Below the pieces are notes generated by a model. That model saw only the letters and a program-made list of their open reading frames with translations, searched no databases and was not told the DNA's origin. Shown piece after piece: positions 1-64,000 of a DNA stretch of 64,000 nucleotides. The DNA is from Alphaproteobacteria bacterium (GTDB lineage Bacteria; Planctomycetota; Phycisphaerae; UBA1845). A program made the translations under genes and the position numbers. Within the stretch, counting starts at the first letter, position 1. Each line of letters starts with the position of its first letter. The stretch spans positions 310,001 through 374,000 of the forward strand of contig JANQQE010000011.1 of the NCBI GenBank assembly GCA_028285105.1, given 5' to 3'.

Positions 1-1
1 A

Positions 2-1396
2 ACGGTGCTGGGCCCAACGCATGAAGAGGTCATCACTGAAATCGTCCGGGCATACGTCAACAGTTACAAACAGCTTCCGGTGACACTCTATCAAATTCAA
101 ACGAAATTCCGCGATGAGGAACGACCCAAGAGTGGTGTGTTGCGAACGCGCGAGTTTCTGATGAAAGATGCGTATTCATTTAACCCGTCGCTCGAATCGC
201 TCAATGAAAGTTATGAGCGGATGTATGCGGCGTACTGCAAAATTTACGAACGCTGCGGCATGCCATACGTGGCAGTTGAAGCCGATTCTGGTGCGATCGG
301 TGGCGATGCGTCGCATGAGTTTATGGTGGTGACCGATGCGGGTGAAGATTGGCTCGTGCGAACGGAAGACGGGTCGTACGCGGCCAACGTCGAGCGGGCA
401 ATTGTCGCACCACTTAAAGCCGGTCCCACGCAGGATGCGACCAACCTCGAAGAAATCCACACGCCCGGTAAAGCCACCATCGACGAAGTCTCGACGCTGC
501 TCAAATGCAAACCGTCGGACATGATCAAAACCATCGTGTACAGCGCTGACGAAACACCGGTCGTTGTTCTGGTTCGCGGTGACCACGAAGTCAACGAAGC
601 CAAGCTTCGCAAGTTCCTCGACTGCAAATCGCTCGAACTCGCGAAGGTGGAAACCATTCGCAAAGTAACCGGAGCGGATGTCGGTTTCGCAGGACCGGTC
701 GGACTCGCAGGCGTTCGCATCGTCGCCGACCAAGCCGTCACCATCATGCAAAACGCGGTGACCGGCGCGAACAAAACCGACTACCACTACACCGGCGTCA
801 ACCTCGATCGCGATTTCTCGATCACCGAGTCAGCCGACCTGCGTTATGCCGTGCAGGGCGACAGTTCCCCCAACGGTTCACCGTTCGTCTTTGAAAAGTG
901 CATCGAAGTCGGCCACGTTTTCAAACTTGGCACGAAATACTCCGACGCGATGAAAGCCACCTTCCTCGATGAAAACGGCAAAAGTATTCCGATCATCATG
1001 GGTTGCTATGGCATCGGCGTGAATCGTATCTTAGCCGCCAGCATCGAAGCGTCGCACGACGACAACGGCATCTGTTGGCCGATCAGCATTTCACCCTTCG
1101 CGGTACACATCGCTGCGCTCGACGTTCGCGAAGAGTCGGTGATGCAGACGGCTATGAAGATTCACGACGAGCTTGAGGCAGCCGGCATCGACGTGCTGCT
1201 CGACGATCGCGATTCGCGGCCCGGTGCGAAATTCAAAGACGCCGATCTGATCGGCATCCCCTACCGCGTCACGGTTGGCAAGCGTGGACTTGCTGACGGC
1301 ATCGTCGAGTTCAAACTTCGCAAGTCGGACGAGGTTGAGAAAATCGCGCCCGATCAGATCGTTGGTGTGATTCGCGAGAAGATTGCGAATTCGTAG
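2..1396 (+). CDS. proS: Prolyl-tRNA synthetase, 5'-truncated by window edge
   Basis: Charges tRNA-Pro with proline in the cytoplasm. The frame is open from the first bases, so the N-terminal part (class II motif 1) lies outside the window. Visible: class II motif 2 with FRDEERPKSGVLRTREF, then an inserted YbaK-like editing domain (about residues 140-290, with LVRGDHEVNEAKL and GFAGPVGL) that hydrolyses mischarged Ala-tRNA, then motif 3 (GCYGIGVNRILAA), then the C-terminal anticodon-binding domain (DDRDSRPGAKFKDADLIGIP). The editing insertion marks the bacterial-type enzyme, normally about 570 aa; about 464 codons are seen. The GTG near base 5 is not the true start. The 3' end overlaps the convergent glycosyltransferase gene by 86 bases. 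Confidence 0.97.
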   Translation, partial: TVLGPTHEEVITEIVRAYVNSYKQLPVTLYQIQTKFRDEERPKSGVLRTREFLMKDAYSFNPSLESLNESYERMYAAYCKIYERCGMPYVAVEADSGAIGGDASHEFMVVTDAGEDWLVRTEDGSYAANVERAIVAPLKAGPTQDATNLEEIHTPGKATIDEVSTLLKCKPSDMIKTIVYSADETPVVVLVRGDHEVNEAKLRKFLDCKSLELAKVETIRKVTGADVGFAGPVGLAGVRIVADQAVTIMQNAVTGANKTDYHYTGVNLDRDFSITESADLRYAVQGDSSPNGSPFVFEKCIEVGHVFKLGTKYSDAMKATFLDENGKSIPIIMGCYGIGVNRILAASIEASHDDNGICWPISISPFAVHIAALDVREESVMQTAMKIHDELEAAGIDVLLDDRDSRPGAKFKDADLIGIPYRVTVGKRGLADGIVEFKLRKSDEVEKIAPDQIVGVIREKIANS

Positions 1397-2603
1397 TCGG
1401 GTCGCGTTCGACCGTCGCGAGTTGATTCGTCAAATCCCCCACCCAATACTTTGAATCGAGTTTTCTGGCTTCTGTGCGAGCGGCGTGCGCGAACTGTTTG
1501 AGTCGCTGCGGATCTTTGAATGATTCGATGGCGATGCGAATGTCGGCGGGATTTCGCGAAGTCACGCTGATACCGCAACCGGTTTCGGTAATGTACCGAT
1601 TGACGAAACAACCCGGCGGAACAATCGCAAGGATCGGCCGCCCGACCGCAAGGTAATCGACGATCTTCGACGGAAAGCAGCCCTGCACTTCCTCGGGGTA
1701 TGGCGTCTCATGCCCCAGCGCCACGACCAACACATGCGAATTGGCAAGGGTCGCCATCGCCGACACGCGGTCCAGCCACTGCACATCCTGCCCGGCAAGC
1801 ATCGGATGCGGTTGGGCCAGAAACGTCAACGCAATACCCTCAACGTCGCGCGTGCCTTCAATCAATCGCTCAATCGAATCTTCGTGGGCTTGGTAAATGC
1901 TTCCCGCATAAGTCATGCGCAAACCATTTGCAAAACTCGGCAGCGGTGTGGGTTCACATTTCGCAATGCAGTGCGGAAGCACCCAAGTCTGATTGACGCC
2001 ACGCTTTTGATAATGCCCGGCAAACTCGCGCGTGGGAACCACGACCAGCGCCGCATTGCGCATCACCCGCCGATCGACCCATTTCCAGAACGCTCGCTTG
2101 AGTTTGTTCTTGGCGATAAGCGTCTCGGCGAACAGATCATGCATATAGACGACGAGCGGTTTGTGGCTGGTACAAGCGATCAGCCAACCGGCGAGCAGGC
2201 TGTATCGATGCGGATAGACGGCAAGAATTCGATCGGCTGACGACTTTCGGCCCACTCGCCAGAAACGAAACGCGGTGATGATCGAAGCGATCCACGTGCG
2301 AATCGTACCGTCTTCATCGGATTTTCCCGGCCACGTGACCGATTGCGTCGGCAGGTCGGGAGTCTCCGTCGCATCGCCACCTGACATCTCTTCACTGGCA
2401 GACATCGCCCGCATATCGCGCGTCAGCACTGCGTAATCCTGTGCAGAGGCCTCGCCAAATAGCGTCGCAAGCACCTGCGTCGATGCACGCTTGGTCGGTG
2501 GCCAATGCCAACTGACGATCAGCGTTTGGCCCGTCGTATTAAATTGAACGCTGGGCCCACTTTCGGCTGATATGTGCGTTTTCGCATGCGACGCATAGTT
2601 CAT
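1311..2603 (-). CDS. Glycosyltransferase, GT4-like
   Basis: About 430 aa with the layout of GT-B glycosyltransferases. The N-terminal half has a Rossmann-like stretch (VYMHDLFAETLIAKNK). The C-terminal half has MTYAGSIYQAHEDSIERLI, a PYPEEVQGCFPSKIVDYLAVGRPIL segment typical of the nucleotide-sugar binding half of family 4, and a final helical tail. It would transfer a sugar to a lipid- or polymer-linked acceptor; substrate unknown. The start is uncertain: an ATG at 2603 gives MNYASHAKTH, and a GTG at 2648 is also open, neither with a good Shine-Dalgarno site. The 3' end runs 86 bases antisense into proS. It lies divergent from the GT2 gene at 2760, so both probably belong to one glycan locus. 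Confidence 0.8.
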   Translation of the reverse strand: MNYASHAKTHISAESGPSVQFNTTGQTLIVSWHWPPTKRASTQVLATLFGEASAQDYAVLTRDMRAMSASEEMSGGDATETPDLPTQSVTWPGKSDEDGTIRTWIASIITAFRFWRVGRKSSADRILAVYPHRYSLLAGWLIACTSHKPLVVYMHDLFAETLIAKNKLKRAFWKWVDRRVMRNAALVVVPTREFAGHYQKRGVNQTWVLPHCIAKCEPTPLPSFANGLRMTYAGSIYQAHEDSIERLIEGTRDVEGIALTFLAQPHPMLAGQDVQWLDRVSAMATLANSHVLVVALGHETPYPEEVQGCFPSKIVDYLAVGRPILAIVPPGCFVNRYITETGCGISVTSRNPADIRIAIESFKDPQRLKQFAHAARTEARKLDSKYWVGDLTNQLATVERDPTTNSQSSRESHQRSDRARFSQPRPTCEV

Positions 2604-2759
2604 TTTAGGGTTATCGGAATATGCGAATGCTACCCCCAGCATTCGCACAAGGACGCATCGTGAAGGCCGATATTCGTCAATAAACTATAGCAAAACCGCC
2701 GATAATATAGGTGAATCGTACCTATCGAACCCGAATCTCTACCACGAGCGAAGCATCGC

Positions 2760-3803
2760 ATGAACACCCAGAAGCCGCCATCCACGAACGTCACCGTCTC
2801 ACTCGTCACCACCGTCCTCAACGAGCGCGAGGGGTGCGACGTGTTCCTCCAATCGCTCATCCACCAGACCCGCAAGCCGGATGAAGTCGTGGTGGTCGAT
2901 GGCGGCTCGACCGACGGCACGCTCGATGTTATTCGCTCGCACGCCGAGCGCGATCCATCCATCCGCCTGATCGAAGCCCCCGGCTGCAACATCGGCCAGG
3001 GTCGAAATCTCGGCGTCAAAAACGCGACCAGCCGCATCATCGTCAGCACGGATACCGGTTGTCGTTTGGAACCGCAGTGGTGCGAGAAAATTGTTCAACC
3101 GTTTATCGACGATCCGCAGGTTGAGTTCGTCGGCGGGACTTACAAAATCGAATCGCACTCGTCGCTTGAAGAAATCATCGGTGCGGTGACGATGCGCGGC
3201 GTGTTGGAACCGATCGATCCGGAATCATTCAATCCGTCGTGTCGATCGATGGCCTATACGAAAGATTTGTGGGAGCGCTCCGGCGGTTTTCCTGAATGGA
3301 CGCCGGTCGATGACAATCTGTTCAATCTGCGCATCCGGCAGATGAACGTTCGTCGGGCGCACGCGTCAGAAGCCGTGGTCCATTGGCGGCCGCGTCAGAC
3401 CCTCAAGAGCCTTTACAAGCAGTTCCGCGTCTACGCATCGACCACCGGCCACACGCAACTCGATGCGGGCGCGACTCGTTACAACCTCCGCAACATGGCC
3501 ATCACCATCGCCCTGCTAGCCACAGGATTCCTGCACCCGGCATTCTGGATCGCCGGCGCAGCGTCATTCCTCTACTTCTTCGTCTACAACTACCACAGCA
3601 AATGTCGAAGGGTAGCCAAACGCTGCAAGCTAACCAACGCCTACGAGCTAGCAATGCTAGTCCACTGGACCGTAGTCGCCGGCGATGCAGTAGGATACCT
3701 CCACGCCACCTGGCAACGCCTCCGCCGAAATCAATGGTACGCAAGGATGCTTCAGCAGTATCTCAACCCGGAATCAACCGGGCAGCAATTGGCCACACGT
3801 TGA
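2760..3803 (+). CDS. Family 2 glycosyltransferase with C-terminal membrane segment
   Basis: 347 aa. The N-terminal GT-A fold is clear: VSLVTTVLNEREGCDVFLQSL, then VVVDGGSTDGT, then the metal-binding region IVSTDTGCRLEPQW (about residues 95-110), then a GGFPEWTPVDDNLFNLR acceptor-side segment. One or two hydrophobic helices near residues 245-285 (ITIALLATGFLHPAFWIAG and a following FLYFFVY) place it at the membrane. It probably adds a sugar during polysaccharide or lipid glycan assembly; the donor cannot be told. The ATG at 2760 is the only sensible start, with a poor ribosome site. The last 106 bases are duplicated downstream at 4023-4128. Confidence 0.9.
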   Translation: MNTQKPPSTNVTVSLVTTVLNEREGCDVFLQSLIHQTRKPDEVVVVDGGSTDGTLDVIRSHAERDPSIRLIEAPGCNIGQGRNLGVKNATSRIIVSTDTGCRLEPQWCEKIVQPFIDDPQVEFVGGTYKIESHSSLEEIIGAVTMRGVLEPIDPESFNPSCRSMAYTKDLWERSGGFPEWTPVDDNLFNLRIRQMNVRRAHASEAVVHWRPRQTLKSLYKQFRVYASTTGHTQLDAGATRYNLRNMAITIALLATGFLHPAFWIAGAASFLYFFVYNYHSKCRRVAKRCKLTNAYELAMLVHWTVVAGDAVGYLHATWQRLRRNQWYARMLQQYLNPESTGQQLATR

Positions 3804-3824
3804 TTTTCTTGAGATTGGGTTCAT

Positions 3825-3853
3825 GGGTGGCCCGCCTCCTTTGGAGGTGGGGG
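3825..3853 (+). repeat. REP-like hairpin, first copy
   Basis: The sequence GGGTGGCCC is followed by a stem-loop with arms CCGCCTCC and GGAGGTGG around a TTT loop (one G-T pair). It sits 20 bases after the GT2 stop codon and faces a second hairpin of the same design at 3994-4020. It may also stop transcription, but no T-run follows. Confidence 0.55.
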
Positions 3854-3993
3854 ATGCGATGATTCTCATTGTTTAGCGCCCGAACGCGTTACCTGTCTTG
3901 ATTCTCCTCCACCTCGAAGTCTTAGGTATAAAGGGGCGTCACTGAGCGTCACGACGATGACGATGCGCCAAACTGACGGCCATCATCGACTCC

Positions 3994-4020
3994 CCCATGT
4001 TCAAAGAACATGGGCCACCC
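3994..4020 (-). repeat. REP-like hairpin, second copy, inverted
   Basis: A perfect 9-bp stem (CCCATGTTC / GAACATGGG) around an AAA loop, followed by GGGCCACCC. That heptamer-plus element is the inverse of GGGTGGCCC at 3825, so the two units point toward each other like a bacterial interspersed mosaic pair. The duplicated GT2 end begins three bases further on. Confidence 0.55.
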
Positions 4021-4022
4021 GC

Positions 4023-4128
4023 CCTCCACGCCACCTGGCAACGCCTCCGCCGAAATCGATGGTACGCGAAGATGCTTCAGCAATACCTCAATCCTGAATC
4101 GGCCGGACAGCAATTGGTCACACATTAA
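4023..4128 (+). repeat. Partial duplicate of the GT2 gene 3' end (3698-3803)
   Basis: Bases 4023-4128 repeat 3698-3803, the last 35 codons of the upstream glycosyltransferase including its stop, at a constant offset of 325 and with roughly a dozen substitutions. The copy has no complete gene attached. It is either the remnant of a deleted tandem paralogue or a product of recombination between the REP-like hairpins that lie between the two copies. Confidence 0.9.
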
Positions 4129-4228
4129 GATTGCTTGGCGTAGGTCAATTACTGTTTTGGATTATTCAGTCCAAGCCACAGGTATCGAATAGCCAAAATC
4201 GTGGTATTTGTCCGCGTATAACCGTTAG

Positions 4229-4786
4229 TTACACATCGTACTCGTTAGTTTGCACCCCGCATTCAGAACAACGTTTGGAATAGGTTCCTCTTAGGTCATA
4301 TCCACAGTTAGCACATAGTCCCGCCCGCATGCGACGGCGATGGCGACCCATCTTGCCCCTGATCCAGAATATCACGGGCCAAGTTGCAAACAGTAAGACC
4401 AAAACCCAAAGCGGAATTACGACCGACCGAAAGCTGTACGTCAAACCTTTAAATTTCTCATGGGAAATGCCCGCTGGAACAGCCCTGCGCACGGCGTCGC
4501 TACTATTCGAGAACCGTCTATGGGGGAATAGACTAATCCGCTCTTGCGCTCTCGCTTCGGAGTCATACAGCCTAAAGAACTCGCAATGCCCACGGCCAAA
4601 ACGCAATTCGACTACATTCGAAGAATCCGACCAAATCTCCCACCACCAACCGGTTCAAATACTGGCTATCCAAACAATGGTTGCGACGATGCAAGCCAAG
4701 ATGAGTGACCACAAAATAAGGCGAGAAACAACTCTTTTGAATGCTCCGCAATCTAGCGATTCGTTCTTCGAGGCGATTGGTGTCAT
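4229..4786 (-). pseudogene. Membrane protein with C-terminal zinc ribbon, interrupted by an in-frame TGA
   Basis: Reading from an ATG at 4786 gives 43 codons, including a transmembrane helix (LILWSLILACIVATIVWIA), then a TGA at 4657-4655. The same frame then continues without a break for 142 codons (TGWWWEIWSDSS...), through a second hydrophobic helix (VVIPLWVLVLLFATWPVIFW), a basic stretch (RRRRMR) and a final CANCGYDLRGT / CSECG zinc ribbon. The two-helix plus CGYDLRG-ribbon layout is a common planctomycete family of unknown function, so the two parts belong together. The TGA makes this a likely pseudogene; a sequencing error is possible. If only the distal part is made, it would start near 4606 and lack the first helix. 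Confidence 0.7.
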
Positions 4787-5031
4787 TTGAACGCCAAGTC
4801 AGTCTACTCACCACAACCAGGATAATGATTCAGGACAGCTACGCACGCCGTCAGATTTAGGAATGGCGTTAATGATTGGACTTCGTTTCCGATCTGACAT
4901 CGGAATGTTCAGATACAGGAGACTAATTTAACAAAGTTGCCAAATGTTCTCTGCAACGTCTCAATAGGCGTCGAGTACATGATACCCGGCCTGCTCAAAC
5001 TAGTCATGTGTAGATGATTAACGTGGCTTGG

Positions 5032-6168
5032 TCAGGTCAATTGTGATTCGCGAGATACCGTTCGGGCGAGTATGATTTTTGACTTGAAAGTGGCTTTTTG
5101 CACGCGGTTTTCGCGGCGTGGGGCTTGTTCCCACAGGTTCAGGTATTCGTCGGCTGTCTTTGACCAACTTAGCGTGCTCGCGTGTTGGTAGCCGCCTTCG
5201 ATCAGTTTTTGGCGTTCTTCGTCGTTTGTGGCGTAGTGGGCGACGTGGGCTGCGATCGATTCGGCGTCTCCGCCGGATACCAGGTAGGGGCTGAACGGTT
5301 CGCCGTTGACGTACAGGTCTTTTAGCTTGTCGGGGTATGCCGCGACGACCAGCCGCTTGCGGGCCATCGATTCCTGAATGGCCATCCTTCCTGCTATAAA
5401 CGCGAAGCAGCCGTCGGTGATGCGTTCCTGCGCGTCGGGCTGCCATCCGTGGAAGGTGATCGGCAGTGCGCCTTCCTGCGACTTGCGTTGCAATGGTTCG
5501 CGGAGCGTTCCGTCGCCGTACACGTTTAGATGAATATTCATCTTGTGCTTGTCGCGCAAAACCTGAATGGCATCGACGTAGATTTCGATGGCGCTGTCGG
5601 GTTCGAGCCTGCCGACGAAGGTGGCGGTATCCGGATTCGGTTCTTCGATTTGCTCCAGGTCTTTCGCTTCCGGAAACAGTCCTTGATTTGGTACGCAGTC
5701 CGGTTTCACGCCGAGCATCGGTTCGATGAATTCGCCGTCGTGGATGATGCCATCGACCAGATTCAGCGTGCGCCGGGCGCGGGCTTTCTCTTCGTCGGGG
5801 ACGGGATAGGTGTATGACATTCCATGTCGCGTCAGGAACAGCGGTTTGTTCGGCATCGTCCATGCGAGCATGCGGTAGAAGTATTCCAGCACGAGCGTGT
5901 CGCTGATGTGAATGACATCCGCATCGCGGAAGAGCTTCCGCTTCATCATCAAATCGAACCAGCAGCGCATTGGCGAGCGGTGGGCTGGGAAGCGGTGTAC
6001 ACGGACGCCTTCGTGGACTTCCGAATCGGCTAAACCGTCTTCGTGTGCCGCACACACCAAGTCAACCTGATGCCCCTTCGCGATCATCGCCTGGCTGAGT
6101 CGGTGCATGTACTTCTCAACACCGCCGACGGCTGGCCAATACCGATATGTGACGAAAACGATTCGCAT
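5032..6168 (-). CDS. Family 4 glycosyltransferase
   Basis: 378 aa GT-B enzyme. The N-terminus MRIVFVTYRYWPAVGGVEKY is the classic family 4 acceptor-domain start with its GG loop. Further on come DVIHISDTLVLEYFYRML, the linker region TATFVGRLEPDSAIEIYVDA, and the donor-binding GCFAFIAGRMAIQESMARKR, where the family's E-x7-E motif is only partly kept. It probably adds a hexose to a growing surface glycan. The start is set at 6168, where GAGGAA precedes the ATG by a normal distance; a TTG at 6174 is less likely. It is the last gene of a minus-strand operon and starts 10 bases after the methyltransferase stop. Confidence 0.9.
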   Translation of the reverse strand: MRIVFVTYRYWPAVGGVEKYMHRLSQAMIAKGHQVDLVCAAHEDGLADSEVHEGVRVHRFPAHRSPMRCWFDLMMKRKLFRDADVIHISDTLVLEYFYRMLAWTMPNKPLFLTRHGMSYTYPVPDEEKARARRTLNLVDGIIHDGEFIEPMLGVKPDCVPNQGLFPEAKDLEQIEEPNPDTATFVGRLEPDSAIEIYVDAIQVLRDKHKMNIHLNVYGDGTLREPLQRKSQEGALPITFHGWQPDAQERITDGCFAFIAGRMAIQESMARKRLVVAAYPDKLKDLYVNGEPFSPYLVSGGDAESIAAHVAHYATNDEERQKLIEGGYQHASTLSWSKTADEYLNLWEQAPRRENRVQKATFKSKIILARTVSRESQLT

Positions 6169-6178
6169 GTTCAATTCC

Positions 6179-6913
6179 TCAATGGACGACCCGCGAGTAG
6201 CGTTCCTTGCGAAGGGCCACCTGCTCGCCGGTGAGTTTGCTGACGACGGCTGACGCTTTGGACTGACCGAGCAATTCGATCAGACCATTGGCAACCATGC
6301 CCTTCCAGCCGCGTCTCTTTCGCGCGCCGAAGCATCCGACCAGAAAAGGCAAATCCTGCGGCGGTCTGGCCAGTGCGCAGACGTCGGAGCGATTTTCCAA
6401 AACGGAGTATGCCACTCGCGGGAAGTCGTCAAAATCGCGCTCAGACCAGGTACTCAGGTGCGCTTCGGCGGGGTTACCGAGGATTGCGTCGCGACTTTCT
6501 GCATCGCGCGGATACGTCAACAGGACGCACTTGTTCGCGTGTTCGTAGAGTTTTCGGATGATTCGCTGCCCCGCTTCTTTCGGGAAATGTTCGAGCACAT
6601 CGCCCATGAAGATGACATCGTATTGACCGAGGCCGTCGATCACCGATTCGGCGTCGCCGATATGGATCTGGTCGTAGATGTAATCGTGCAGCGGCGAGAG
6701 GTAATCTTTGAAGATTTCGATACCTTCGAGGCGCAAGCGCCATCCGTCGCGCTTGGTTTCGCTGGCGTTTTCGGCATGCCAGACATCGACGTACTCGCGA
6801 AAGATGACGCCGTATTTTCCGAAACCGACGCCGACATCGAGGATGGACTGTGGTTGCAGTTGCCGCACGGCATTTGCAATGACAGGTATGGCGTAAGGGG
6901 CGCTGGCGGCCAT
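6179..6913 (-). CDS. Class I SAM-dependent methyltransferase
   Basis: 244 aa. Motif I is SILDVGVGFGKYGVIF near residue 25, the acidic motif II follows in LRLEGIEIFKDYL, and YDVIFMGDVLEHFPKEAG near residue 100 is motif IV/V. The C-terminal 80 residues are basic and resemble nothing I know. Between two glycosyltransferase genes, it probably methylates a sugar or a glycan intermediate in the cytoplasm. The start has TAGGAG nine bases upstream, and that site overlaps the TAG stop of the preceding gene, so translation is probably coupled. Confidence 0.85.
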   Translation of the reverse strand: MAASAPYAIPVIANAVRQLQPQSILDVGVGFGKYGVIFREYVDVWHAENASETKRDGWRLRLEGIEIFKDYLSPLHDYIYDQIHIGDAESVIDGLGQYDVIFMGDVLEHFPKEAGQRIIRKLYEHANKCVLLTYPRDAESRDAILGNPAEAHLSTWSERDFDDFPRVAYSVLENRSDVCALARPPQDLPFLVGCFGARKRRGWKGMVANGLIELLGQSKASAVVSKLTGEQVALRKERYSRVVH

Positions 6914-6925
6914 GATTTATTACTC

Positions 6926-7927
6926 CTACCCGACCTGAGATACTGGTACTTGTTCCGAGGACTCTTCCGACTTTTGCGAACGGGCAGCCCACGTCGCCTG
7001 TGCGAGATGCAGCGCGGTACTCCAATCGGCATGGTGCTTGAGTGCTTCCCAAAAAGCCGTCCGAGCCGATCGATATTCGCCGCTCTTGAAATGGTCAAAT
7101 GCCATTTGTCGAAAGCAGTTAGCCAACTTGCCTTGCAACTTTCGACGGGAATCTGACGCTGCGTCGGGGAAGCGCTCGAGGATGCGCTGCATCGCCTGAG
7201 CTTGCTGCTGCGTGTTTCGAATTGGACTGGTGAGGCTGAGGCTGCCGGGCGTTTGATGCTGGACTGAAAGCGGTTCACCGACGTACCCAACGCGGCATTT
7301 TGAGGCGACGTCCAGGAAGAACAGCCACTCTTCCGAATACTGCTGCCCCGGGGGGAATCGTACCTCTGAACCAATGACGCTTTTTCGCACCATCGCGGTG
7401 ATTGGCGAGATCACGTAGCTGACCACCATCCGATCGACGAGACGCCGATCACAAACGAACTGACGTGGTGAAATCTCCTCCATCCGCACCGGGCCCTCTT
7501 CTTCGACGAGTTCGGCGAACGCGCTGCGATGAAGATTCCCCTGCACGTCGATGCACGAAAAGTCGCTGAACACAAGACCGAGTTCGGGTCGGCGGCAGAA
7601 CAATTCCAACTGCCTCAATAGTTTGCTGGGGACGAATTCGTCATCGGCGTCGAGAAACGCGATGTATTCGCCGCGGGCAAGGTCGATACCCTTGTTCCGC
7701 GCGACGCTGCTTCCACTTTGCGGTTGACGGTGATACAGCATCCGATCGCCAAGGCGCAACAGGTGCTGCTGAACGGCTTCGCGAGTGTTGTCGGTAGAAC
7801 CGTCGTCAATGACGATCAATTCCCAAGACAGCGCACGCTGAGCCAACACCGAAAGAATCGCCCGAGGAAGCGTCTTCGCCGAATTAAAGGTTGGGATGAC
7901 GATACTGACGAGCGGCGTTGCGGCCAT
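6926..7927 (-). CDS. Family 2 glycosyltransferase
   Basis: 333 aa. GT-A fold: LVSIVIPTFNSAKTLPRAIL at the N-terminus, ELIVIDDGSTDNT, then ARGEYIAFLDADDEFVP carrying the DxD-type metal motif. The rest is soluble, with helices at the C-terminus (RTAFWEALKHHADWSTA) like those of many planctomycete GT2 enzymes. First gene of the operon that continues with a methyltransferase and a GT4 enzyme. The ATG at 7927 fits the family start (MAATPLVSIVIPTFN); a TTG 14 codons upstream is open, with an AAGGA between the two. The 257-base gap to the divergent gene at 8185 should hold both promoters. Confidence 0.9.
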   Translation of the reverse strand: MAATPLVSIVIPTFNSAKTLPRAILSVLAQRALSWELIVIDDGSTDNTREAVQQHLLRLGDRMLYHRQPQSGSSVARNKGIDLARGEYIAFLDADDEFVPSKLLRQLELFCRRPELGLVFSDFSCIDVQGNLHRSAFAELVEEEGPVRMEEISPRQFVCDRRLVDRMVVSYVISPITAMVRKSVIGSEVRFPPGQQYSEEWLFFLDVASKCRVGYVGEPLSVQHQTPGSLSLTSPIRNTQQQAQAMQRILERFPDAASDSRRKLQGKLANCFRQMAFDHFKSGEYRSARTAFWEALKHHADWSTALHLAQATWAARSQKSEESSEQVPVSQVG

Positions 7928-8184
7928 TATGGGTGATTCATTCCTTGGGGTAGATTTCTTTGCGTTCAATTCAAGCGCACCGTCAAACCGACTGTATTGC
8001 GGAACGCCTCACATTATTATCGGATGGTTCTCGACCGAACTTAGACCGAATTCACTGGCAACCAACCGGGTGCTTTACCGCTATAGATGGTGGTGGATTG
8101 GTTCTTCAGGCATGTTTACAGGCGTCCGATAAGAGGGATTGATGGACCGTTGGAAATTTTGCGGGTCCCGGAGTATTAGAATCA

Positions 8185-8982
8185 ATGGCCGAACAAGCCA
8201 CGATCCAACTGAATCAACCCCCCGCGCGTAAAGACACTGGTACGCAGGTTTGGGAGCGCGTCTGGAAGCATGTGCCCGATGCGGCGAAGGATGATGCTGC
8301 GCTGACGCGGGAACGGGAAGGTCCGCGTTGGGCTTGCATAGTCGATGCGTTGGAGTCGACGTTTGGCAGCATCGAAGGATTGCGCACCGTCGAACTCGGT
8401 AGCGGTCGAGCGGATCTCTCCGTGTTGCTCGCTGAGCGCGGCGCCAACGTCACGCTTGTCGACCAGAGCGACAAAGCCCTCGACCTTGCCCGCAAACGTT
8501 TTGATCGATTGGGGTTGCCCGCCGTGTATCGTGAAGGCGATCTACTCAATCCCGGCAAACTCATCGACGGACAATTCGACGCGTCGCTGTCGTACGGCGT
8601 CATCGAACATTTCAAAAACAAAGCGCGCACGCAAACGATCAAAACACATCACGACGTCTTGCGACCGGGCGGGTTGGCCGTCATCGGTGTGCCCAATTCG
8701 CGTTGCCCGCAATACCGCTTGTGGAAGGCGTATTTGGAATTGCGCGGATGGTGGCCCTACGGCATGGAAATCCCCTACTCGCGTCGTGAACTGCTTCGGC
8801 GCGCGGAGAAAGCCGGGTTCGTCAACTGTCGCGTTCCCTGTACAGGATTCTGGCAGGCGATCGGAGATCAATGGGGTCGCAGTATTCTCGGACGCGGTCC
8901 GGACTGGAGCCAGAAGCCATCGATGCTCGATTCGTGGCTTGGATTCTCGCTGTTGTTTTTGGGTTGGCGGGCGAAAACTTGA
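8185..8982 (+). CDS. Class I SAM-dependent methyltransferase
   Basis: 265 aa. Motif I is TVELGSGRADLSVLLAERG near residue 70, followed by TLVDQSDKALDLARKRF, YREGDLLNP and the DASLSYGVIEHF segment, then LRPGGLAVIGVPNSRCP. This is the UbiE/Methyltransf_11 type. The target is unknown; placed among glycosyltransferases it could modify a glycan or lipid carrier. The stop codon lies about 50 bases before the likely start of the sulfatase-fold gene, so the two are probably cotranscribed. Confidence 0.87.
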   Translation: MAEQATIQLNQPPARKDTGTQVWERVWKHVPDAAKDDAALTREREGPRWACIVDALESTFGSIEGLRTVELGSGRADLSVLLAERGANVTLVDQSDKALDLARKRFDRLGLPAVYREGDLLNPGKLIDGQFDASLSYGVIEHFKNKARTQTIKTHHDVLRPGGLAVIGVPNSRCPQYRLWKAYLELRGWWPYGMEIPYSRRELLRRAEKAGFVNCRVPCTGFWQAIGDQWGRSILGRGPDWSQKPSMLDSWLGFSLLFLGWRAKT

Positions 8983-9029
8983 GTCAAGGGCAATCTTCAT
9001 CGGGGCAATCTTCATCGGAGCGCCAAACC

Positions 9030-10493
9030 ATGACACAAAAAATCCTGGGCGGCATGGTCGTCGTTGTCGTATTGTGTGCGGTGTATTTCAAATCTGATCC
9101 GCGTGACAGCCAAGCACGGCAAACCTATCGCGAGTCCCATCCGACCAAGCTACAGAACTTCTTCACCGCAGCCGTCAAAGATCAGGCCAACGGCGCCAGC
9201 GTTTTGCTGATCACGATCGATACGCTGCGTCCCGATCATTTAGGCATGTACGACTATTTGCGCGATACCAGTCCGAACATGGATGCATTTGCAAAGACGT
9301 CAACCGTATTCACCCGAGCATATTCGACTGCCCCACTGACGACCCCCAGCATCGTCAGCATGCTGACCGGATACAATCCCAATCGGCACGGTATTCGTTT
9401 GCTATGGCAACGGATCGACACCGACACGATCACCGTCGTCGATCATCTGCACCGCGCCGCATACGAGACTGCCGCCATCGTTTCAAACATTGTCTTGAGC
9501 AAAAAGGCCTGCGGATTGGGAGATCGCTTCAGTTTCTATGACGAAAACGTGGACGAGCCCGAAGCCAATCGTCCCGAAATGCTCGAACGTCGGGCAGTTC
9601 GAACGACCGATGCCGCGATTCAGTGGCTTCAAAACAGACGCGATCCTGTGCGACCATTCTTCCTGTGGGTGCATTACATCGATCCGCACGGGCCATACGA
9701 TGCACCTTTGGATGCCCCCAAAGACTTTACACATGACACACCTATACCCGTCGAGATCGAACGCATTGCAGAATACGTTCGCGAGCCAGACATCAGCGAC
9801 GGGGCGGAGTATGTCGATCGCTACGACGAGGAAATCGCATACGCCGATCGAGAAGTTGGTAGGTTGCTGCAAGCGTTCGACACATTGAAGTTCGCGCAAC
9901 CACCGTTAACGATCATCACCTCCGACCACGGTGAGAACATGATGGAGGGGCACAAATTTTTCTCGCACGGGTACGAGGTCAATGATGAGGTGATTCATAT
10001 CCCCTTGATCGTCCGGCATCCGCTGGTCAAAGCCGGGACCAACGATCGCATTACTTCGATCACCGACATCACGCCGACTGTGCTGGAATTCGCCGGGCTG
10101 CCCGTTCCGACTTCGCTCGACGGTATATCGATCACGCAATCGACATCGAATCGCATCGTCTACGCGGAGGGTCTCGACAGCGGCGGAAGCGGCGGACTGC
10201 ATCGAACGCTGATTGGCGAGAATTCAAAGACCGTCGTGCAGCATGGGCGATCCAACATTCCGCGCGACAGTTGGCGGTTCGACTTGATCGCCGATCCGAA
10301 ACAACAGTCACCGCTCACCGTTTCGGATAGTGCGGCTGAGTTTGTGCAACTTTGTAATCTGATCCGAAGCGATCCCGATCCCGGTGGTCGGCCCGTTCAC
10401 CTTGCCGGTGACCAACATTCCCATGGGCCCGTCGCTGGCAATACTGACGCGGAAACCATGAGAGCTCTGCGAAGCCTCGGATACGTCAAGTGA
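9030..10493 (+). CDS. Membrane-anchored sulfatase-fold (alkaline phosphatase superfamily) enzyme
   Basis: 487 aa. An N-terminal helix (ILGGMVVVVVLCAVYF) anchors it, and the catalytic domain faces outside. LLITIDTLRPDHLG (D64) and SDHGENMMEG are the superfamily metal-binding motifs, and HYIDPHGPYDAP is the usual middle motif. At the place where sulfatases have C/S-x-P-S-R, this protein has T104-T-P-S-I. Both the formylglycine-forming Cys/Ser and the Arg are absent, so true sulfatase activity is doubtful. A Thr nucleophile, as in phosphotransferases of this superfamily, fits better (inference). The ATG at 9030 follows GGAG; the frame stays open upstream into the methyltransferase gene but those codons look non-coding. 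A glycan-modifying role fits the neighbourhood. Confidence 0.85.
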   Translation: MTQKILGGMVVVVVLCAVYFKSDPRDSQARQTYRESHPTKLQNFFTAAVKDQANGASVLLITIDTLRPDHLGMYDYLRDTSPNMDAFAKTSTVFTRAYSTAPLTTPSIVSMLTGYNPNRHGIRLLWQRIDTDTITVVDHLHRAAYETAAIVSNIVLSKKACGLGDRFSFYDENVDEPEANRPEMLERRAVRTTDAAIQWLQNRRDPVRPFFLWVHYIDPHGPYDAPLDAPKDFTHDTPIPVEIERIAEYVREPDISDGAEYVDRYDEEIAYADREVGRLLQAFDTLKFAQPPLTIITSDHGENMMEGHKFFSHGYEVNDEVIHIPLIVRHPLVKAGTNDRITSITDITPTVLEFAGLPVPTSLDGISITQSTSNRIVYAEGLDSGGSGGLHRTLIGENSKTVVQHGRSNIPRDSWRFDLIADPKQQSPLTVSDSAAEFVQLCNLIRSDPDPGGRPVHLAGDQHSHGPVAGNTDAETMRALRSLGYVK

Positions 10494-10517
10494 TCGCCAA
10501 GCTAATGATCATTCGAC

Positions 10518-11705
10518 CTATAGTTCCATGACGATCGGCTTACCTTTGGTGTGCTTTGCAAGCAGTTTTTCGCACACATCCACGCCCAGTCCCCGTTCGC
10601 GTAATTTCGGAAGCCTTCCTCCGAGGGAGAATCGCACGCGCTTGCGGACGATGTCATGCGGACTCAGAAGTGGGCCGAAACTTCCTTCCGCGAATTTCAC
10701 GCCAGGTACCGTCTGAAGAAACCGAACACCTGCGGCTGACAACACGCTTGTCTCACCCACCATGCAGCCCAACTGCACCTGAATGTCTCGCCGGATCGCG
10801 AAGCTCGCAAGTTTCAAAGCCGCCATCAATCCACCGCACTTGCTGACGCGAATGTTGAATCCGTCGGCAACGCCCAAATCGTACAATTGCGCGGCGTCCT
10901 CCATGCTCGATAGCGATTCGTCGTGAAAGATGGGAACGTCAGTTTGCTTCTTCAGTTCAATCAAGCCTGTATCTTGCGATGGGTGAAGCGGCTGCTCGAT
11001 TCCCGACAAAGGCACATGACGCCATCGATGAAGTGCGTCTGCCGCTTGGTCGACGTCCCAAACCCCGTTGGCATCGAGACGCAGCGTGGCTTTGCCAGTC
11101 GCGAGCGACTTGCCCAACACCTGCATGACGGATTCGATCCGGGCATCGTCGTCTTCCATCCCGACTTTCAGCTTGAAATGTCGAAAACCAGCCCACTTGG
11201 CCATTCGGGCTGACTTGGCATTCGACGCGATCGAATCCGACGCCAATACCATGCTGAATCGACAGGTCTTCATACTGCCCGGTGATCCAAGTCTCGGATC
11301 GCCCAGCCAACCGGCGACACTGTCCATCGTTTGTCCGCAACTTCGCAGCACCGCATCAAGCAGCGCCAACTCCACACACGCCCGAGCAGCCGTACATCGT
11401 GAACCATCCTCGGCAATTGTCGGCAATGCATCGATCGCCTCCAGCGCTTCACCGAACCCGGGCGGCGAAAACGCAAGCAACTCCTTGGCAAACTCACCTT
11501 GCAGCAACTCAAGAACTGACTCGTTCGTTTCGCCAGTCACATAGTCGCGCGGAAGCGTTTCACCAAAACCGACGGTTCCGTTCATCAATTCGATGGCGAC
11601 GACAATCGGCTGGCTAAGCTCCCGATCAGACGTGGCATGGGTGACTTTTCGTCCCAGAGGAAACGAAAGCGGAAAGATGGTCATTCGTTTGACGGCTAGT
11701 GTCAT
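10518..11705 (-). CDS. Enolase-superfamily enzyme (muconate lactonizing / dipeptide epimerase subgroup)
   Basis: 395 aa cytoplasmic TIM-barrel enzyme that abstracts a proton alpha to a carboxylate. The N-terminal capping domain (residues 1-130) is followed by the barrel. The KxK pair is K178 and K180 (HFKLKVG), the Mg ligands are D211 (LRLDANG), E237 (GIEQPL) and D262 (FHDES), and the opposite-face Lys is K289 (RVSKCGG). This set defines the MLE subgroup, which includes o-succinylbenzoate synthase, muconate cycloisomerase and dipeptide epimerases. Nothing around it tells which. It is convergent with the sulfatase-fold gene, with 24 bases between the stops. Confidence 0.88.
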   Translation of the reverse strand: MTLAVKRMTIFPLSFPLGRKVTHATSDRELSQPIVVAIELMNGTVGFGETLPRDYVTGETNESVLELLQGEFAKELLAFSPPGFGEALEAIDALPTIAEDGSRCTAARACVELALLDAVLRSCGQTMDSVAGWLGDPRLGSPGSMKTCRFSMVLASDSIASNAKSARMAKWAGFRHFKLKVGMEDDDARIESVMQVLGKSLATGKATLRLDANGVWDVDQAADALHRWRHVPLSGIEQPLHPSQDTGLIELKKQTDVPIFHDESLSSMEDAAQLYDLGVADGFNIRVSKCGGLMAALKLASFAIRRDIQVQLGCMVGETSVLSAAGVRFLQTVPGVKFAEGSFGPLLSPHDIVRKRVRFSLGGRLPKLRERGLGVDVCEKLLAKHTKGKPIVMEL

Positions 11706-11762
11706 GCTGGGAATCGTTGGCAGACGGACCGAGCGAGCTTAACTGTTGGAAAGGTATCGCGG

Positions 11763-12668
11763 CTAGGGTGAATTCGCAATCGCCGCAGATTGCAGAGCGA
11801 AATCGACCAAATCGACATCACCATCAATGTCGAAATCCGCATCGATGCCGTCCGCACATGAACCGGCTGACGAAATGGCGGGACCGCCCATGCATGCTTC
11901 AAACAATCCGTAGTCGATCAAATCGACATCACCATCGCAGTCCAAGTCTCCCAGGACGGTCGGCGCGTTTGACTGAGCTGTTAACTGCACGTCGTCGAAA
12001 TTTACTTCGACACCAGGGTTCTCAGGCGTATCGGCTTCGTTGAGGTTGATGAGGCGAATCTCGAGGTTCTCGCCAAGCTGATCGTGCGATGCCCCAATGA
12101 CGGCTTGCCGTGTTGTCATTCCCCACTCGCCATCATCAAGCAGACCGTGAAGCGAATCGTTGTCTTCGGCAATGATTTCATCTCCAGCGAGCAATTGAAC
12201 CTGATAACCGGGAAAACCATCGATATTGAATTCGCCAAACACGTCGCACGGCGGTGGCCCGATCCCTGAGGCGATGTTTCCCACCTGAACCGACAACGTG
12301 TACGTGGTGTTGGGCTGCAACGTATCATCAAGAATTTGACGAATGCCTGCCGCCCCTTGACCAGTCGATGTCAATAGGAATACCAACGCTGCATGATCAC
12401 CCTCCGGCGCACCTCCCGGATAGAACACAGATCCCACCGGTAGATTGATTCCGCCAACCGAATTCGACCCGCCATCGAGTACGCCATTGGTGTCGAATTC
12501 CTGCCAACCATCCAGCGGCATCACTTCGAAGCAGCCGGGGCTGACCGGATCGTTTTCAAATCCGGGATTGTCGATTACAATCGGCACAATCTCGCACGCC
12601 GACACAAAACCCGTATGAAATAAAAAACCATAAGCCAAAGAATTGATAACGATCACTGCTCGAGACAT
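11763..12668 (-). CDS. Secreted protein with dockerin-like C-terminus
   Basis: 301 aa. An N-terminal signal segment (VIVINSLAYGFLFHTGFVSAC) leads into a beta-sandwich-like domain of about 190 residues (NPGFENDPVSPG, YTLSVQVGNI, VEVNFDDVQL) that resembles carbohydrate-binding or discoidin-type folds. The last 65 residues hold two Asp-rich repeats (DLDCDGDVDLIDYGLFEACM and DFDIDGDVDLVDFALQSAAI) of the dockerin-like kind common in planctomycete exported proteins, which probably bind calcium. The start at 12668 is chosen for its GGGGGAG ribosome site. The same tail type occurs on the large proteins of the island, so this fold is not unique to it. Confidence 0.8.
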   Translation of the reverse strand: MSRAVIVINSLAYGFLFHTGFVSACEIVPIVIDNPGFENDPVSPGCFEVMPLDGWQEFDTNGVLDGGSNSVGGINLPVGSVFYPGGAPEGDHAALVFLLTSTGQGAAGIRQILDDTLQPNTTYTLSVQVGNIASGIGPPPCDVFGEFNIDGFPGYQVQLLAGDEIIAEDNDSLHGLLDDGEWGMTTRQAVIGASHDQLGENLEIRLINLNEADTPENPGVEVNFDDVQLTAQSNAPTVLGDLDCDGDVDLIDYGLFEACMGGPAISSAGSCADGIDADFDIDGDVDLVDFALQSAAIANSP

Positions 12669-12825
12669 GACTCCCCCATTTGCACAACCCAAGCCCATTG
12701 GCCCGCCCAGTCAAAGTTTGTAGTGATATGATAGCCCAGTTGTGTTCCGGCAATCAAGAAATGCGTGCGATGAGTTCGCTGGTTGCGATTTTCCGGCGAT
12801 CATTGGAGACGCAAACGCAAGAAAA

Positions 12826-12872
12826 CACGCCAGTCGGGATTCGAACTAGTGACCGCCAGATCAAAAATTCGG
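12826..12872 (-). other. Possible decayed tRNA 3' fragment
   Basis: On the minus strand this reads TCACTAGTTCGAATCCCG followed by ACTGGCG, which looks like a T-arm and acceptor end. The T-stem does not pair and no D-arm or anticodon arm is recognisable upstream. It may be an old attachment-site scar like the one at 19480. The remainder of the gap 12669-13028 shows nothing else. Confidence 0.3.
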
Positions 12873-13028
12873 TACACTTGCTCAAGATGCTATTTTCGGG
12901 ATTGACGATTGCGACGCGATAAGGCGTGTACCTCACGTTGACCGTTGCAATCAATACGCTCAACATAATTGATCGTGGATCAAACGCGGTAATTAACCGC
13001 GAGTTTTACTACGAATTAAGGCATCGGT

Positions 13029-13520
13029 ATGAACTTGCTTGATCGGCTTCTCGCGCACGACTCCTGGACGACGCGCCAATTGCTGCTCCTGTGCATGGAC
13101 TTGTCCGACAAGCAGCTTGATCACGAATTCGACATTGGCCACCGGACACTTCGAAGAACATTCGACCATTTGATCTACAACATGGAGGCATGGTCGCATC
13201 TAATGGATGGGTGCGACGTGACCCGATCGAGCGATTGCAGCATCGGCTCAATGCTCATGCGTCTGGATGCCGCTGCTGATCGACTTGCGAAAGTCGCGCA
13301 GCAGATTGCGGACCGTAACGGCTGGGATGAAACCTGGACCGACCATCTCGAAATTCCGCCATGTAAACGAACCTTTGGCGGGAGCATTGCGCACGTCATC
13401 ACGCATAGCATGCACCACCGCGCTCAGTTGCTTTACATGCTGCGAAGAACAGGTATGACAGACCTTCCCGAGGGTGACGTGTTGAGTTGGGAGGAGCAGC
13501 ATGGATCAGCCCGGCATTGA
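13029..13520 (+). CDS. DinB-family protein
   Basis: 163 aa, the usual size for the DinB four-helix bundle. The start MNLLDRLLAHDSWTTRQLL, the TFDHLIYNMEAW segment (His near residue 47) and the C-terminal ITHSMHHRAQLLYML (His near residues 129 and 133) give the three-histidine metal site of the family. Members are metal-dependent thiol transferases or hydrolases, or of unknown role; cytoplasmic. Stands alone between a minus-strand secreted-protein gene and a convergent DUF2200 gene. The ATG at 13029 has only a weak ribosome site. Confidence 0.85.
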   Translation: MNLLDRLLAHDSWTTRQLLLLCMDLSDKQLDHEFDIGHRTLRRTFDHLIYNMEAWSHLMDGCDVTRSSDCSIGSMLMRLDAAADRLAKVAQQIADRNGWDETWTDHLEIPPCKRTFGGSIAHVITHSMHHRAQLLYMLRRTGMTDLPEGDVLSWEEQHGSARH

Positions 13521-13709
13521 ACGGCTTGATCGCAGATAAAATTGGAGGCACCGTACACGGGCGACTCGCGAGAATTGAATCCTCTGCCAACCCGCCAGCG
13601 ACAATCAAAGGACTAATGTATGCTCCAGCGCCCTTGGCCAAGATAGATTCTGTGTCGCGTAGCCTTCAGCCTGATGCGATTGTTCTTGACAAGGAATCTG
13701 GAATTTCGG

Positions 13710-14078
13710 CTACTCAGTGCGCAGAATCTTTTCCATCTTTCTTCCCTTGGCGAGTTCATCGACGAGCTTGTCGAGGTACCGAACCTGTCGTGTGAGCGGG
13801 TTTTCAATATCTTCAATCCGGTAACCGCAGATGACACCTTTGATCAGGTGCGCATTCGAATTGAGCTTGGCGTGCTGAAAAAACTCTTCAAAGGTCGCTG
13901 GCTTGTCAATGTACTTTTTTAGCTGCTTGTCATTGAAGCCGGTGAGCCAGTTGATCACTTGGTGCAGCTCATCTTTGGTTCGGCCTTTCTTTTCAACTTT
14001 TTCCACGTAGTGGGGATAGACTTCTAAGAAGGTCATCTTCGCCACTCGGTCATCGTGTTCGGGTGTCGTTGTCGGCAT
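13710..14078 (-). CDS. DUF2200 family protein
   Basis: 122 aa, full length for the family. Recognisable blocks: RVAKMTFLEVYPHYVEKVEKK, KDELHQVINWLTGF, LIKGVICGYRIEDIENPL and RQVRYLDKLVDELAKGRKM. These short cytoplasmic proteins are widespread in bacteria and have no firm function. The start at 14078 has GGAG eight bases upstream; an upstream extension of 12 codons is open but unlikely. Single gene. Confidence 0.92.
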   Translation of the reverse strand: MPTTTPEHDDRVAKMTFLEVYPHYVEKVEKKGRTKDELHQVINWLTGFNDKQLKKYIDKPATFEEFFQHAKLNSNAHLIKGVICGYRIEDIENPLTRQVRYLDKLVDELAKGRKMEKILRTE

Positions 14079-14605
14079 GGAACGATCTCCGTAAATGGAT
14101 TCCGCCGCGCACAAGTCGCGGCCGCTCGCTATTGTATACGATATTTTTTGCTAACCAACAAAGCACTCCGATACCCTTGACGACTATACTGCAGGCCTGC
14201 TCAACCAGCAACAATGCGCCCGACGGATGGAAATGCGTTCTGCCAATTGCTCGGTGCAAAACGCCCTAGATCCGAGAGCGAGCCCAACGAGCAACAGCCG
14301 CCCAATTCAATCCTCTCGAAGATCAGTGGCGTCGAATTCGAATATCAGATTTTCGGCGGGGACTGAAGAGAGGCACTGAGTTGATCGGCGATGACGCCAA
14401 TTATTGGCGCGGGGCACGTGCGGGTGCCGTAGTTTTGGAAGCAGAAGAAAGGTAGCAGGTTAGGCCAAAGAAAACGTTCAAGCGTCCGTTGATCTTCGTG
14501 CTGGCCGCCACACCCATCTCTCACTATGATTTCGACCGTTGTCGAAAGGTCTGGATCAATCAGCGAACGCTCCAGCAAACTTCGAAAGTATCGCGAGGCG
14601 AATAC
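14079..14605. other. Intergenic region, divergent promoters presumed
   Basis: No convincing gene in 527 bases. It separates the divergent DUF2200 gene and the efflux operon, so it should hold both promoters. I see no clear -35/-10 pair or regulator palindrome. Confidence 0.5.
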
Positions 14606-15826
14606 ATGAAATCTATTCAGCGGCTTCTGACCACCGGAATCGGTTTGAGCATTTTGCAAGTGCTTCTCGTGACTTTACCGGCTTGTACGCCTGAAGTGCA
14701 GGCCCCACCACCGCCCAAGCCACCGATGGTTGAAGTCAGCCAAGCGACGGGTTCTGAACTCACGCAATACTTCCGTTACAACGGGTTAATGCGGTCTGTC
14801 GATGAAGTCGAGATCAGAGCCCGTGTGCGCGGGTACATCGAAAAGATCGTCTTCAAGCCCAGCACAAACGTCAAGGCGGGCGACCTGCTTTTCATTATCG
14901 AGCAGGCACAGTTCCAAGCCGCGGTCAACCGGGCACGCGGTCGGTTGGAGCAAGCTGAGGCTAGACTCAAACTCGCCGAGGTTACCGCGGCGCGGATTGA
15001 ACGGGCTTTTGGAGAACGGGCGGCTAGCGAAGATGAGTTCAGTACCGCGAAGGCGGAAGTCGAGCAGAGGCGCGGAGAAGTCCTTGAAGCGCAGGCCGAT
15101 CTGGACGACGCCCACATCGAACTGGGATATACCGAAATACGTTCACCGCTGGATGGCCGTATCGATGATGCCCGCGTCGATGTTGGGGATCTCGTCGGGG
15201 CAAGTGAGCCGACATTGCTGTGTACGATTGTACAGATGGATCCGATTCACGCCTATTTCGACGTAAGCGAACGCATCGCCCTTCAGTATCTTGGCCGTGG
15301 AGAAGATGGCAATGCGGAAAAAGAATTCCCTCCTGCATTTCTGGGGCTGGCCAACGAAGACGGATACCCGCATGAAGGTGTCGTAGATTATGTCGACAAC
15401 GTGCTGGATAGTTCGACCGGAACGCTCACGGTTCGAGGATTGTTCGACAACAGTGACCGTCGCTTATACCCCGGCTTGTACGCAAGAATTCGGGTTCCAT
15501 TCGAAGAGTCGCCCGACGCAGTCATGATTCAGGAGTCAGGTATTGCGACAGGACTGGAAGGACGCTACGTGCTTACGCTGAATGACAAGAACATTGTCAC
15601 ACGCACGCCAGTTACTCTGGGCGAACGTGCTGATAGCGGGTTTGTGCAGGTCACGAAAGGCTTGAGTATAGGCGACCGCTACATTGTAAACGGCCTGCAA
15701 TTTGCCAGGCCTGGCATGCCGGTTCGAGTCAAGACCGATGCGCTGCCAGTATCCAACCCAACAGATCCCGTTGCCGCACCAGAAGAATACGCAGATTCAG
15801 AAGCACAACTGAAAGCGGATGGGTGA
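14606..15826 (+). CDS. RND efflux periplasmic adaptor lipoprotein (membrane fusion protein)
   Basis: 406 aa. The N-terminus MKSIQRLLTTGIGLSILQVL ends in LPAC, a lipobox-like site, so it is probably an inner-membrane lipoprotein in the cell envelope. The order is: lipoyl half-motif (VEIRARVRGYIEKIVFKPST), alpha-helical hairpin (about residues 100-180, heptad-rich), second lipoyl half (YTEIRSPLDGRIDD), beta-barrel and membrane-proximal domain (YPGLYARIRVPF, VNGLQFARPGMPV). This is the AcrA/MexA type that links the pump to an outer-membrane channel. No channel gene is seen here. The start is set by GAGG eight bases upstream of 14606. It is cotranscribed with the pump gene, 6 bases apart. Confidence 0.95.
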   Translation: MKSIQRLLTTGIGLSILQVLLVTLPACTPEVQAPPPPKPPMVEVSQATGSELTQYFRYNGLMRSVDEVEIRARVRGYIEKIVFKPSTNVKAGDLLFIIEQAQFQAAVNRARGRLEQAEARLKLAEVTAARIERAFGERAASEDEFSTAKAEVEQRRGEVLEAQADLDDAHIELGYTEIRSPLDGRIDDARVDVGDLVGASEPTLLCTIVQMDPIHAYFDVSERIALQYLGRGEDGNAEKEFPPAFLGLANEDGYPHEGVVDYVDNVLDSSTGTLTVRGLFDNSDRRLYPGLYARIRVPFEESPDAVMIQESGIATGLEGRYVLTLNDKNIVTRTPVTLGERADSGFVQVTKGLSIGDRYIVNGLQFARPGMPVRVKTDALPVSNPTDPVAAPEEYADSEAQLKADG

Positions 15827-15832
15827 TTCAGA

Positions 15833-18800
15833 ATGTTCAGCAAGTTATTTATCAACCGGCCCATTCTCGCCAGTGTTGTAGCGATGATCATGCTGATCAC
15901 AGGCGCGTTGGCGATCGTCGTCCTTCCGATTGAGCAGTATCCGCAAATTGCTCCGCCGACGGTTCAAGTTTCGACGATGTACCCGGGAGCCGACGCCAAG
16001 ACGGTCATGGACACCGTCGCCGCCCCCCTGGAGCAAGCGATCAATGGCGTCGAAGACATGATTTACATGTCCTCGATCAGTGCCAACGATGGCGGGTACA
16101 CGCTGACGATCACCTTCGAACAGGGGGCTGACGTCGATCTTTCATCGGTGCGGGTGCAGAATCGAGTGGCAGTGGCTGAACCGCGTTTGCCGCAAGAAGT
16201 AAGACAGCAGGGCATCTCCACGCGCAAACGATCAGACAGCATGCTGATGGTGTTGGCTCCGCACTCTCCAGACGAGCGATTCGACCAGCTTTATCTCAGC
16301 AACTACGCCACCATTTATATGAAAGACGCATTGGCTCGCGTTCCCGGAGTGGGCGATGTTGTGATTTTCGGGGCGAAAGATTATTCGATGCGGGTTTGGC
16401 TCGATCCCGAAAAACTTGCTGCTCGAAATCTGACAACCATCGATATCCTCGATGCGCTTCGAGAGCAGAACGTGCAAGTGGCGGCTGGACGAATCGGGGC
16501 AGAACCGGCATCGGATGGATTCGGTTTCCAGTTGACGTTGCAGGCCAAGGGACGGTTGTCGACGACGCAGGAGTTTGAAGACATCGTTCTCAATGTGGGC
16601 GCGGATCAACGAACGCTGTACTTGAAAGATGTAGCCCGTGTCGAGCTGGGAGCGCAAAGCTACGACGACTTCGGACGATTCAACGGGCTGCCTGCGCCAG
16701 TGATTGCTATTTTCCAGTTGCCCGGGTCGAACGCACTCGACGTCGCCAGCGGGGTCCGCGCAGAACTTGATCGTTTGCGGGCCGACTTTCCTGAAGGCAT
16801 GGAATGTCCGATCTTTTACGATTTCACCGATTTCGTATCAGCCGCCATCAGCGAAGTTGTCACCACGCTTGTCTTTGCATCTGTTTTGGTGTTCTTGACC
16901 GTTTTGGTCTTCTTGCAAGACTGGCGAGCGACGCTGATTCCCGGAATAGCGATTCCCGTTTCAATAGTCGGTAGCTTCGCAATTCTGCTGGCAATCGGAT
17001 TCAGCATTAACATGCTCACGTTGTTCGCTCTGGTGTTGGCTATCGGGATTGTTGTGGATGATGCGATCGTCGTAGTCGAAAATACGGCCCGAATCCTTCA
17101 TGAGTCACCCGACCTCTCTCCGCGCGAAGCTGCGATCCGCTCGATGCGCGAAATTACCGGCCCGGTCATCGCAACGACCTTGGTGTTGTTGGCAGTGTTT
17201 GTACCTACGGCGGTGCTTCCCGGAATCACGGGCCAGCTATATCGACAATTCGGGATCACGCTTTCAATTGCCACGGTGCTGTCCAGCATCAATGCTTTGA
17301 CACTCAGTCCAGCATTGTGCGGTTTGCTGCTGCGTCCCCAACCGCCCAAACCCAATCTGTTCTTTCGCGGATTCAACCGCATTCTGGGCTTTGGCCAACG
17401 CGGCTATCTTGGGTCGGTGCGAATCGGAATGCGTCTTTCTGTACTCACGGTTTTGTGTTTTGCGCTTCTTCTTGCTGGGACGGGATACGTCTTTCGCAAG
17501 GTCCCGACGGGTTTTTTGCCCATCGAAGACCAGAGCTATTTGTTTGTCAACGTGCAGTTGCCAGATGCGGCAAAATTGGATCGGACCAAGGCGACGCTTG
17601 CGGAAGCGGCGGACTTTGCGAATGGAATCGATGGAGTGGCAGGCACAGTGACCATCGGTGGTCGGTCGCTCTTGACCAATGCCGTGCAATCCAACGCGGG
17701 ATCATTGGTGGTGATCCTCGAGCCATGGGAAGAACGAGCGACACCGGACAAATCCATCGAAGCGATCGTCGGGCAGATGATGGGAAAATTTTCGCAGATG
17801 CCCGAAGCAATTATTTTTCCTTTCCTTCCCCCGGCGATTCAGGGGCTGGGCAATTCAGGTGGGTTCGATTTGCAGGTGCAGGATCGCGACAACGTCGGGT
17901 TCGAATTCCTTCAACGAGTGACCGACGACCTGGTGTTGGCGGCGGCCAAAAGCGGCAAAATTCAATCGCCGTTCACAAGTCTCCGGGCGATGGTTCCGCA
18001 AATCTTTGTCGACATCGACAGAGAAAAAGCCAAACGCCTCGGTGTGCCGCTAAACGTAGTCTTCAATACCCTTCAGACGTTTCTGGGTTCCAGCTATGTT
18101 AACGATTTTAACATCTTCGGGCGTGTCTATCAGGTGCGCGCCCAGGCGGAAAGCCGCTATCGTCAATCGCGCGACGACATTCGCAATCTCGAAGTTCGCG
18201 ACGATCAAGGGAACACGCTACCGATGAGTACGATCGCTGAACTGGACGACATGGTCGGACCTAGCGTCATCTTTCGGTATAATCTGTTTCCATCGGCAAG
18301 CGTGATGGGATCTCCGATGCCGGGTATGAGTTCTGGTGAGGCTGCCGCTTTGATGGAAGCACTGTCGAGTCAAAACCTTCCGCGCGGATTCGCCTACGAG
18401 TGGACGGGCATCACATATCAGGAAAAGAAAGCCGGAAGCATGGCGCCCATCGCCTTCGCCTTGGCGCTGGTTTTCGTGTTTATATTCCTCGCAGGGCAAT
18501 ACGAAAGCTGGACAACCCCTTTCACGATCATGGCCACCATTCCCATCGGTGTCCTTGGGGCGCTGCTCGCGATTTGGATGCGTGGAATCGACAACAACGT
18601 CTACACACAAATCGGATTTGTGCTATTGATCGCGCTGGTTTGCAAGAACGCAATTCTGGTCGTTGAATTCGCAGAACAGCTTCGGCGTCAGGGACAAACG
18701 GCCCGTGACGCAGCCATGTCAGCCGCCCGATTGCGATTCCGCCCAATTCTGATGACAGCATTCTCGTTTGTCCTTGGCACATTTCCTTTACTGATCGCAA

Positions 18801-18970
18801 CAGGTGCAGGTGCGAGTTCGAGAAGGGCGATCGGAACAGCCGTATTCGGCGGAATGGTGCTGGCGACGTTCATCGGGGTGTTCTTTATTCCACTCATGTA
18901 CGTCATCGTCGTGGAGATCGCCAATCGGCTCGGATTGTCGAGAATTGCGACGAGCAAGACCGAAGACTAA
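15833..18970 (+). CDS. RND efflux pump, HAE1 family
   Basis: 1045 aa, full length for an AcrB-like proton-driven drug exporter of the inner membrane. Starts MFSKLFINRPILASVVAMIM (TM1), followed by a large periplasmic pore/docking loop (YPGADAKTV, GVEDMIYMSS), the TM2-TM6 block, and a second periplasmic loop and TM7-12. The proton-relay Asp pair of TM4 is present (D409-D410 in AIGIVVDDAIVVVENTARI). The end of the protein (FIPLMYVIVVEIANRLGL) is typical. Substrates are probably hydrophobic compounds, but cannot be read from sequence. Same operon as the adaptor. Confidence 0.97.
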   Translation: MFSKLFINRPILASVVAMIMLITGALAIVVLPIEQYPQIAPPTVQVSTMYPGADAKTVMDTVAAPLEQAINGVEDMIYMSSISANDGGYTLTITFEQGADVDLSSVRVQNRVAVAEPRLPQEVRQQGISTRKRSDSMLMVLAPHSPDERFDQLYLSNYATIYMKDALARVPGVGDVVIFGAKDYSMRVWLDPEKLAARNLTTIDILDALREQNVQVAAGRIGAEPASDGFGFQLTLQAKGRLSTTQEFEDIVLNVGADQRTLYLKDVARVELGAQSYDDFGRFNGLPAPVIAIFQLPGSNALDVASGVRAELDRLRADFPEGMECPIFYDFTDFVSAAISEVVTTLVFASVLVFLTVLVFLQDWRATLIPGIAIPVSIVGSFAILLAIGFSINMLTLFALVLAIGIVVDDAIVVVENTARILHESPDLSPREAAIRSMREITGPVIATTLVLLAVFVPTAVLPGITGQLYRQFGITLSIATVLSSINALTLSPALCGLLLRPQPPKPNLFFRGFNRILGFGQRGYLGSVRIGMRLSVLTVLCFALLLAGTGYVFRKVPTGFLPIEDQSYLFVNVQLPDAAKLDRTKATLAEAADFANGIDGVAGTVTIGGRSLLTNAVQSNAGSLVVILEPWEERATPDKSIEAIVGQMMGKFSQMPEAIIFPFLPPAIQGLGNSGGFDLQVQDRDNVGFEFLQRVTDDLVLAAAKSGKIQSPFTSLRAMVPQIFVDIDREKAKRLGVPLNVVFNTLQTFLGSSYVNDFNIFGRVYQVRAQAESRYRQSRDDIRNLEVRDDQGNTLPMSTIAELDDMVGPSVIFRYNLFPSASVMGSPMPGMSSGEAAALMEALSSQNLPRGFAYEWTGITYQEKKAGSMAPIAFALALVFVFIFLAGQYESWTTPFTIMATIPIGVLGALLAIWMRGIDNNVYTQIGFVLLIALVCKNAILVVEFAEQLRRQGQTARDAAMSAARLRFRPILMTAFSFVLGTFPLLIATGAGASSRRAIGTAVFGGMVLATFIGVFFIPLMYVIVVEIANRLGLSRIATSKTED

Positions 18971-19450
18971 TCAAAATACGATGTCGGAATGGCGGATATG
19001 AATCAGCAACTCTCACGAATGAGCGCCACGATTGGGCGTGGAAAAACTGATTTTGCCTTCCGCAAGAGACAACAGTGGATCCGTTGGTATTCGATGTAGA
19101 ATTGATAGAGCAGAGAAAACGATTGGCAATACAGTTCCGAACAGTTAGATTTGACCGCGGGCTAGCGATACAAGCCATCTCTTATGATTGTTGAAGCAGT
19201 TGCTGACCCTGGACCGAGCACGTGAATGCAGACATCACTTTCGTTTATTGCTTCAACGGGGATGACGTGCAATTGGCCGTGCCCGCTTTGAGGACGAGTA
19301 TCAAATCGAATTGAATGAAATCGTTGGATGAATAGGCAAGAGCACGTATTGTCAGCTCATCGATTTTCACACGAAATTACAAAACGCGATGCATTTGGCC
19401 CAGGAACTGCAGGTCACGCAGGTTAGGGGCAAACATTGAGGGAGCACAAG
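18971..19450. other. Intergenic region
   Basis: About 480 bases after the pump gene. I see no gene, RNA or clear terminator in it. It is the last chromosomal stretch before the tRNA-Thr fragment. Confidence 0.5.
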
Positions 19451-19478
19451 AAAACCACTTCCAAGAAAACAAAAGTGG
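19451..19478 (-). terminator. Rho-independent terminator of the original tRNA-Thr gene
   Basis: On the minus strand, arms CCACTT and AAGTGG are followed by TTTTC. It begins four bases after the 3' end of the tRNA-Thr fragment at 19482. This is where a terminator would sit if that fragment is the native 3' end of the gene, now cut off from its 5' half by the island. Confidence 0.6.
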
Positions 19479-19479
19479 G

Positions 19480-19528
19480 AAAGCCACCGGTCGGACTCGA
19501 ACCGACGACCTGCGGTTTACAAAACCGC
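19480..19528 (-). repeat. attL: 49-bp copy of the tRNA-Thr 3' part
   Basis: Identical base for base to 52177-52225. On the minus strand it covers the 3' strand of the anticodon arm with its loop, the T-arm and the acceptor 3' strand, but not the D-arm or the 5' acceptor strand. It is therefore a displaced fragment and not a gene. The native terminator lies just outside it. Confidence 0.93.
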
Positions 19529-19723
19529 ATGCCAGAATCCACAAATAAAGAAAGAGCAAGCACATATAGCGATCTGGAATCTTCGTCCGCCCTAAGCCCC
19601 GCCCAATCAGGCGAATCAACACGCTTCGACCCGGAATTGCAGATCATCATCGAAGCATGGCCGCACCTAACTGAACCGCTCCGAGAGGCGGTGTTGGCGA
19701 TTGTTCTGAGTCAGTTTGAATAA
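19529..19723 (+). CDS. Small protein abutting attL
   Basis: 64 aa. The ATG is the first base after the 49-bp repeat, and the frame is also open through the repeat, where it would encode the meaningless PVGLEPTTCGL stretch that antisense tRNA-Thr gives. The C-terminal half (DPELQIIIEAWPHLTEPLRE AVLAIV, written in two parts) looks like a real amphipathic helical segment. A diverged copy of the same segment sits at 40321-40476, which supports coding at some time. Function unknown. Its place suggests a gene fixed to the end of the element. No good ribosome site. Confidence 0.45.
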   Translation: MPESTNKERASTYSDLESSSALSPAQSGESTRFDPELQIIIEAWPHLTEPLREAVLAIVLSQFE

Positions 19724-20153
19724 GCTGCGGCAGGGTACCCACGGCATTCGAAATCTGAAACCACGCCCCGGTGATCCTTCAAGCAGAGTATCGTCCAGTT
19801 AACCCACCCGTGCTGGGCCAGTTGTTGATTGGCAGCTGCTGAGCCGTCATTTCGATTTAGTCCCATTCCCAATTAAGACCCTTGTCGAAAAAATGGCGCG
19901 CAACGCCGCATTCTTAGATGCGGCCCTATTCGCATTCCGCATTTGGGGGGCAAACGCCCAATACGAATTTACGATTCCGTTGATCCAGCATGCCACAATC
20001 CATCTGTCGACGGGCAACGATGAGACCAAAAGATTCTGGAAAATTTCTGTTCGGGTACCGCGGGGTTTTAGTGTGTATGTGCATGGAGGGGCTTTGGCAA
20101 TGCACAAGAGCTACCGGATGCGTGCTCCTCAGGCCTCATAAAAGGGAAATCTG
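19724..20153. other. Intergenic region at the left end of the island
   Basis: 430 bases with no supported gene; short open frames on both strands have no recognisable features. Presumably carries the promoter of the 2110-aa protein gene. AAAGGG lies before the ATG at 20154. Confidence 0.45.
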
Positions 20154-23100
20154 ATGACGACTGCGGATTCAAGACCGACCAAGCACTGGCTGTCCATGAC
20201 TTGTCTATTCACATACGCAAGTGCGCTGTCGATTCGCCAGGTGATCATTGTAGGTAGCTCGTTGATCATTGGCTTTGGCATGAACAGTTCGGCACATGCC
20301 CAGGAGGGGTGCGGCGTGCCTCCGATCTTGAACTTTACCGGCGGCGTGCAGGACTACCCGATTCCGGACGTGGCTTTCGGTACGATGACCTTCGTGGTCA
20401 AGGGCGGAGACGGCGGCGACGCGGTGGTGGAAGCCACCGGTAACTTCGGAACCTACGAACTTTGTCGCTCTAACGGCGGCAAGGGGGCGGAAGTCACGGC
20501 GACGTTTACGCTTGGCACCGGCACCAATGAAATCGCGCCCGGGGGTACATTGCGCTTCATCGTGGGCGGCGCGGGCCAGACCGGTAAATCCCTCCTGAAC
20601 TTCGTACGCACCGGTCGCGAGTACGGCGGCGGAGGTGGCGGATCGGCCGTTCTCTACCGGGCGCCAAATGGGGTTGGCAGCTGCGGCGAATGGCGCCCAC
20701 TGATTATCGCCGGTGGTGGCGGCGGCGCGCATCAAGGCGCTACGCTCGGCTTTTGCGATCGTAGCAGTTCCGGCAAGGACGGTGGTCTTTCCGCGACGGG
20801 CAGCAGCGGACGCGGCGGTGGAGGCTCGGGTGGTTCAATTGGCAACGGTGGTGGTAGTGGCCACAACGGGACCGGCGGCGGTGGTGGAGAAATCGGCAAC
20901 GGGTCCGGTTCGGGCGGCGGGCGCGGTTGTCCAAACGGAGGCAGCGGCGGCAATGATTCGCGCGACGGCGGTTACGGTTATGGTGGTGGCGGAGGTGGTG
21001 ATGAAGCCGGCGGCGGTGGAGGCGGCTACTCTGGTGGGGGCGGGGGTGAATTCGACCACGGTGGTGGAGGAGGGGGCAGCCGAGTCGACTCGAGTGCAAG
21101 CGGCGTGAGTATCGTCGTCAGCAGTTCGGAGGAAGCGAGCGGCCAGATTCAGTGGTCGGCACCGAACTTTTTTGTTAACGACATTTGCTCCAATGCGATT
21201 CCAGTGACGGCGGGCAGCTTCATCGGCTGCGCCACTTCGGCAACGAACACGATCCCCTTTGGCGAAGACTGCGTGTTTGGCGTCGACATTTGGTACAAGT
21301 ACACCAATAGCACCGACTGCGATCTCGAAGTCACTGCCTCCTCGGCCGGGAACGCCTTGACGGTGTTCGACGCCTGCGGTGGTAATGAACTGGCGTGCAT
21401 CAACGACGTCATTTCGGCAGTGACCTGGACAGTGCCGGCTGGGGCGACGCACGTCATTCGCGTCGTGGATGATCCGTTGAATGCCGGCCAGATCCGGCTC
21501 GACATCCAGGAGCGTGAACCGCGCGACAGCATCGGCGCGCCGGCGACAACGAATGGCACGACCGTCGGGGCGTCGGCCAGCGGGCTCTCGAGTTGCTTCA
21601 ACTCGCAGGACAGTCCCGACGTCTTCTATCCCTACGTAAACAAATCCGGCGTGCCGGAAACGGTGACGGTCTCCACCAGCAGCGGCGGAACCAACTTCAA
21701 TACCGTGCTGACTATTCTCGAGGGCTGCAGCGAAAAACAGATCGTCTGCAATGCCGGCGGCACGGATACTGTCGTCACCTGGACGGCGAAACCCGACGTG
21801 CGCTACCTGATTCGCGTGGCAGGCGAGTTCGGGGCCACTGGTAGCTACAACCTCAACGTCGCCGCCAATCCCATTAACGACGATTGCGCGAACCCCATGC
21901 CCTTGAGCGGGTTCGACGGGTACTCCGGCAATTTGCTAACCGCCACCGCCAGTGGAACGGGCGGCCTTTGCGCGGACGAAAACAAAACGGATCTCTGGTT
22001 CTCCTACACCCATCCCGATCCAACCGGTTGCGATCGGTTCGTGGAGGTCAACGTCAACAACAGCTTCGGCCAGTTGCAGTATGAAGGGTTTCTGGGCTGC
22101 GGTGTCCCGTACAATCCCCCCTGGTTCACCGTCCCACCGGAACCCTGTATCAACGGGTGGGCACCATTCAGGGTGCTGCCCGGCGAGACGCTGCTGATTC
22201 GCGTCTCGGCGGTAGGCCCCGTCAATGAATTCCTGCGCTATCAGATCAGCATAGACGACGGAACCTCACGGAACTTCAGCGAGACGAGCATCTTCAACCT
22301 GCCATACAGCTCCAACATTCAGATCCAGGACGAAGTCGATTTCTTCTTTCCAGTACCGAGTTGCGGGGATACCGCCGGCAAGGGGGCGATCGGGCCGTTG
22401 CTGCGCAATCGGCTTGGGTATCCCGTTCGCGTTCGGGCGGACACCTGTGGAAGTCACACGATCGACACGGTGTTGCATGCCTTCCATTTTCTGCCTCGGG
22501 CGACAGACGGCAGCTACGATGCGTGCGAGTACATCGAACTGGCCTGCAATGATGATTCCAACGCGTGTGGAACGCCGGGACAGTCTGAAGTCTTCGCCGA
22601 CATCAGCCCGGGACAAGAAGTCAGGGTACTCGCCCGCAAGAACACGACCGGTACTGCGTCGGCAACGCTGAATGTCGTCATCGATGGCGTATATCCACCA
22701 CACAACAACAACTGTGTGAACGCGACGGTCATCAGCGATGGCACCTATTACGGCGTCAATGAAACCGCCACGACCAGTGGCGCGAGCAGCTCCTGCGCCG
22801 CTTCCGCCGGAAAAGGCGTTTGGTACAGCTATACGAACGACAGCAGCTGTCCGCTCATGGTTACCGCGAGCACCTGCAACACCGAAACGCCCTTCGACAC
22901 GGCCGTGACGGTCTTTGACGGTTGCGGCGGTATGGAATTGGCGTGCGCGACCGATCAATACGGTTGCCTCGGCGGCGGGCAGGCGACTTGGCGGATCGAA
23001 CCGTGCGAGACCCATCTCATTCGCGTCGCGAGTACGCAGACCAGCGCAACCGGTAGGTTCCGGTTCGACGTAGAGAGTGAACTGATTGACCCGCTCGGTT

Positions 23101-26100
23101 TCGGCCTGCCGGGGAGTGACTGCTCGGCCCGCAACGACCTGTGCCCCAACGCCTTACCGCTGGGGGACGGAGTCACACCGGTGACGCTGGCCAACGCAAC
23201 GACTGACGTGACCCCATCTTGCGCCTCGGGCGGGGATAACACCGAAGATGTCTGGTATAGTTACACGAACACGGGTGCCTGCTCCGCCGACGTGACCATA
23301 TCGACCTGTTTCTTCATCGGCGCCAATGACCAGCGCACGCTGGCGGCATACGACGGTTGCGGAGGTGCCGAACTTGCCTGCGACAATGGCACACCGGCGG
23401 AACCTTGCGCCACGATTAATTGGTCCGTTGATCCGGGCGCGACCCACTTGATCCGCGTCAGCCGCGCGCCTGGCTCCAGCCCGCCAAACGAATTCGACCT
23501 GTCCGCTTCAGTCATCGGCGCCGACGACCGGGACGGCGACGGCCTTCAGGATGCCTGCGACAACTGTTTCTTGAATGACAACCCCGGTCAAGCTGATGCG
23601 GACGGTGATGGTTCCGGGGACCCGTGCGATATCTGCCCAGGCTTTGATGACACTGCCGACACCGACGCAGATACCGTGCCAGACGGGTGTGACGTATGCC
23701 CCGGTTTCGATGATCTCATGGACACTGATGGGGACGGCGTGGCCGACGGCTGCGACCCCTGTCCTACCGACAATCCCGACGACGTCGACGGCAACGGTAC
23801 CTGCGGCGCGCAGGTCGTGATCTCCGGTCAGTTGGAGAACGGGGTGGAGTATCGGGACAACTTGCAGCCGCCCGCCGTAATCGGCAGTCAAGCATGCGCG
23901 GACGATGTGTCGACTACGTTCGACTTCTGGACGTTCGACGCGAACGCGGGTGACACCATCACGCTCGAGGTGGACCGCCTCGACCCGAATCTTGACCCGT
24001 TGCTATCCCTCTGGGCCGGCAACTTGGTGGATGCCTCGCTCGATGATTTCGTGTCCGCGACGCAGAACCCGAATCAAACCCTGGTCACCGTGGCGCCGGA
24101 CACCGATTTCCCCGCCACGATCGTCAACGGCGCCGTCCTCGGCTCCGGGAACGATCCCGAGTTGATCAACCGCGTCGCACCGAGCAGCGGCACCTACACG
24201 GTGCTGGTGGCTGGCAACTGCGCCACGGCGGCTGATGACAATACGTATGCCCTGCGGCTGGATCTGAACGCCGACGCGATCATTCGCAATGTGACCCTCG
24301 ACCTGGTCTTTGCCACGCTGCAACAGGCGCTGGATTTTGCCCTCGATGGCAACGTGATTGAGATCAGTCCCGGGGTTGTCTACGAGGATGCGATCTTCAT
24401 CCCGCCAGGCAAAGACGTCACGATCCGCGGGGCCGGCCCGGGTCGAACTTTCATCGACGCGGAGAACATCGATATTGCGTCGCCGTTGCTGGCGATGCTG
24501 AACTCCGGCCAGACGTCCGCAACGGTGATCAAGAACCTCACCCTGCGCAAGGATCTCGATCAGGAAAACGGCCAGGGTGCGCTATACCTGCTCAACGTTT
24601 CTCCGACCATCCGCAATGTCACCTTTGAGAATAACTACGGGTCATCGTCGGCCGGTATCGGCGGAATCGACGTAACCGTGGAGGGCGCTGCGGCCAATCC
24701 GGTGTTCGAGAATTGCCGTTTCTTTGACGCGCGCACCGGACGAGCCAACGTCGAGGTCATCGACAACGCAAACCTCACGATGATCAATTGCGCCTTCGAT
24801 CAAAGTACGCGTTTTCAGGGAGGCATGGTCACGTCACTCCACGCTGATAACGGCAGCGTGGACTTCATGAATTGCACTATTGGCGGGGCGCTGGTGCGCG
24901 GAGGCGCTGCAATCACCGGAATCAACAGCGCATTTCTCTTTACACCGCCGGTCGGAATCGCTCTCGGCAAATGCCTCTATCCAGGTGGGACCGGTGCCAA
25001 CATCGATGGCGTACCAACCTTTCTCGACTTTAATGCGAATGACCTTCGGTTGGCTGCAACGTCCCTTGGCATCGACGCGGCAGACTACACGTCATATGTC
25101 GCCGCGGGTGGCGGAAGTACCGACGCGGGCGGACAGGCGCGAGCTTTTGATGCGCCGAATATCACGAACACCGGCAGTGGAGCGCTGACCTACCTCGACA
25201 TCGGCGCCTACGAGTTCTTCATCGATAGTGACGGTGATGGTGTGGGCGATGGCACGGATATCTGCCCTGGATTCGACGACAACATCGACACAGATGAGGA
25301 CGGGGCACCCGATGGCTGCGACACGTGCCCCAATGATTTATTTGGCGACTCGGACGGTGATGGCATTTGCGATTCGGACGATGTGTGCCCCGGGGAAGAC
25401 GACACAATCGACACCGACGGCGACGACATTCCGGATTGCGCAGAACCGGCAGGTGATGAATGTCCGTACTATCAATCAGTCGGTAATGGAGTTGTTTTTG
25501 GCAATTTGACCAACTACTCCGGAGGCACGGGTGACGACAGCAGTTGCGGAACCAACGACACGATCGACCAGTGGTTCCAATATGTGTCGCAAGTCAACGG
25601 TACGCTTCGCGTGTCCACGTGTCACCCCGGAACAGAATTTGATACCGTTCTGTCGATATTTGACGGATGCCCAGAAGACGGTGGGCAATCGTTCGACTGC
25701 TTAGACGATTCTTCTCAGCCCAGTTGTCTGCTTGGCGGGTCAAATCGTCTTTCTGTAATCGAATTGCCGGTGACAATTGGCCAAACGCTGTATGTTCGGC
25801 TGTCAGTTCAGAATGACGATTTCTACGGCGCTGGTGGTTTCGGTACCGGTTATGAGATGTCGTTCCTCGCAGAGGGTGACGGAGACGAGTGTTTCATTTC
25901 GCGCGTGGCTACCGCAGGCGTGAACACGGGCACAATGGCAGACAACACCGGAACTACGGGGGACGATGATACTTGCAGTGTTTCCAATGAGAAAGACGAG
26001 TGGTTCGCATACACTGCGCCGACGAGTGGCCTGGTCAGTTTTTCGACCTGCAGCGCAGTCACCGGATTCGTCTCCGTGTTGTCACTGTTTGATGGATGCC

Positions 26101-26486
26101 CGACTGGCGGTGGTGTGGAACTTGCATGCAACGACGATGGCAATAGTCCGGTCGTATGCAGTGCGCCTGGGTCCATGGAACAGCCCACGATCCAGTGGAA
26201 CGTCATAGCCGGGCAGACGTATTACGTGCGAGTGTCAGCCTGGCTCAACAGCGTATCCGAACCCAACGGACCTGAATTTGAATTGATCATCGAAGAACCG
26301 GCTGCGCCAGGAGACTGCGACGGAGACGGAAGCATTGACCTGGTCGATTACGAAACCCTCGAATTGTGCTTGCTTGGCCCGGACGCTGCGCAGGCCGTGG
26401 GGTGTTCCTGCGTGGACTTTGACGCCGACGGCGACAACGATCTGGCCGACTTCGCAGAGCTGCAATTGAGGTTCGATCCATCGTAA
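20154..26486 (+). CDS. Giant secreted multidomain protein (Gly-rich, PPC-like, TSP3, beta-helix, dockerin-like)
   Basis: 2110 aa. A long signal peptide ends near AHAQEG (about residue 50). Order by rough residue: a Gly-rich domain (150-315, runs of GGGGG broken by Ser/Asn, like the glycine-rich beta-sheet proteins); a series of repeats of about 100-150 residues beginning N-D-x-C and containing DVWYSYTN and FDGCGGMELAC (340-1115), reminiscent of pre-peptidase C-terminal domains; thrombospondin type 3 repeats (1123-1225); a PPC domain (1223-1373); a right-handed beta-helix module (1376-1690, with VYEDAIFIPPGKDVTIRGAG); more TSP3 (1690-1766); two further DEWFAYTAPTSG repeats; and a dockerin-like tail (DCDGDGSIDLVDYETLELCL). 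Probably a calcium-binding cell-surface or extracellular protein. Substrate or partner unknown. Confidence 0.88.
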   Translation: MTTADSRPTKHWLSMTCLFTYASALSIRQVIIVGSSLIIGFGMNSSAHAQEGCGVPPILNFTGGVQDYPIPDVAFGTMTFVVKGGDGGDAVVEATGNFGTYELCRSNGGKGAEVTATFTLGTGTNEIAPGGTLRFIVGGAGQTGKSLLNFVRTGREYGGGGGGSAVLYRAPNGVGSCGEWRPLIIAGGGGGAHQGATLGFCDRSSSGKDGGLSATGSSGRGGGGSGGSIGNGGGSGHNGTGGGGGEIGNGSGSGGGRGCPNGGSGGNDSRDGGYGYGGGGGGDEAGGGGGGYSGGGGGEFDHGGGGGGSRVDSSASGVSIVVSSSEEASGQIQWSAPNFFVNDICSNAIPVTAGSFIGCATSATNTIPFGEDCVFGVDIWYKYTNSTDCDLEVTASSAGNALTVFDACGGNELACINDVISAVTWTVPAGATHVIRVVDDPLNAGQIRLDIQEREPRDSIGAPATTNGTTVGASASGLSSCFNSQDSPDVFYPYVNKSGVPETVTVSTSSGGTNFNTVLTILEGCSEKQIVCNAGGTDTVVTWTAKPDVRYLIRVAGEFGATGSYNLNVAANPINDDCANPMPLSGFDGYSGNLLTATASGTGGLCADENKTDLWFSYTHPDPTGCDRFVEVNVNNSFGQLQYEGFLGCGVPYNPPWFTVPPEPCINGWAPFRVLPGETLLIRVSAVGPVNEFLRYQISIDDGTSRNFSETSIFNLPYSSNIQIQDEVDFFFPVPSCGDTAGKGAIGPLLRNRLGYPVRVRADTCGSHTIDTVLHAFHFLPRATDGSYDACEYIELACNDDSNACGTPGQSEVFADISPGQEVRVLARKNTTGTASATLNVVIDGVYPPHNNNCVNATVISDGTYYGVNETATTSGASSSCAASAGKGVWYSYTNDSSCPLMVTASTCNTETPFDTAVTVFDGCGGMELACATDQYGCLGGGQATWRIEPCETHLIRVASTQTSATGRFRFDVESELIDPLGFGLPGSDCSARNDLCPNALPLGDGVTPVTLANATTDVTPSCASGGDNTEDVWYSYTNTGACSADVTISTCFFIGANDQRTLAAYDGCGGAELACDNGTPAEPCATINWSVDPGATHLIRVSRAPGSSPPNEFDLSASVIGADDRDGDGLQDACDNCFLNDNPGQADADGDGSGDPCDICPGFDDTADTDADTVPDGCDVCPGFDDLMDTDGDGVADGCDPCPTDNPDDVDGNGTCGAQVVISGQLENGVEYRDNLQPPAVIGSQACADDVSTTFDFWTFDANAGDTITLEVDRLDPNLDPLLSLWAGNLVDASLDDFVSATQNPNQTLVTVAPDTDFPATIVNGAVLGSGNDPELINRVAPSSGTYTVLVAGNCATAADDNTYALRLDLNADAIIRNVTLDLVFATLQQALDFALDGNVIEISPGVVYEDAIFIPPGKDVTIRGAGPGRTFIDAENIDIASPLLAMLNSGQTSATVIKNLTLRKDLDQENGQGALYLLNVSPTIRNVTFENNYGSSSAGIGGIDVTVEGAAANPVFENCRFFDARTGRANVEVIDNANLTMINCAFDQSTRFQGGMVTSLHADNGSVDFMNCTIGGALVRGGAAITGINSAFLFTPPVGIALGKCLYPGGTGANIDGVPTFLDFNANDLRLAATSLGIDAADYTSYVAAGGGSTDAGGQARAFDAPNITNTGSGALTYLDIGAYEFFIDSDGDGVGDGTDICPGFDDNIDTDEDGAPDGCDTCPNDLFGDSDGDGICDSDDVCPGEDDTIDTDGDDIPDCAEPAGDECPYYQSVGNGVVFGNLTNYSGGTGDDSSCGTNDTIDQWFQYVSQVNGTLRVSTCHPGTEFDTVLSIFDGCPEDGGQSFDCLDDSSQPSCLLGGSNRLSVIELPVTIGQTLYVRLSVQNDDFYGAGGFGTGYEMSFLAEGDGDECFISRVATAGVNTGTMADNTGTTGDDDTCSVSNEKDEWFAYTAPTSGLVSFSTCSAVTGFVSVLSLFDGCPTGGGVELACNDDGNSPVVCSAPGSMEQPTIQWNVIAGQTYYVRVSAWLNSVSEPNGPEFELIIEEPAAPGDCDGDGSIDLVDYETLELCLLGPDAAQAVGCSCVDFDADGDNDLADFAELQLRFDPS

Positions 26487-26786
26487 TTTGCTCGGACTGA
26501 TCAGAAATGATTAACCCCTAGAACTGAGAAGACAACAAGGCGGTCAGTCACTAGCACTAGAGTGACATTCACCGAACATTTCCAGTTTGACAAGGTATGA
26601 GGGCGCTCGAACACCTCGAGCGCGGACGGTCTTGGTATCGCGTGGTGCTGGACGCCTGACGAGGGTCACTTACAGATTCGACTGAAAACCACGATGGCGC
26701 CATTCCCCTGGTCATTCGCGGAATATGGGACGTCTAGGCTAAGGGCTGGACGGCGAGACGTCGGAATGCAGGATCGCAGGGTTGTT
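26487..26786. other. Intergenic region
   Basis: About 300 bases between the giant gene and the sigma factor promoter. I see no gene and no clear terminator. Confidence 0.45.
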
Positions 26787-26795
26787 TGCTATAAT
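26787..26795 (+). promoter_or_regulatory. Extended -10 promoter element of the first sigma factor gene
   Basis: TGCTATAAT: a TGn extension directly before a perfect TATAAT. Exactly eight bases separate it from the ATG at 26804, so the transcript would start at or within a base or two of the start codon (leaderless). The same arrangement precedes the second sigma gene at 44219. No good -35 is seen. Confidence 0.6.
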
Positions 26796-26803
26796 TCCGA
26801 GCA

Positions 26804-27412
26804 ATGACCAGCTCGGATGACAATCGAAACAAACAAGCAGCGGTTACTCCGGACGCGACGTCGCTCCTTAGGCGGGTGAGCGCAGGCGACGCAAGGGCCG
26901 CAGATGCTTTATTACCGCTGGTTTACGAACAGTTAAGGGCGCTTGCAGGCAGCTTCTTTCGCGGTCAACCAGCCAATCATTCCCTCCAGCCAACAGCCCT
27001 TGTCCATGAGGCGTTCTTGAAACTGGTCGCGTCGCCCCAGGATGAATGGCAAGATCAGGTGCATTTCTGCGCCGTGGCGTCGATTGCCATGCGTCAGGTC
27101 CTGCATGATCGAGCGAGACGGCGACGGGCGGCCAAGCGCGGCGGGGGTGACGCGCGACGCGTCGGCTTGGACCACGTGGCCGAGCCCTCCGGCGGTGCCC
27201 CGATCGACCTGATTGCCCTTGACGATGCGCTTGAGCGGCTTTCAGAGTTGGACCCAAGGCAGGCGCGAATCGTCGAACTGCGTTTTTTCGGCGGTTTGAC
27301 CAGCGTCCAAGTCGGTCAGGTTCTGGAACTCTCATCACGCACGGTCGAGAAAGAGTGGCGCCGAATCCGCGCCTGGCTTGGCAAAGAACTCCAAATCGAG
27401 GGCGCCGGATGA
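26804..27412 (+). CDS. ECF-type RNA polymerase sigma factor (TIGR02999-like)
   Basis: 202 aa. Region 2 runs from ALLPLVYEQLRALAGSFF through SLQPTALVHEAFLKLV and HFCAVASIAMRQVLHDRARR. Region 4 is DPRQARIVELRFFGGLTSVQ with the helix-turn-helix VGQVLELSSRTVEKEWRRIR. This pattern is the ECF subfamily common in planctomycetes and acidobacteria. No anti-sigma gene is next to it. Instead the stop codon overlaps the ATG of a Ser/Thr kinase gene (ATGA), so kinase signalling probably controls it (inference; planctomycete ECF-kinase neighbours are well known as a pattern). It may drive the neighbouring surface-protein genes. Confidence 0.93.
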   Translation: MTSSDDNRNKQAAVTPDATSLLRRVSAGDARAADALLPLVYEQLRALAGSFFRGQPANHSLQPTALVHEAFLKLVASPQDEWQDQVHFCAVASIAMRQVLHDRARRRRAAKRGGGDARRVGLDHVAEPSGGAPIDLIALDDALERLSELDPRQARIVELRFFGGLTSVQVGQVLELSSRTVEKEWRRIRAWLGKELQIEGAG

Positions 27413-30400
27413 ACCCGTCCGAACGGCATCGTCGAACGATGGAGATCTTCGAAGCCGCGTGCGACATGCCCGCCGAGGAGCGCGCCGCCTTTCTTGCTCG
27501 GGAATGTCCCGACGACACTGACCTGCGAAACGAAATCAGCACCATGCTCGCTCAAGATGTTGAGCCGAATCCAGCCTTACTCGCTGTTGAACAGGGTAAG
27601 GGTGCCGAAGTGTTGGCCGCCGACATGCGGATGGACTCAGCAAACACCGCTTTGCCGGAGCGCGTTGGTCGTTACCGCATCATTCGGCTGATCTGCCACG
27701 GGGGAATGGGGACCGTGTACGAAGCGGAACAGGAAAATCCGCAGCGGCCCGTCGCCCTCAAGATGGTGCGCCCGGACCTCGCCGACAGGCGAATCCTCAA
27801 ACGCTTGCAACGCGAAGCCCAGGTGCTCGGCCTGCTCCAACACGCGGGAATCGCCCAGGTCTTTGAGGCCGGCTTTACCGAGATTGCAGGCGTTCGCCAG
27901 CCGTACATCGCGATGGAATACGTCGAAGGCATGCCAATCGACGCGTACGCCGAAGCACAAGGCTTGTCGGATCGGGCGCGGATGGAACTCGTCGCCCGGG
28001 TATGCGACGCGGTCGACTACGCTCACGAGCGTAGCGTACTCCATCGCGATCTTAAGCCCGCAAATATCTTCGTCACAGAAACCGTGGACGGTGCCGGCCA
28101 ACCCAAAGTCCTCGACTTCGGAGTGGCCCGATTTATCAACGTCGATCACCGAACAATGACCGAGCACACCGAGGTCGGCCAGCTCGTAGGTACCATGTCA
28201 TACATGAGCCCGGAACAGGTAGCCGGTGGCACCGAAGACCTTGATCGCCGCAGCGACATTTACGCCCTCGGCGTTGTGCTGCATGAATTGCTTGTTGGAC
28301 GGGTTCCCTTAGATATCCGCGAACATACGCTGCCGGAAGCGGCACGGATCATCCGGGACGAAGAGCCCTCCCGCCTTGGCTTGATCAATCCGAGGCTGCG
28401 CGGCGACGTTGAGACCATCGTCAGCAAAGCCCTCGAAAAAGATCCGCAACGACGTTATCTCACCGCGGCGGAAATGGCTGAAGACATTCGACGCTTCCTT
28501 GGGGATCGGCCGATCACTGCTCGACCTGCCAGCACGTTTTATCAGATTCGCAAATTTGCCCGACGAAACAGAGCGCTCGTCGGTGGCTTCGTCGCAACGC
28601 TCGCAGCGCTTATGATCGGACTCGTCGGAGCTACATCTTTCGCGCTGCGCGAACACCGCGCCAATCAGCTGGCCCAAGAGGCAGGAGCAGCGAGCAAGCG
28701 TGCAGCATACTACGCGAGTCTCTCGGCGGCCTCGGCTGCACTGCGCGAAGACGACATTACCACAGCCCAGCGACATCTCGCCTCGGCTCCGGTGGAACTG
28801 CGCGGCTGGGAATGGCGCTACCTGACCGCCAGTTTGGATGAGAGCATTGGAACCGCCCCCCTTGTTTCATCTGTGCAACTCACCGCCGACGATATTGCTC
28901 GAGGACGCATGCAGATATGGTTCTCAGAAGACGATCACGGTGAAGGCGTTATCTATATGGCGCGGCTGCTCTACGAATGGGTTGCCGTCGTCGATGCGCA
29001 CGCAATGGACACCTTGAATCCGATCTCAAACTGGTTTGAAGGGGCAACGGATTGCGCCATAGGGATACAACTTGGGAATCAAGTGCTTCTCAAGACGGAC
29101 GGCGGAGTCGAATTGCGATCAGCGCTGACGGGAGAGCGAATTAACGCTGATCACCCTTCGTGGCAGAGCGCAGTGATCTGGTTCACCAACGTCGTTCCAT
29201 CGCCCCCAGATTCTATGCCGGCAATCGACCATGCGGCCGTCTCTTGGGAAAATCCAGTTAAAGGCGCGGTGAGCGATGACGGACAGTGGTTATTCACATC
29301 CAGCATCGAAAGTGCGAAATTGGTGTCGCTTAGCACACCCCATCGTGTGATCGAGCTTCCACCGCATCCGGAAGACGCGTCCGACGTTGCGTTCTCGCCC
29401 GATGGTCGTTACATGTTTACAGCCGGTTACGATCGGCGACTGCTTTGCATCGACATTGCCGATGAAGGCCGTTTGGTTTGGGTGCAGGAAGATGCCCATT
29501 TGGACGCGATCCTCGCGGTGGCGGTCAGTCGGGATGGGACATTGCTCGCCAGTGGCGGACAGGACAAGGTGCTGCGTTTCTGGGACGCGCGTACCGGAGC
29601 GTCGCTTGGCGCCAGCATCGGTCACCGCGAACCGATTCTAACAATCGGCTTCCCTCCGGACGGTGAGCGGGTCATCACTGCGAGCGCCAAGCGAATTAAG
29701 GCGTGGGAACTGCCCGATGCGCCCAATATGTCGCGGATCTACAAGTCTGATTGGTTCCTCTCTCACTCCATGGTGTCATGGGAGGATTCATTACTCGTCG
29801 CGGCCGGGATGCGCGGAGAAATCACCCTTTGGGATCCTATTTCCTATTTGCCGATCGCCTCGGCACGAGTCCCTCGGGAGCATCACCATTGGATCTTTGC
29901 ACGTATCATCAGCGACGATTGGAAACTCAAGATCGATTACCACCTATCGGATCGTGTCACGCTCAATCTGCTCAACGGCGACACAGTGTTGCGCCCGCTG
30001 ACAGATTCGCTGCTCACGCCGTTGACCCCAACGCACAACAGCGCGTTCGAGGCCGCTGACCGCCTCGGTGTCAAGATCGATGGCGCTGCATTGTATCTGC
30101 CGCAGCGCAACTGGCTTGTGATCAGTAAGCGCCGCGTGATCAGCATCTTCAATGTCGACAGTGGCGAAGAATTAGCACAGCTTCATGGGCATACCCTGCC
30201 CGTCCATTGCCTGGGTGTGATGCCCAATGAGGAACGGCTGATATCCGGTTCGGAAGATCGCACCATTCGGCTTTGGGATCTTGAGGAAATGGAAGAGGTC
30301 ATTGACCTGCGCGGGCACCTTGATCGCGTCAGGTACATCGCGTTGACACCCGATGGGGCGACGATATTCACCGTGGCCGACGACTACACCCTACGGGCTT

Positions 30401-30624
30401 GGAACACGCGGACACGCCGTGAGTTATACGAGGCCCGCAAGGCATACAACCAGACTGCCAAGACGTTGCAACCTCGGATCTTAAGTCGCCTGGATGAACT
30501 GGGTGATGCGGGCGCGGTGGCTCGCGAGATCTCAGAGGATACAACACTCACCGTTCGCGAGCGACAGATCGCAGTGCATTTGTTAATTCGCCGGGGGTTG
30601 TCCGGGGCAAACAACGCCCCCTAG
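27409..30624 (+). CDS. Transmembrane Ser/Thr protein kinase with WD40 sensor domain
   Basis: 1071 aa. A short N-terminal helical region (EIFEAACDMPAEERAAFLAR) precedes a Hanks-type kinase domain (about 89-370): VALKMVRPD supplies the Lys, HRDLKPAN the catalytic loop (H212, D214), DFGVARF the metal Asp (D236), and MSYMSPEQVAGG the P+1 region. The glycine loop reads CHGGMG, with Cys in place of the first Gly. One membrane helix follows (about 390-414, GGFVATLAALMIGLVGATSF), then an extracytoplasmic half that starts with ELRGWEWRYL and carries WD40 repeats (SPDGRYMFTAGYDRRLLCID, DGTLLASGGQDKVLRFWD, RLISGSEDRTIRLWDLEEM). Probably senses or binds something outside and signals to the sigma factor encoded just upstream (inference). 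Confidence 0.93.
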   Translation: MNPSERHRRTMEIFEAACDMPAEERAAFLARECPDDTDLRNEISTMLAQDVEPNPALLAVEQGKGAEVLAADMRMDSANTALPERVGRYRIIRLICHGGMGTVYEAEQENPQRPVALKMVRPDLADRRILKRLQREAQVLGLLQHAGIAQVFEAGFTEIAGVRQPYIAMEYVEGMPIDAYAEAQGLSDRARMELVARVCDAVDYAHERSVLHRDLKPANIFVTETVDGAGQPKVLDFGVARFINVDHRTMTEHTEVGQLVGTMSYMSPEQVAGGTEDLDRRSDIYALGVVLHELLVGRVPLDIREHTLPEAARIIRDEEPSRLGLINPRLRGDVETIVSKALEKDPQRRYLTAAEMAEDIRRFLGDRPITARPASTFYQIRKFARRNRALVGGFVATLAALMIGLVGATSFALREHRANQLAQEAGAASKRAAYYASLSAASAALREDDITTAQRHLASAPVELRGWEWRYLTASLDESIGTAPLVSSVQLTADDIARGRMQIWFSEDDHGEGVIYMARLLYEWVAVVDAHAMDTLNPISNWFEGATDCAIGIQLGNQVLLKTDGGVELRSALTGERINADHPSWQSAVIWFTNVVPSPPDSMPAIDHAAVSWENPVKGAVSDDGQWLFTSSIESAKLVSLSTPHRVIELPPHPEDASDVAFSPDGRYMFTAGYDRRLLCIDIADEGRLVWVQEDAHLDAILAVAVSRDGTLLASGGQDKVLRFWDARTGASLGASIGHREPILTIGFPPDGERVITASAKRIKAWELPDAPNMSRIYKSDWFLSHSMVSWEDSLLVAAGMRGEITLWDPISYLPIASARVPREHHHWIFARIISDDWKLKIDYHLSDRVTLNLLNGDTVLRPLTDSLLTPLTPTHNSAFEAADRLGVKIDGAALYLPQRNWLVISKRRVISIFNVDSGEELAQLHGHTLPVHCLGVMPNEERLISGSEDRTIRLWDLEEMEEVIDLRGHLDRVRYIALTPDGATIFTVADDYTLRAWNTRTRRELYEARKAYNQTAKTLQPRILSRLDELGDAGAVAREISEDTTLTVRERQIAVHLLIRRGLSGANNAP

Positions 30625-31081
30625 GCGGCGGGCTCGTTCACTGCTAACAGTCGCCGCAGTCGTTTTCCGGGGTTTGTTGGGTCATTTCTTATTTTCTTGA
30701 GATTCTGATTCGGTCTATGTGGTCGGTTTGCGTTTCCTGGTGTGAGCGGTGAGTCCACGGCATGGGCCGCTGGATGCGACGCCGCCGCTGACCTTTCGAG
30801 CAGGAAGGTTGCTTCGACGGACGCTTTAGCCGGATTGGAACCCGATCCTGTCATATACCCGACTATTTCGAGTTGCGACCGTCGGGGTAAAAATGATCCC
30901 ACCGTCATAATTACCACGCAGATTTCGGAGTTATTCACATTTTCTTTGTGGGTTGATTTCGTCGTTCTCGTGTCTGTGAGTGCGTGCGGCGACTGCCAAC
31001 CGTGGAACCTGTGGGATGAAATGCCGCCAAGCACAATTGCCTGCGCGTAACGGGCGTTCACCGCAAAATAGGAGACCAGAA
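30625..31081. other. Intergenic region
   Basis: About 457 bases between the kinase gene and the next giant gene. Open frames exist on both strands but have no signal, domain or codon pattern I trust. AGGAG at 31070-31074 serves the TTG start at 31082. No clear promoter. Confidence 0.45.
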
Positions 31082-33622
31082 TTGAGAATCCAAGTCATGA
31101 TAAAATGCCTCCTGCTGGCCGCGACAGTCGGAATCACACAAACAGCGTCGGCGCAAACCATTGATTGCGCCTGCAGCAGCACGTTCAGCGCTGGAGATCG
31201 CGTGGTCGCCCTCGTAGATAGCCCAGGAGGGTTCTCCAGCCTTACCGCCGGGGCACAGGGCACTGTTGTGTGCGGCACGACGCTCGGTGAGCCGTCGCTC
31301 CTTGTCAAATGGGACAACTGGACCCATGGTCACGACGGACTCGGCAATTGTACCTGCGGCGGTGCGCCCACCGCGACCAACGATCATCGGTACGTTGGGT
31401 GTGACGAGGTGGGTAGGATCATCGGGGCGGTGACCAACGTGACGCAAGGAACGACGTACGGCACGATTCAGTCAGCGCTGGACAACGCTACGTCCGGCGA
31501 CGCGATCCTGCTCACCGCCGGCACGTTTAACGAAGACAACATTGTCTTTCCCAACGGGCTCGACGTCACCATCACCGGTCTCGGTCCTGATCTTACCATC
31601 ATCGACGGCGGCGGCGCCGCGGATCAGAACCCGATTCTTAACATGGCGTTGACCGGTCAAACCAGCGCAACCGTAATCTCCGCACTGACTCTTCATAATG
31701 GAGTCAACACGACGATAACCGGTGGCGGTGCGGTAGTCATCGCTGGAACATCACCGGTATTCAGAGGTGTCCATTTCCGGGACAACACCGGTCCGGGTGG
31801 TAACGCTGGCGCGGCACATCTTATTGCCAGTGGAGCGGCCAGCCCCCGTTTTGAACGCTGCATATTCTCCGGCGCGTCCGGTGCCTTTGACGCAATCGGC
31901 ACCGGAGGGGGCACGTCAAACATCGTTATGCTCCAGTGTTTGGTCGCGCAAAGCGCCACATTTCAGGCAGTGCGCCTGGAGGGTAACCAGCACCTAGTGG
32001 TCAACTGCACCATCTCCGGATTTGAAACGAACTGGGGTAACGCACTTCAAAGTTTCGCCGGCACGGTGGACGCATCCAATTCCGTGTTCGACGGTCTCAT
32101 TTCAAGCGGAAGCGGCGTCATCACCACCAACCGATGCCTTTACGCCGGCGCGACGGGCGACAACATCGACGCTGCGCCAACCTTTGTTGACGCTATGAAC
32201 GGCGACTATCGCCTCGCGGACGCCTCGCTGGGCACCGACGCTGCGGACTTCGACGCGTATTTGGCGGCCGGCGGCGGCTTGGTCGATCTGGCCGGGGCTT
32301 CGCGAAGATCTGATTTCTGCGTCGCGGACACGGGAGTTGGTGGGATCCCCTATCTGGATATGGGCACCTACGAATCGCAGGATGATGGAAATGATAGCGA
32401 CGGCGATGCGATTGGCGATCAGTGCGATCAGTGTCCGAATTCGCCGAATGTCTACAACCTCACTCAGAATACCTATCATCCGTCGATTCAGGATGGGCTC
32501 TCTGCCGCCCTGAACGGCGACGTCATCGAACTCGGTGCCTGCGTCTTCGTTGAAGACAACATCTTCTTGCCGAACAGCACCGACATCACGCTTCGGGGCG
32601 CCGGCATGGATCAGACCATTATCGATGGTGACGGCTTTAACTCGCCGGAAGGCCCGATCATCGTGATTCCGGGCGGGCAAACGATCGCGACTGAGATCTC
32701 GGATCTCACACTGCGTAACGGGCGCAGCATATCGGGGGACGTTCCGGGGGCGATGGCCCTTCTCGCGCCCGCTACGGTTCGTCGCGTGAAGTTCACCGGA
32801 TCGACAGGTCGAGAGTCACTCCGCACAAACACATCGGGGACAGTTCTCATCGATCAATGCATATTCACGGGCAATAGCGCTGTTTCAGAGACCGTCTTCA
32901 CTCGAAACGGCATCGTCGACCTCGTACAGTGCCTGTTCTACGGCAATTCTCCGGGTACGCAGGTGGTCCGCGAAAGCAGCAGCGGCAAGACCAGCCTGAT
33001 CAACTGCACGGTTGTTTCGTTCGCTCATGACTCTGTGATTGCTCGCAGCGGCGCCGAGGTTGATCTGGTGAATACCGTGCTGACCATGATCACTCCGAAC
33101 TTCAGCTCGGGCGTTCTCAACATCAGCCGTTGTCTATTTCCGGGTGCAGGCGGAAACAACATCAACGGCGCGCCGACATTCGTCAATGCGGCAGGCGGCG
33201 ATTACCGACTCGCGCCTGGCTCGCTGGGCATTGATGCTGCCGACTATGACAGCTATGTCGCGGCTGGCGGTGGCCCGACGGACCTTGCCGCCGCGCCGCG
33301 CACCTTTGACTCCTGCGTGACAGATGCGGGGACCGGGGAGACCACCCACCTCGACATGGGTGCGTACGAGACGCAATCTGATGGTCCGGACACCGATAGC
33401 GACTCAATTCCGGACCTCTGCGACCCCTGTGCCGGCGGGGCGACTACTGGCGATACCGATGGTGACGGTGACGTCGATGCGGACGACTATGGCAGATTCA
33501 ACGAGTGCCTCGCGGGACCGGTTGGCGGCTTGGGTAACGGCTGCGAGTGCTTCGATTTTGATGACGACAATGATAACGATCTGCTCGACTTTGCTGAGTT
33601 GCAGACTTTGCTCGCGCCGTAG
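31082..33622 (+). CDS. Large secreted protein with two beta-helix modules and dockerin-like tail
   Basis: 846 aa. Signal peptide MIKCLLLAATVGITQTASAQ. A small Cys-rich beta domain follows (about 25-115, GDRVVALVDSPGGF, LLVKWDNWTHGHD, KOW/SH3-like in look). Next come two copies of a roughly 300-residue right-handed beta-helix module (about 120-430 and 455-765), each opening with an IQSALD / IQDGLS helix and an EDNI strand, and closing with GDYRLADASLG or GDYRLAPGSLGIDAAD. A single TSP3-like loop joins them, and the tail is DTDGDGDVDADDYGRFNECL plus FDFDDDNDNDLLDFAELQTL. The start is read as TTG at 31082 because AGGAG lies seven bases upstream; an ATG 15 bases later is the alternative. Extracellular; function unknown. 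Confidence 0.87.
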   Translation: MRIQVMIKCLLLAATVGITQTASAQTIDCACSSTFSAGDRVVALVDSPGGFSSLTAGAQGTVVCGTTLGEPSLLVKWDNWTHGHDGLGNCTCGGAPTATNDHRYVGCDEVGRIIGAVTNVTQGTTYGTIQSALDNATSGDAILLTAGTFNEDNIVFPNGLDVTITGLGPDLTIIDGGGAADQNPILNMALTGQTSATVISALTLHNGVNTTITGGGAVVIAGTSPVFRGVHFRDNTGPGGNAGAAHLIASGAASPRFERCIFSGASGAFDAIGTGGGTSNIVMLQCLVAQSATFQAVRLEGNQHLVVNCTISGFETNWGNALQSFAGTVDASNSVFDGLISSGSGVITTNRCLYAGATGDNIDAAPTFVDAMNGDYRLADASLGTDAADFDAYLAAGGGLVDLAGASRRSDFCVADTGVGGIPYLDMGTYESQDDGNDSDGDAIGDQCDQCPNSPNVYNLTQNTYHPSIQDGLSAALNGDVIELGACVFVEDNIFLPNSTDITLRGAGMDQTIIDGDGFNSPEGPIIVIPGGQTIATEISDLTLRNGRSISGDVPGAMALLAPATVRRVKFTGSTGRESLRTNTSGTVLIDQCIFTGNSAVSETVFTRNGIVDLVQCLFYGNSPGTQVVRESSSGKTSLINCTVVSFAHDSVIARSGAEVDLVNTVLTMITPNFSSGVLNISRCLFPGAGGNNINGAPTFVNAAGGDYRLAPGSLGIDAADYDSYVAAGGGPTDLAAAPRTFDSCVTDAGTGETTHLDMGAYETQSDGPDTDSDSIPDLCDPCAGGATTGDTDGDGDVDADDYGRFNECLAGPVGGLGNGCECFDFDDDNDNDLLDFAELQTLLAP

Positions 33623-33664
33623 CGGCCGGTCCTTTTTCGAAATCAGTCTGGCAGCAGAAATCGC

Positions 33665-33691
33665 GCGGCGGGAAGCTTGGCTTCTCGCCGC
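33665..33691 (+). terminator. Probable terminator hairpin after the 846-aa protein gene
   Basis: Arms GCGGCGGGAAGC and GCTTCTCGCCGC (one mismatch) around TTG, 43 bases after the stop codon, followed by a T-rich stretch (GTATTTCATTTC). A very similar GC-rich hairpin follows the next giant gene. Confidence 0.6.
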
Positions 33692-33981
33692 GTATTTCAT
33701 TTCGATGTGGGGTGGAGCCATTTCGGACACAACTAATCGCCGGCGAGTGGGAATAACGCCGCTGCGTGAGGTCACATCACGTTTGTAGTGAGTTTTTGTA
33801 GGCGCCGTAAGGCTCTCGTGCGTGTTCGCAGTGAACACGCAACGCATGCCTCGACCGCCGATTTTTTTTGAGAATTCAGTTCGGCACTCGCCTGCTTCCT
33901 GCGTTTACCGGGCGTACGCAGTTGCCCTTTGGTACGGCGCCAGGGTCCAGCTGTGCGATCGCAAAATGGAAGGACGAAGAG
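33692..33981 (+). other. Leader region of the 1924-aa protein gene, with hairpin
   Basis: No gene seen. Bases 33820-33840 form a perfect 8-bp stem (GCGTGTTC / GAACACGC) with a five-base loop; no T-run follows it, so it may be a leader structure or an operator. AAGGA precedes the start at 33982. Confidence 0.4.
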
Positions 33982-36900
33982 ATGCAACCCAGACCCAAAC
34001 GAATTGAGCAGACGAATGACCCCATTGGGGGCAAAATGCGCCCGCTACATCGCTTGACCCGACGACTCGGCCTGGCGCATGCCATCGGGCTAACGCTCGT
34101 AACGGCCCATGTCAGCGAGGGACAAACGCAGACTTTTACAAGCACGTCACCCATTACGATCAACGCGGTTGAGGGCACGCAGTATCCTCCGTTCCAGAAT
34201 GGCTACCACCGCAATATCTCAACGCCCTACCCGAGCACGGTTGAGGTGTCTGGCGTTAGTGGGCCTTATCGCGTGGAAGTTAAACTTAGTGGCTTTTCGC
34301 ACACACGACCGCACATGGCCAATATTCTCCTCGTTCCACCGAGCCACGTGCAGGTCGACAGCGTGGTGCTGATGAGTTGGATCGGCGGAGCCAACCCAGC
34401 GACCAATCTCGATCTGACCTTCGCCCATGGTGAGCCGCCGATTGCGTTTCCGCTGCAGAGCGGCCGGTTCAGTCCCGCCTTGGGGCTGAGTACACCGCAG
34501 ATGCTTCCGCCGGCGCCATTCTTTAACCCCTCGTACGCCCAAGACCTGCTCCACCTGGCTGGTGTGCAGCCGAATGGAACCTGGAGCCTCTACGTGATGC
34601 CGGCCGGTTTCTTTGGATTCACAAATAACGCGAGCGGTTACATCGCCGAGTGGAGCCTGCATTTCGTACCCGATTCGGATGGCGACGGCGTCTTCGACAC
34701 GAACGACAACTGTCCGAACATCGCGAATGCCGATCAACAGAACTGGGACATTGCCGGAATGGACAGTCACGGCGACGCATGTGACAACTGTCCGTTCGCC
34801 TTAAATGAAGATCAGGCCGACAGTGACGGCGACGGCGTTGGAGATGCGTGCGATGTTTGTCCGTCTGTTGTTGATCCAGACCAAGCCAATTCGGATAGCG
34901 ACTTGATTGGCGACGCCTGCGACAACTGTCAGTTTGTTCGCAACCCTGACCAACTCAATTCAGACGGCGATCCACTTGGCGATGCCTGCGACAACTGCCC
35001 ACTGCTTACTAGCTTGGACCAAGCGGACTGGGACGCTGATGGCGTCGGCGACCTGTGCGACAACTGCCCATTCGTGCAGAATCCCTCCCAGAACGACACC
35101 GATGGCGATGGCGCCGGAGACGCATGCGATTCGTGCGCCGACGTGAACAACATCACCAATGTAACGCGGAGTACGACACACCCATCGATTCAGGACGCGA
35201 TCGACGCCGCCCAGGCGAACGACGTGATTCAGCTTGGTGCGTGCACGATTTATGAGGACAACATCAACCTTGGGAATCTCAATCTTCAGATTCGCGGAGC
35301 CGGTGTGGACCAAACATTCATTGACGGTGGATCGAACGACAATGACGAGGTGATGTGGATCACGTCGCCAAGTATTACGTCCGAAGCCGTGATCTCCGAT
35401 CTGACAATTCGGAATGATGGCGGTGGCGGCATGGTGACCATCACGAGTTCGCCAACAGTTGAGCGGGTGCGGTTTATGAACATCTCTGGCGGTCACGCCT
35501 TGAGCTTGGCCGGTCCCTCTAAAGTGGAGAAATGCATTTTCACGGGGACCTCCGGCCCTTACGAGACCGTGACCGTCGACGTTGGCAACGGCAAGCCAAC
35601 GCTGCTGCAAAACCTTTTCTACAACAACTCGACGAACGTCGCGCTTACGATCAGCGGCGGTGGTACGTGCAATTTGACAAATAACACCATCACGTCCGGA
35701 TCGCAGGGCGCGCTGGAAGTTGGGCCGGGAACGACTTTGGAGCTATGGAACACGATCGTGACCGGATCGATGTCGATTTTTGGGGGCGTGCTGCAGTCGG
35801 TCCACAGTCTTCATGTCGGCTATATGAACGGTAGCACGGACAGTATCGACGGCACTCCCACATTTGTGAATCCCTCCAGCGGCGATTACCGACTGGCTGA
35901 GGGGTCTCTGGGCATCGACGCCGCGAACTCATTCTCCTTCGCTATTGCCGGAGGAGATACTGTGAACTTCGTTGATGTGTTAGGTCAACCGAGATCGCAC
36001 GATGACCTGGGAATTGTAAATGTACAGAGCGCTCTCGACATGGGCGCAATCGAGTTTCAGGGACTCACCGACGCGGACGGTGACGGGGTGGGCGACGCGG
36101 TGGATCAGTGTCCGGGCCAGGACGACACGCTTGACGACGACTTTGACGGTATTCCCAACGATTGCGACAATTGTCCCGGGTTGGCGAGCGTGGACTTGAC
36201 CGACAGCGACGGCGACGGCATTGGCGACGTTTGTGACAACTGCCCGGAATTCGTTAGCAACGACTCCACCGATACGGACGGCGACGGCGTCGGGGACGCA
36301 TGTGACAACTGCCCGTCGTTCGCCAGCGCGAATCAAGCCGACAGCGACGGCGACGGCATTGGCGACGTCTGTGACAACTGCCCGGGATTCGTTAGCAACG
36401 ACTCCACCGATTCGGACGGCGACGGCGTCGGGGACGCATGTGACAACTGCCCATCGCTCGCCAGCGCGAATCAAGCCGACAGCGACGGCGACGGCATCGG
36501 CGATGTCTGCGACAACTGCCCGGCATTCGCCAGTGGCGACGTCAGCGATGCCGATCTAGACGGCGTTGGCGACGTTTGCGACGTTTGCCCACTGGTAACC
36601 AATCCAGCTCAGGCAGACGGTGATGGCGACGGGTTTGGCGATGTGTGCGACAACTGCCCGGAGGCCGCCAACGCGGACCAGGCCGACGAAGACGGCGACA
36701 CTGTCGGCAACGCGTGTGACGCCTGCCCAAGTGTGAACATCTTCAACCTGAATAAGGATACGATGCACGCCACAATTCAGGAAGCGCTAAACGAAGCGCG
36801 CACGAACGATTTAATTATCCTGGGGGCTTGTACGTTCTACGAGGATAACATCATAGTACCGGCCGGCATTGAGGTGACAGTCACTGGCCAGGGTGCTGAC

Positions 36901-39756
36901 CGCACATTTCTGGATGGGGGAACCGATGACAACGACAATGTCTTCCGTTTCGAGGACACCAACCACTCCAGTAACATGATCATTGCTGGGATGACGATTT
37001 CCAACGGCAGCGCCCCCGCGATCTACCTGGAGAACGCGCGACCTCGGCTATTTAGCCTAAAGTTCGAGAATTGCTCCGGCGGCGCGCTCGACTTGGACGA
37101 CGCGGTTTTCGTCGAACATTGCGAGTTCACCGGCAACCACACGTCCTTTCAAAGTGTGTTGATCCGCGAGGGCAATCCAACTTTTCTTGGTTGCTTGTTC
37201 CACGGAAACGATAACCAAAACATTGTGAATGACACCGGGGCGGCGAAATTCATCAACTGCACGATCGTAGATCTTGATCGCAACGCCTTAGATCTCCGAC
37301 CCAATTCGCAGGTCGAGTTGTACAACACCATTGTGCGCGGCTGGATTTCCCTCCCCAATATTGTCACCGCCAGCAAGAGCATCTATTGGGGAGCGACCGG
37401 AGACAATATCGACGGCAACGTGACGTTCGTTGATTTCGACAATGGTGATCTGGAGCTCGCCGAAGGGTCAATTGGAATCGATGCGGCAGATTACGATGTC
37501 TACGCTGCAGCCGGTGGACGGGATTTCGATTTGAAGGGGCTAACCCGCCCATTTGACGATCTTGGCATCGCCGATACCGGTACCGGTGCGCAAACGACGC
37601 TGGATATCGGTGCCGTCGAGTTTCAGGGGCTCACCGATTCGGACAACGACGGTGTTGGTGATGCGGTCGACGCTTGCCCCGGCTTCGACGACAACAGCGA
37701 CTCCGATGGCGACGGGATTCCCAACGGTTGCGATGACCCGCCTCCGGTCGTAACAGTGCCGACGGATCTTAATGTCGGCGATCAGTATCGCCTGTTCTTC
37801 GTGACCATCAACAGAATCGATGCGCAATCGGCCGACATCAATACCTACAACACTTTCGCGGCGCAGGAAGTCGCCAACGAGCCCGAATTGGTGGCGTTGA
37901 ACACGACCTGGAAAGCAGTGGCGTCAACCCCTACGACTTCGGCGCTCGACAATACGGGTATGGATTTCATGCCAGTCGGTTCAACCGGTGTGCCCATTTA
38001 TCGATTGGATGGTGTACGGATGGTCAACAACTACGACCACTTCTGGTTTGAGCAGGGCCACTGGCTCGTCGACGCGAATGTCGCCCCCGATCTTTCAACG
38101 ATGCAGGATCGTGTTTGGACTGGCTCCAACGTCAATGGCTCGCCGCGCGACCCTCTGGGTGGTCCGACGGATCCACGGTCAGGTCTCGCCCATCGCACCG
38201 GTCAGCTTGCGATCACCGGGGATACATGGCCGAACACGCAACTCTGGCCACTCTACGTAGTCAGCGACGTGCTAACCGTTCCTTGCACAGGCGTGACCGA
38301 CACCGATGGCGACGGCGTCAACGATTCGTGCGACAATTGCCCAACGATCGCCAACGCCAATCAAGCCGACGGCGACGCGGACGGCGCCGGTGACGCGTGC
38401 GACAATTGCCAGGCGACCGCCAACGCCGGTCAGGCGGACGCGGACGGTGATGGGTTTGGCGATGTGTGCGACGCTTGCAGTACCGGCGACGACACCGACG
38501 ATACCGACAGCGACCTGGTCCCTGATGCGTGCGACGTTTGTCCAGGCTTCAACGACAACTTTGACGTCGACGGCGACGGCATTCCCAACGACTGTGACAA
38601 TTGCTTGTACCGTTCCAATCCTGATCAGGCGGATGCCGACAGCAACGGATTTGGGGACGTCTGCGACATTTGTCCTGGTGTCGAAGACGGGCCCGACACC
38701 GATGGCGACGGTGTACCGGACGGATGTGACCTTTGCGCCAGTGGCGATGATTCAGTTGACTGCGACAGTAACGGAATTCCAGATGCCTGCGATCTCGCGA
38801 ATCCAGGTCGATTCGAATCGTTTGATGCGCCTGGCGCGAACTACACGCTCAACGGCACGGCGGTCGCGGATGGCGGCTCGATCCGATTGGCCGAGGCGGT
38901 CATGTGGCAACTTGGCACGGTTATCTTTGAACCGGTGTCAGCAGCTCCATTGAACGCCTTCGAGGTCGAGTTCGACTTCCAGATGGGCGGCGGAAATGGC
39001 GCCAATGGGCTGAGTTTCGTCGTGCTCGACGCCGACGTCAGCGGTGGCGAAGCCCTGTTCGATGAAACTGGCGGCGCGCAACCATTGGCGATCAGCCTGG
39101 ATACCTGGGGCACGACCGCGGCCGACGGTAACCATGTTTACATCTACACCTACGGGGCGTTGCAGGCTGAGTTTCTACTGTCCGCTCCGTTGGACGACGG
39201 CGCGTGGCAGCGTGTGCGGTTCGCGTATGACCGCGGTGTCGCGTCGATGTGGATGTATGACGCGGGAGGCGCTGAGACGACGGTGTTCAGCGATCTGGCA
39301 ATCGCGGGTTATTCGCCAGTTCGTGCACGCTACGGCTTCGGGTCCCGGACCGGAGCTTTCTCGAATGAACACCGCGTCGACAACGTCCGATTCCGAGTCA
39401 CTGACGTGACGAACGATTGCAACAGCAATGGAGTTCCCGATTCGTGCGATCCGGATGTTGACGGTGACGGCGCGCCCGACGCATGTGATAACTGCTTGAC
39501 GATTACCAACGCCGATCAAATGGACACGGACACCGATGGTCTAGGCGATGCCTGCGATCCGTGTGCCGGTGGTTCGGCCAGCGGCGATTCCGACGGGGAT
39601 GGGGACGTCAACGCAAACGACTACACGAAGTTCGCCGCCTGCATGACAGGCCCAGGCAATGGAATGGGCGCCGGCTGCGAATGCTTCGACTTTGACGACG
39701 ACGGTGACAACGACTTGCTCGACTTCGCCGCCCTACAGTCGATGCTCGCTGGTTAA
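33982..39756 (+). CDS. Giant secreted protein: P-like domain, TSP3 arrays, two beta-helices, lectin-like domain, dockerin-like tail
   Basis: 1924 aa. An extended signal region (GLAHAIGLTLVTAHVSEGQ, cut near residue 55) leads into an N-terminal domain like the proprotein-convertase P domain (about 60-230, ending NGTWSLYVM ... IAEWSLHFV). Then: TSP3 repeats (233-390, D-x-D-x-D-G-x2-DxCDNCP), beta-helix module 1 (390-690), a long TSP3 array (697-917), beta-helix module 2 (920-1210), an unidentified domain of about 180 residues (1255-1430, LNVGDQYRLFFVTINRID), TSP3 (1440-1605), an L-type lectin-like domain (1607-1810, SIRLAEAVMWQLGTVIFE, FSNEHRVDNVRFRV), TSP3 and a dockerin-like end. The number of acidic loops implies heavy calcium binding. 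The ATG at 33982 has AAGGA upstream. Likely a cell-surface adhesin or structural protein. Confidence 0.88.
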   Translation: MQPRPKRIEQTNDPIGGKMRPLHRLTRRLGLAHAIGLTLVTAHVSEGQTQTFTSTSPITINAVEGTQYPPFQNGYHRNISTPYPSTVEVSGVSGPYRVEVKLSGFSHTRPHMANILLVPPSHVQVDSVVLMSWIGGANPATNLDLTFAHGEPPIAFPLQSGRFSPALGLSTPQMLPPAPFFNPSYAQDLLHLAGVQPNGTWSLYVMPAGFFGFTNNASGYIAEWSLHFVPDSDGDGVFDTNDNCPNIANADQQNWDIAGMDSHGDACDNCPFALNEDQADSDGDGVGDACDVCPSVVDPDQANSDSDLIGDACDNCQFVRNPDQLNSDGDPLGDACDNCPLLTSLDQADWDADGVGDLCDNCPFVQNPSQNDTDGDGAGDACDSCADVNNITNVTRSTTHPSIQDAIDAAQANDVIQLGACTIYEDNINLGNLNLQIRGAGVDQTFIDGGSNDNDEVMWITSPSITSEAVISDLTIRNDGGGGMVTITSSPTVERVRFMNISGGHALSLAGPSKVEKCIFTGTSGPYETVTVDVGNGKPTLLQNLFYNNSTNVALTISGGGTCNLTNNTITSGSQGALEVGPGTTLELWNTIVTGSMSIFGGVLQSVHSLHVGYMNGSTDSIDGTPTFVNPSSGDYRLAEGSLGIDAANSFSFAIAGGDTVNFVDVLGQPRSHDDLGIVNVQSALDMGAIEFQGLTDADGDGVGDAVDQCPGQDDTLDDDFDGIPNDCDNCPGLASVDLTDSDGDGIGDVCDNCPEFVSNDSTDTDGDGVGDACDNCPSFASANQADSDGDGIGDVCDNCPGFVSNDSTDSDGDGVGDACDNCPSLASANQADSDGDGIGDVCDNCPAFASGDVSDADLDGVGDVCDVCPLVTNPAQADGDGDGFGDVCDNCPEAANADQADEDGDTVGNACDACPSVNIFNLNKDTMHATIQEALNEARTNDLIILGACTFYEDNIIVPAGIEVTVTGQGADRTFLDGGTDDNDNVFRFEDTNHSSNMIIAGMTISNGSAPAIYLENARPRLFSLKFENCSGGALDLDDAVFVEHCEFTGNHTSFQSVLIREGNPTFLGCLFHGNDNQNIVNDTGAAKFINCTIVDLDRNALDLRPNSQVELYNTIVRGWISLPNIVTASKSIYWGATGDNIDGNVTFVDFDNGDLELAEGSIGIDAADYDVYAAAGGRDFDLKGLTRPFDDLGIADTGTGAQTTLDIGAVEFQGLTDSDNDGVGDAVDACPGFDDNSDSDGDGIPNGCDDPPPVVTVPTDLNVGDQYRLFFVTINRIDAQSADINTYNTFAAQEVANEPELVALNTTWKAVASTPTTSALDNTGMDFMPVGSTGVPIYRLDGVRMVNNYDHFWFEQGHWLVDANVAPDLSTMQDRVWTGSNVNGSPRDPLGGPTDPRSGLAHRTGQLAITGDTWPNTQLWPLYVVSDVLTVPCTGVTDTDGDGVNDSCDNCPTIANANQADGDADGAGDACDNCQATANAGQADADGDGFGDVCDACSTGDDTDDTDSDLVPDACDVCPGFNDNFDVDGDGIPNDCDNCLYRSNPDQADADSNGFGDVCDICPGVEDGPDTDGDGVPDGCDLCASGDDSVDCDSNGIPDACDLANPGRFESFDAPGANYTLNGTAVADGGSIRLAEAVMWQLGTVIFEPVSAAPLNAFEVEFDFQMGGGNGANGLSFVVLDADVSGGEALFDETGGAQPLAISLDTWGTTAADGNHVYIYTYGALQAEFLLSAPLDDGAWQRVRFAYDRGVASMWMYDAGGAETTVFSDLAIAGYSPVRARYGFGSRTGAFSNEHRVDNVRFRVTDVTNDCNSNGVPDSCDPDVDGDGAPDACDNCLTITNADQMDTDTDGLGDACDPCAGGSASGDSDGDGDVNANDYTKFAACMTGPGNGMGAGCECFDFDDDGDNDLLDFAALQSMLAG
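36202..36531 (+). repeat. 138-bp tandem repeat in the TSP3 array
   Basis: Units begin at 36202, 36340 and 36478 (period exactly 138 bp, or 46 codons, two TSP3 loops each). The first two are full and near identical at the DNA level; the third diverges after about 54 bases. The close DNA match means recent expansion by unequal recombination or slippage. Confidence 0.9.
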
Positions 39757-39784
39757 GCGATCACCCTCAGTCTGATTCGTAATC

Positions 39785-39815
39785 CGCGGCGGGATGCTTT
39801 GTGCTTCCCGCCGCG
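39785..39815 (+). terminator. Probable terminator hairpin after the 1924-aa protein gene
   Basis: A perfect 10-bp stem (CGCGGCGGGA / TCCCGCCGCG) with an 11-base loop lies 29 bases after the stop codon. It closely resembles the hairpin at 33665, including the GGCGGGA core. The T-run is short (CTGTTTG). Confidence 0.6.
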
Positions 39816-40320
39816 CTGTTTGATGCGCTGCGATTGACGTTGCGAGGCAGGACGTCGCAAGCCGTGCAAGAGGCATCCTTAGCCTCACAACTGCGATGCC
39901 ACCGACATTCAATGCCTCGAATGAAAGCATGAGGCAGTTTTACGACACATGCTTCCCCCCATCACTGGGCGGCGCGTGCTTCCCTGTATTCCCCCGCGAG
40001 ACCAACCCGCAGACTGCAATAGATGCAGCGTAGACCATGTCAGCCGTAGGTCACCGAGAAAGCGGGAGCCAATTGTCCGACCACGAGGAGTGATACAGGG
40101 TGAGGGGGATCTGTTTGTCGCCGTCGCGCGGCTTTTGGAAAGAAGTTCTCTGAACAAGAAAGGCAAGGTCAGAAAACGTATGCGAATCACTTAGGCTTCG
40201 CGGGCGACATTGACCTGGGGGCTTATCTCAATTCGCGTATTGCCTAGACTGCGACAATGGTGATCAAGACAGCATCTTGAGAACGACAACCGGTGGCACG
40301 AATGGGCGATTTTGTACCGT

Positions 40321-40476
40321 GACGAAACCTTGGCCGTCACCATCGAAGCATGGCTGCACTTATCTGAACTGCTGCAGGCAGCGGTATTGGCAATCGTAAT
40401 CAGGAATGAACGAAAGTTCCGACATGACGAAGAGAAACCGAATGCGGCGATCCGTCATGCGGACGAGCTTTATTGA
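40321..40476 (+). pseudogene. Diverged remnant of the attL-linked small gene
   Basis: The frame reads DETLAVTIEAWLHLSELLQA AVLAIVIRNE (in two parts) and stops at 40476. It matches DPELQIIIEAWPHLTEPLRE AVLAIV at the C-terminus of the small protein at 19529. The N-terminal part and a good start codon are missing. No tRNA fragment was found beside this copy. It may mark the end of an older or nested insertion. The remaining bases of the gap 39816-40513 hold nothing I recognise. Confidence 0.45.
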
Positions 40477-40513
40477 TCAATAAGTGATTTCTCGTCATTC
40501 CACCGGGCAGAGA

Positions 40514-40541
40514 AAAGGCCGCGAATTGCTTCGCGGCCTTT
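40514..40541 (-). terminator. Strong hairpin terminator after the 786-aa protein gene
   Basis: A perfect 12-bp stem (AAAGGCCGCGAA / TTCGCGGCCTTT) with a four-base loop, 41 bases past the minus-strand stop codon. A-tracts and T-tracts on both sides could let it work in both directions. Confidence 0.7.
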
Positions 40542-40582
40542 CTCCGCATCCCGGTCCGTTTCTCTCGGCTCCCGCTAGCTTT

Positions 40583-42943
40583 CTACTCAGGGGCGCCGGT
40601 GAAGTGATTTTGAAATTCGGCGAAGTCGTATAGCGTCACGCTCCCGCTATCGTCATAGTCGAAGCATTCGCATTTTTCGGTTAGCGAACCCTGCGGCCCC
40701 GTCATGCATTCATACATGTCGGCATAATCGTCCAGAGCGCGGGCGGTATCGCCATTGGTGTCGCCGGAACCTGGACCGCCGGCGCAGGGGTCGCAACCAT
40801 CCGGAATTCCATCGTTGTCGAGGTCGGCATGATCCGTGAACCCCGGGCAAACGTCGTCGGAATCGCAAACACCGTCGAAGTCGCTGTCGTCCGCGGCGTC
40901 CAACGGGCATGGATCGAGGTTCCCGCAAACACCGTCGCCATCCACATCACCGGTCGCATTGTCGCCGTCGCACAGATCGTCCGAGTCGCATACCCCGTCC
41001 AGATCGGTGTCATTCGGATCGTCCAGTGGGCACGGATCGGTGTCGTCGCACAGCCCGTCGCCATCCGTATCCCCAAGGGCATCGTTACCAAGACACACAT
41101 CGTCTGTTTCGCAAACGCCATCCCCATCGGTATCGTCGGGGTTGTCGAACGGACAGGGGTCCAGGTCGCTGCATATGTCATCGTTGTCAGGGTCACCGGT
41201 GGCATCATCACCATCGCACTGGTCGAATCGCCCGCACACGCCGTCGCCATCGATGTCGTCCGGATTGCTTGACGGGCAAGGATCCAAGTCACTGCACACA
41301 CCATCGCCGTCGAAATCCAGCGTGGCATCGTCACCTTCGCACATGTCGACCGAGTTGCAGACGCCATCACCGTCCGTATCGTCGGGATTGTCGACTGGGC
41401 ACGGGTCGATGTCATCGCACACACCGTCGCTGTCGGTGTCACCAAAGGCATCGTCACCGTTGCAAGCATCGCAACCGTCGGGCACCGCGTCGCCGTCCGC
41501 GTCGACTAAATCGTTCTGACCTGGGCAGACGTCACACGCATTCGGGACGCCATCGACGTCGTCATCCGGTTCGCACGTATCGGGAACAGAATTGCCCTGG
41601 CAATCGTTCGGTGAGGATGTATCGCGGAACCTGATATTGTCGACTCGGTGTTCGTCATAAGCTGCTCCTGTTCGTGCGCCGAGACCATAGCGGCTCACGA
41701 TTGGCACGAAACCGGGGATCGTCACATCGCCAAAGAAAACCTCCTCAGGTCCGGCGGCTGGGGTCAGCGTAAGCGTGAGATTCGTGCCGTCGAACTCAAT
41801 TTCTGCGTGGTGCCATTCGTTGTCGTTCAGTATGAAATCGACCCATTCGCTTCGCAGAATCGTACCGTTCCAGATGAGTCTGGCATGATTTCCACTGGCA
41901 GGATTACCGGCATAGGTATCGAGACTCACCGAGAGCGAGCCATTACCGGGACCGGTCTCTCCGAAGTTGCTCGAAGGACCATGAAGACTCGCGTCCATCA
42001 AGGCGAAGTTGAGTCCGTCCGCCCCGTTGCCACCGCCCACCTTGAAATCGAATGACGCCGTGAAACCACCGACCGGATGCATCGATACGGGATCGAAAAC
42101 GACGCTGCCTCTTTGACCCTGCGTTGCCGACGTCAAACGTATCGACCCGCCGTCAAGTGCGGCTGACCCGTTCAATTGGTAGTCACCAGCACCGGCTGCG
42201 TTTTCAAATCGGCCCGGACCAGCCAGGTCGCATGAGTCGTCGAGACCGTTGGCGTCGCAATCGGATCCCGCAAACCCAAGCCCGTTCTCCGAACAAACTC
42301 GCTCGCCGTAAATTGCGAATCCGACATGACCCGAGAAAACGCCTGATCCCTGCCACCCACCGGTATTGTGTCCGTAGAAGTAGACTCGGAATTCGATCGG
42401 TTCGGACGTGTAGGGTACCGCAGAGAGATCCAGCGTGTTTGTCCAGCTCTGATAGGAAAACGGAATGCTGGCCGTGTCGAGTGTGGTTGAAAAATTGTCC
42501 GCAGACGTGCGGACTGCAACGTAGCTTGGCGTATCGTTGCCCGAAAAGTTGAACTGCGACAGGGCTATACGATCAAATTCGACAGCGTTCTGAGTCGGTG
42601 TCACAGTGAAGTAGATGTATTTGTCTGGATTGAGGCTGCTTTCCCAGCCACCGGTTTGATAATGACCCGTGAAACCGCCTCCACCGACGTTGTTCAATTG
42701 CATCGGGCTGACGACGAATCCGCTCGCCACATTACGCGCTGCGTAGTTGTTCTCGTTGATGTTGACGTTGTTGGGAACGTCGTAGTTCGCAATCTTGATG
42801 ACTTGAGCGTGGGTCGCGGTGACTGAGAATTGCACCAACGTTGTCAACATCGCGACAGCGAAGACGTTCGATCGACGTCTCAGATTCCCAGCAAGAACTC
42901 GGTTGATTGGATTGTATTGCTCAAATCGCACGCTGAAGTTCAT
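40583..42943 (-). CDS. Large secreted lectin-like/TSP3 protein with dockerin-like tail
   Basis: 786 aa. The signal region (SNVFAVAMLTTLVQFSVTAT) is preceded by a 25-residue basic stretch and cut near THAQ. Then: an N-terminal beta-sandwich domain of about 170 residues (PSYVAVRTSADNFSTTLDTA, FRVYFYGHNTGGW), a linker with SDCDANGLDDSCDLAGPGRF, an L-type lectin-like domain (about 245-445, NGADGLNFALMD, EHRVDNIRFRD) closely similar to the one in the 1924-aa protein, a TSP3 array of a variant type (DTDGDGVCDDIDPCPVDNPD, about 455-730), and a degraded dockerin-like end (DYADMYECMTG). AGGAGAAG lies directly before the ATG. Divergent from the other giant genes. Probably extracellular, calcium- and sugar-binding (inference). 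Confidence 0.87.
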   Translation of the reverse strand: MNFSVRFEQYNPINRVLAGNLRRRSNVFAVAMLTTLVQFSVTATHAQVIKIANYDVPNNVNINENNYAARNVASGFVVSPMQLNNVGGGGFTGHYQTGGWESSLNPDKYIYFTVTPTQNAVEFDRIALSQFNFSGNDTPSYVAVRTSADNFSTTLDTASIPFSYQSWTNTLDLSAVPYTSEPIEFRVYFYGHNTGGWQGSGVFSGHVGFAIYGERVCSENGLGFAGSDCDANGLDDSCDLAGPGRFENAAGAGDYQLNGSAALDGGSIRLTSATQGQRGSVVFDPVSMHPVGGFTASFDFKVGGGNGADGLNFALMDASLHGPSSNFGETGPGNGSLSVSLDTYAGNPASGNHARLIWNGTILRSEWVDFILNDNEWHHAEIEFDGTNLTLTLTPAAGPEEVFFGDVTIPGFVPIVSRYGLGARTGAAYDEHRVDNIRFRDTSSPNDCQGNSVPDTCEPDDDVDGVPNACDVCPGQNDLVDADGDAVPDGCDACNGDDAFGDTDSDGVCDDIDPCPVDNPDDTDGDGVCNSVDMCEGDDATLDFDGDGVCSDLDPCPSSNPDDIDGDGVCGRFDQCDGDDATGDPDNDDICSDLDPCPFDNPDDTDGDGVCETDDVCLGNDALGDTDGDGLCDDTDPCPLDDPNDTDLDGVCDSDDLCDGDNATGDVDGDGVCGNLDPCPLDAADDSDFDGVCDSDDVCPGFTDHADLDNDGIPDGCDPCAGGPGSGDTNGDTARALDDYADMYECMTGPQGSLTEKCECFDYDDSGSVTLYDFAEFQNHFTGAPE

Positions 42944-43216
42944 CTTCTTCTCCTAGATTGTTACGGTTACACAAGTGAAGATCGCGAGCTTTCGTCCTCT
43001 GCTGGCTCGCTCACCCCCGTACACACCAAAACAGCGCGGAACCCGAACAAAGTGGCGGCATTTTTTTGGAAGGCGATAGGCATGGTGACTCAAATCGTGC
43101 AAAGGGCGATGCGCCGGAAAAACACAAGTAAGCGAACCGTCCTCAAATATGTGGGGCGGTTCGCAGATTTGCTGGGCTGTTGGATGAAACCAAGGGGGGA
43201 AGTCCTCAGGAACCCA

Positions 43217-43930
43217 TCAGCGGTACCGACGAGGAAACAAAGCTATGCCAAGCGCTGTGACGCCTAGCAGCGCCAATGACGATGGTTCAGGAATAATGAA
43301 TGCGTCAAACTGCAACTCCCCCATACCGACCCTGTTGCCTCCCGCATTGGGTCCGCTTGTGAACCGGTGATTGTCCGTGATCGTCACTTGCACGTACCGT
43401 GCGGTGAGTGTGACGGGCAACGAAAAGTCCTGACGCGTTGACGCTCCAAAGTCCTGGCTCATGGCGAGATTAAATGCGGGGTTGTCCGGGATCGTCGTCC
43501 CGAAACCGCCCAATCCATCCGATTCCGTCGCAAACAACATGTTAATGTCCTTTGCTGAATTGCCTTCACCATTAAACTGAGAGCGGCCCGTATATGCCCA
43601 GTAGCTAAATCCGCCGATTTCGAAATCTTCACCAAAGTCAAAAGTAAGGACCGGAATCGGCAGCGTGCCAGCGAGGACATCAGCATAGTAGTCACCTGTA
43701 GACGCTGACGCGGTGGCCCAGGAATTGTTGTCCGGCCAAGCCCCGTGTGTAACAAGATCTCCACCGGGACCGTTTGGATCACCTGACAGGCCAGAACCGT
43801 CCGCAATGAGCGAAGCGGGCTTAAAGTCGGCGGTATTACTCGTCACCGCGGCGGTTATCAGGTCGGCCACAGCGCGATCAGCGCAAATTGAGAAACCAAT
43901 CAAGAAAGTTGCTAAGCGAACCCACTTCAT
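43217..43930 (-). CDS. PEP-CTERM sorting-signal protein with discoidin-like domain
   Basis: 237 aa. Signal peptide MKWVRLATFLIGFSICADRA. The middle resembles a discoidin/F5-8C beta-sandwich (FEIGGFSYWAYTGR, LTARYVQVTITDN). The C-terminus is a PEP-CTERM signal: PEPSSLALLGVTALGIALF followed by RRYR. Such proteins are cut by an exosortase and placed on the cell surface or in exopolysaccharide. No exosortase gene is in the window, so the host chromosome would have to supply it. The start is firm: TAGGAGG seven bases before the ATG at 43930. The 288 bases to the divergent sigma gene should hold its promoter. Confidence 0.9.
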   Translation of the reverse strand: MKWVRLATFLIGFSICADRAVADLITAAVTSNTADFKPASLIADGSGLSGDPNGPGGDLVTHGAWPDNNSWATASASTGDYYADVLAGTLPIPVLTFDFGEDFEIGGFSYWAYTGRSQFNGEGNSAKDINMLFATESDGLGGFGTTIPDNPAFNLAMSQDFGASTRQDFSLPVTLTARYVQVTITDNHRFTSGPNAGGNRVGMGELQFDAFIIPEPSSLALLGVTALGIALFPRRYR

Positions 43931-44201
43931 GTCGAAACCTCCTACGTGAGAATTGAATTGCCAGAGTAAGCCAAATGCCCCGTTGCCAGGACTTTGAGAG
44001 ACGCGTCTTCCATAAACTCTGCGCGGGAACGATCGCACGCGCCATATACATAAGCACAGGCGACCCCACTCATCTCCATACACACCAAAAACACGAACAA
44101 CCCGAACGGGAAAACGAAGTGCATTCACACGAAACTGGACGTCCAATTGCCGATTTGCACAAATGATTGCCACGAATAGAGTTATGATCATTAGGCCTGA
44201 G

Positions 44202-44210
44202 TGATATAAT
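44202..44210 (+). promoter_or_regulatory. Extended -10 promoter element of the second sigma factor gene
   Basis: TGATATAAT: TGn directly before TATAAT, and exactly eight bases before the ATG at 44219, as at 26787. It implies leaderless or nearly leaderless transcription. A TTATGA 17 bases upstream could be a weak -35. Confidence 0.6.
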
Positions 44211-44218
44211 GACATGGC

Positions 44219-44818
44219 ATGGACCAAATGGATGACAGTCTCCGAGGCGACCCGATGGGCGGGAATGCGACAGAACTTCTTGTTCGAATGGGCGCAGGCG
44301 ATCAGGCGGCTGCGGGCGAACTCCTCCCGCTGGTGTACGAACAACTTCGGGAGATGGCGGGTAACTTCATGCGCAATCAGCCCGCTGGTCACACCTTGCA
44401 GCCGACCGCATTGGTGAACGAGGCATATCTCAAGCTGATCGCCAGCAGCGGAAACTGGAAAGACCGGGCGCACTTTTGCGCCGTCACGGCGACGGCGATG
44501 CGACAGATTCTACAGAACCATGCCCGCGGAAAACGTGCCGCCAAACGCAGTGGGCAACGCGTCAACATAACCATCGACCGATTCGACGGTCCCGAGGGGG
44601 CTGAAGTGTTGGACTTGGTGGCATTGGAGGATGCCCTGACCAAGCTCGCCGAACTGAATATGCGGCAGGCCCGTTTGGTCGAATTGCGTTTCTTTGGCGG
44701 TATGACCCACGATGAAATCGCCCATGTTCTCGGCGTCACCACGCGCACCGTGGAGAAGGACTGGAGGCGCGTACGGGCATGGCTGAGTCGCGAGCTGAGC
44801 GAGGAGAGTCGCCAATGA
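44219..44818 (+). CDS. ECF-type RNA polymerase sigma factor (TIGR02999-like), second copy
   Basis: 199 aa and clearly paralogous to the sigma factor at 26804. Shared blocks: LLPLVYEQLREMAGNF, TLQPTALVNEAYLKLIAS, HFCAVTATAMRQILQNHARG, and region 4 RQARLVELRFFGG with IAHVLGVTTRTVEKDWRRVR. It would direct RNA polymerase to a small set of genes. The stop overlaps the kinase ATG (ATGA). Whether the two sigma factors read the same promoters is unknown; the recognition helices differ at several positions (LELSSRTVEKEW against LGVTTRTVEKDW). An alternative start at 44228 is possible. Confidence 0.93.
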   Translation: MDQMDDSLRGDPMGGNATELLVRMGAGDQAAAGELLPLVYEQLREMAGNFMRNQPAGHTLQPTALVNEAYLKLIASSGNWKDRAHFCAVTATAMRQILQNHARGKRAAKRSGQRVNITIDRFDGPEGAEVLDLVALEDALTKLAELNMRQARLVELRFFGGMTHDEIAHVLGVTTRTVEKDWRRVRAWLSRELSEESRQ

Positions 44819-47691
44819 CCACATCTTCGCGCCATGAACAGGTCATGGATCTCTTCGACGCGGTTTGCGATCTTGCACCGGAAGCGCGCGAAGCCGCACT
44901 CGACGAAGCCTGTGCAGACGACGCTGATCTCCGTCGCGAAGTTGAGTCGCTGATTGCCCACGACCTTAGCGCGAACAAGGCCATTGAGGCGGCAGAGATT
45001 GGCGGTGGCGCGCGAATGCTGGCCGGCGCTGTTGCGGGGCAATCCGGTGAGGATGTTCCGAAAAGGATCGGTCAATACTCGATACTGCGGGTTATTGGTC
45101 AGGGTGGGATGGGCGTCGTTTACGAGGCTCAGCAGGAATCTCCGCGCCGGCGCGTTGCTTTGAAGGTCATCCGCGCTGGACTCGCATCGGAGCACATGAA
45201 GCGCCGGTTTCGGCTCGAAGCGGAAGTGCTTGGCCGGTTGCAACATCCGGGAATCGCGCACGTATACGATGCTGGGATCGCCGAAACGCCTGGCGGTCCC
45301 AAACCGTACTTTGCGATGGAGCTTGTGGATGGCATCTCCTTGGAGAAGTTCGTTCAAAATCGCAAACTGAATCAACGGCAGATTCTGATCTTGATGGCGC
45401 GGTTGTGCGACGCGGTCAACCATGCCCACCAAAAGGGCGTTATCCACCGAGATTTGAAGTCGGAAAATGTTCTTGTCGTCGAGCAACGAAGCACCTTCGA
45501 ATCGACAGACAGCGGTACGCGCCTTGATGAGGGAAGCGGTCAACCGAAAGTTCTCGACTTTGGGATCGCCCGACTCACTGATGCAGATGTTCACGGCGCC
45601 ACCCTGCAGACTCAGGCGGGCCAAATTGTTGGCACCCTTGCGTTCATGAGTCCCGAGCAACTCTCGGGCGACCCTTCCCAGATCGATACCCGGTGCGATG
45701 TGTATGCCCTGGGGGTTATTCTCTACCGTTTGCTCTCCGGGCAGATGCCGCACGACATCTCGGGTAAGCCGATCGCGGAAGCGGCCCGAATCATCCGTGA
45801 ATTCGAACCCGCTCGACTCGCAGCAATCGAGCGCTCGCTGGCTGGCGACATTGATACCATTGTGACCAAGGCGATGGAAAAGGAACCCGAGCGACGGTAT
45901 GACTCGGCAGCAGCGCTGGCTGAAGACCTCCGGCGCTATCTGGCGAACGAGCCGATCCTTGCTCATCCGCCCAGCACATTCTACCAAGTCCGCAAGTTCG
46001 CCCGCCGAAACGTTGGACTGGTAACGGGTTTGGCGGCGACGTTCGTAGCGCTGGTCATCGGGCTGTCCGGAACGGCGTACTACCTCACCGAAGCAGTCGA
46101 GCAGCGAAACGCGGCTGAAGCAACCAATACCGAGTTGAACTCTGTCATCACCTTCCAATCCAACCTGCTTGAGAAACTGAGTGCTCGACGAGTTGGCGAA
46201 AAGCTGCTTGTCAATCTGCGAAGTGAATTCGAACAAGGGTTCGCCGAATTGGACCCCAACGAGCAAGTTAGAAGTGAGGCCATCAATAACTTCGATGAAA
46301 TGCTAGGCCATGTGAACGAAGTCAACCTGGCCCGCGAGCTGCTTGGCGACTTGATCGCTGAAAGGGCTTTGGAACAGATCGAAAACAAGTACACAAAAAA
46401 CCCAATCACCGAAGCACGTCTGCGTGCAGCGGTCGCCGGGATCTATCGTGGAATCGGCATGTATCCTGAGGCACTCGAGCAGATACAACAGGCCACGGCA
46501 CTTACTGATCACTTGGCAAATTCCAACAGCGGTGTGAGGCGCAGCGTGCTGACGGATTTGGCCCAACTGCAGGCCCGAGCCGGCGACTATGTGGCAGCAG
46601 AAACCACGTTCCGTGAAGTCCTTTCTGCCGCGCAAGAGTACTCACGCGACGGGTCCTATCGTTTTTTCTCAACCCTTAACGGGCTGGGACGGTGCTTACA
46701 CAAGCAGGGGCGACTTGAAGAGGCTGTGGTCTATCACGAGCGGGCCTTGAATCATGCGACAGAGCATGGTGGTCCCGAAGTGAGCGCCGTGATGACCGCG
46801 AGGAGCAATCTCGCATTGTTGCAAGCCGAGCGTGGTGATTATGATGCGGCACTACAACAACTCCTGAAGGTTCTCGAATTCAGGCGGGAAACACGAGGCG
46901 AGTCAAATGCGGACACGCTGATCGCATTGAACAATGTCATGACGATGCTGTTCAAGATTGGTCGGTTCGTCGAGGCGGAGGAATATGCAAGACAAACCGT
47001 GGATGCGGCGGCAGCAACACGTGGCGACGATCACCCACGCACGCTGTCATTCAAGAACAATTTAGGGCGGATCGTTCTCCATCTCGGGCGTGCTGGCGAG
47101 GCGGAGCAACTCTTTCGGCAGGCATACGAGTCGGTCAAGGTGAACTTGTCACCGGCGAACGAACTCAGGCAAAAATGTACCAGCAATCTGATTGATGCAC
47201 TGTTGGCCCTGCGTCAACCCGAAGAGGCGGAAGCGATTGGCCGCGAGTTGATCGAAGTCCGGCGCAAACTCGAACCGCCGGCGCCCGGGCTTGTTGCCCA
47301 AACTTTGGAGCAGTTGGGTCACGCATATTATATACAGTCGAATTACGCGGGCGCCCGCGATGCGTGGAAGGAATGCGTTGATCTGCGCTCAGGCATCGAC
47401 CCGAACCACTGGCTAACCAATCGCGCCCGCAGCGAATTGGGAGCGGCCCTTACCGCACAGGAGCGTTTCGAAGAAGCGGAGTCGCTCCTCCTTATGAGCT
47501 ACAACGCCCTCGAAAGGCAAGCAGACGAGGTTCCCATCGTCGCGGGAGCAGGATGTCTCGACGATGCCCGAGCACGCATCGTTGCCTTGTACAAAGCGTG
47601 GGGCAAGTCCGATGAGGCCAATAACTGGGCTGTAAGACACATCCAGCTCGCACCTGCATCGCCCGCGAGTTCCACCAGCAGCAGCAACTAA
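44815..47691 (+). CDS. Transmembrane Ser/Thr protein kinase with TPR sensor domain
   Basis: 958 aa. The N-terminal helical region (VMDLFDAVCDLAPEAREAAL) parallels that of the first kinase. Kinase domain about 85-380: intact glycine loop GQGGMG (from residue 95), VALKVIRAG, HRDLKSEN (H211, D213), DFGIARL (D248), LAFMSPEQLSGD. The KSEN form of the catalytic loop differs slightly from the common KPAN. A single membrane helix (about 400-424, LVTGLAATFVALVIGLSGTA) is followed by about 500 residues of tetratricopeptide repeats (YPEALEQIQQATALTDHL, YDAALQQLLKVLEFRRETRG, EEAEAIGRELIEVRRK). Only the outer half differs in kind from the WD40 kinase at 27409, so the module seems to have been duplicated and given a new sensor. 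Confidence 0.94.
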   Translation: MTTSSRHEQVMDLFDAVCDLAPEAREAALDEACADDADLRREVESLIAHDLSANKAIEAAEIGGGARMLAGAVAGQSGEDVPKRIGQYSILRVIGQGGMGVVYEAQQESPRRRVALKVIRAGLASEHMKRRFRLEAEVLGRLQHPGIAHVYDAGIAETPGGPKPYFAMELVDGISLEKFVQNRKLNQRQILILMARLCDAVNHAHQKGVIHRDLKSENVLVVEQRSTFESTDSGTRLDEGSGQPKVLDFGIARLTDADVHGATLQTQAGQIVGTLAFMSPEQLSGDPSQIDTRCDVYALGVILYRLLSGQMPHDISGKPIAEAARIIREFEPARLAAIERSLAGDIDTIVTKAMEKEPERRYDSAAALAEDLRRYLANEPILAHPPSTFYQVRKFARRNVGLVTGLAATFVALVIGLSGTAYYLTEAVEQRNAAEATNTELNSVITFQSNLLEKLSARRVGEKLLVNLRSEFEQGFAELDPNEQVRSEAINNFDEMLGHVNEVNLARELLGDLIAERALEQIENKYTKNPITEARLRAAVAGIYRGIGMYPEALEQIQQATALTDHLANSNSGVRRSVLTDLAQLQARAGDYVAAETTFREVLSAAQEYSRDGSYRFFSTLNGLGRCLHKQGRLEEAVVYHERALNHATEHGGPEVSAVMTARSNLALLQAERGDYDAALQQLLKVLEFRRETRGESNADTLIALNNVMTMLFKIGRFVEAEEYARQTVDAAAATRGDDHPRTLSFKNNLGRIVLHLGRAGEAEQLFRQAYESVKVNLSPANELRQKCTSNLIDALLALRQPEEAEAIGRELIEVRRKLEPPAPGLVAQTLEQLGHAYYIQSNYAGARDAWKECVDLRSGIDPNHWLTNRARSELGAALTAQERFEEAESLLLMSYNALERQADEVPIVAGAGCLDDARARIVALYKAWGKSDEANNWAVRHIQLAPASPASSTSSSN

Positions 47692-48137
47692 AGCATCAAT
47701 CCTCATCGATTCCAGAACATTCCGCGAACATCGCCGACAGTTTTGTTCGTTCGCATAACTAAACAAGAAAATCAAAAGCTATTTCGCGCAGTCGAATACT
47801 TCTACGTGGAGTTCACTAATTGCTTACCAAACTAATTTGGTTAAGAAATGAAACTGCACGGAAACCGAGTGTTATAGTTCACAACGATTCTTCATTCTAT
47901 CTTGGGTGAGGGCCCATTGGCGATCCCATTCTGGCCGACATTGTCCACGAACAGATTGACTGCTTTCTGAACTGCTTGAGTGACTACGCCGATCGCTGCA
48001 TTCAAGTCAAACACGAACAGGGCTCGAAAAAGGAGTATCCTCCCGATTTTGACTTCTGTTATGTGGGCTCACCTACTGAACTTCGCGTTTTCGATCAACG
48101 GCTTACAGCATTTAGGTCTGGTGAATGCGAGTCGGGA
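47692..48137. other. Intergenic region between cargo and recombination module
   Basis: About 446 bases, visibly richer in A+T than the cargo genes. No gene is supported. A frame open from a TTG at 47976 joins the HTH gene below but looks non-coding. Confidence 0.45.
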
Positions 48138-48335
48138 ATGTTCGAAATGGGGACGGCATCCAAGGTCGTGCGGAAATCGAGAGGTGCACAGGACCGCAGA
48201 ATAGTAGAGCGACGCGCCTTGGCTCAAAAACTGTACAAGGAAGGCCTGACAAATCAGCAGATCGCAATTCAGCTTGGTGTCAGCGAATCAACAGTCTCGC
48301 GCGATTTAAAGGAACAGCTAGAGACGGCCCGTTGA
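48138..48335 (+). CDS. Small helix-turn-helix DNA-binding protein
   Basis: About 65 aa from an ATG at 48138. The C-terminal 40 residues (ALAQKLYKEGLTNQQIAIQL followed by GVSESTVSRDLKEQL) form a clear helix-turn-helix like that of transposase/resolvase or sigma region 4 HTHs. The N-terminus is basic. The start is uncertain, as no good ribosome site is seen and the frame is open to 47976. Just upstream of the excisionase-like gene, it is probably a regulator of the island's recombination genes. Confidence 0.65.
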   Translation: MFEMGTASKVVRKSRGAQDRRIVERRALAQKLYKEGLTNQQIAIQLGVSESTVSRDLKEQLETAR

Positions 48336-48410
48336 ACCGCGTGTAATGATTGCAATTCATTCAATTCTTGCAATGCAAATCCTGCAAGCACCGTGTCGTA
48401 AACTTCTTGC

Positions 48411-48674
48411 ATGAATACGCAAGACACAGTCAGTCACGACCGCGGTGCCGCGCCAGTTCGCGGCAATGACCCGAATGAATCCAAAAGCGAACCAATTGCC
48501 GTTTCCGCCGCCGAAGCGGCTCGGCTGATTGGCATTGGGACGCGTACACTTTGGACGCTCACGAATCGCCGAAAGATACCGCATGTCCGAATTGGGCGAC
48601 GGGTGGTTTACCCGCTGGCGGACCTTCGTCGATGGATGTCGAATCAGGCGGGGGATACACATTCATGCCCCTAA
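48411..48674 (+). CDS. Excisionase-like / HTH_17 DNA-binding protein
   Basis: 87 aa. The C-terminal half is a winged-helix of the MerR/excisionase type: AVSAAEAARLIGIGTRTLWT, then a short turn, then KIPHVRIGRRVVYPLADLRR. These proteins bind and bend DNA next to att sites and push tyrosine recombinases toward excision. The N-terminal 30 residues are low in complexity. The gene overlaps the next one by 10 bases. Its place in the recombinase module fits a recombination directionality factor. Confidence 0.8.
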   Translation: MNTQDTVSHDRGAAPVRGNDPNESKSEPIAVSAAEAARLIGIGTRTLWTLTNRRKIPHVRIGRRVVYPLADLRRWMSNQAGDTHSCP

Positions 48675-48982
48675 CCGCCAATGAAACAACTTGGGAGCAG
48701 GTCTCGCGAAATCGATGCTGTCCCATCTGCGAAAAGCCGGACTGGTGTACGATTGCATCCGACGGCACCGTTGCGGGCTGCATGCGTATCGAATCGCTGA
48801 AAAGGATGCGAAACGGCGGATGGCTTCATAATTTGGAAGACAGTCAATACCCAACAGTGCGGCGACGTTCGATTCAAATTCAGACTGCTCCAGCTAATAC
48901 ACGCTTCGATCGTCGCTTGTTCTTCCCAGCAAGGAGCGACTCTGGTTTCATCCTCCTCTCGGCATTGCCTCGCCAACCATGA
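48665..48982 (+). CDS. Primase-type zinc-finger protein
   Basis: 105 aa. The N-terminal half carries CCPICEKPDWCTIASDGTVA with C19, C22, C28 and C39 as candidate zinc ligands, then RIESLKRMRNGGWLHNL. This matches the zinc-finger part that opens primase/helicase proteins of phages and integrative elements. The C-terminal part is short and has no catalytic domain. The P-loop ATPase gene begins in the overlap (ATGA at 48979), so the two together look like a primase-helicase split over two genes. The start lies inside the excisionase-like gene. Confidence 0.7.
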   Translation: MPLTANETTWEQVSRNRCCPICEKPDWCTIASDGTVAGCMRIESLKRMRNGGWLHNLEDSQYPTVRRRSIQIQTAPANTRFDRRLFFPARSDSGFILLSALPRQP

Positions 48983-50178
48983 CCAACGGATGGTCGGCAG
49001 GTTCGAGGGAGGCTTGGTTGCGAGGCAGTCTGACTTCGCCCGACCCAGTGGATGTTTTCAAACGGCTTTGTGAAGGATTCGCGCGCTACCTTGAATTCCC
49101 ACGCGAACAAGCGACAGGCATCGGTGCAACGCTGGCACTTTGGTCTCTGTTCACTTATGTCTTCCGTGCGTGGCTATCCGTCCCTTACCTGTCGATCGGT
49201 GGTCCACTAAAAAGTGGGAAATCGACAGTGTTTCGCATTCTTGCACAAGTGGTTTTTCGTCCACTTCCGTCTTCGAATCTGACTGCTCCGTGCCTGTTCC
49301 GCACGTTGCACGAGCATGGCGGGACGATGCTCATGGATGAAGCTGAGCGGCCGTGTGAACGAACTCCGGAAGCAGCAGAACTGCGGTCGGTACTGCTGGC
49401 TGGCTATCAGGCCGACATGCCTGCACGTCGGCTCGAACCATGCGGTAACGGGTATCGTTCCATGGAGTTTGACGTATATGGCCCCAAGGCGTTCGCCGCA
49501 ATCTCGCGTTTACCGGAGACTTTGGCGTCTCGCAGTATTCGCATCCGAATGTTCAGAGCCGGGCCAGAATCTGAGAAGCCCCGCTACCGCATCGAGGACT
49601 ATTCTGAATTCTGGCGATCATTAAGAAACGACCTGCACGTACTCGCACTCGAACACGGAAACGTTTGGGCGGAATTGGCCCGACGATCGAACGTTGCCCC
49701 CAGCGAATTAGCAGCAAGAGACTACGAACTCTGGCAACCGCTACTTGCACTTGCAGGATGGATTGAGGAACACGGCGCACCGGACTTGCTCGAATTCACA
49801 CAGGATTTCGCAATCGCTCATACAGAACAAGAACGCGAAAGCACTCTACCGGACGCTGACGAGATGTTGCTTCGCATTCTGGCGGAGCACGTGATCGCTG
49901 GTACCCAAGGCACTTTGAAAGCGGGAGATGTCTTGAAACTGGCTAAATCGCAAGACTTGGAGACTTTTCGGCGGTGGTCGGCCAAAGGCGTTGCAGAAGT
50001 ATTCAAACGGTACGGGCTGTGTACCCACAAACGGCATGGACGAACAGGCAAGACCTATCAGCGCGTGAATCTCAGGCAGTTACGCCAAATTGAATCGACA
50101 TACGGATTCGATCTTGGATTGCCCAATGAAGATGTACCGCAAGTGCCGCAAGTGGAGTCTGCTAATGCGCAAACGTAA
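48979..50178 (+). CDS. P-loop ATPase/helicase-like protein of the mobile element
   Basis: 399 aa. Walker A is GGPLKSGKST (K81) and Walker B is TMLMDEAER (D120, E121). The layout (upstream helical segment, LYSIGG-like strand, then TPEAAELRSVLLAGYQ and MEFDVYGPKAFAAISRLPET) is like the DUF3631/DUF927-type ATPases found next to primases in plasmids, phages and islands. The C-terminal 100 residues look like a winged helix (KAGDVLKLAKSQDLETFRRW). Probably acts in replication of the excised element. Translationally coupled to the zinc-finger gene. Confidence 0.75.
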   Translation: MTNGWSAGSREAWLRGSLTSPDPVDVFKRLCEGFARYLEFPREQATGIGATLALWSLFTYVFRAWLSVPYLSIGGPLKSGKSTVFRILAQVVFRPLPSSNLTAPCLFRTLHEHGGTMLMDEAERPCERTPEAAELRSVLLAGYQADMPARRLEPCGNGYRSMEFDVYGPKAFAAISRLPETLASRSIRIRMFRAGPESEKPRYRIEDYSEFWRSLRNDLHVLALEHGNVWAELARRSNVAPSELAARDYELWQPLLALAGWIEEHGAPDLLEFTQDFAIAHTEQERESTLPDADEMLLRILAEHVIAGTQGTLKAGDVLKLAKSQDLETFRRWSAKGVAEVFKRYGLCTHKRHGRTGKTYQRVNLRQLRQIESTYGFDLGLPNEDVPQVPQVESANAQT

Positions 50179-50255
50179 GGGATCATCGAAAACATTCCGT
50201 GTATCTAAATTGAGATGCTTGCGGTACGTGCGGTACATGTTTGGGGAGGTGGCCA

Positions 50256-50477
50256 GTGTTTAATGCGGTGACTTTCTTGGAAGACTTGTTTTTGCCCAAG
50301 GCGGACAGGGCGACTTCACCCTCAGACTTGTCCGAATATTGGCGAGAGATGTACGAGGAGCGCGCTGCAATTCGTGAATATTACGGCGGACAGGTACGCG
50401 AACATGCTGAGGCAGAAGCCCTCGCTGAAGTTATAGCGGCGATGAACCGCCAGAACCAAGAAAATTTAGAACAATGA
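50256..50477 (+). CDS. Small acidic helical protein
   Basis: 73 aa from a GTG at 50256, which has GGGGAGG at the right distance. The sequence (EYWREMYEERAAIREYYGGQ, AEAEALAEVIAAMNRQNQEN) is charged and almost wholly helical, perhaps a coiled coil. I do not recognise the family. It lies between the ATPase gene and the XRE-like regulator, so it is probably an accessory protein of the island. Confidence 0.55.
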   Translation: MFNAVTFLEDLFLPKADRATSPSDLSEYWREMYEERAAIREYYGGQVREHAEAEALAEVIAAMNRQNQENLEQ

Positions 50478-50484
50478 TTCGCCC

Positions 50485-50514
50485 AGATATCGATAATGTG
50501 ATATCTCGATATCG
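50485..50514. promoter_or_regulatory. Palindromic operator-like region before the XRE-like gene
   Basis: AGATATC and GATATCT form a perfect 7-bp inverted repeat with eight bases between, followed directly by the palindrome CGATATCG. All three share GATATC. It sits 28 bases before the start of the HTH gene and the recombinase, where an autoregulator would bind. Confidence 0.55.
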
Positions 50515-50541
50515 AAAGAACGATAACTTAGGAACTCAACC

Positions 50542-50745
50542 ATGTCCGATCTTGAAAAGCAACTGCGCGAAGCCGCTCAGAAATCCGGGCTGTCGATGCT
50601 GACAATCAGTAAGAGAACAGGTGTCCCGTATTCCGCGATTCACTCATTCCTTGCGAGCAAACGCGGAATGACACTGGCGACCGCAAGCAAAATCGCGACG
50701 CTTTTGGAAATTGAATTTCGATCCGCAGAGCGAAAGAAGGTTTAA
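50542..50745 (+). CDS. XRE-like HTH regulator
   Basis: 67 aa, essentially one helix-turn-helix domain: LREAAQKSGLSMLTISKRTG, VPYSAIHSFLASKRGMTLAT, ASKIATLLEIEF. It resembles Cro/C1-type repressors. AGGAAC lies before the ATG. The recombinase gene begins two bases after its stop, so it is cotranscribed with the gene whose activity it may limit, and a palindromic region lies just upstream. Confidence 0.85.
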   Translation: MSDLEKQLREAAQKSGLSMLTISKRTGVPYSAIHSFLASKRGMTLATASKIATLLEIEFRSAERKKV

Positions 50746-50747
50746 CG

Positions 50748-52163
50748 ATGGCGACGAAACGACGCTCAAAAGGGACCGGACGCCTGTTTAAGCGAACTGC
50801 GAAGGGTTGCTGGATTGCCCGCTGGTACGATCATACCTTCACTCGGCGCGAGCGATCGACAGGCACGACTGATCGCGCGACGGCTGAGCGCCTTCTGGCG
50901 AAGCACTTGGCCGACTCGGCATTGCGTCGCGATGGCGTAATAGACGCGCGGGCGGATCGATACGCGATCGAGAATCAAAAGCCCATTGGCGAGCACATTG
51001 ATGACTGGATCAAAGACCTAACGGCCAAAGGTGTCACAGCGAAACAAATAGCGACTGTGAAAGTACGGACCAATCGATTGATCGAGGCGTCGAACGTCGA
51101 GAGACTTGCCGATTTGACTGGCTCGCGCATTCAATCGGCGTTGGCCGATCTTCAAATGGGTGAAAACGCCCTATCGAATCAAACTGTTCAGCACCATTCC
51201 CGCGCAATCAGGCAGTTCAGTCGCTGGTTGCAAACCGACGGTCGGCTTCCTGATGATCCGCTCGTCAGCCTCAGAAAGTGCAAGTTTGGTGTCGACGCCG
51301 ATCGACGACGTGAACGGCGACCGCTTGAAGCAGATGAATTGCGTTGGCTTGTCCGTACGACCGAAACCGCAGGAACATGGCGAGGATTGTCGGGGATCGA
51401 TCGAGCGATGCTGTACCGAGTCGCAACCGGGACGGGGTTTCGTGCGTCTGAATTGCGAAGCCTCACACCGCTAAGCTTCAGATTGCAAGATGATCCGCCC
51501 TGTGTGGACCTACATGCTGGCTCATCGAAGCGGCGCAGCGAAGACGTTCAACCAATCCGTCGCGACTTGGCTGAATCACTAAGCCCTTGGATGCGAAACC
51601 GCAAAGCCGACAAACCGCTTTGGCCCGGTCGCTGGAACGAACGCGCTGCAATGATGCTTCGTCGCAATCTAAGGCTCGCGCGGGCCCGCTGGATCAAAGC
51701 ATCGCCCGACCACTCAGAACGTCGCATACGCAGCGAGAGTGATTTCTTGGCCATTGAGAACGCGAAGGGGCATGTCGTGGACTTCCACGCGCTACGCGGA
51801 ACCTTCGTCACGGCACTCATCCGAGGAGGTGCAACAGTCAAGGAAGCTCAGGAACTGGCCCGACACAGCGACCCCAAGCTGACCATGAACATCTACACAA
51901 AACTAGGGGCGCACGATCTGTCGGACGCTCTCGACGCCCTTCCAGACCTGTTCGACGATGAGCCCCAAGCCGAACGACTCCGCGCAACCGGGACATACGA
52001 TGAATCTGCGGAAACTATCTCGGACACCCCCCGCCCCAAGCCCCGCCTTACGGCGCGCGAATCAGTGCGATTGAGAACTACGCAAGGATCGAATCGTTTG
52101 GAAAGTGCGCAAGGTGTCACTCTAAGGAAACCCTTGCTACAAAGGGAAAAACGCTTGATTTGA
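50748..52163 (+). CDS. Tyrosine recombinase / integrase
   Basis: 471 aa. An N-terminal basic arm-binding region (FKRTAKGCWIARWYDHTF), a SAM-like core-binding domain (about 75-185), and the catalytic domain. The active-site set is complete: R232 (TGFRASELRS), K261 (SSKRRSED), H347 and R350 (FHALRGTF), H373 (ARHSDPKLTM) and Y383 (NIYTKLG). About 85 residues follow the nucleophile, a longer tail than usual, of unknown role. It would cut within the 49-bp tRNA-Thr sequence and insert or excise the island. The gene reads into attR and stops 15 bases from the tRNA. The intact catalytic residues suggest it is still active. Confidence 0.95.
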   Translation: MATKRRSKGTGRLFKRTAKGCWIARWYDHTFTRRERSTGTTDRATAERLLAKHLADSALRRDGVIDARADRYAIENQKPIGEHIDDWIKDLTAKGVTAKQIATVKVRTNRLIEASNVERLADLTGSRIQSALADLQMGENALSNQTVQHHSRAIRQFSRWLQTDGRLPDDPLVSLRKCKFGVDADRRRERRPLEADELRWLVRTTETAGTWRGLSGIDRAMLYRVATGTGFRASELRSLTPLSFRLQDDPPCVDLHAGSSKRRSEDVQPIRRDLAESLSPWMRNRKADKPLWPGRWNERAAMMLRRNLRLARARWIKASPDHSERRIRSESDFLAIENAKGHVVDFHALRGTFVTALIRGGATVKEAQELARHSDPKLTMNIYTKLGAHDLSDALDALPDLFDDEPQAERLRATGTYDESAETISDTPRPKPRLTARESVRLRTTQGSNRLESAQGVTLRKPLLQREKRLI

Positions 52164-52176
52164 AGGCTCAAAACTC

Positions 52177-52225
52177 AAAGCCACCGGTCGGACTCGAACC
52201 GACGACCTGCGGTTTACAAAACCGC
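52177..52225 (-). repeat. attR: 49-bp direct repeat inside tRNA-Thr
   Basis: Same sequence and orientation as 19480-19528. Here it forms the 3' part of an intact tRNA gene, so insertion restored the tRNA with an element-borne 3' end. Confidence 0.93.
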
Positions 52226-52251
52226 TGCTCTACCAACTGAGCTACGGCGGC
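52179..52251 (-). tRNA. tRNA-Thr (anticodon UGU)
   Basis: 73 nt. Acceptor GCCGCCG pairs with CGGTGGC (one G-U); D-arm GCTC/GAGC; anticodon stem GCGGT/ACCGC with loop TTTGTAA, giving anticodon TGT; T-arm GTCGG/CCGAC with loop TTCGAGT; discriminator T. CCA is not encoded. It is the integration target of the island. Confidence 0.96.
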
Positions 52252-52452
52252 GATGGAAACAGTCTAGCTGTTGGGATTTCTGATGCAACTTGAGCGATTC
52301 CAGCACCAAACGGGCTGCGCTGGGATCGTTTCGATCATGCGGCAGGCCGCAATTGCGATCGATTCCTTTATATTCATGACTGTCATTCCCTGTTCCGACG
52401 ATAACACGCTGGCGTTCGCTATCGTAACTTTCGAGTGCGTACTGGCGATAGA

Positions 52453-52872
52453 CTAATCCCGGTCTGATTGGGAGCTGCGGCGCGTTCGTGAATCCTGATC
52501 CGAACGATCCCGTTTGCGGGTTGACCGATCCGAGTCACGAGAACGCTCTCTGCGACTTACGTTGTTGCGATCGCGATCCGATCGACGGGAACGATCTAAT
52601 CGGCTGGAACGATCAGACCGGTTGCTGCGTTCTGAACGATCATACCTTTGCGATCTGCGCGAGTCATCTCGACGATCTTCACGAAACGATCGCTTTGAAT
52701 CTCGGTCGCGCGCGTCTCTGCGATTGGTGGTACGTGATCGTTCCTGATAACGATCGTATCGTGGTTGCCTTCGATCATAGCGCACTTCGTCATCGCGATT
52801 GCTGCATGCGGGTCCAAAAAATACGACTCCGATCAATCCGAAAATCATGCCAATATTAGTTCGTCGGGTCAA
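52453..52872 (-). CDS. Exported Arg/Asp/Ser-rich low-complexity protein
   Basis: 139 aa from a TTG at 52872, placed nine bases after AAGGA. The N-terminus MTRRTNIGMIFGLIGVVFFG ends in PACSN, so it may be a lipoprotein although the lipobox is not classical. Everything after residue 35 is made of Arg, Asp and Ser with some Gln, Lys and Tyr (DRDSKRSFREDRRDDSRRSQ and similar), without cysteine or hydrophobic residues. It is surely disordered and strongly charged, with mixed sign. Role unknown; perhaps wall or nucleic acid contact. A 14-bp palindrome (GGTCAACGTTGACC, 52867-52880) covers the start. An ATG at 52848 is an alternative start. Confidence 0.65.
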   Translation of the reverse strand: MTRRTNIGMIFGLIGVVFFGPACSNRDDEVRYDRRQPRYDRYQERSRTTNRRDARDRDSKRSFREDRRDDSRRSQRYDRSERSNRSDRSSRLDRSRRSDRDRNNVSRRERSRDSDRSTRKRDRSDQDSRTRRSSQSDRD

Positions 52873-52968
52873 CGTTGACCGTCCTTTCAATGTCAAGATT
52901 TACTTCGAATGCTGTGTCCGCCAGTTGCGATTCAAGTTGACTGTCCAATCGGAATCAAAGCATTCACG

Positions 52969-53397
52969 TTAAAACAAATTCGCACCGTTGACATCCACAA
53001 ATACATCGAACTGCTGTCCATTACCGACAAATTCGAACTCAACCAGGTCACCGCAAAGATAGTCGAAGTCGATTTCAAAGAACGGTAACGAATCGAGTAC
53101 GAAGTCGGCTGAGAAGCCCAATTGAGCCGGTTCGGTTGCGGTCAGAACGATAATGTCGTCGCAATCAATGTCCGCTTCCACGATTTCACCGGAAGCGAGG
53201 ATTCCCGAATCGAACAATTCCAGTATGTTTTCAGAAATACCAAACTCGACACCGGGATCGACATCGAAATCAGTGTTGTTAATAACCCGAACCCGAACTT
53301 CATCGGAACCGGGAATAAAAATCGAGAAACCACAACCCGACACAAGACTCGTCGCAATAACCCCTAGAACTGCAATTTGAAAATGACGGAATTTCAT
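52969..53397 (-). CDS. Putative lipoprotein of unknown function
   Basis: 142 aa. The signal peptide MKFRHFQIAVLGVIATSLVS is followed by GCGF, a good lipobox (VSGC). The mature part is acidic, beta-rich (VRVRVINNTDFDVDPGVEFG, DYLCGDLVEFEFVGNGQQFD) and has two Cys pairs at most. It is like small planctomycete lipoproteins with a single beta-sandwich. AAGGGGG lies about ten bases before the ATG. Same direction as the Arg-rich gene, 96 bases apart. Confidence 0.75.
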   Translation of the reverse strand: MKFRHFQIAVLGVIATSLVSGCGFSIFIPGSDEVRVRVINNTDFDVDPGVEFGISENILELFDSGILASGEIVEADIDCDDIIVLTATEPAQLGFSADFVLDSLPFFEIDFDYLCGDLVEFEFVGNGQQFDVFVDVNGANLF

Positions 53398-53887
53398 GGA
53401 GCTGGCCCCCTTTAAGTTCCTTGACCGCGAAGATACGGTCAGAAATTATTTGAACATCTTCGGACTGCGAGAACACAAACGTCTCTGCTTTTGATCATGC
53501 TGGCCACTGGCCCCCGTCAGCATCCTTGGACGGTATCGCCCAAATGATTCTTCGTCAACGGAGTGGATGAGCGGTATCGACTTGCGAGTCTTGCAATTGA
53601 TGCATAGGTCGATGAGAAGCAGATTGAAATCGAGATTCACAATAAGCGACGTATGCACGGATGCCCAGTGGCATCAATCACAGCGCGATGTCACTGCCTC
53701 ATCAAGTAACTCCGTAATTCTCGTTTTGTTCGCTTGCGTTCAATTACAATTGACGCACGCGCTTTATCGTCCTTTCATCGATTCACTCCTCGAGCGTACT
53801 GACGTCCCATATTCAAGGAACCCTTGGCATCCGTCGATGAATCCTGGTGTGCGGGCGGGATTTTCTATCGGACGAGGAAGAATCGAC
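53398..53887. other. Intergenic region, divergent
   Basis: About 490 bases between the lipoprotein gene and the glycan-type operon. Frames open on both strands have no recognisable content. GAGGA precedes the start at 53888. Confidence 0.45.
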
Positions 53888-54055
53888 ATGCTCGAAAACG
53901 GTGCGACATTGATTGCATACATTGATCCAGGCAGCGGCAGTTTGCTCTTGCAGTTCGTGATTGCGGCATGTGTTGGGTCGGCGATTGCACTGCGTCAGAG
54001 ATTTGGAGCAATGGCGTCGTGGATCAGGCAAAAGGCCACAGCTTGGCGAAGCTAA
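53888..54055 (+). CDS. Small membrane protein (YIDPGSGS type)
   Basis: 55 aa. LIAYIDPGSGSLLLQFVIAA continues into CVGSAIALRQRFGAMASWIR: one hydrophobic helix followed by a basic tail. Small proteins with the YIDPGSGS motif occur beside methyltransferase and sulfatase-fold genes in surface-glycan loci of many bacteria. A GAGGA site sets the ATG at 53888. The next gene probably starts within its last codons. Confidence 0.75.
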   Translation: MLENGATLIAYIDPGSGSLLLQFVIAACVGSAIALRQRFGAMASWIRQKATAWRS

Positions 54056-55599
54056 CCGACCGACATCGAGAACACACTTCCGATTCGAATCATCATGGCC
54101 GTTTCGAAACGACTTTGCGGCATGACGCGCCCGTTTTTCATCAATCCATTTCAGAAATTACAAATCTGATAGCAAATAGGACAACCCTATATCGCGACCA
54201 CGGCTCGTTTCGTGATCCTTCGGGTTTTGTGTTTCACCATAACGGAAAGGTCTACCGCGCGATCGACGATTCGTTTGCTCGTATTTTTGATGAACTCGAT
54301 CGATCCGGATTGCTCGGCCAGTTACAGGATGAGTCGCAACTGATCCGTACGCGCCGCGTCAATCAGAACGAATTCGTAAACGCCAAACTGCCGACCGAAT
54401 TTTCCCAGACGCAGCATTCGACCTCAGTCCTGCATCACGAACGCATACCTTTTCTTTCGTATCCATACGAATGGTCATCAGCGATGTTGGCAGACGCGGC
54501 GATGTGTACGCTCGATCTTCAGCTTCAAGTCATGGCGGCGGGCTACAGCCTCAAGGACGCCACCGCATACAACGTGCAATTCATGGCGTCGCAACCGGTA
54601 TTCATCGACATCACGTCGATTGAAGCAGTTGAACGAAAAGATGTGTGGACAGCACTCGATCAGTTCTACCGAATGTTTCTCTATCCATTACTTCTGTCGG
54701 CATACGGGCGCACCCATGCAAAGTCCTACTTTCTTTCGCATATCGACGGTATGGAACCGGATGATGTGTGCAGGCGTGTCGGTCGATTCGCTGCTTTGCG
54801 GCCGGCAATGCTTTTGGACGTTTGGCTACCCTGCCAGTTGAAACGGTTGGCCAACCGTAGGAATGCAACGCTACGCAAGAGCAGCAGCAATATCAAATCC
54901 GATTCTGCACCACTCGAACTCAATCTTAAGCGCTTGCGAAACAAGATTTCCAAAATCGTCAAGAAGAGTCGCAATGAGGGCACCTGGCTGAACTACGAGA
55001 ACGACAACAATTATGACGGTTCAGCAGAGGCTGCCAAGAGGTCCTTCGTCCAAAAGCATGTCGGTCAAATGAAACCCAAGCGCGTTCTCGATATCGGATG
55101 CAATACCGGTACGTATTCAAGAATCGCAGCCGACCAAGGCGCTTCGGTCGTCGCACTCGATTCAGACACCTCCTGCATTGATGCATTGTATCGCGATGCA
55201 AACGACAACGGTCGAGACATTTTGCCGCTCGTAATGAATATCGCCAACCCCAGCCCGGGGATCGGATTCCGAAATGTCGAACGACCATCGTTTCTCGATC
55301 GGGCGTCATTCGATTGTGTTTTCGCCCTGGCGTTGATCCATCACCTTTACGTCACTTCGAACCTGCCGATCGTGGCGATTCGCGACCTGCTCGTCGACCT
55401 GACCGAAGACACGTTGGTCGTCGAATTCATCGAGCCGTCCGATTCCATGTTTCAGCGATTGCGAGGCTCGCGGACCGACACGTTTGCAGAGTTTTCAATC
55501 GAACAGTGCAAGTACTCCTTCGCCCAGCGACTCGACATCCTGGATGAATCGGCTGTCACACCCCACCGCACCCTTGTTGCTTACAGGAAGCGCCGATGA
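54043..55599 (+). CDS. NoeA-like SAM-dependent methyltransferase
   Basis: About 518 aa. The N-terminal 300 residues (ISEITNLIANRTTLYRDHGS, VYRAIDDSFARIFDELDRSG, FLSYPYEWSSAMLADAAMCT) are the extension seen in NoeA-related proteins. The methyltransferase domain is C-terminal: RVLDIGCNTGTYSRIA (motif I), VVALDSDTSCIDALY, FDCVFALALIHHLY. NoeA was first linked to host-specific nodulation factors in rhizobia; here a glycan methylation role is only inferred. The start is taken as TTG at 54043, preceded by AAAGG and overlapping the previous gene by 13 bases; other starts are open upstream to 53968. The stop overlaps the next ATG (ATGA). Confidence 0.82.
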   Translation: MAKLTDRHREHTSDSNHHGRFETTLRHDAPVFHQSISEITNLIANRTTLYRDHGSFRDPSGFVFHHNGKVYRAIDDSFARIFDELDRSGLLGQLQDESQLIRTRRVNQNEFVNAKLPTEFSQTQHSTSVLHHERIPFLSYPYEWSSAMLADAAMCTLDLQLQVMAAGYSLKDATAYNVQFMASQPVFIDITSIEAVERKDVWTALDQFYRMFLYPLLLSAYGRTHAKSYFLSHIDGMEPDDVCRRVGRFAALRPAMLLDVWLPCQLKRLANRRNATLRKSSSNIKSDSAPLELNLKRLRNKISKIVKKSRNEGTWLNYENDNNYDGSAEAAKRSFVQKHVGQMKPKRVLDIGCNTGTYSRIAADQGASVVALDSDTSCIDALYRDANDNGRDILPLVMNIANPSPGIGFRNVERPSFLDRASFDCVFALALIHHLYVTSNLPIVAIRDLLVDLTEDTLVVEFIEPSDSMFQRLRGSRTDTFAEFSIEQCKYSFAQRLDILDESAVTPHRTLVAYRKRR

Positions 55600-57254
55600 A
55601 GTCCGCAATCTCAAGATGGTTGATTGCGGTGCTTCTTGCATTGCTGGTCATGTGTCCGCATATCCGCATGTACAGCAACGAAAAGACGCGCTATTTCGCT
55701 TTTTGGGATTACACCGATGCGCTTGCGATTGAACTGATTGTGTTGGCTGGCGGTTCGCTTCTGTTTGCAGGACACCAACTGTTTCGCCGACTGCAAAACC
55801 GGACGGCTGATCGAATCGAAAGGGCTGGGTTCGTTCTGCTTTTTGGGTTTGCTCTGCTTTCCAATTTCGACATCGCGCAAATCGGATACATGCAATTGGC
55901 ATGGTCTTTGCTTGGGTATGCACTCTCCGCCGGCATCGTGATCGCTGCAATGATTTCTGCTTCGAAGCGCTGCACATGGATCAGTCGATGGTGCGCCACC
56001 TGTTGTCTGATCCTCTCGCCGGTCGTCCCGATGATATTCCTCGAGTTGCTTTGGTATCCGACGTACACCGTTCAGCGTGAAGTTTTGCCGGTGGCTGAAG
56101 ACGCGACGAATGCGGTTCAACCCAAGGGCGATGTCTACGTCTTCGTCTTTGATGCATGGTCATATCAACAATCCATTGGACGCGACGATTTCGAAACCGA
56201 CCTCCCGAACTTAGCCGCCTTCGTGCAATCGGCGACGACGTATCACAACGCCCACTCGCTCTTCGCCGAAACCTATCAATCGCTTCCGAGCATCTTATTT
56301 CAGACCAACGACCGCTACGAAGCCTTTGAGGGCCGGGTCCATTTCCGAAATGCCGACGGGCGGTTGACCGACGCCCAAACCGTTGAAGGGTTGTTCGATC
56401 GCGCCCGACACGAGGGTTTTCAAACCTACATGGTCGGTTGGTCGCATCCGTACCGACCGATGCTCGGCGATTCCGTGGACTTTGCATATTCAGGAGCGTC
56501 GCAGGGCAGCAATCCGAATGCCAGGCGCATCGATCATTCGGTGATGCGCCATCTGAGGATGGGCTTGTCGAAGTTTGCACTGTCGATTCCGAAACCACTC
56601 GCCGCACAGTGGCCGCTCAACGCCATCTGCGACATGCACGACGGTGCGGACGTTGCGGTCGATCGCGTGAATTCGATTCACAATCTGGCAACCACAATCG
56701 CGAAACAGCCAGGCCGCCCAAGATTGGCAGTCTTCCACTACCCGATCCCCCACGGTCCATACGTTTTCAATCGCAACGGTTTTGACCCAAGCCTGCCAGC
56801 CAACTTGCCGCTGACGCATGAATCCACGACGGCTGGACTCCTTCGCCCCGATCCCAAGAACCACATCGCCCGCTACCGTGGCAATCTTCGATACATGGAC
56901 ACGCTGCTGGGAGAGTTTGTCGAAACGCTGAAGCGAGCCGGCAGTTATGAAAGAGCCACGATAGTCTTAACGTCAGATCACAGTTGGCGCGTCGATCCGG
57001 CATTCGATCAATTGTGCATTGAACACAACATGACGCTGGGCGGCATCACGAAGGTTAATCCGCCGCTAAAGCAACTAACCCACGTACCACTAATAGTCAA
57101 AGCCCCGCATCAATCCGGCCAAGAAAGCATTGACAAGTCAATTCGCTTAACGCAACTAAACGCAATCATCCGAGGTTGCAAGAACGCAAGCAAAATTCCA
57201 ACAATGGCTCGACAAGGAGTCCAAGCACTGCCGATCAGATCAACGTCACAGTAG
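55596..57254 (+). CDS. Membrane protein with sulfatase-fold extracytoplasmic domain
   Basis: 552 aa. Four or five membrane helices in residues 1-165 (LIAVLLALLVMCPHIRMY, AIELIVLAGGSLLFAG, GFVLLFGFALLSNF, LSAGIVIAAMISA, LILSPVVPMIFLELLWY) are followed by an alkaline-phosphatase superfamily domain: DVYVFVFDAWSYQQS with the first metal Asp, TYQSLPSILFQTN at the nucleophile position (Ser), FHYPIPHGPYVF, and LTSDHSWRVDP. Build resembles LtaS-like phosphotransferases more than true sulfatases. Probably decorates a surface glycan or lipid outside the membrane. Translationally coupled to the methyltransferase gene. Confidence 0.82.
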   Translation: MKSAISRWLIAVLLALLVMCPHIRMYSNEKTRYFAFWDYTDALAIELIVLAGGSLLFAGHQLFRRLQNRTADRIERAGFVLLFGFALLSNFDIAQIGYMQLAWSLLGYALSAGIVIAAMISASKRCTWISRWCATCCLILSPVVPMIFLELLWYPTYTVQREVLPVAEDATNAVQPKGDVYVFVFDAWSYQQSIGRDDFETDLPNLAAFVQSATTYHNAHSLFAETYQSLPSILFQTNDRYEAFEGRVHFRNADGRLTDAQTVEGLFDRARHEGFQTYMVGWSHPYRPMLGDSVDFAYSGASQGSNPNARRIDHSVMRHLRMGLSKFALSIPKPLAAQWPLNAICDMHDGADVAVDRVNSIHNLATTIAKQPGRPRLAVFHYPIPHGPYVFNRNGFDPSLPANLPLTHESTTAGLLRPDPKNHIARYRGNLRYMDTLLGEFVETLKRAGSYERATIVLTSDHSWRVDPAFDQLCIEHNMTLGGITKVNPPLKQLTHVPLIVKAPHQSGQESIDKSIRLTQLNAIIRGCKNASKIPTMARQGVQALPIRSTSQ

Positions 57255-57289
57255 ATTTATGTTGCAGCATCTATTCGCTGCAAGTGCAG

Positions 57290-57661
57290 TTAGCGCGGTT
57301 TGCCATACACATCAGACTCGATCTCGCCTATGAGCAACCTCTCTGGTCCATTTGGAACATATCCTTGAACTGGACTGGGCTCGTAATGACGCTCATTAAT
57401 GAATCTCTTCAATTCAAACGTCCCATCTGGATGAACAATGGCTTCTCGCACTTCGCCCTCTGGAGCGGCCTCCACCCATTCTGAAAATTCGTCAGCCGAA
57501 AGATGGACTTGAGTCTTGCCAATTTTCTGCTCAGACCCCTTGGGTCCTTGTCGCGGCTCGGTTGCGGCAAAGCGAGACCAATACGGTCCGATGACGAAAA
57601 AGAGAACGTAGCACATTCCCATTCCCGAGCAGGCTATCATCATTGCACGCAACACCCGCAT
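57290..57661 (-). CDS. Small membrane-anchored hypothetical protein
   Basis: 123 aa. N-terminal helix AMMIACSGMGMCYVLFFVIG, then a polar domain (VHLSADEFSEWVEAAPEGEV, REAIVHPDGTFELKRFINER). No family recognised. It is convergent with the membrane sulfatase-fold gene. The start is set at ATG 57661; a GTG directly before it is open as well. Confidence 0.6.
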   Translation of the reverse strand: MRVLRAMMIACSGMGMCYVLFFVIGPYWSRFAATEPRQGPKGSEQKIGKTQVHLSADEFSEWVEAAPEGEVREAIVHPDGTFELKRFINERHYEPSPVQGYVPNGPERLLIGEIESDVYGKPR

Positions 57662-58093
57662 CACCTAGGACTTTCCTAACCGCTGACCCACATCTGGCCC
57701 AATGCAAAATTCGACACCTCTCCAAGCTTACTACATTCACAGCATCAACCTGAAGAGAATTGAGTCCGTGGACACATGATTGCCTCTCGCGGGACTTGAA
57801 ACGGGTATTTCGAAAACTTCTTCTTGGGGCCAACCGCTGTTTGGGGTTATACTGGGCGTTGGTCAGTGGCCGTATCGAATCCGGAATCGCACCACATCTA
57901 CCGCTCCGTCGCGACGTCCCATGCCCTGCATGCGCGATGGGTTGGCGATACATCGATTCGACGCCGTGCTGACGTATCGTTGGGATTCATCTGCTTGCCT
58001 CGACGGTCTTTCGATGCGACCGATTGCCAAGCGGTCTGTGCTTAATTGGGACGAAGCGGTTTGATTCTTGATCCGCTTGCAGGGTATTGCGTC
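57662..58093. other. Intergenic region, divergent
   Basis: About 430 bases that should hold the promoters of two divergent genes. I see no gene, no clear promoter and no repeat. Confidence 0.45.
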
Positions 58094-59656
58094 ATGTTCT
58101 TGGGTATTCAACGTTGGCACATTGGATGCGTTTGTTTGCTTGCCGCATTGTTCGGTTTGCAATCCGCACATGGCGACGCTCCCAGAGAACACTTCGACGG
58201 CGCTGGCGATTCGCGGCTGCTTCGTTTCGACGGCGGTCCTTCCTCACCCGTTAACCCGCCCCACATTGACCTGATCCGATACGACATCGGCGGGTGGATT
58301 CCAAATGATGCGGTGGATTCACTCTTTCGCGGTGTTTGGACGGATGCTGCTGCCGACTTTTTCCGCCTCGATCTTGTATTCGACGGACTTGTCAATCCGC
58401 CGGGGCTGAGCTTTCCTGCGAATATTTTCTTTTTCGGTGACAACCCGCTGCTTGGATTTGTCGAGTTCGACATCGACGCCAATGTCTTGACTGGCGGCGA
58501 GTTGATCGGACCGCAGTTTCGATACCACGGCGCGGCAGGACGATTCGGTGCGCCAGCCACCAGCGATCGCTTCGACGGGCGCGTGTCGATGGACACCTGC
58601 CCGGGTTCGTTCGATGCCGACATTGGAACGGGCCCCTACTTTCCCGAGCGAAGCGGCGAGGAATTCAGCCTCGCGTTCTTGTGGGGTTCCGTGTCGACGC
58701 TCGACGTCGGAAGCAACGGAGACTTCTCGTTTGATCCGGGAGAAGCGTGGATCGTACGTGGACCATTCTTGAATCGCGCCCATGGATTTGACGATTTTAT
58801 TCTGGTCTGCTGCTCCAATGGACTTCCGACCTACAACCCACCGGTGGATTTGTTATTCCTTCATTCTGTCGATACCGACACCACGTTGGTTTCGCTCGTG
58901 TATCCGCTCAATCAAAACGGAGCAGTGGCGATGGCCGGCGGTGTTTCCGAAACACCCGACTGTTGCGCAAACAATCAAAGCAGCATCGAAGAAGGGCTGG
59001 ACCACGTAGCGATCAGCGCACAGTTCGCGACAGCGACCGATCGCAACGATGTCAACTTCCCACTGATCGAGGATTGGGAGTTTCAGTTTGCAGCCGACTA
59101 CCTCGCGCCCAAAGATTGGGTCGTCAATGCAATCTTCGCTGGTGTGTATACCGACGTGGATTCGATTACACCGGGGCTGGCATGGACCGACATCACGCCG
59201 AACGTCTTGACCCACGATTACAACGGTGACGGCGGTGTCGATATGGACGACGTGACTCTCTTCGATGCATTCCTGTCGTCCGAAGACGGCGGTCCCTGCG
59301 ATGCCGACGGTGTGGCTGACGGTGTATATACGATCATCGACTTCGGCAACGGATTTGACGTTCACGACGCGAATTACGATGGGGTCGTCGATGCCGATGA
59401 TCGTCCGCCCGAACCAGACCCTGCTGCTCTGTTCGACGCGGACGGCGATGGCGATCTCGATCTCAAAGACTACGCAATCTTCCAGCGGTGCATTGTTTCG
59501 ATGCCTGGCGATCCTATGCCGATCTTCTGCGATGACATTGACACCAACGATGACGGCGACATTACAACGATCGAGATTACGCCATTTGGCGAATTCATGG
59601 GTGGACCTGGAAACATTCTTTTTAATGCTGGCGGGCTGATGCAACAGCATCCTTAA
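58094..59656 (+). CDS. Secreted protein with EF-hand/dockerin-like C-terminus
   Basis: 520 aa. The signal peptide (IGCVCLLAALFGLQSAHG) is followed by a beta-rich domain of about 350 residues (IRYDIGGWIPNDAVDSLFRG, GFVEFDIDANVLTGGE, FDADIGTGPYFPERSGEE) that I do not recognise. The last 130 residues hold four acidic loops: DYNGDGGVDMDDVTLF, DANYDGVVDADDR, DADGDGDLDLKDYAIFQR and DTNDDGDITTIEI. These are typical EF-hand-like calcium loops. It is the first gene of a tight operon with a pseudopilin, a sensor kinase and a response regulator. The start at 58094 is preceded by AGGG. Confidence 0.78.
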   Translation: MFLGIQRWHIGCVCLLAALFGLQSAHGDAPREHFDGAGDSRLLRFDGGPSSPVNPPHIDLIRYDIGGWIPNDAVDSLFRGVWTDAAADFFRLDLVFDGLVNPPGLSFPANIFFFGDNPLLGFVEFDIDANVLTGGELIGPQFRYHGAAGRFGAPATSDRFDGRVSMDTCPGSFDADIGTGPYFPERSGEEFSLAFLWGSVSTLDVGSNGDFSFDPGEAWIVRGPFLNRAHGFDDFILVCCSNGLPTYNPPVDLLFLHSVDTDTTLVSLVYPLNQNGAVAMAGGVSETPDCCANNQSSIEEGLDHVAISAQFATATDRNDVNFPLIEDWEFQFAADYLAPKDWVVNAIFAGVYTDVDSITPGLAWTDITPNVLTHDYNGDGGVDMDDVTLFDAFLSSEDGGPCDADGVADGVYTIIDFGNGFDVHDANYDGVVDADDRPPEPDPAALFDADGDGDLDLKDYAIFQRCIVSMPGDPMPIFCDDIDTNDDGDITTIEITPFGEFMGGPGNILFNAGGLMQQHP

Positions 59657-59661
59657 ATAAA

Positions 59662-60468
59662 ATGATTCGTACGCGCGAAACATCTTATTCTCATCGTTCA
59701 GCACTAACACTGATCGAGTTGCTCGTCGTGATGGCAATCATGAGCATTCTGCTCAGCATCCTATTGACGACATTGGGTAAGGTGCGCGAATCGGCACGCA
59801 GCGTACTCTGCAAGAACAAATTGCAGGGCGTGTCGCAATCGTTCCAACTCTTTGCAAGCGATTACGGCCACACCGATCGGGGACGAGAGAGTCAGAAGCT
59901 TGGATCGAATCGCTTCCGCCTGGAAGACTTTCAAGACAGCCTCTATGGCACGGAAGAGTTCTTCAATGACTCCGGTGGGTCCTTGGGGACAATTCCGCTT
60001 AATACCCGCGAACAGGCATTGATCTGTCCGGATGGCCCGAAGGGTTTGGCGCGCGACAACACGCCTCAGCCGGCAGAAGACAGCATTGTGCCGTTGTCCA
60101 GCGTCAGTGTCGGATTCAACATGCGATTTCACAAAGCGAATGTAAAAATCCAAATCGGCCCAACCCAGATCAACGTGCTTCGTGATGTCACGTTGACATC
60201 GCGAATCCTCGAACACCCGTGGACACCGTTGGCGTTCGATGTGGACGGAGCGGCTGCCCGTTCAAAATCCGATCCGATATTGCCGTTCTATTCCGCTCCT
60301 TCAATCGAATCCGACGGCCTCTATTCAGACGATGCATTTTGGTTTCCTGCCAATCGTCATTCGGGAATGGTTCATGCGGCGTTCATCGGTGGACACGTGT
60401 GGAGCGCCCGCAATCCGAAGATGGCCTCCGACTGGCACTGGTCGTATCAACCGCCCCCGGATGAGTAA
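59662..60468 (+). CDS. Type II pseudopilin-like protein
   Basis: 268 aa. Residues 14-40 are a prepilin N-terminus: SALTLIELLVVMAIMSILLS. The usual Gly before the cleavage site is Ala here (S-A-L-T-L-I-E), and the Glu at +5 is kept. The globular part includes LICPDGPKGL and a C-terminal NRHSGMVHAAFIGGHVWS, which matches the H-x-G-G-x-N-x-x-F-x-D-G-H kind of ending of planctomycete DUF1559-like and related pseudopilins. It would be cleaved by a prepilin peptidase and built into a pseudopilus or stay in the membrane. Starts five bases after the previous stop. Confidence 0.85.
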   Translation: MIRTRETSYSHRSALTLIELLVVMAIMSILLSILLTTLGKVRESARSVLCKNKLQGVSQSFQLFASDYGHTDRGRESQKLGSNRFRLEDFQDSLYGTEEFFNDSGGSLGTIPLNTREQALICPDGPKGLARDNTPQPAEDSIVPLSSVSVGFNMRFHKANVKIQIGPTQINVLRDVTLTSRILEHPWTPLAFDVDGAAARSKSDPILPFYSAPSIESDGLYSDDAFWFPANRHSGMVHAAFIGGHVWSARNPKMASDWHWSYQPPPDE

Positions 60469-60471
60469 GCG

Positions 60472-61887
60472 ATGAAACTGCGACAAAAATTCGGTGTACT
60501 CGCGCTCATCTACGTGTTGTCACTCTCGGTCAATCTGATCATGTCCGGATGGTGCATCGTTGTGTACTTTCAGTCGGCATTTGTGGATGTGCAGTCGTCG
60601 TTCATCCGACAATCGGAGGTCGAGCGCCTTCGCATTCAAATACAGGTGGCCCAGGCTCAATTGGAATTGGCGGAGGAATCAACAGGTTCGAAAAACGCTG
60701 AAGCCGCAATTGCAACTCTCAAGCAGTACGCAACGAAACGCATGGAGGGTTCAGCTGCTCTAATCGAAGTTGATAGCGAAACCAAGTATTGGCGTGACTT
60801 AGCAGGTGCCATCAACCCGAATCAATCCGTCGAACCGCAAACAACATTGAGTATCGCCGACTCCATCCTCGGAAAAATCAGCGCCGTCATCACCACAAAG
60901 CGCCAAATCGCCGTCCACCATGCCGCCACCACCCAACAACGCGTCGTCACGATCTTGATCGTCAACGCCGTGGTCGGCGCGATTCTGTGCATCGCCGGTT
61001 TGATTCTGGTTCGCCGATGGGTACTTCAACCCGTGGCCAAACTTCGCGTTGCCACCAAGGAAATCGCCGAAGGACACTTCGACTATCGCATCAAACCGCA
61101 GTCGGCTGACGAACTTGGCGACTTGTCAAATGAAGTAAACCAAATGTCAAGTACCATCGTGGACATGCAGGCCAGACTCGTTGAACAGGAGCGACAAGCC
61201 GCGGCTGGCGAAATGTTTCGACGCATCGCTCACAATATCCGTAACCCACTTGCCGGCATTCGAGGACTCGCCGAAGCCACCCGCAACCCGCTCGCGCACA
61301 CGCATGACGTCGCCGAATACCAGGGTCGCATCATCAAAGCCATCGACCGATTGGAACAATGGCTTCGCGAACTGCAACATTCGGTCGAACCTATGAGCAT
61401 CTCACCGCAACGCACCGATCTTGCCGAACTCGTCGAAAACGTTTGCAACGTAATGACGCCGACAGCCGACCGCGCAAAGGTGCAGATTACCGCCAGCATC
61501 GAACCCGAGTCACGCTTCGTCGTGGTGGATGGCTTTCATTTTGAACAAGCGCTGGTCGCACTGATCACCAACGCGATTCAGGCATCCAGCCCCGGACAAA
61601 CCGTACGCATTTTGGTCGCGGTCAGCGATGAACGCAGCGAGCAGTGGAGCGTCTGCGTCGAAGATGAAGGGACGGGCATCGACAAAGAATTGCATTCAAA
61701 AGTATTCATGCCAAACTTCACCACCCGCACCGACGGTAACGGTCTGGGCCTCTCGATGGTCGCGAAGGTGGTTCATACGCATGGTGGCAGAATTCATTGC
61801 AATTCCGAACCGGGCGCTGGAAGTCGCTTTGAGGCGGTCATGCCCGGGCGAATTACGCATTCAGAAACGATTGAGCAGGAGTCGTAA
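60472..61887 (+). CDS. Membrane sensor histidine kinase
   Basis: 471 aa. TM1 (LALIYVLSLSVNLIMSGWCI), a periplasmic helical sensor of about 120 residues, TM2 (TILIVNAVVGAILCIAGLIL), HAMP (RRWVLQPVAKLRVATKEIAE), dimerisation domain with the phosphoacceptor H254 (RIAHNIRNPLAGIRGLAE), then the ATPase: N box ALITNAIQAS, G1 DEGTGID, G2 TRTDGNGLGLSM. The H-N-I-R-N-P-L H-box is of the NtrB/HPK4-like kind that partners NtrC regulators. Three bases separate it from the genes on each side of the operon. Confidence 0.95.
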   Translation: MKLRQKFGVLALIYVLSLSVNLIMSGWCIVVYFQSAFVDVQSSFIRQSEVERLRIQIQVAQAQLELAEESTGSKNAEAAIATLKQYATKRMEGSAALIEVDSETKYWRDLAGAINPNQSVEPQTTLSIADSILGKISAVITTKRQIAVHHAATTQQRVVTILIVNAVVGAILCIAGLILVRRWVLQPVAKLRVATKEIAEGHFDYRIKPQSADELGDLSNEVNQMSSTIVDMQARLVEQERQAAAGEMFRRIAHNIRNPLAGIRGLAEATRNPLAHTHDVAEYQGRIIKAIDRLEQWLRELQHSVEPMSISPQRTDLAELVENVCNVMTPTADRAKVQITASIEPESRFVVVDGFHFEQALVALITNAIQASSPGQTVRILVAVSDERSEQWSVCVEDEGTGIDKELHSKVFMPNFTTRTDGNGLGLSMVAKVVHTHGGRIHCNSEPGAGSRFEAVMPGRITHSETIEQES

Positions 61888-61890
61888 CCG

Positions 61891-63282
61891 ATGGCTCATA
61901 TCCTCGTCATCGACGACGAAGAAAACCTCCGCATCTCCATGCAGTTGGCATTGAAACGCGCAGGCCATACTTGCCGCATTGAAGCCAATGGCAAGGATGG
62001 GTTGTCGGCTGCCCGCGCGAAGTTTCCCGATCTGGTTTTCGTCGATGTGAATCTGCCCGATACCGATGGGCTGAAACTGATGGGCGAATTGCGTGCGATT
62101 GGGATCGATGCACCCGTCATTGTTATTACAGGATTTGGAACGATCGCCAGCGCTGTGTCAGCCATGCAACAAGGAGCGGTCGATTACATTCAAAAACCGC
62201 TGTCGATGGACGAGGTTGTGCTGTCAGTCTCGCGTTGTCTGGAAAACCACAGCATTCGCAATCAACTGGATGCCTACCGCGAAGCCCAGCAGCGGGCATC
62301 GGATCGGATCAGCGTGATTGGGGACTGCCCGGCGATGTGCAAACTGCTCGAAGTGTCGGATAAGATTGCGGCGCTTCCGATGGACAATGAGGGATCGCTC
62401 CCGACCGTATTGCTACTTGGCGACACTGGGACCGGCAAGGAAGCGATCGCACGTTACATTCACCGCCGCGGGCCGGCCGCTGACCGGCCTTTCGTTCACG
62501 TTAACTGCACCGCCGTTCCTGAAAACTTCTTCGAGTCCGAATTGTTCGGCCACGAATCCGGCGCCTTTACCAACGCCAAATCGGCCAAGAAAGGTCTGTT
62601 TGAAGTTGCCGAAGAAGGTACGTTGTTTCTGGATGAAATCGGCGACATGCCATTGACAACGCAATCCAAATTGCTCGTCGCGATCGAAAGCGGTCGATTC
62701 CGCAGACTCGGTGGAACGGCTGAACGTGTCACCCGCGCCAGAGTGATGGCCGCCACCAACAGCGACCTTGAAGAAAAGATCGAGCGAGGCGAGTTTCGCG
62801 CCGACCTGTTTTATCGATTGAAAGTATTCTGCCTGCAAATGCCAGCCCTTCGCGAACGCGGTGACGACGTCATCCAATTGGCCGAACACTTTCTTGAACG
62901 CTTCCGACAAAAATTTCGCAAACCTGAATTGATTTTCGCCGATGAAGCCAAGGACGCCCTGCTCGCATACGACTGGCCAGGCAACGTTCGAGAACTCGCC
63001 AACGTCGTGCAACGCGCCGCACTGCTTTCTGAAGGTTCGGCAGTCACCGCAGAAACACTGAATCTGCGCACACGACCGTCAGACAATTCAAACGGTTCAA
63101 CGGCCAAGGGATTCCCAACTGGCATCGCAACGCTGGAGTCGGTCGAACGCCAACTCATCAAGGAAACCCTCCACCGCACTGAAGGCAACATTTCAGAATC
63201 GGCCCGATTGCTTGGACTGTCGCGCGGCAGCCTGCGTCACAAACTCGACAAGCTGAACATTCCACCCAACGATCCCACCTGA
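61891..63282 (+). CDS. NtrC-family response regulator
   Basis: 463 aa. Receiver domain 1-120 with phosphoacceptor D52 (FVDVNLP), T80 and K102. AAA+ domain about 140-380: Walker A GDTGTGKE (177-184), Walker B LFLDEIGDM, arginine-finger region RADLFYRL. The sigma-54 contact motif reads GAFTNA (224-229) and not GAFTGA. The C-terminal Fis-type HTH is SESARLLGLSRGSLRHKLDK. Partner of the kinase encoded just upstream. It probably activates sigma-54 promoters, though the changed motif leaves some doubt. Targets may include its own operon. Confidence 0.94.
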   Translation: MAHILVIDDEENLRISMQLALKRAGHTCRIEANGKDGLSAARAKFPDLVFVDVNLPDTDGLKLMGELRAIGIDAPVIVITGFGTIASAVSAMQQGAVDYIQKPLSMDEVVLSVSRCLENHSIRNQLDAYREAQQRASDRISVIGDCPAMCKLLEVSDKIAALPMDNEGSLPTVLLLGDTGTGKEAIARYIHRRGPAADRPFVHVNCTAVPENFFESELFGHESGAFTNAKSAKKGLFEVAEEGTLFLDEIGDMPLTTQSKLLVAIESGRFRRLGGTAERVTRARVMAATNSDLEEKIERGEFRADLFYRLKVFCLQMPALRERGDDVIQLAEHFLERFRQKFRKPELIFADEAKDALLAYDWPGNVRELANVVQRAALLSEGSAVTAETLNLRTRPSDNSNGSTAKGFPTGIATLESVERQLIKETLHRTEGNISESARLLGLSRGSLRHKLDKLNIPPNDPT

Positions 63283-63592
63283 TTACCAGCGCGCGCATGC
63301 AGCCGGCATGAAGACGACGATGGCTAATCCCGGCCAATTGCTGGCAACGGTCCACACCAGCAATGTCAAACGTAAACACTTTGCTATCAACAAATTAGAA
63401 GATACCGCTAGTTTCTACGGGTGTTGGCACGTCGGTTGCTCTGTTCATTGAGAGAAGGGATTCGCGTGGGCGCATGACGTATCGCTGCCCTATCGAAACA
63501 ACATTCCCAAGTCTGGCGCGAGCGAGAGAGTGTCACCGGCAAGCGCGGCGCATTGCAGCACGATCAAACGAAATCTTGAAAGGGAATTCATC
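63283..63592. other. Intergenic region
   Basis: 310 bases after the response regulator gene. No gene or clear terminator. Ends with AAGGG, the ribosome site for the next gene. Confidence 0.5.
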
Positions 63593-64000
63593 ATGGGTAT
63601 TCGGCAACTTTCCAGCGACCGATGGATCGCCATCGTCGCCATTGCGGCAACGGCTGGCATCGCGACGGCAACGCTCACGCTTCAACCGGCGTTGAAAGTC
63701 AATCAGGTTCCGGGCGGCGCATCGGGGCATCCGATGGCATTTACGCCCCTACCTGTCCAAGGTCATCCCAATGCAGCCAACATGTCGCAAGTCATGCAGC
63801 AAGGATTGCAAACCGCCGACGCATTCACCGCCATGATGGAGGAAGAACCGAACCTCGACGACTTCGAGATACCGGCCAATCTGCTCGCTCCTCTGGCATC
63901 GGGCGAATATGTCAACTTTGAATCGCCAGCGATCAGCCCGATTCAAGTCAGTTCCGATGGTCAGCGCGTCTTCGCGCTCAACACTCCGAACAACTCACTT
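63593..64000 (+). CDS. Exported beta-propeller protein, 3'-truncated by window edge
   Basis: 136 codons visible and open to the edge. ATG at 63593 after AAGGGAATTCATC. The N-terminus IAIVAIAATAGIATATLTL is a signal or anchor helix. A Pro/Gln-rich linker follows, and the visible end (PIQVSSDGQRVFALNTPNNS) looks like the first blade of a YVTN/NHL-type beta-propeller. Large planctomycete proteins with this opening often carry cytochrome domains further on, but that part is not in view. Confidence 0.75.
   Translation, partial: MGIRQLSSDRWIAIVAIAATAGIATATLTLQPALKVNQVPGGASGHPMAFTPLPVQGHPNAANMSQVMQQGLQTADAFTAMMEEEPNLDDFEIPANLLAPLASGEYVNFESPAISPIQVSSDGQRVFALNTPNNSL

Follow-up and report, generated by a model that had tools for sequence, protein, structure and literature searches.

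A 32.7-kb mobile element occupies a tRNA-Thr(TGT) gene of a planctomycete, probably one of the Phycisphaerae type, and the recombination and replication genes originally reported from this DNA form its integrase end. We consider it probable that this element belongs to a planctomycete class in which the ORF of a tyrosine integrase spans attP without a change of frame and closes with a conserved two-helix tail that integration detaches. The assignment rests on four things read from the DNA itself, namely the att repeat, the tail, the agreement of their frames, and the uninterrupted integrase-tail ORFs of two phage contigs and one bacterial contig. The window, by which we mean the whole 64,000-nucleotide stretch analyzed, holds an exceptional copy: its orphan tail lies inside attL, and a continuous in-frame ORF is missing. 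Its features are as follows.

19427..19723, plus strand: orphan tail ORF, stop to stop, reading out of attL, with the conserved tail motif at 19616-19720
19480..19528, plus strand: attL, 49 bp, identical to attR; antisense copy of the 3' part of tRNA-Thr
20154..26486, plus strand: 2110-aa protein with T9SS-associated galactose-binding-like domains and a weak dockerin match (Pfam)
26804..27412, plus strand: ECF sigma factor (PF07638, 2.6e-52)
27355..30624, plus strand: Ser/Thr kinase with WD40 repeats (Pfam)
30980..33622, plus strand: 880-aa protein with weak Pfam matches only (DUF5123, pectinesterase)
33868..39756, plus strand: 1962-aa protein with thrombospondin type 3 repeats and beta helix (Pfam)
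40583..42943, minus strand: protein with a legume-lectin-like domain (Pfam)
43217..44473, minus strand: PEP-CTERM protein, start uncertain (Pfam)
44219..44818, plus strand: ECF sigma factor (PF07638, 1.3e-51)
44779..47691, plus strand: Ser/Thr kinase with TPR repeats (Pfam)
48138..48335 (possible start 47976), plus strand: HTH protein (HTH_23, 6.2e-9)
48411..48674, plus strand: AlpA/excisionase-type HTH_17 protein (HTH_17, 1.5e-12; phrog_66 excisionase/regulator, 2.7e-11)
48551..48982, plus strand: CPxC zinc-finger ORF, start uncertain, with an ATGA overlap with the ATPase start
48979..50178, plus strand: P-loop AAA+ ATPase, probable replicative helicase by its relatives and fold, without the N-terminal region of those relatives
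50241..50477, plus strand: acidic protein, found at the same place in relatives
50542..50745, plus strand: XRE-like regulator (HTH_3, 9.1e-5, just under its cut-off)
50748..52163, plus strand: tyrosine integrase (PF00589, 5.5e-14; phrog_1, 5.4e-32), frame lost near the 3' end
52177..52225, plus strand: attR, 49-bp repeat partner of attL
52179..52251, minus strand: tRNA-Thr(TGT), the target gene (Rfam RF00005, 73 bits)

The initial annotation had described the genes at 48138-52163 as a compact module for recombination and replication that lacks transfer genes. All of the listed ORFs are present on the plus strand, and the cluster is more than a chance assembly because the ATPase shows 42-56% identity to 20 relatives, and three relatives have at the corresponding position a counterpart (51-70% identity) of the acidic ORF, for which no Pfam family was found. 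Our Pfam scan of the window took in 16 ORFs (7 core and 9 larger cargo ORFs) and revealed no relaxase, coupling protein, capsid or terminase among them, as that annotation had stated; the module is thus borne out in the scanned ORFs, and we rejected an ICE or IME on the absence of a relaxase from the same set. What had been missed is the adjoining tRNA-Thr gene, the att repeat, and the reach of the element back to 19480. The repeat at 19480-19528 and 52177-52225 sets the size of the element at 32.7 kb, and an end near 48 kb was therefore rejected. A search of the whole genome returned these two perfect copies and no third, which led us to reject chance as their origin. The tRNA fragment in attL scores 21.7 bits by cmscan, below threshold. 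With an integrase adjoining the tRNA gene and direct repeats at both flanks, the element has the layout of a tRNA-targeting tyrosine-integrase system.

An orthologous empty site was not found for the window. One genome (G002) has the right flank in common with the window, but carries an integrase relic at the tRNA; in another (G001), no integrase match adjoins the tRNA-Thr gene, and the locus could not be placed as the equivalent of the window's. The gene on the left flank has many paralogues, and the gene on the right (543 aa) gave no match in 4 same-genus genomes. About 27 kb of the 32.7 kb consist of genes outside the core, comprising, by Pfam, two ECF sigma-Ser/Thr kinase pairs, long secreted-type proteins that bear thrombospondin type 3 repeats, beta helix and dockerin-like ends, a lectin-like protein, and a PEP-CTERM protein.

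The tail consists of about 34 conserved residues that end a small orphan ORF just inside attL. Its motif is of the type DPELaavvaAWPtLPdaiRaGIvAMVrA and is present in the window and in three related genomes (G048, G051 and G097), in all four of which the tail ORF runs from attL into the element. No Pfam family matched above cut-off in the three tail ORFs tested. Searched with a model of the tail, 43 of 60 related genomes gave a match at E<=0.01, and 63 of 294 phylum genomes did so at E<=1e-4. The search covered genomes of this phylum and the fetched loci; one weak match (E=2e-4) lies in a Chloroflexi locus. Among 155 close tail pairs, drawn from 84 of the 85 tails collected, differences at codon positions 1, 2 and 3 number 627, 423 and 1537, as expected under protein-level constraint. 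The last residues of the tail vary between elements.

For the survey of reading frames, 80 further loci were fetched, and a single script examined 85 tails in 84 sequences. Of the tail loci fetched first, 20 in number, 15 were picked for a tail lying in a long ORF, which favors continuity, and the later 60 were picked by tail score and interior direction, with hits at contig edges left out. A direct repeat was found for 27 of the 85 tails; the DNA examined held none for the other 58, many of them since the contig ended. An integrase accompanies the far copy in 23 of the 27, of which 21 were recognized by the script and 2 (G048 and G051) by reading, while L127, L184 and L186 have the repeat and no integrase match. 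The repeats of L155 and L174 measure just 16-17 bp, and that of L142, at 16 bp, looks like chance.

In 20 of the 23 integrase-bearing elements, the integrase ORF continues across att, shares the tail's frame and meets no stop before the motif; among the 60 loci chosen by tail score, continuity in frame holds for 12 of 14. The three exceptions are the window, L163, which has an integrase fragment, and L165, which is in frame but has a stop between att and tail. Within these 20 elements, whose selection itself required continuity, the reading frame of the tail extends without a stop over 417-757 codons upstream of attR, and the 40 values for the other two frames do not exceed 110. The frame relative to the tRNA end falls in all three phases (10, 4 and 4 of the 18 elements with an opposite-strand tRNA), across ten isotypes. 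A test blind to the tail gave a similar picture, with an ORF of 423-566 codons running into the tRNA in 13 of 16 core loci; the exceptions are the window (64 codons), L060 (67) and L058 (152, at an unusually short distance to the tRNA). Because the integrase ORF runs in frame through att into the tail, integration must detach the tail in every element with a continuous ORF, and the excised circle would encode integrase and tail together. In the window and in L118, the PF00589 stretch lies wholly before att, and the integrases of the window, L118 and L108 match PF00589 and not PF16795.

Uninterrupted versions of the gene exist. The tail was found in 4 of 51 IMG/VR loci retrieved with an integrase alignment, and in two phage contigs, L195 and L208, integrase and tail form one uninterrupted ORF; both contigs encode a terminase large subunit. 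A tRNA-like piece, below the Rfam threshold, lies within the fused ORF of L195, and none was recognizable in that of L208. The other viral scans yielded 5 loci, none, and 4 loci, one of these last being the L195 contig. In the bacterial contig L108, integrase and tail again share one ORF and are separated by 48 bases 96% identical to tRNA-Lys, the integrase itself being spread over two ORFs; L111 has a fused integrase-tail ORF too. The structure predicted for the L195 protein from 10 sequences (mean pLDDT 69) has a confident core to about residue 417, disorder to about residue 535, and a tail in the form of a helical hairpin (block pLDDT 59-78). The att-coded residues fall within the part predicted to be disordered, a placement that may account for the use of one design at many different tRNAs.

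These data bear on two simpler accounts of the frame. If the tail were a small gene of its own at attL and expressed while the element is integrated (as an antitoxin-like or Xis-like peptide, say), its agreement with the integrase frame would be incidental. The window tail does have an ATG directly after att, and among 21 tails (those of the 20 continuous elements and of L165), 3 have an ATG before the motif and 13 at least one ATG, GTG or TTG. An ATG between att and motif is nevertheless absent in 18 of the 21, and 8 have none of the three codons there and thus no usual start, which, taken with frame agreement in 20 of 23 elements over all three tRNA phases and with the fused ORFs of L195, L208, L108 and L111, makes an independent gene very improbable in our judgment. 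Alternatively, the integrase ORF could simply lack a stop before att, so that read-through would be functionless; antisense tRNA sequence is often open, and the att-coded segment is predicted to be disordered. This account fits poorly with what lies beyond att, a conserved motif under protein-level constraint that is common to integrases with at least four kinds of catalytic-region motifs, as judged by eye, and we give it very little credence indeed.

An attP-spanning ORF with a detachable tail is the reading that we prefer, and the window copy departs from it. The integrase gene here terminates 13 bp short of att, one base out of step with the frame of the tail. In a genome of the same genus (G004), an integrase 71% identical in DNA occupies the same tRNA-Thr and reads into att in the exact frame of the window tail, the window being one base shorter there; the end of the window gene is probably decaying or else reflects an assembly error. 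The window element is also far bigger than the 20 other elements, which span 4.6-20.1 kb, and this excess would be accounted for if the 32.7 kb were a composite of two tandem elements at one tRNA whose middle att had been lost, tail and integrase then coming from different elements. Two tails do lie close together in L125 and in L120. The window, however, has two perfect att copies, one integrase and one tail, and the tail frame fits the frame of the same-genus integrase orthologue; a composite origin therefore strikes us as distinctly unlikely.

The core, consisting of an AlpA-type HTH protein, a helicase-like AAA+ ATPase, the acidic protein, the XRE regulator, the integrase and a tRNA, recurs across Planctomycetota at many tRNA isotypes. 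Of 100 related genomes, 13 contain relatives of the ATPase, which are full-length or nearly so in five, the window's own genome included; relatives were also found in 26 genome contigs. Leaving aside the query's own locus, identity in the closer 22 of these contigs is 41-56%, and they come from Planctomycetota with one exception (L058, recorded as Actinomycetes); the remaining four are distant and belong to Chloroflexi or Actinomycetota. Among 23 core loci examined, with the window counted, 16 have a tRNA no more than 4.5 kb downstream (Phe, Glu x3, Met, Arg x3, Ser, Val x2, Gly x2, Cys, Pro and Thr); no tRNA was found within that distance in the other seven, five of which have a contig end within 2.3 kb.

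Where the initial annotation named a split primase zinc finger plus P-loop ATPase, the zinc-finger ORF, which overlaps the ATPase start as ATGA, matched no Pfam or PHROG family. Pfam offers for the ATPase only DUF3631, at E=0.094 and below cut-off, and a sequence search of the PDB found no relative, only ABC-transporter fragments at E=0.015. The predicted structure (mean pLDDT 77) gave no Foldseek match at E<=0.001, and its structural re-alignment retrieved MCM-type AAA+ helicases with Z up to 10.4 and SCCmec Cch with 8.6; a replicative helicase is the likely identity suggested by this model. We rejected a known phage protein because the matches, to 2 phage records, 7 plasmid records and 10 viral loci, were all distant. 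The relatives' ATPases are longer at the N-terminus, and in the window that frame is closed upstream, so the window ATPase would be either half of a two-gene version, zinc-finger ORF plus ATPase, or a truncation.

The initial annotation likened the cluster to satellites that depend on a helper, and gene content supports this likeness in relatives more than in the window. A core relative, G051, has a TerS-like gene (phrog_57, 3.6e-12), and L118, a 12.6-kb element of the same integrase-tail class, encodes a terminase large subunit, a head protease, a DnaC-like loader and an O-like initiator, a set that recalls capsid-forming satellites. The window itself combines integrase, AlpA-type regulator and an adjoining replication gene in the manner of PICIs, the replication gene being recognized by fold resemblance only. 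Against a helper-dependent phage satellite stand its 32.7 kb with some 27 kb of other genes, the disrupted integrase frame, and the absence of any terS, packaging or capsid gene from the 16 ORFs scanned with Pfam. The other elements point the same way: a tally over 138 of the 154 ORFs of the 20 complete elements (omitting 16 ORFs, mostly opposite the integrase or tail, with ORFs >1500 aa and integrases excluded beforehand) is led by replication, with 7 members of a PHROG primase/helicase family, 5 DnaB-like and 5 polymerase/primase. Packaging families are few (head maturation protease and terminase small subunit, with one member each for the Pfam terminase large subunit and capsid), and relaxases are not among the 25 families listed per library for these 138 ORFs. 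The integrase-tail class spans phages and small elements alike, and we regard a satellite identity for the window element as possible but doubtful.

We posit the following cycle for an element of this class. The integrase ORF crosses attP antisense to the tRNA and ends in the conserved two-helix tail; by the geometry of recombination, integration leaves the tail orphaned inside attL and gives the integrated integrase a short new end encoded by the tRNA and the host flank. The tailed integrase would then be made by the free circle only, where the tail could favor integration or assembly with a partner protein. Its loss would help to hold the integrated state until an AlpA/Xis-type protein drives excision, upon which the AAA+ ATPase would replicate the circle. 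In this scheme the tail would serve as a directionality switch. It could instead be a degradation or inhibition tag, with the tailless integrase as the stable form after integration, an analogy suggested by the repressor of mycobacteriophage BPs, which works in this way (PMC4557955). Here, by contrast, the tail is a conserved helical hairpin, not a short terminal tag, and its final residues vary; we consider a tag unlikely. For the broader proposal, we see roughly equal grounds for belief and doubt: Planctomycetota phages, satellites and cargo islands would use attP-spanning integrases whose tail, detached by integration, reports the free versus the integrated state and changes the activity of the enzyme. 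Such an integrase would carry its own directionality switch and would be a bacterial equivalent of the self-splitting integrases of archaea.

Separate factors are usually credited with setting the direction in which an integrase works. If the proposal is true, a C-terminal module present only in the free element would let the configuration of the DNA set the direction of recombination, and would do so for many integrases and tRNA genes. The tail is a defined domain open to simple deletion tests, and the orphan tail marks the far end of an island and so helps in placing the boundaries of planctomycete mobile elements, about which little is known. Our literature search, within whose reach the primary papers on Mx8 and Mx9 and the 2013 paper on BPs did not fall, found no earlier description of the planctomycete arrangement.

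Several known systems share parts of this design. PICIs, as described in PMC6092414, carry an integrase, an AlpA-type regulator and a replication gene, with terS in some; the window differs from that description in its gene order and in having no packaging gene that we found. The SCCmec protein Cch offers a parallel to the ATPase as an MCM-like AAA+ helicase of an integrative element (chain 5dgk_B), and with 11% identity in the alignment this is a resemblance of fold only. In mycobacteriophage BPs, integration shortens the C-terminus of a repressor encoded across attP, thereby removing a proteolysis tag and making immunity integration-dependent (PMC4557955); there the protein is a repressor with such a tag, whereas here it is an integrase with a predicted helical hairpin. 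The SSV-type, or suicidal, archaeal integrases have attP within the integrase gene, which is split on integration, and the 2021 review that describes them treats self-disrupting recombinases as exclusively archaeal (PMC8371274). In those enzymes, integration divides the catalytic from the N-terminal part, and the product is believed to be inactive; in the planctomycete elements, the tail alone is removed after an apparently intact catalytic domain, and the window integrase, with its catalytic domain wholly before att and no PF16795, does not conform to the SSV type. The closest likeness is to Myxococcus phage Mx8, in which attP lies within the coding sequence of a tyrosine integrase and integration confers a new 3' end (PMC6070905, in the part available). 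Mx8 is a single phage system, and that part of the account describes no conserved orphan tail common to many elements; here, many integrases, ten tRNA isotypes, and phages as well as small elements are involved. As far as we have seen in the accessible parts of these sources, none of Mx8 int, the SSV-type integrases and the BPs repressor pairs a catalytic domain left whole with a conserved tail that can be detached, in elements spread across a phylum, and the planctomycete arrangement, like that of Mx8, represents a milder, bacterial form of the self-disrupting recombinase.

A second element of the same genus sits at tRNA-Thr:

L248 (G004:C308): same-genus element at tRNA-Thr

Its integrase is orthologous to that of the window, and the AAA+ ATPase is replaced by a 743-aa protein that by eye resembles a primase-polymerase; the replication module is therefore exchangeable. 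A model of the tail, the integrase C-terminal motif orphaned inside attL upon integration, found four more matches beyond the window, on contigs C2, C28, C32 and C36 of its own genome (G000), which thus carries several such elements or relics. Two closely spaced tails lie in each of L125 (G033:C439), where both adjoin the same tRNA-Met-like sequence, and L120 (G023:C110); these pairs represent tandem insertions or relics.

Window 14489-18970: RND-efflux-like gene pair, named by eye
Window 26804-30624: ECF sigma-Ser/Thr kinase gene pair, cargo
Window 44219-47691: ECF sigma-Ser/Thr kinase gene pair, cargo

The RND-efflux-like pair is immediately left of attL, and its second gene has many paralogues among same-genus genomes. 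Both sigma-kinase pairs adjoin very long secreted-type proteins; a kinase-like protein (phrog_2361) also occurs in the L162 element.

L029 (G051:C10), contig 130049-138382: relative of the window core, 20 kb
L118:2597-15175 (G053:C2): tRNA-Ser element, 12.6 kb

The L029 relative encodes an RHS/YD-repeat protein of 2777 aa whose end, judged by eye, is Hint-like; partial RHS copies follow further on, and a TerS-like gene lies nearby. The L118 element, which encodes a head maturation protease, a terminase large subunit, an O-like initiator and a DnaC-like loader, looks like a capsid-forming phage satellite of a planctomycete.
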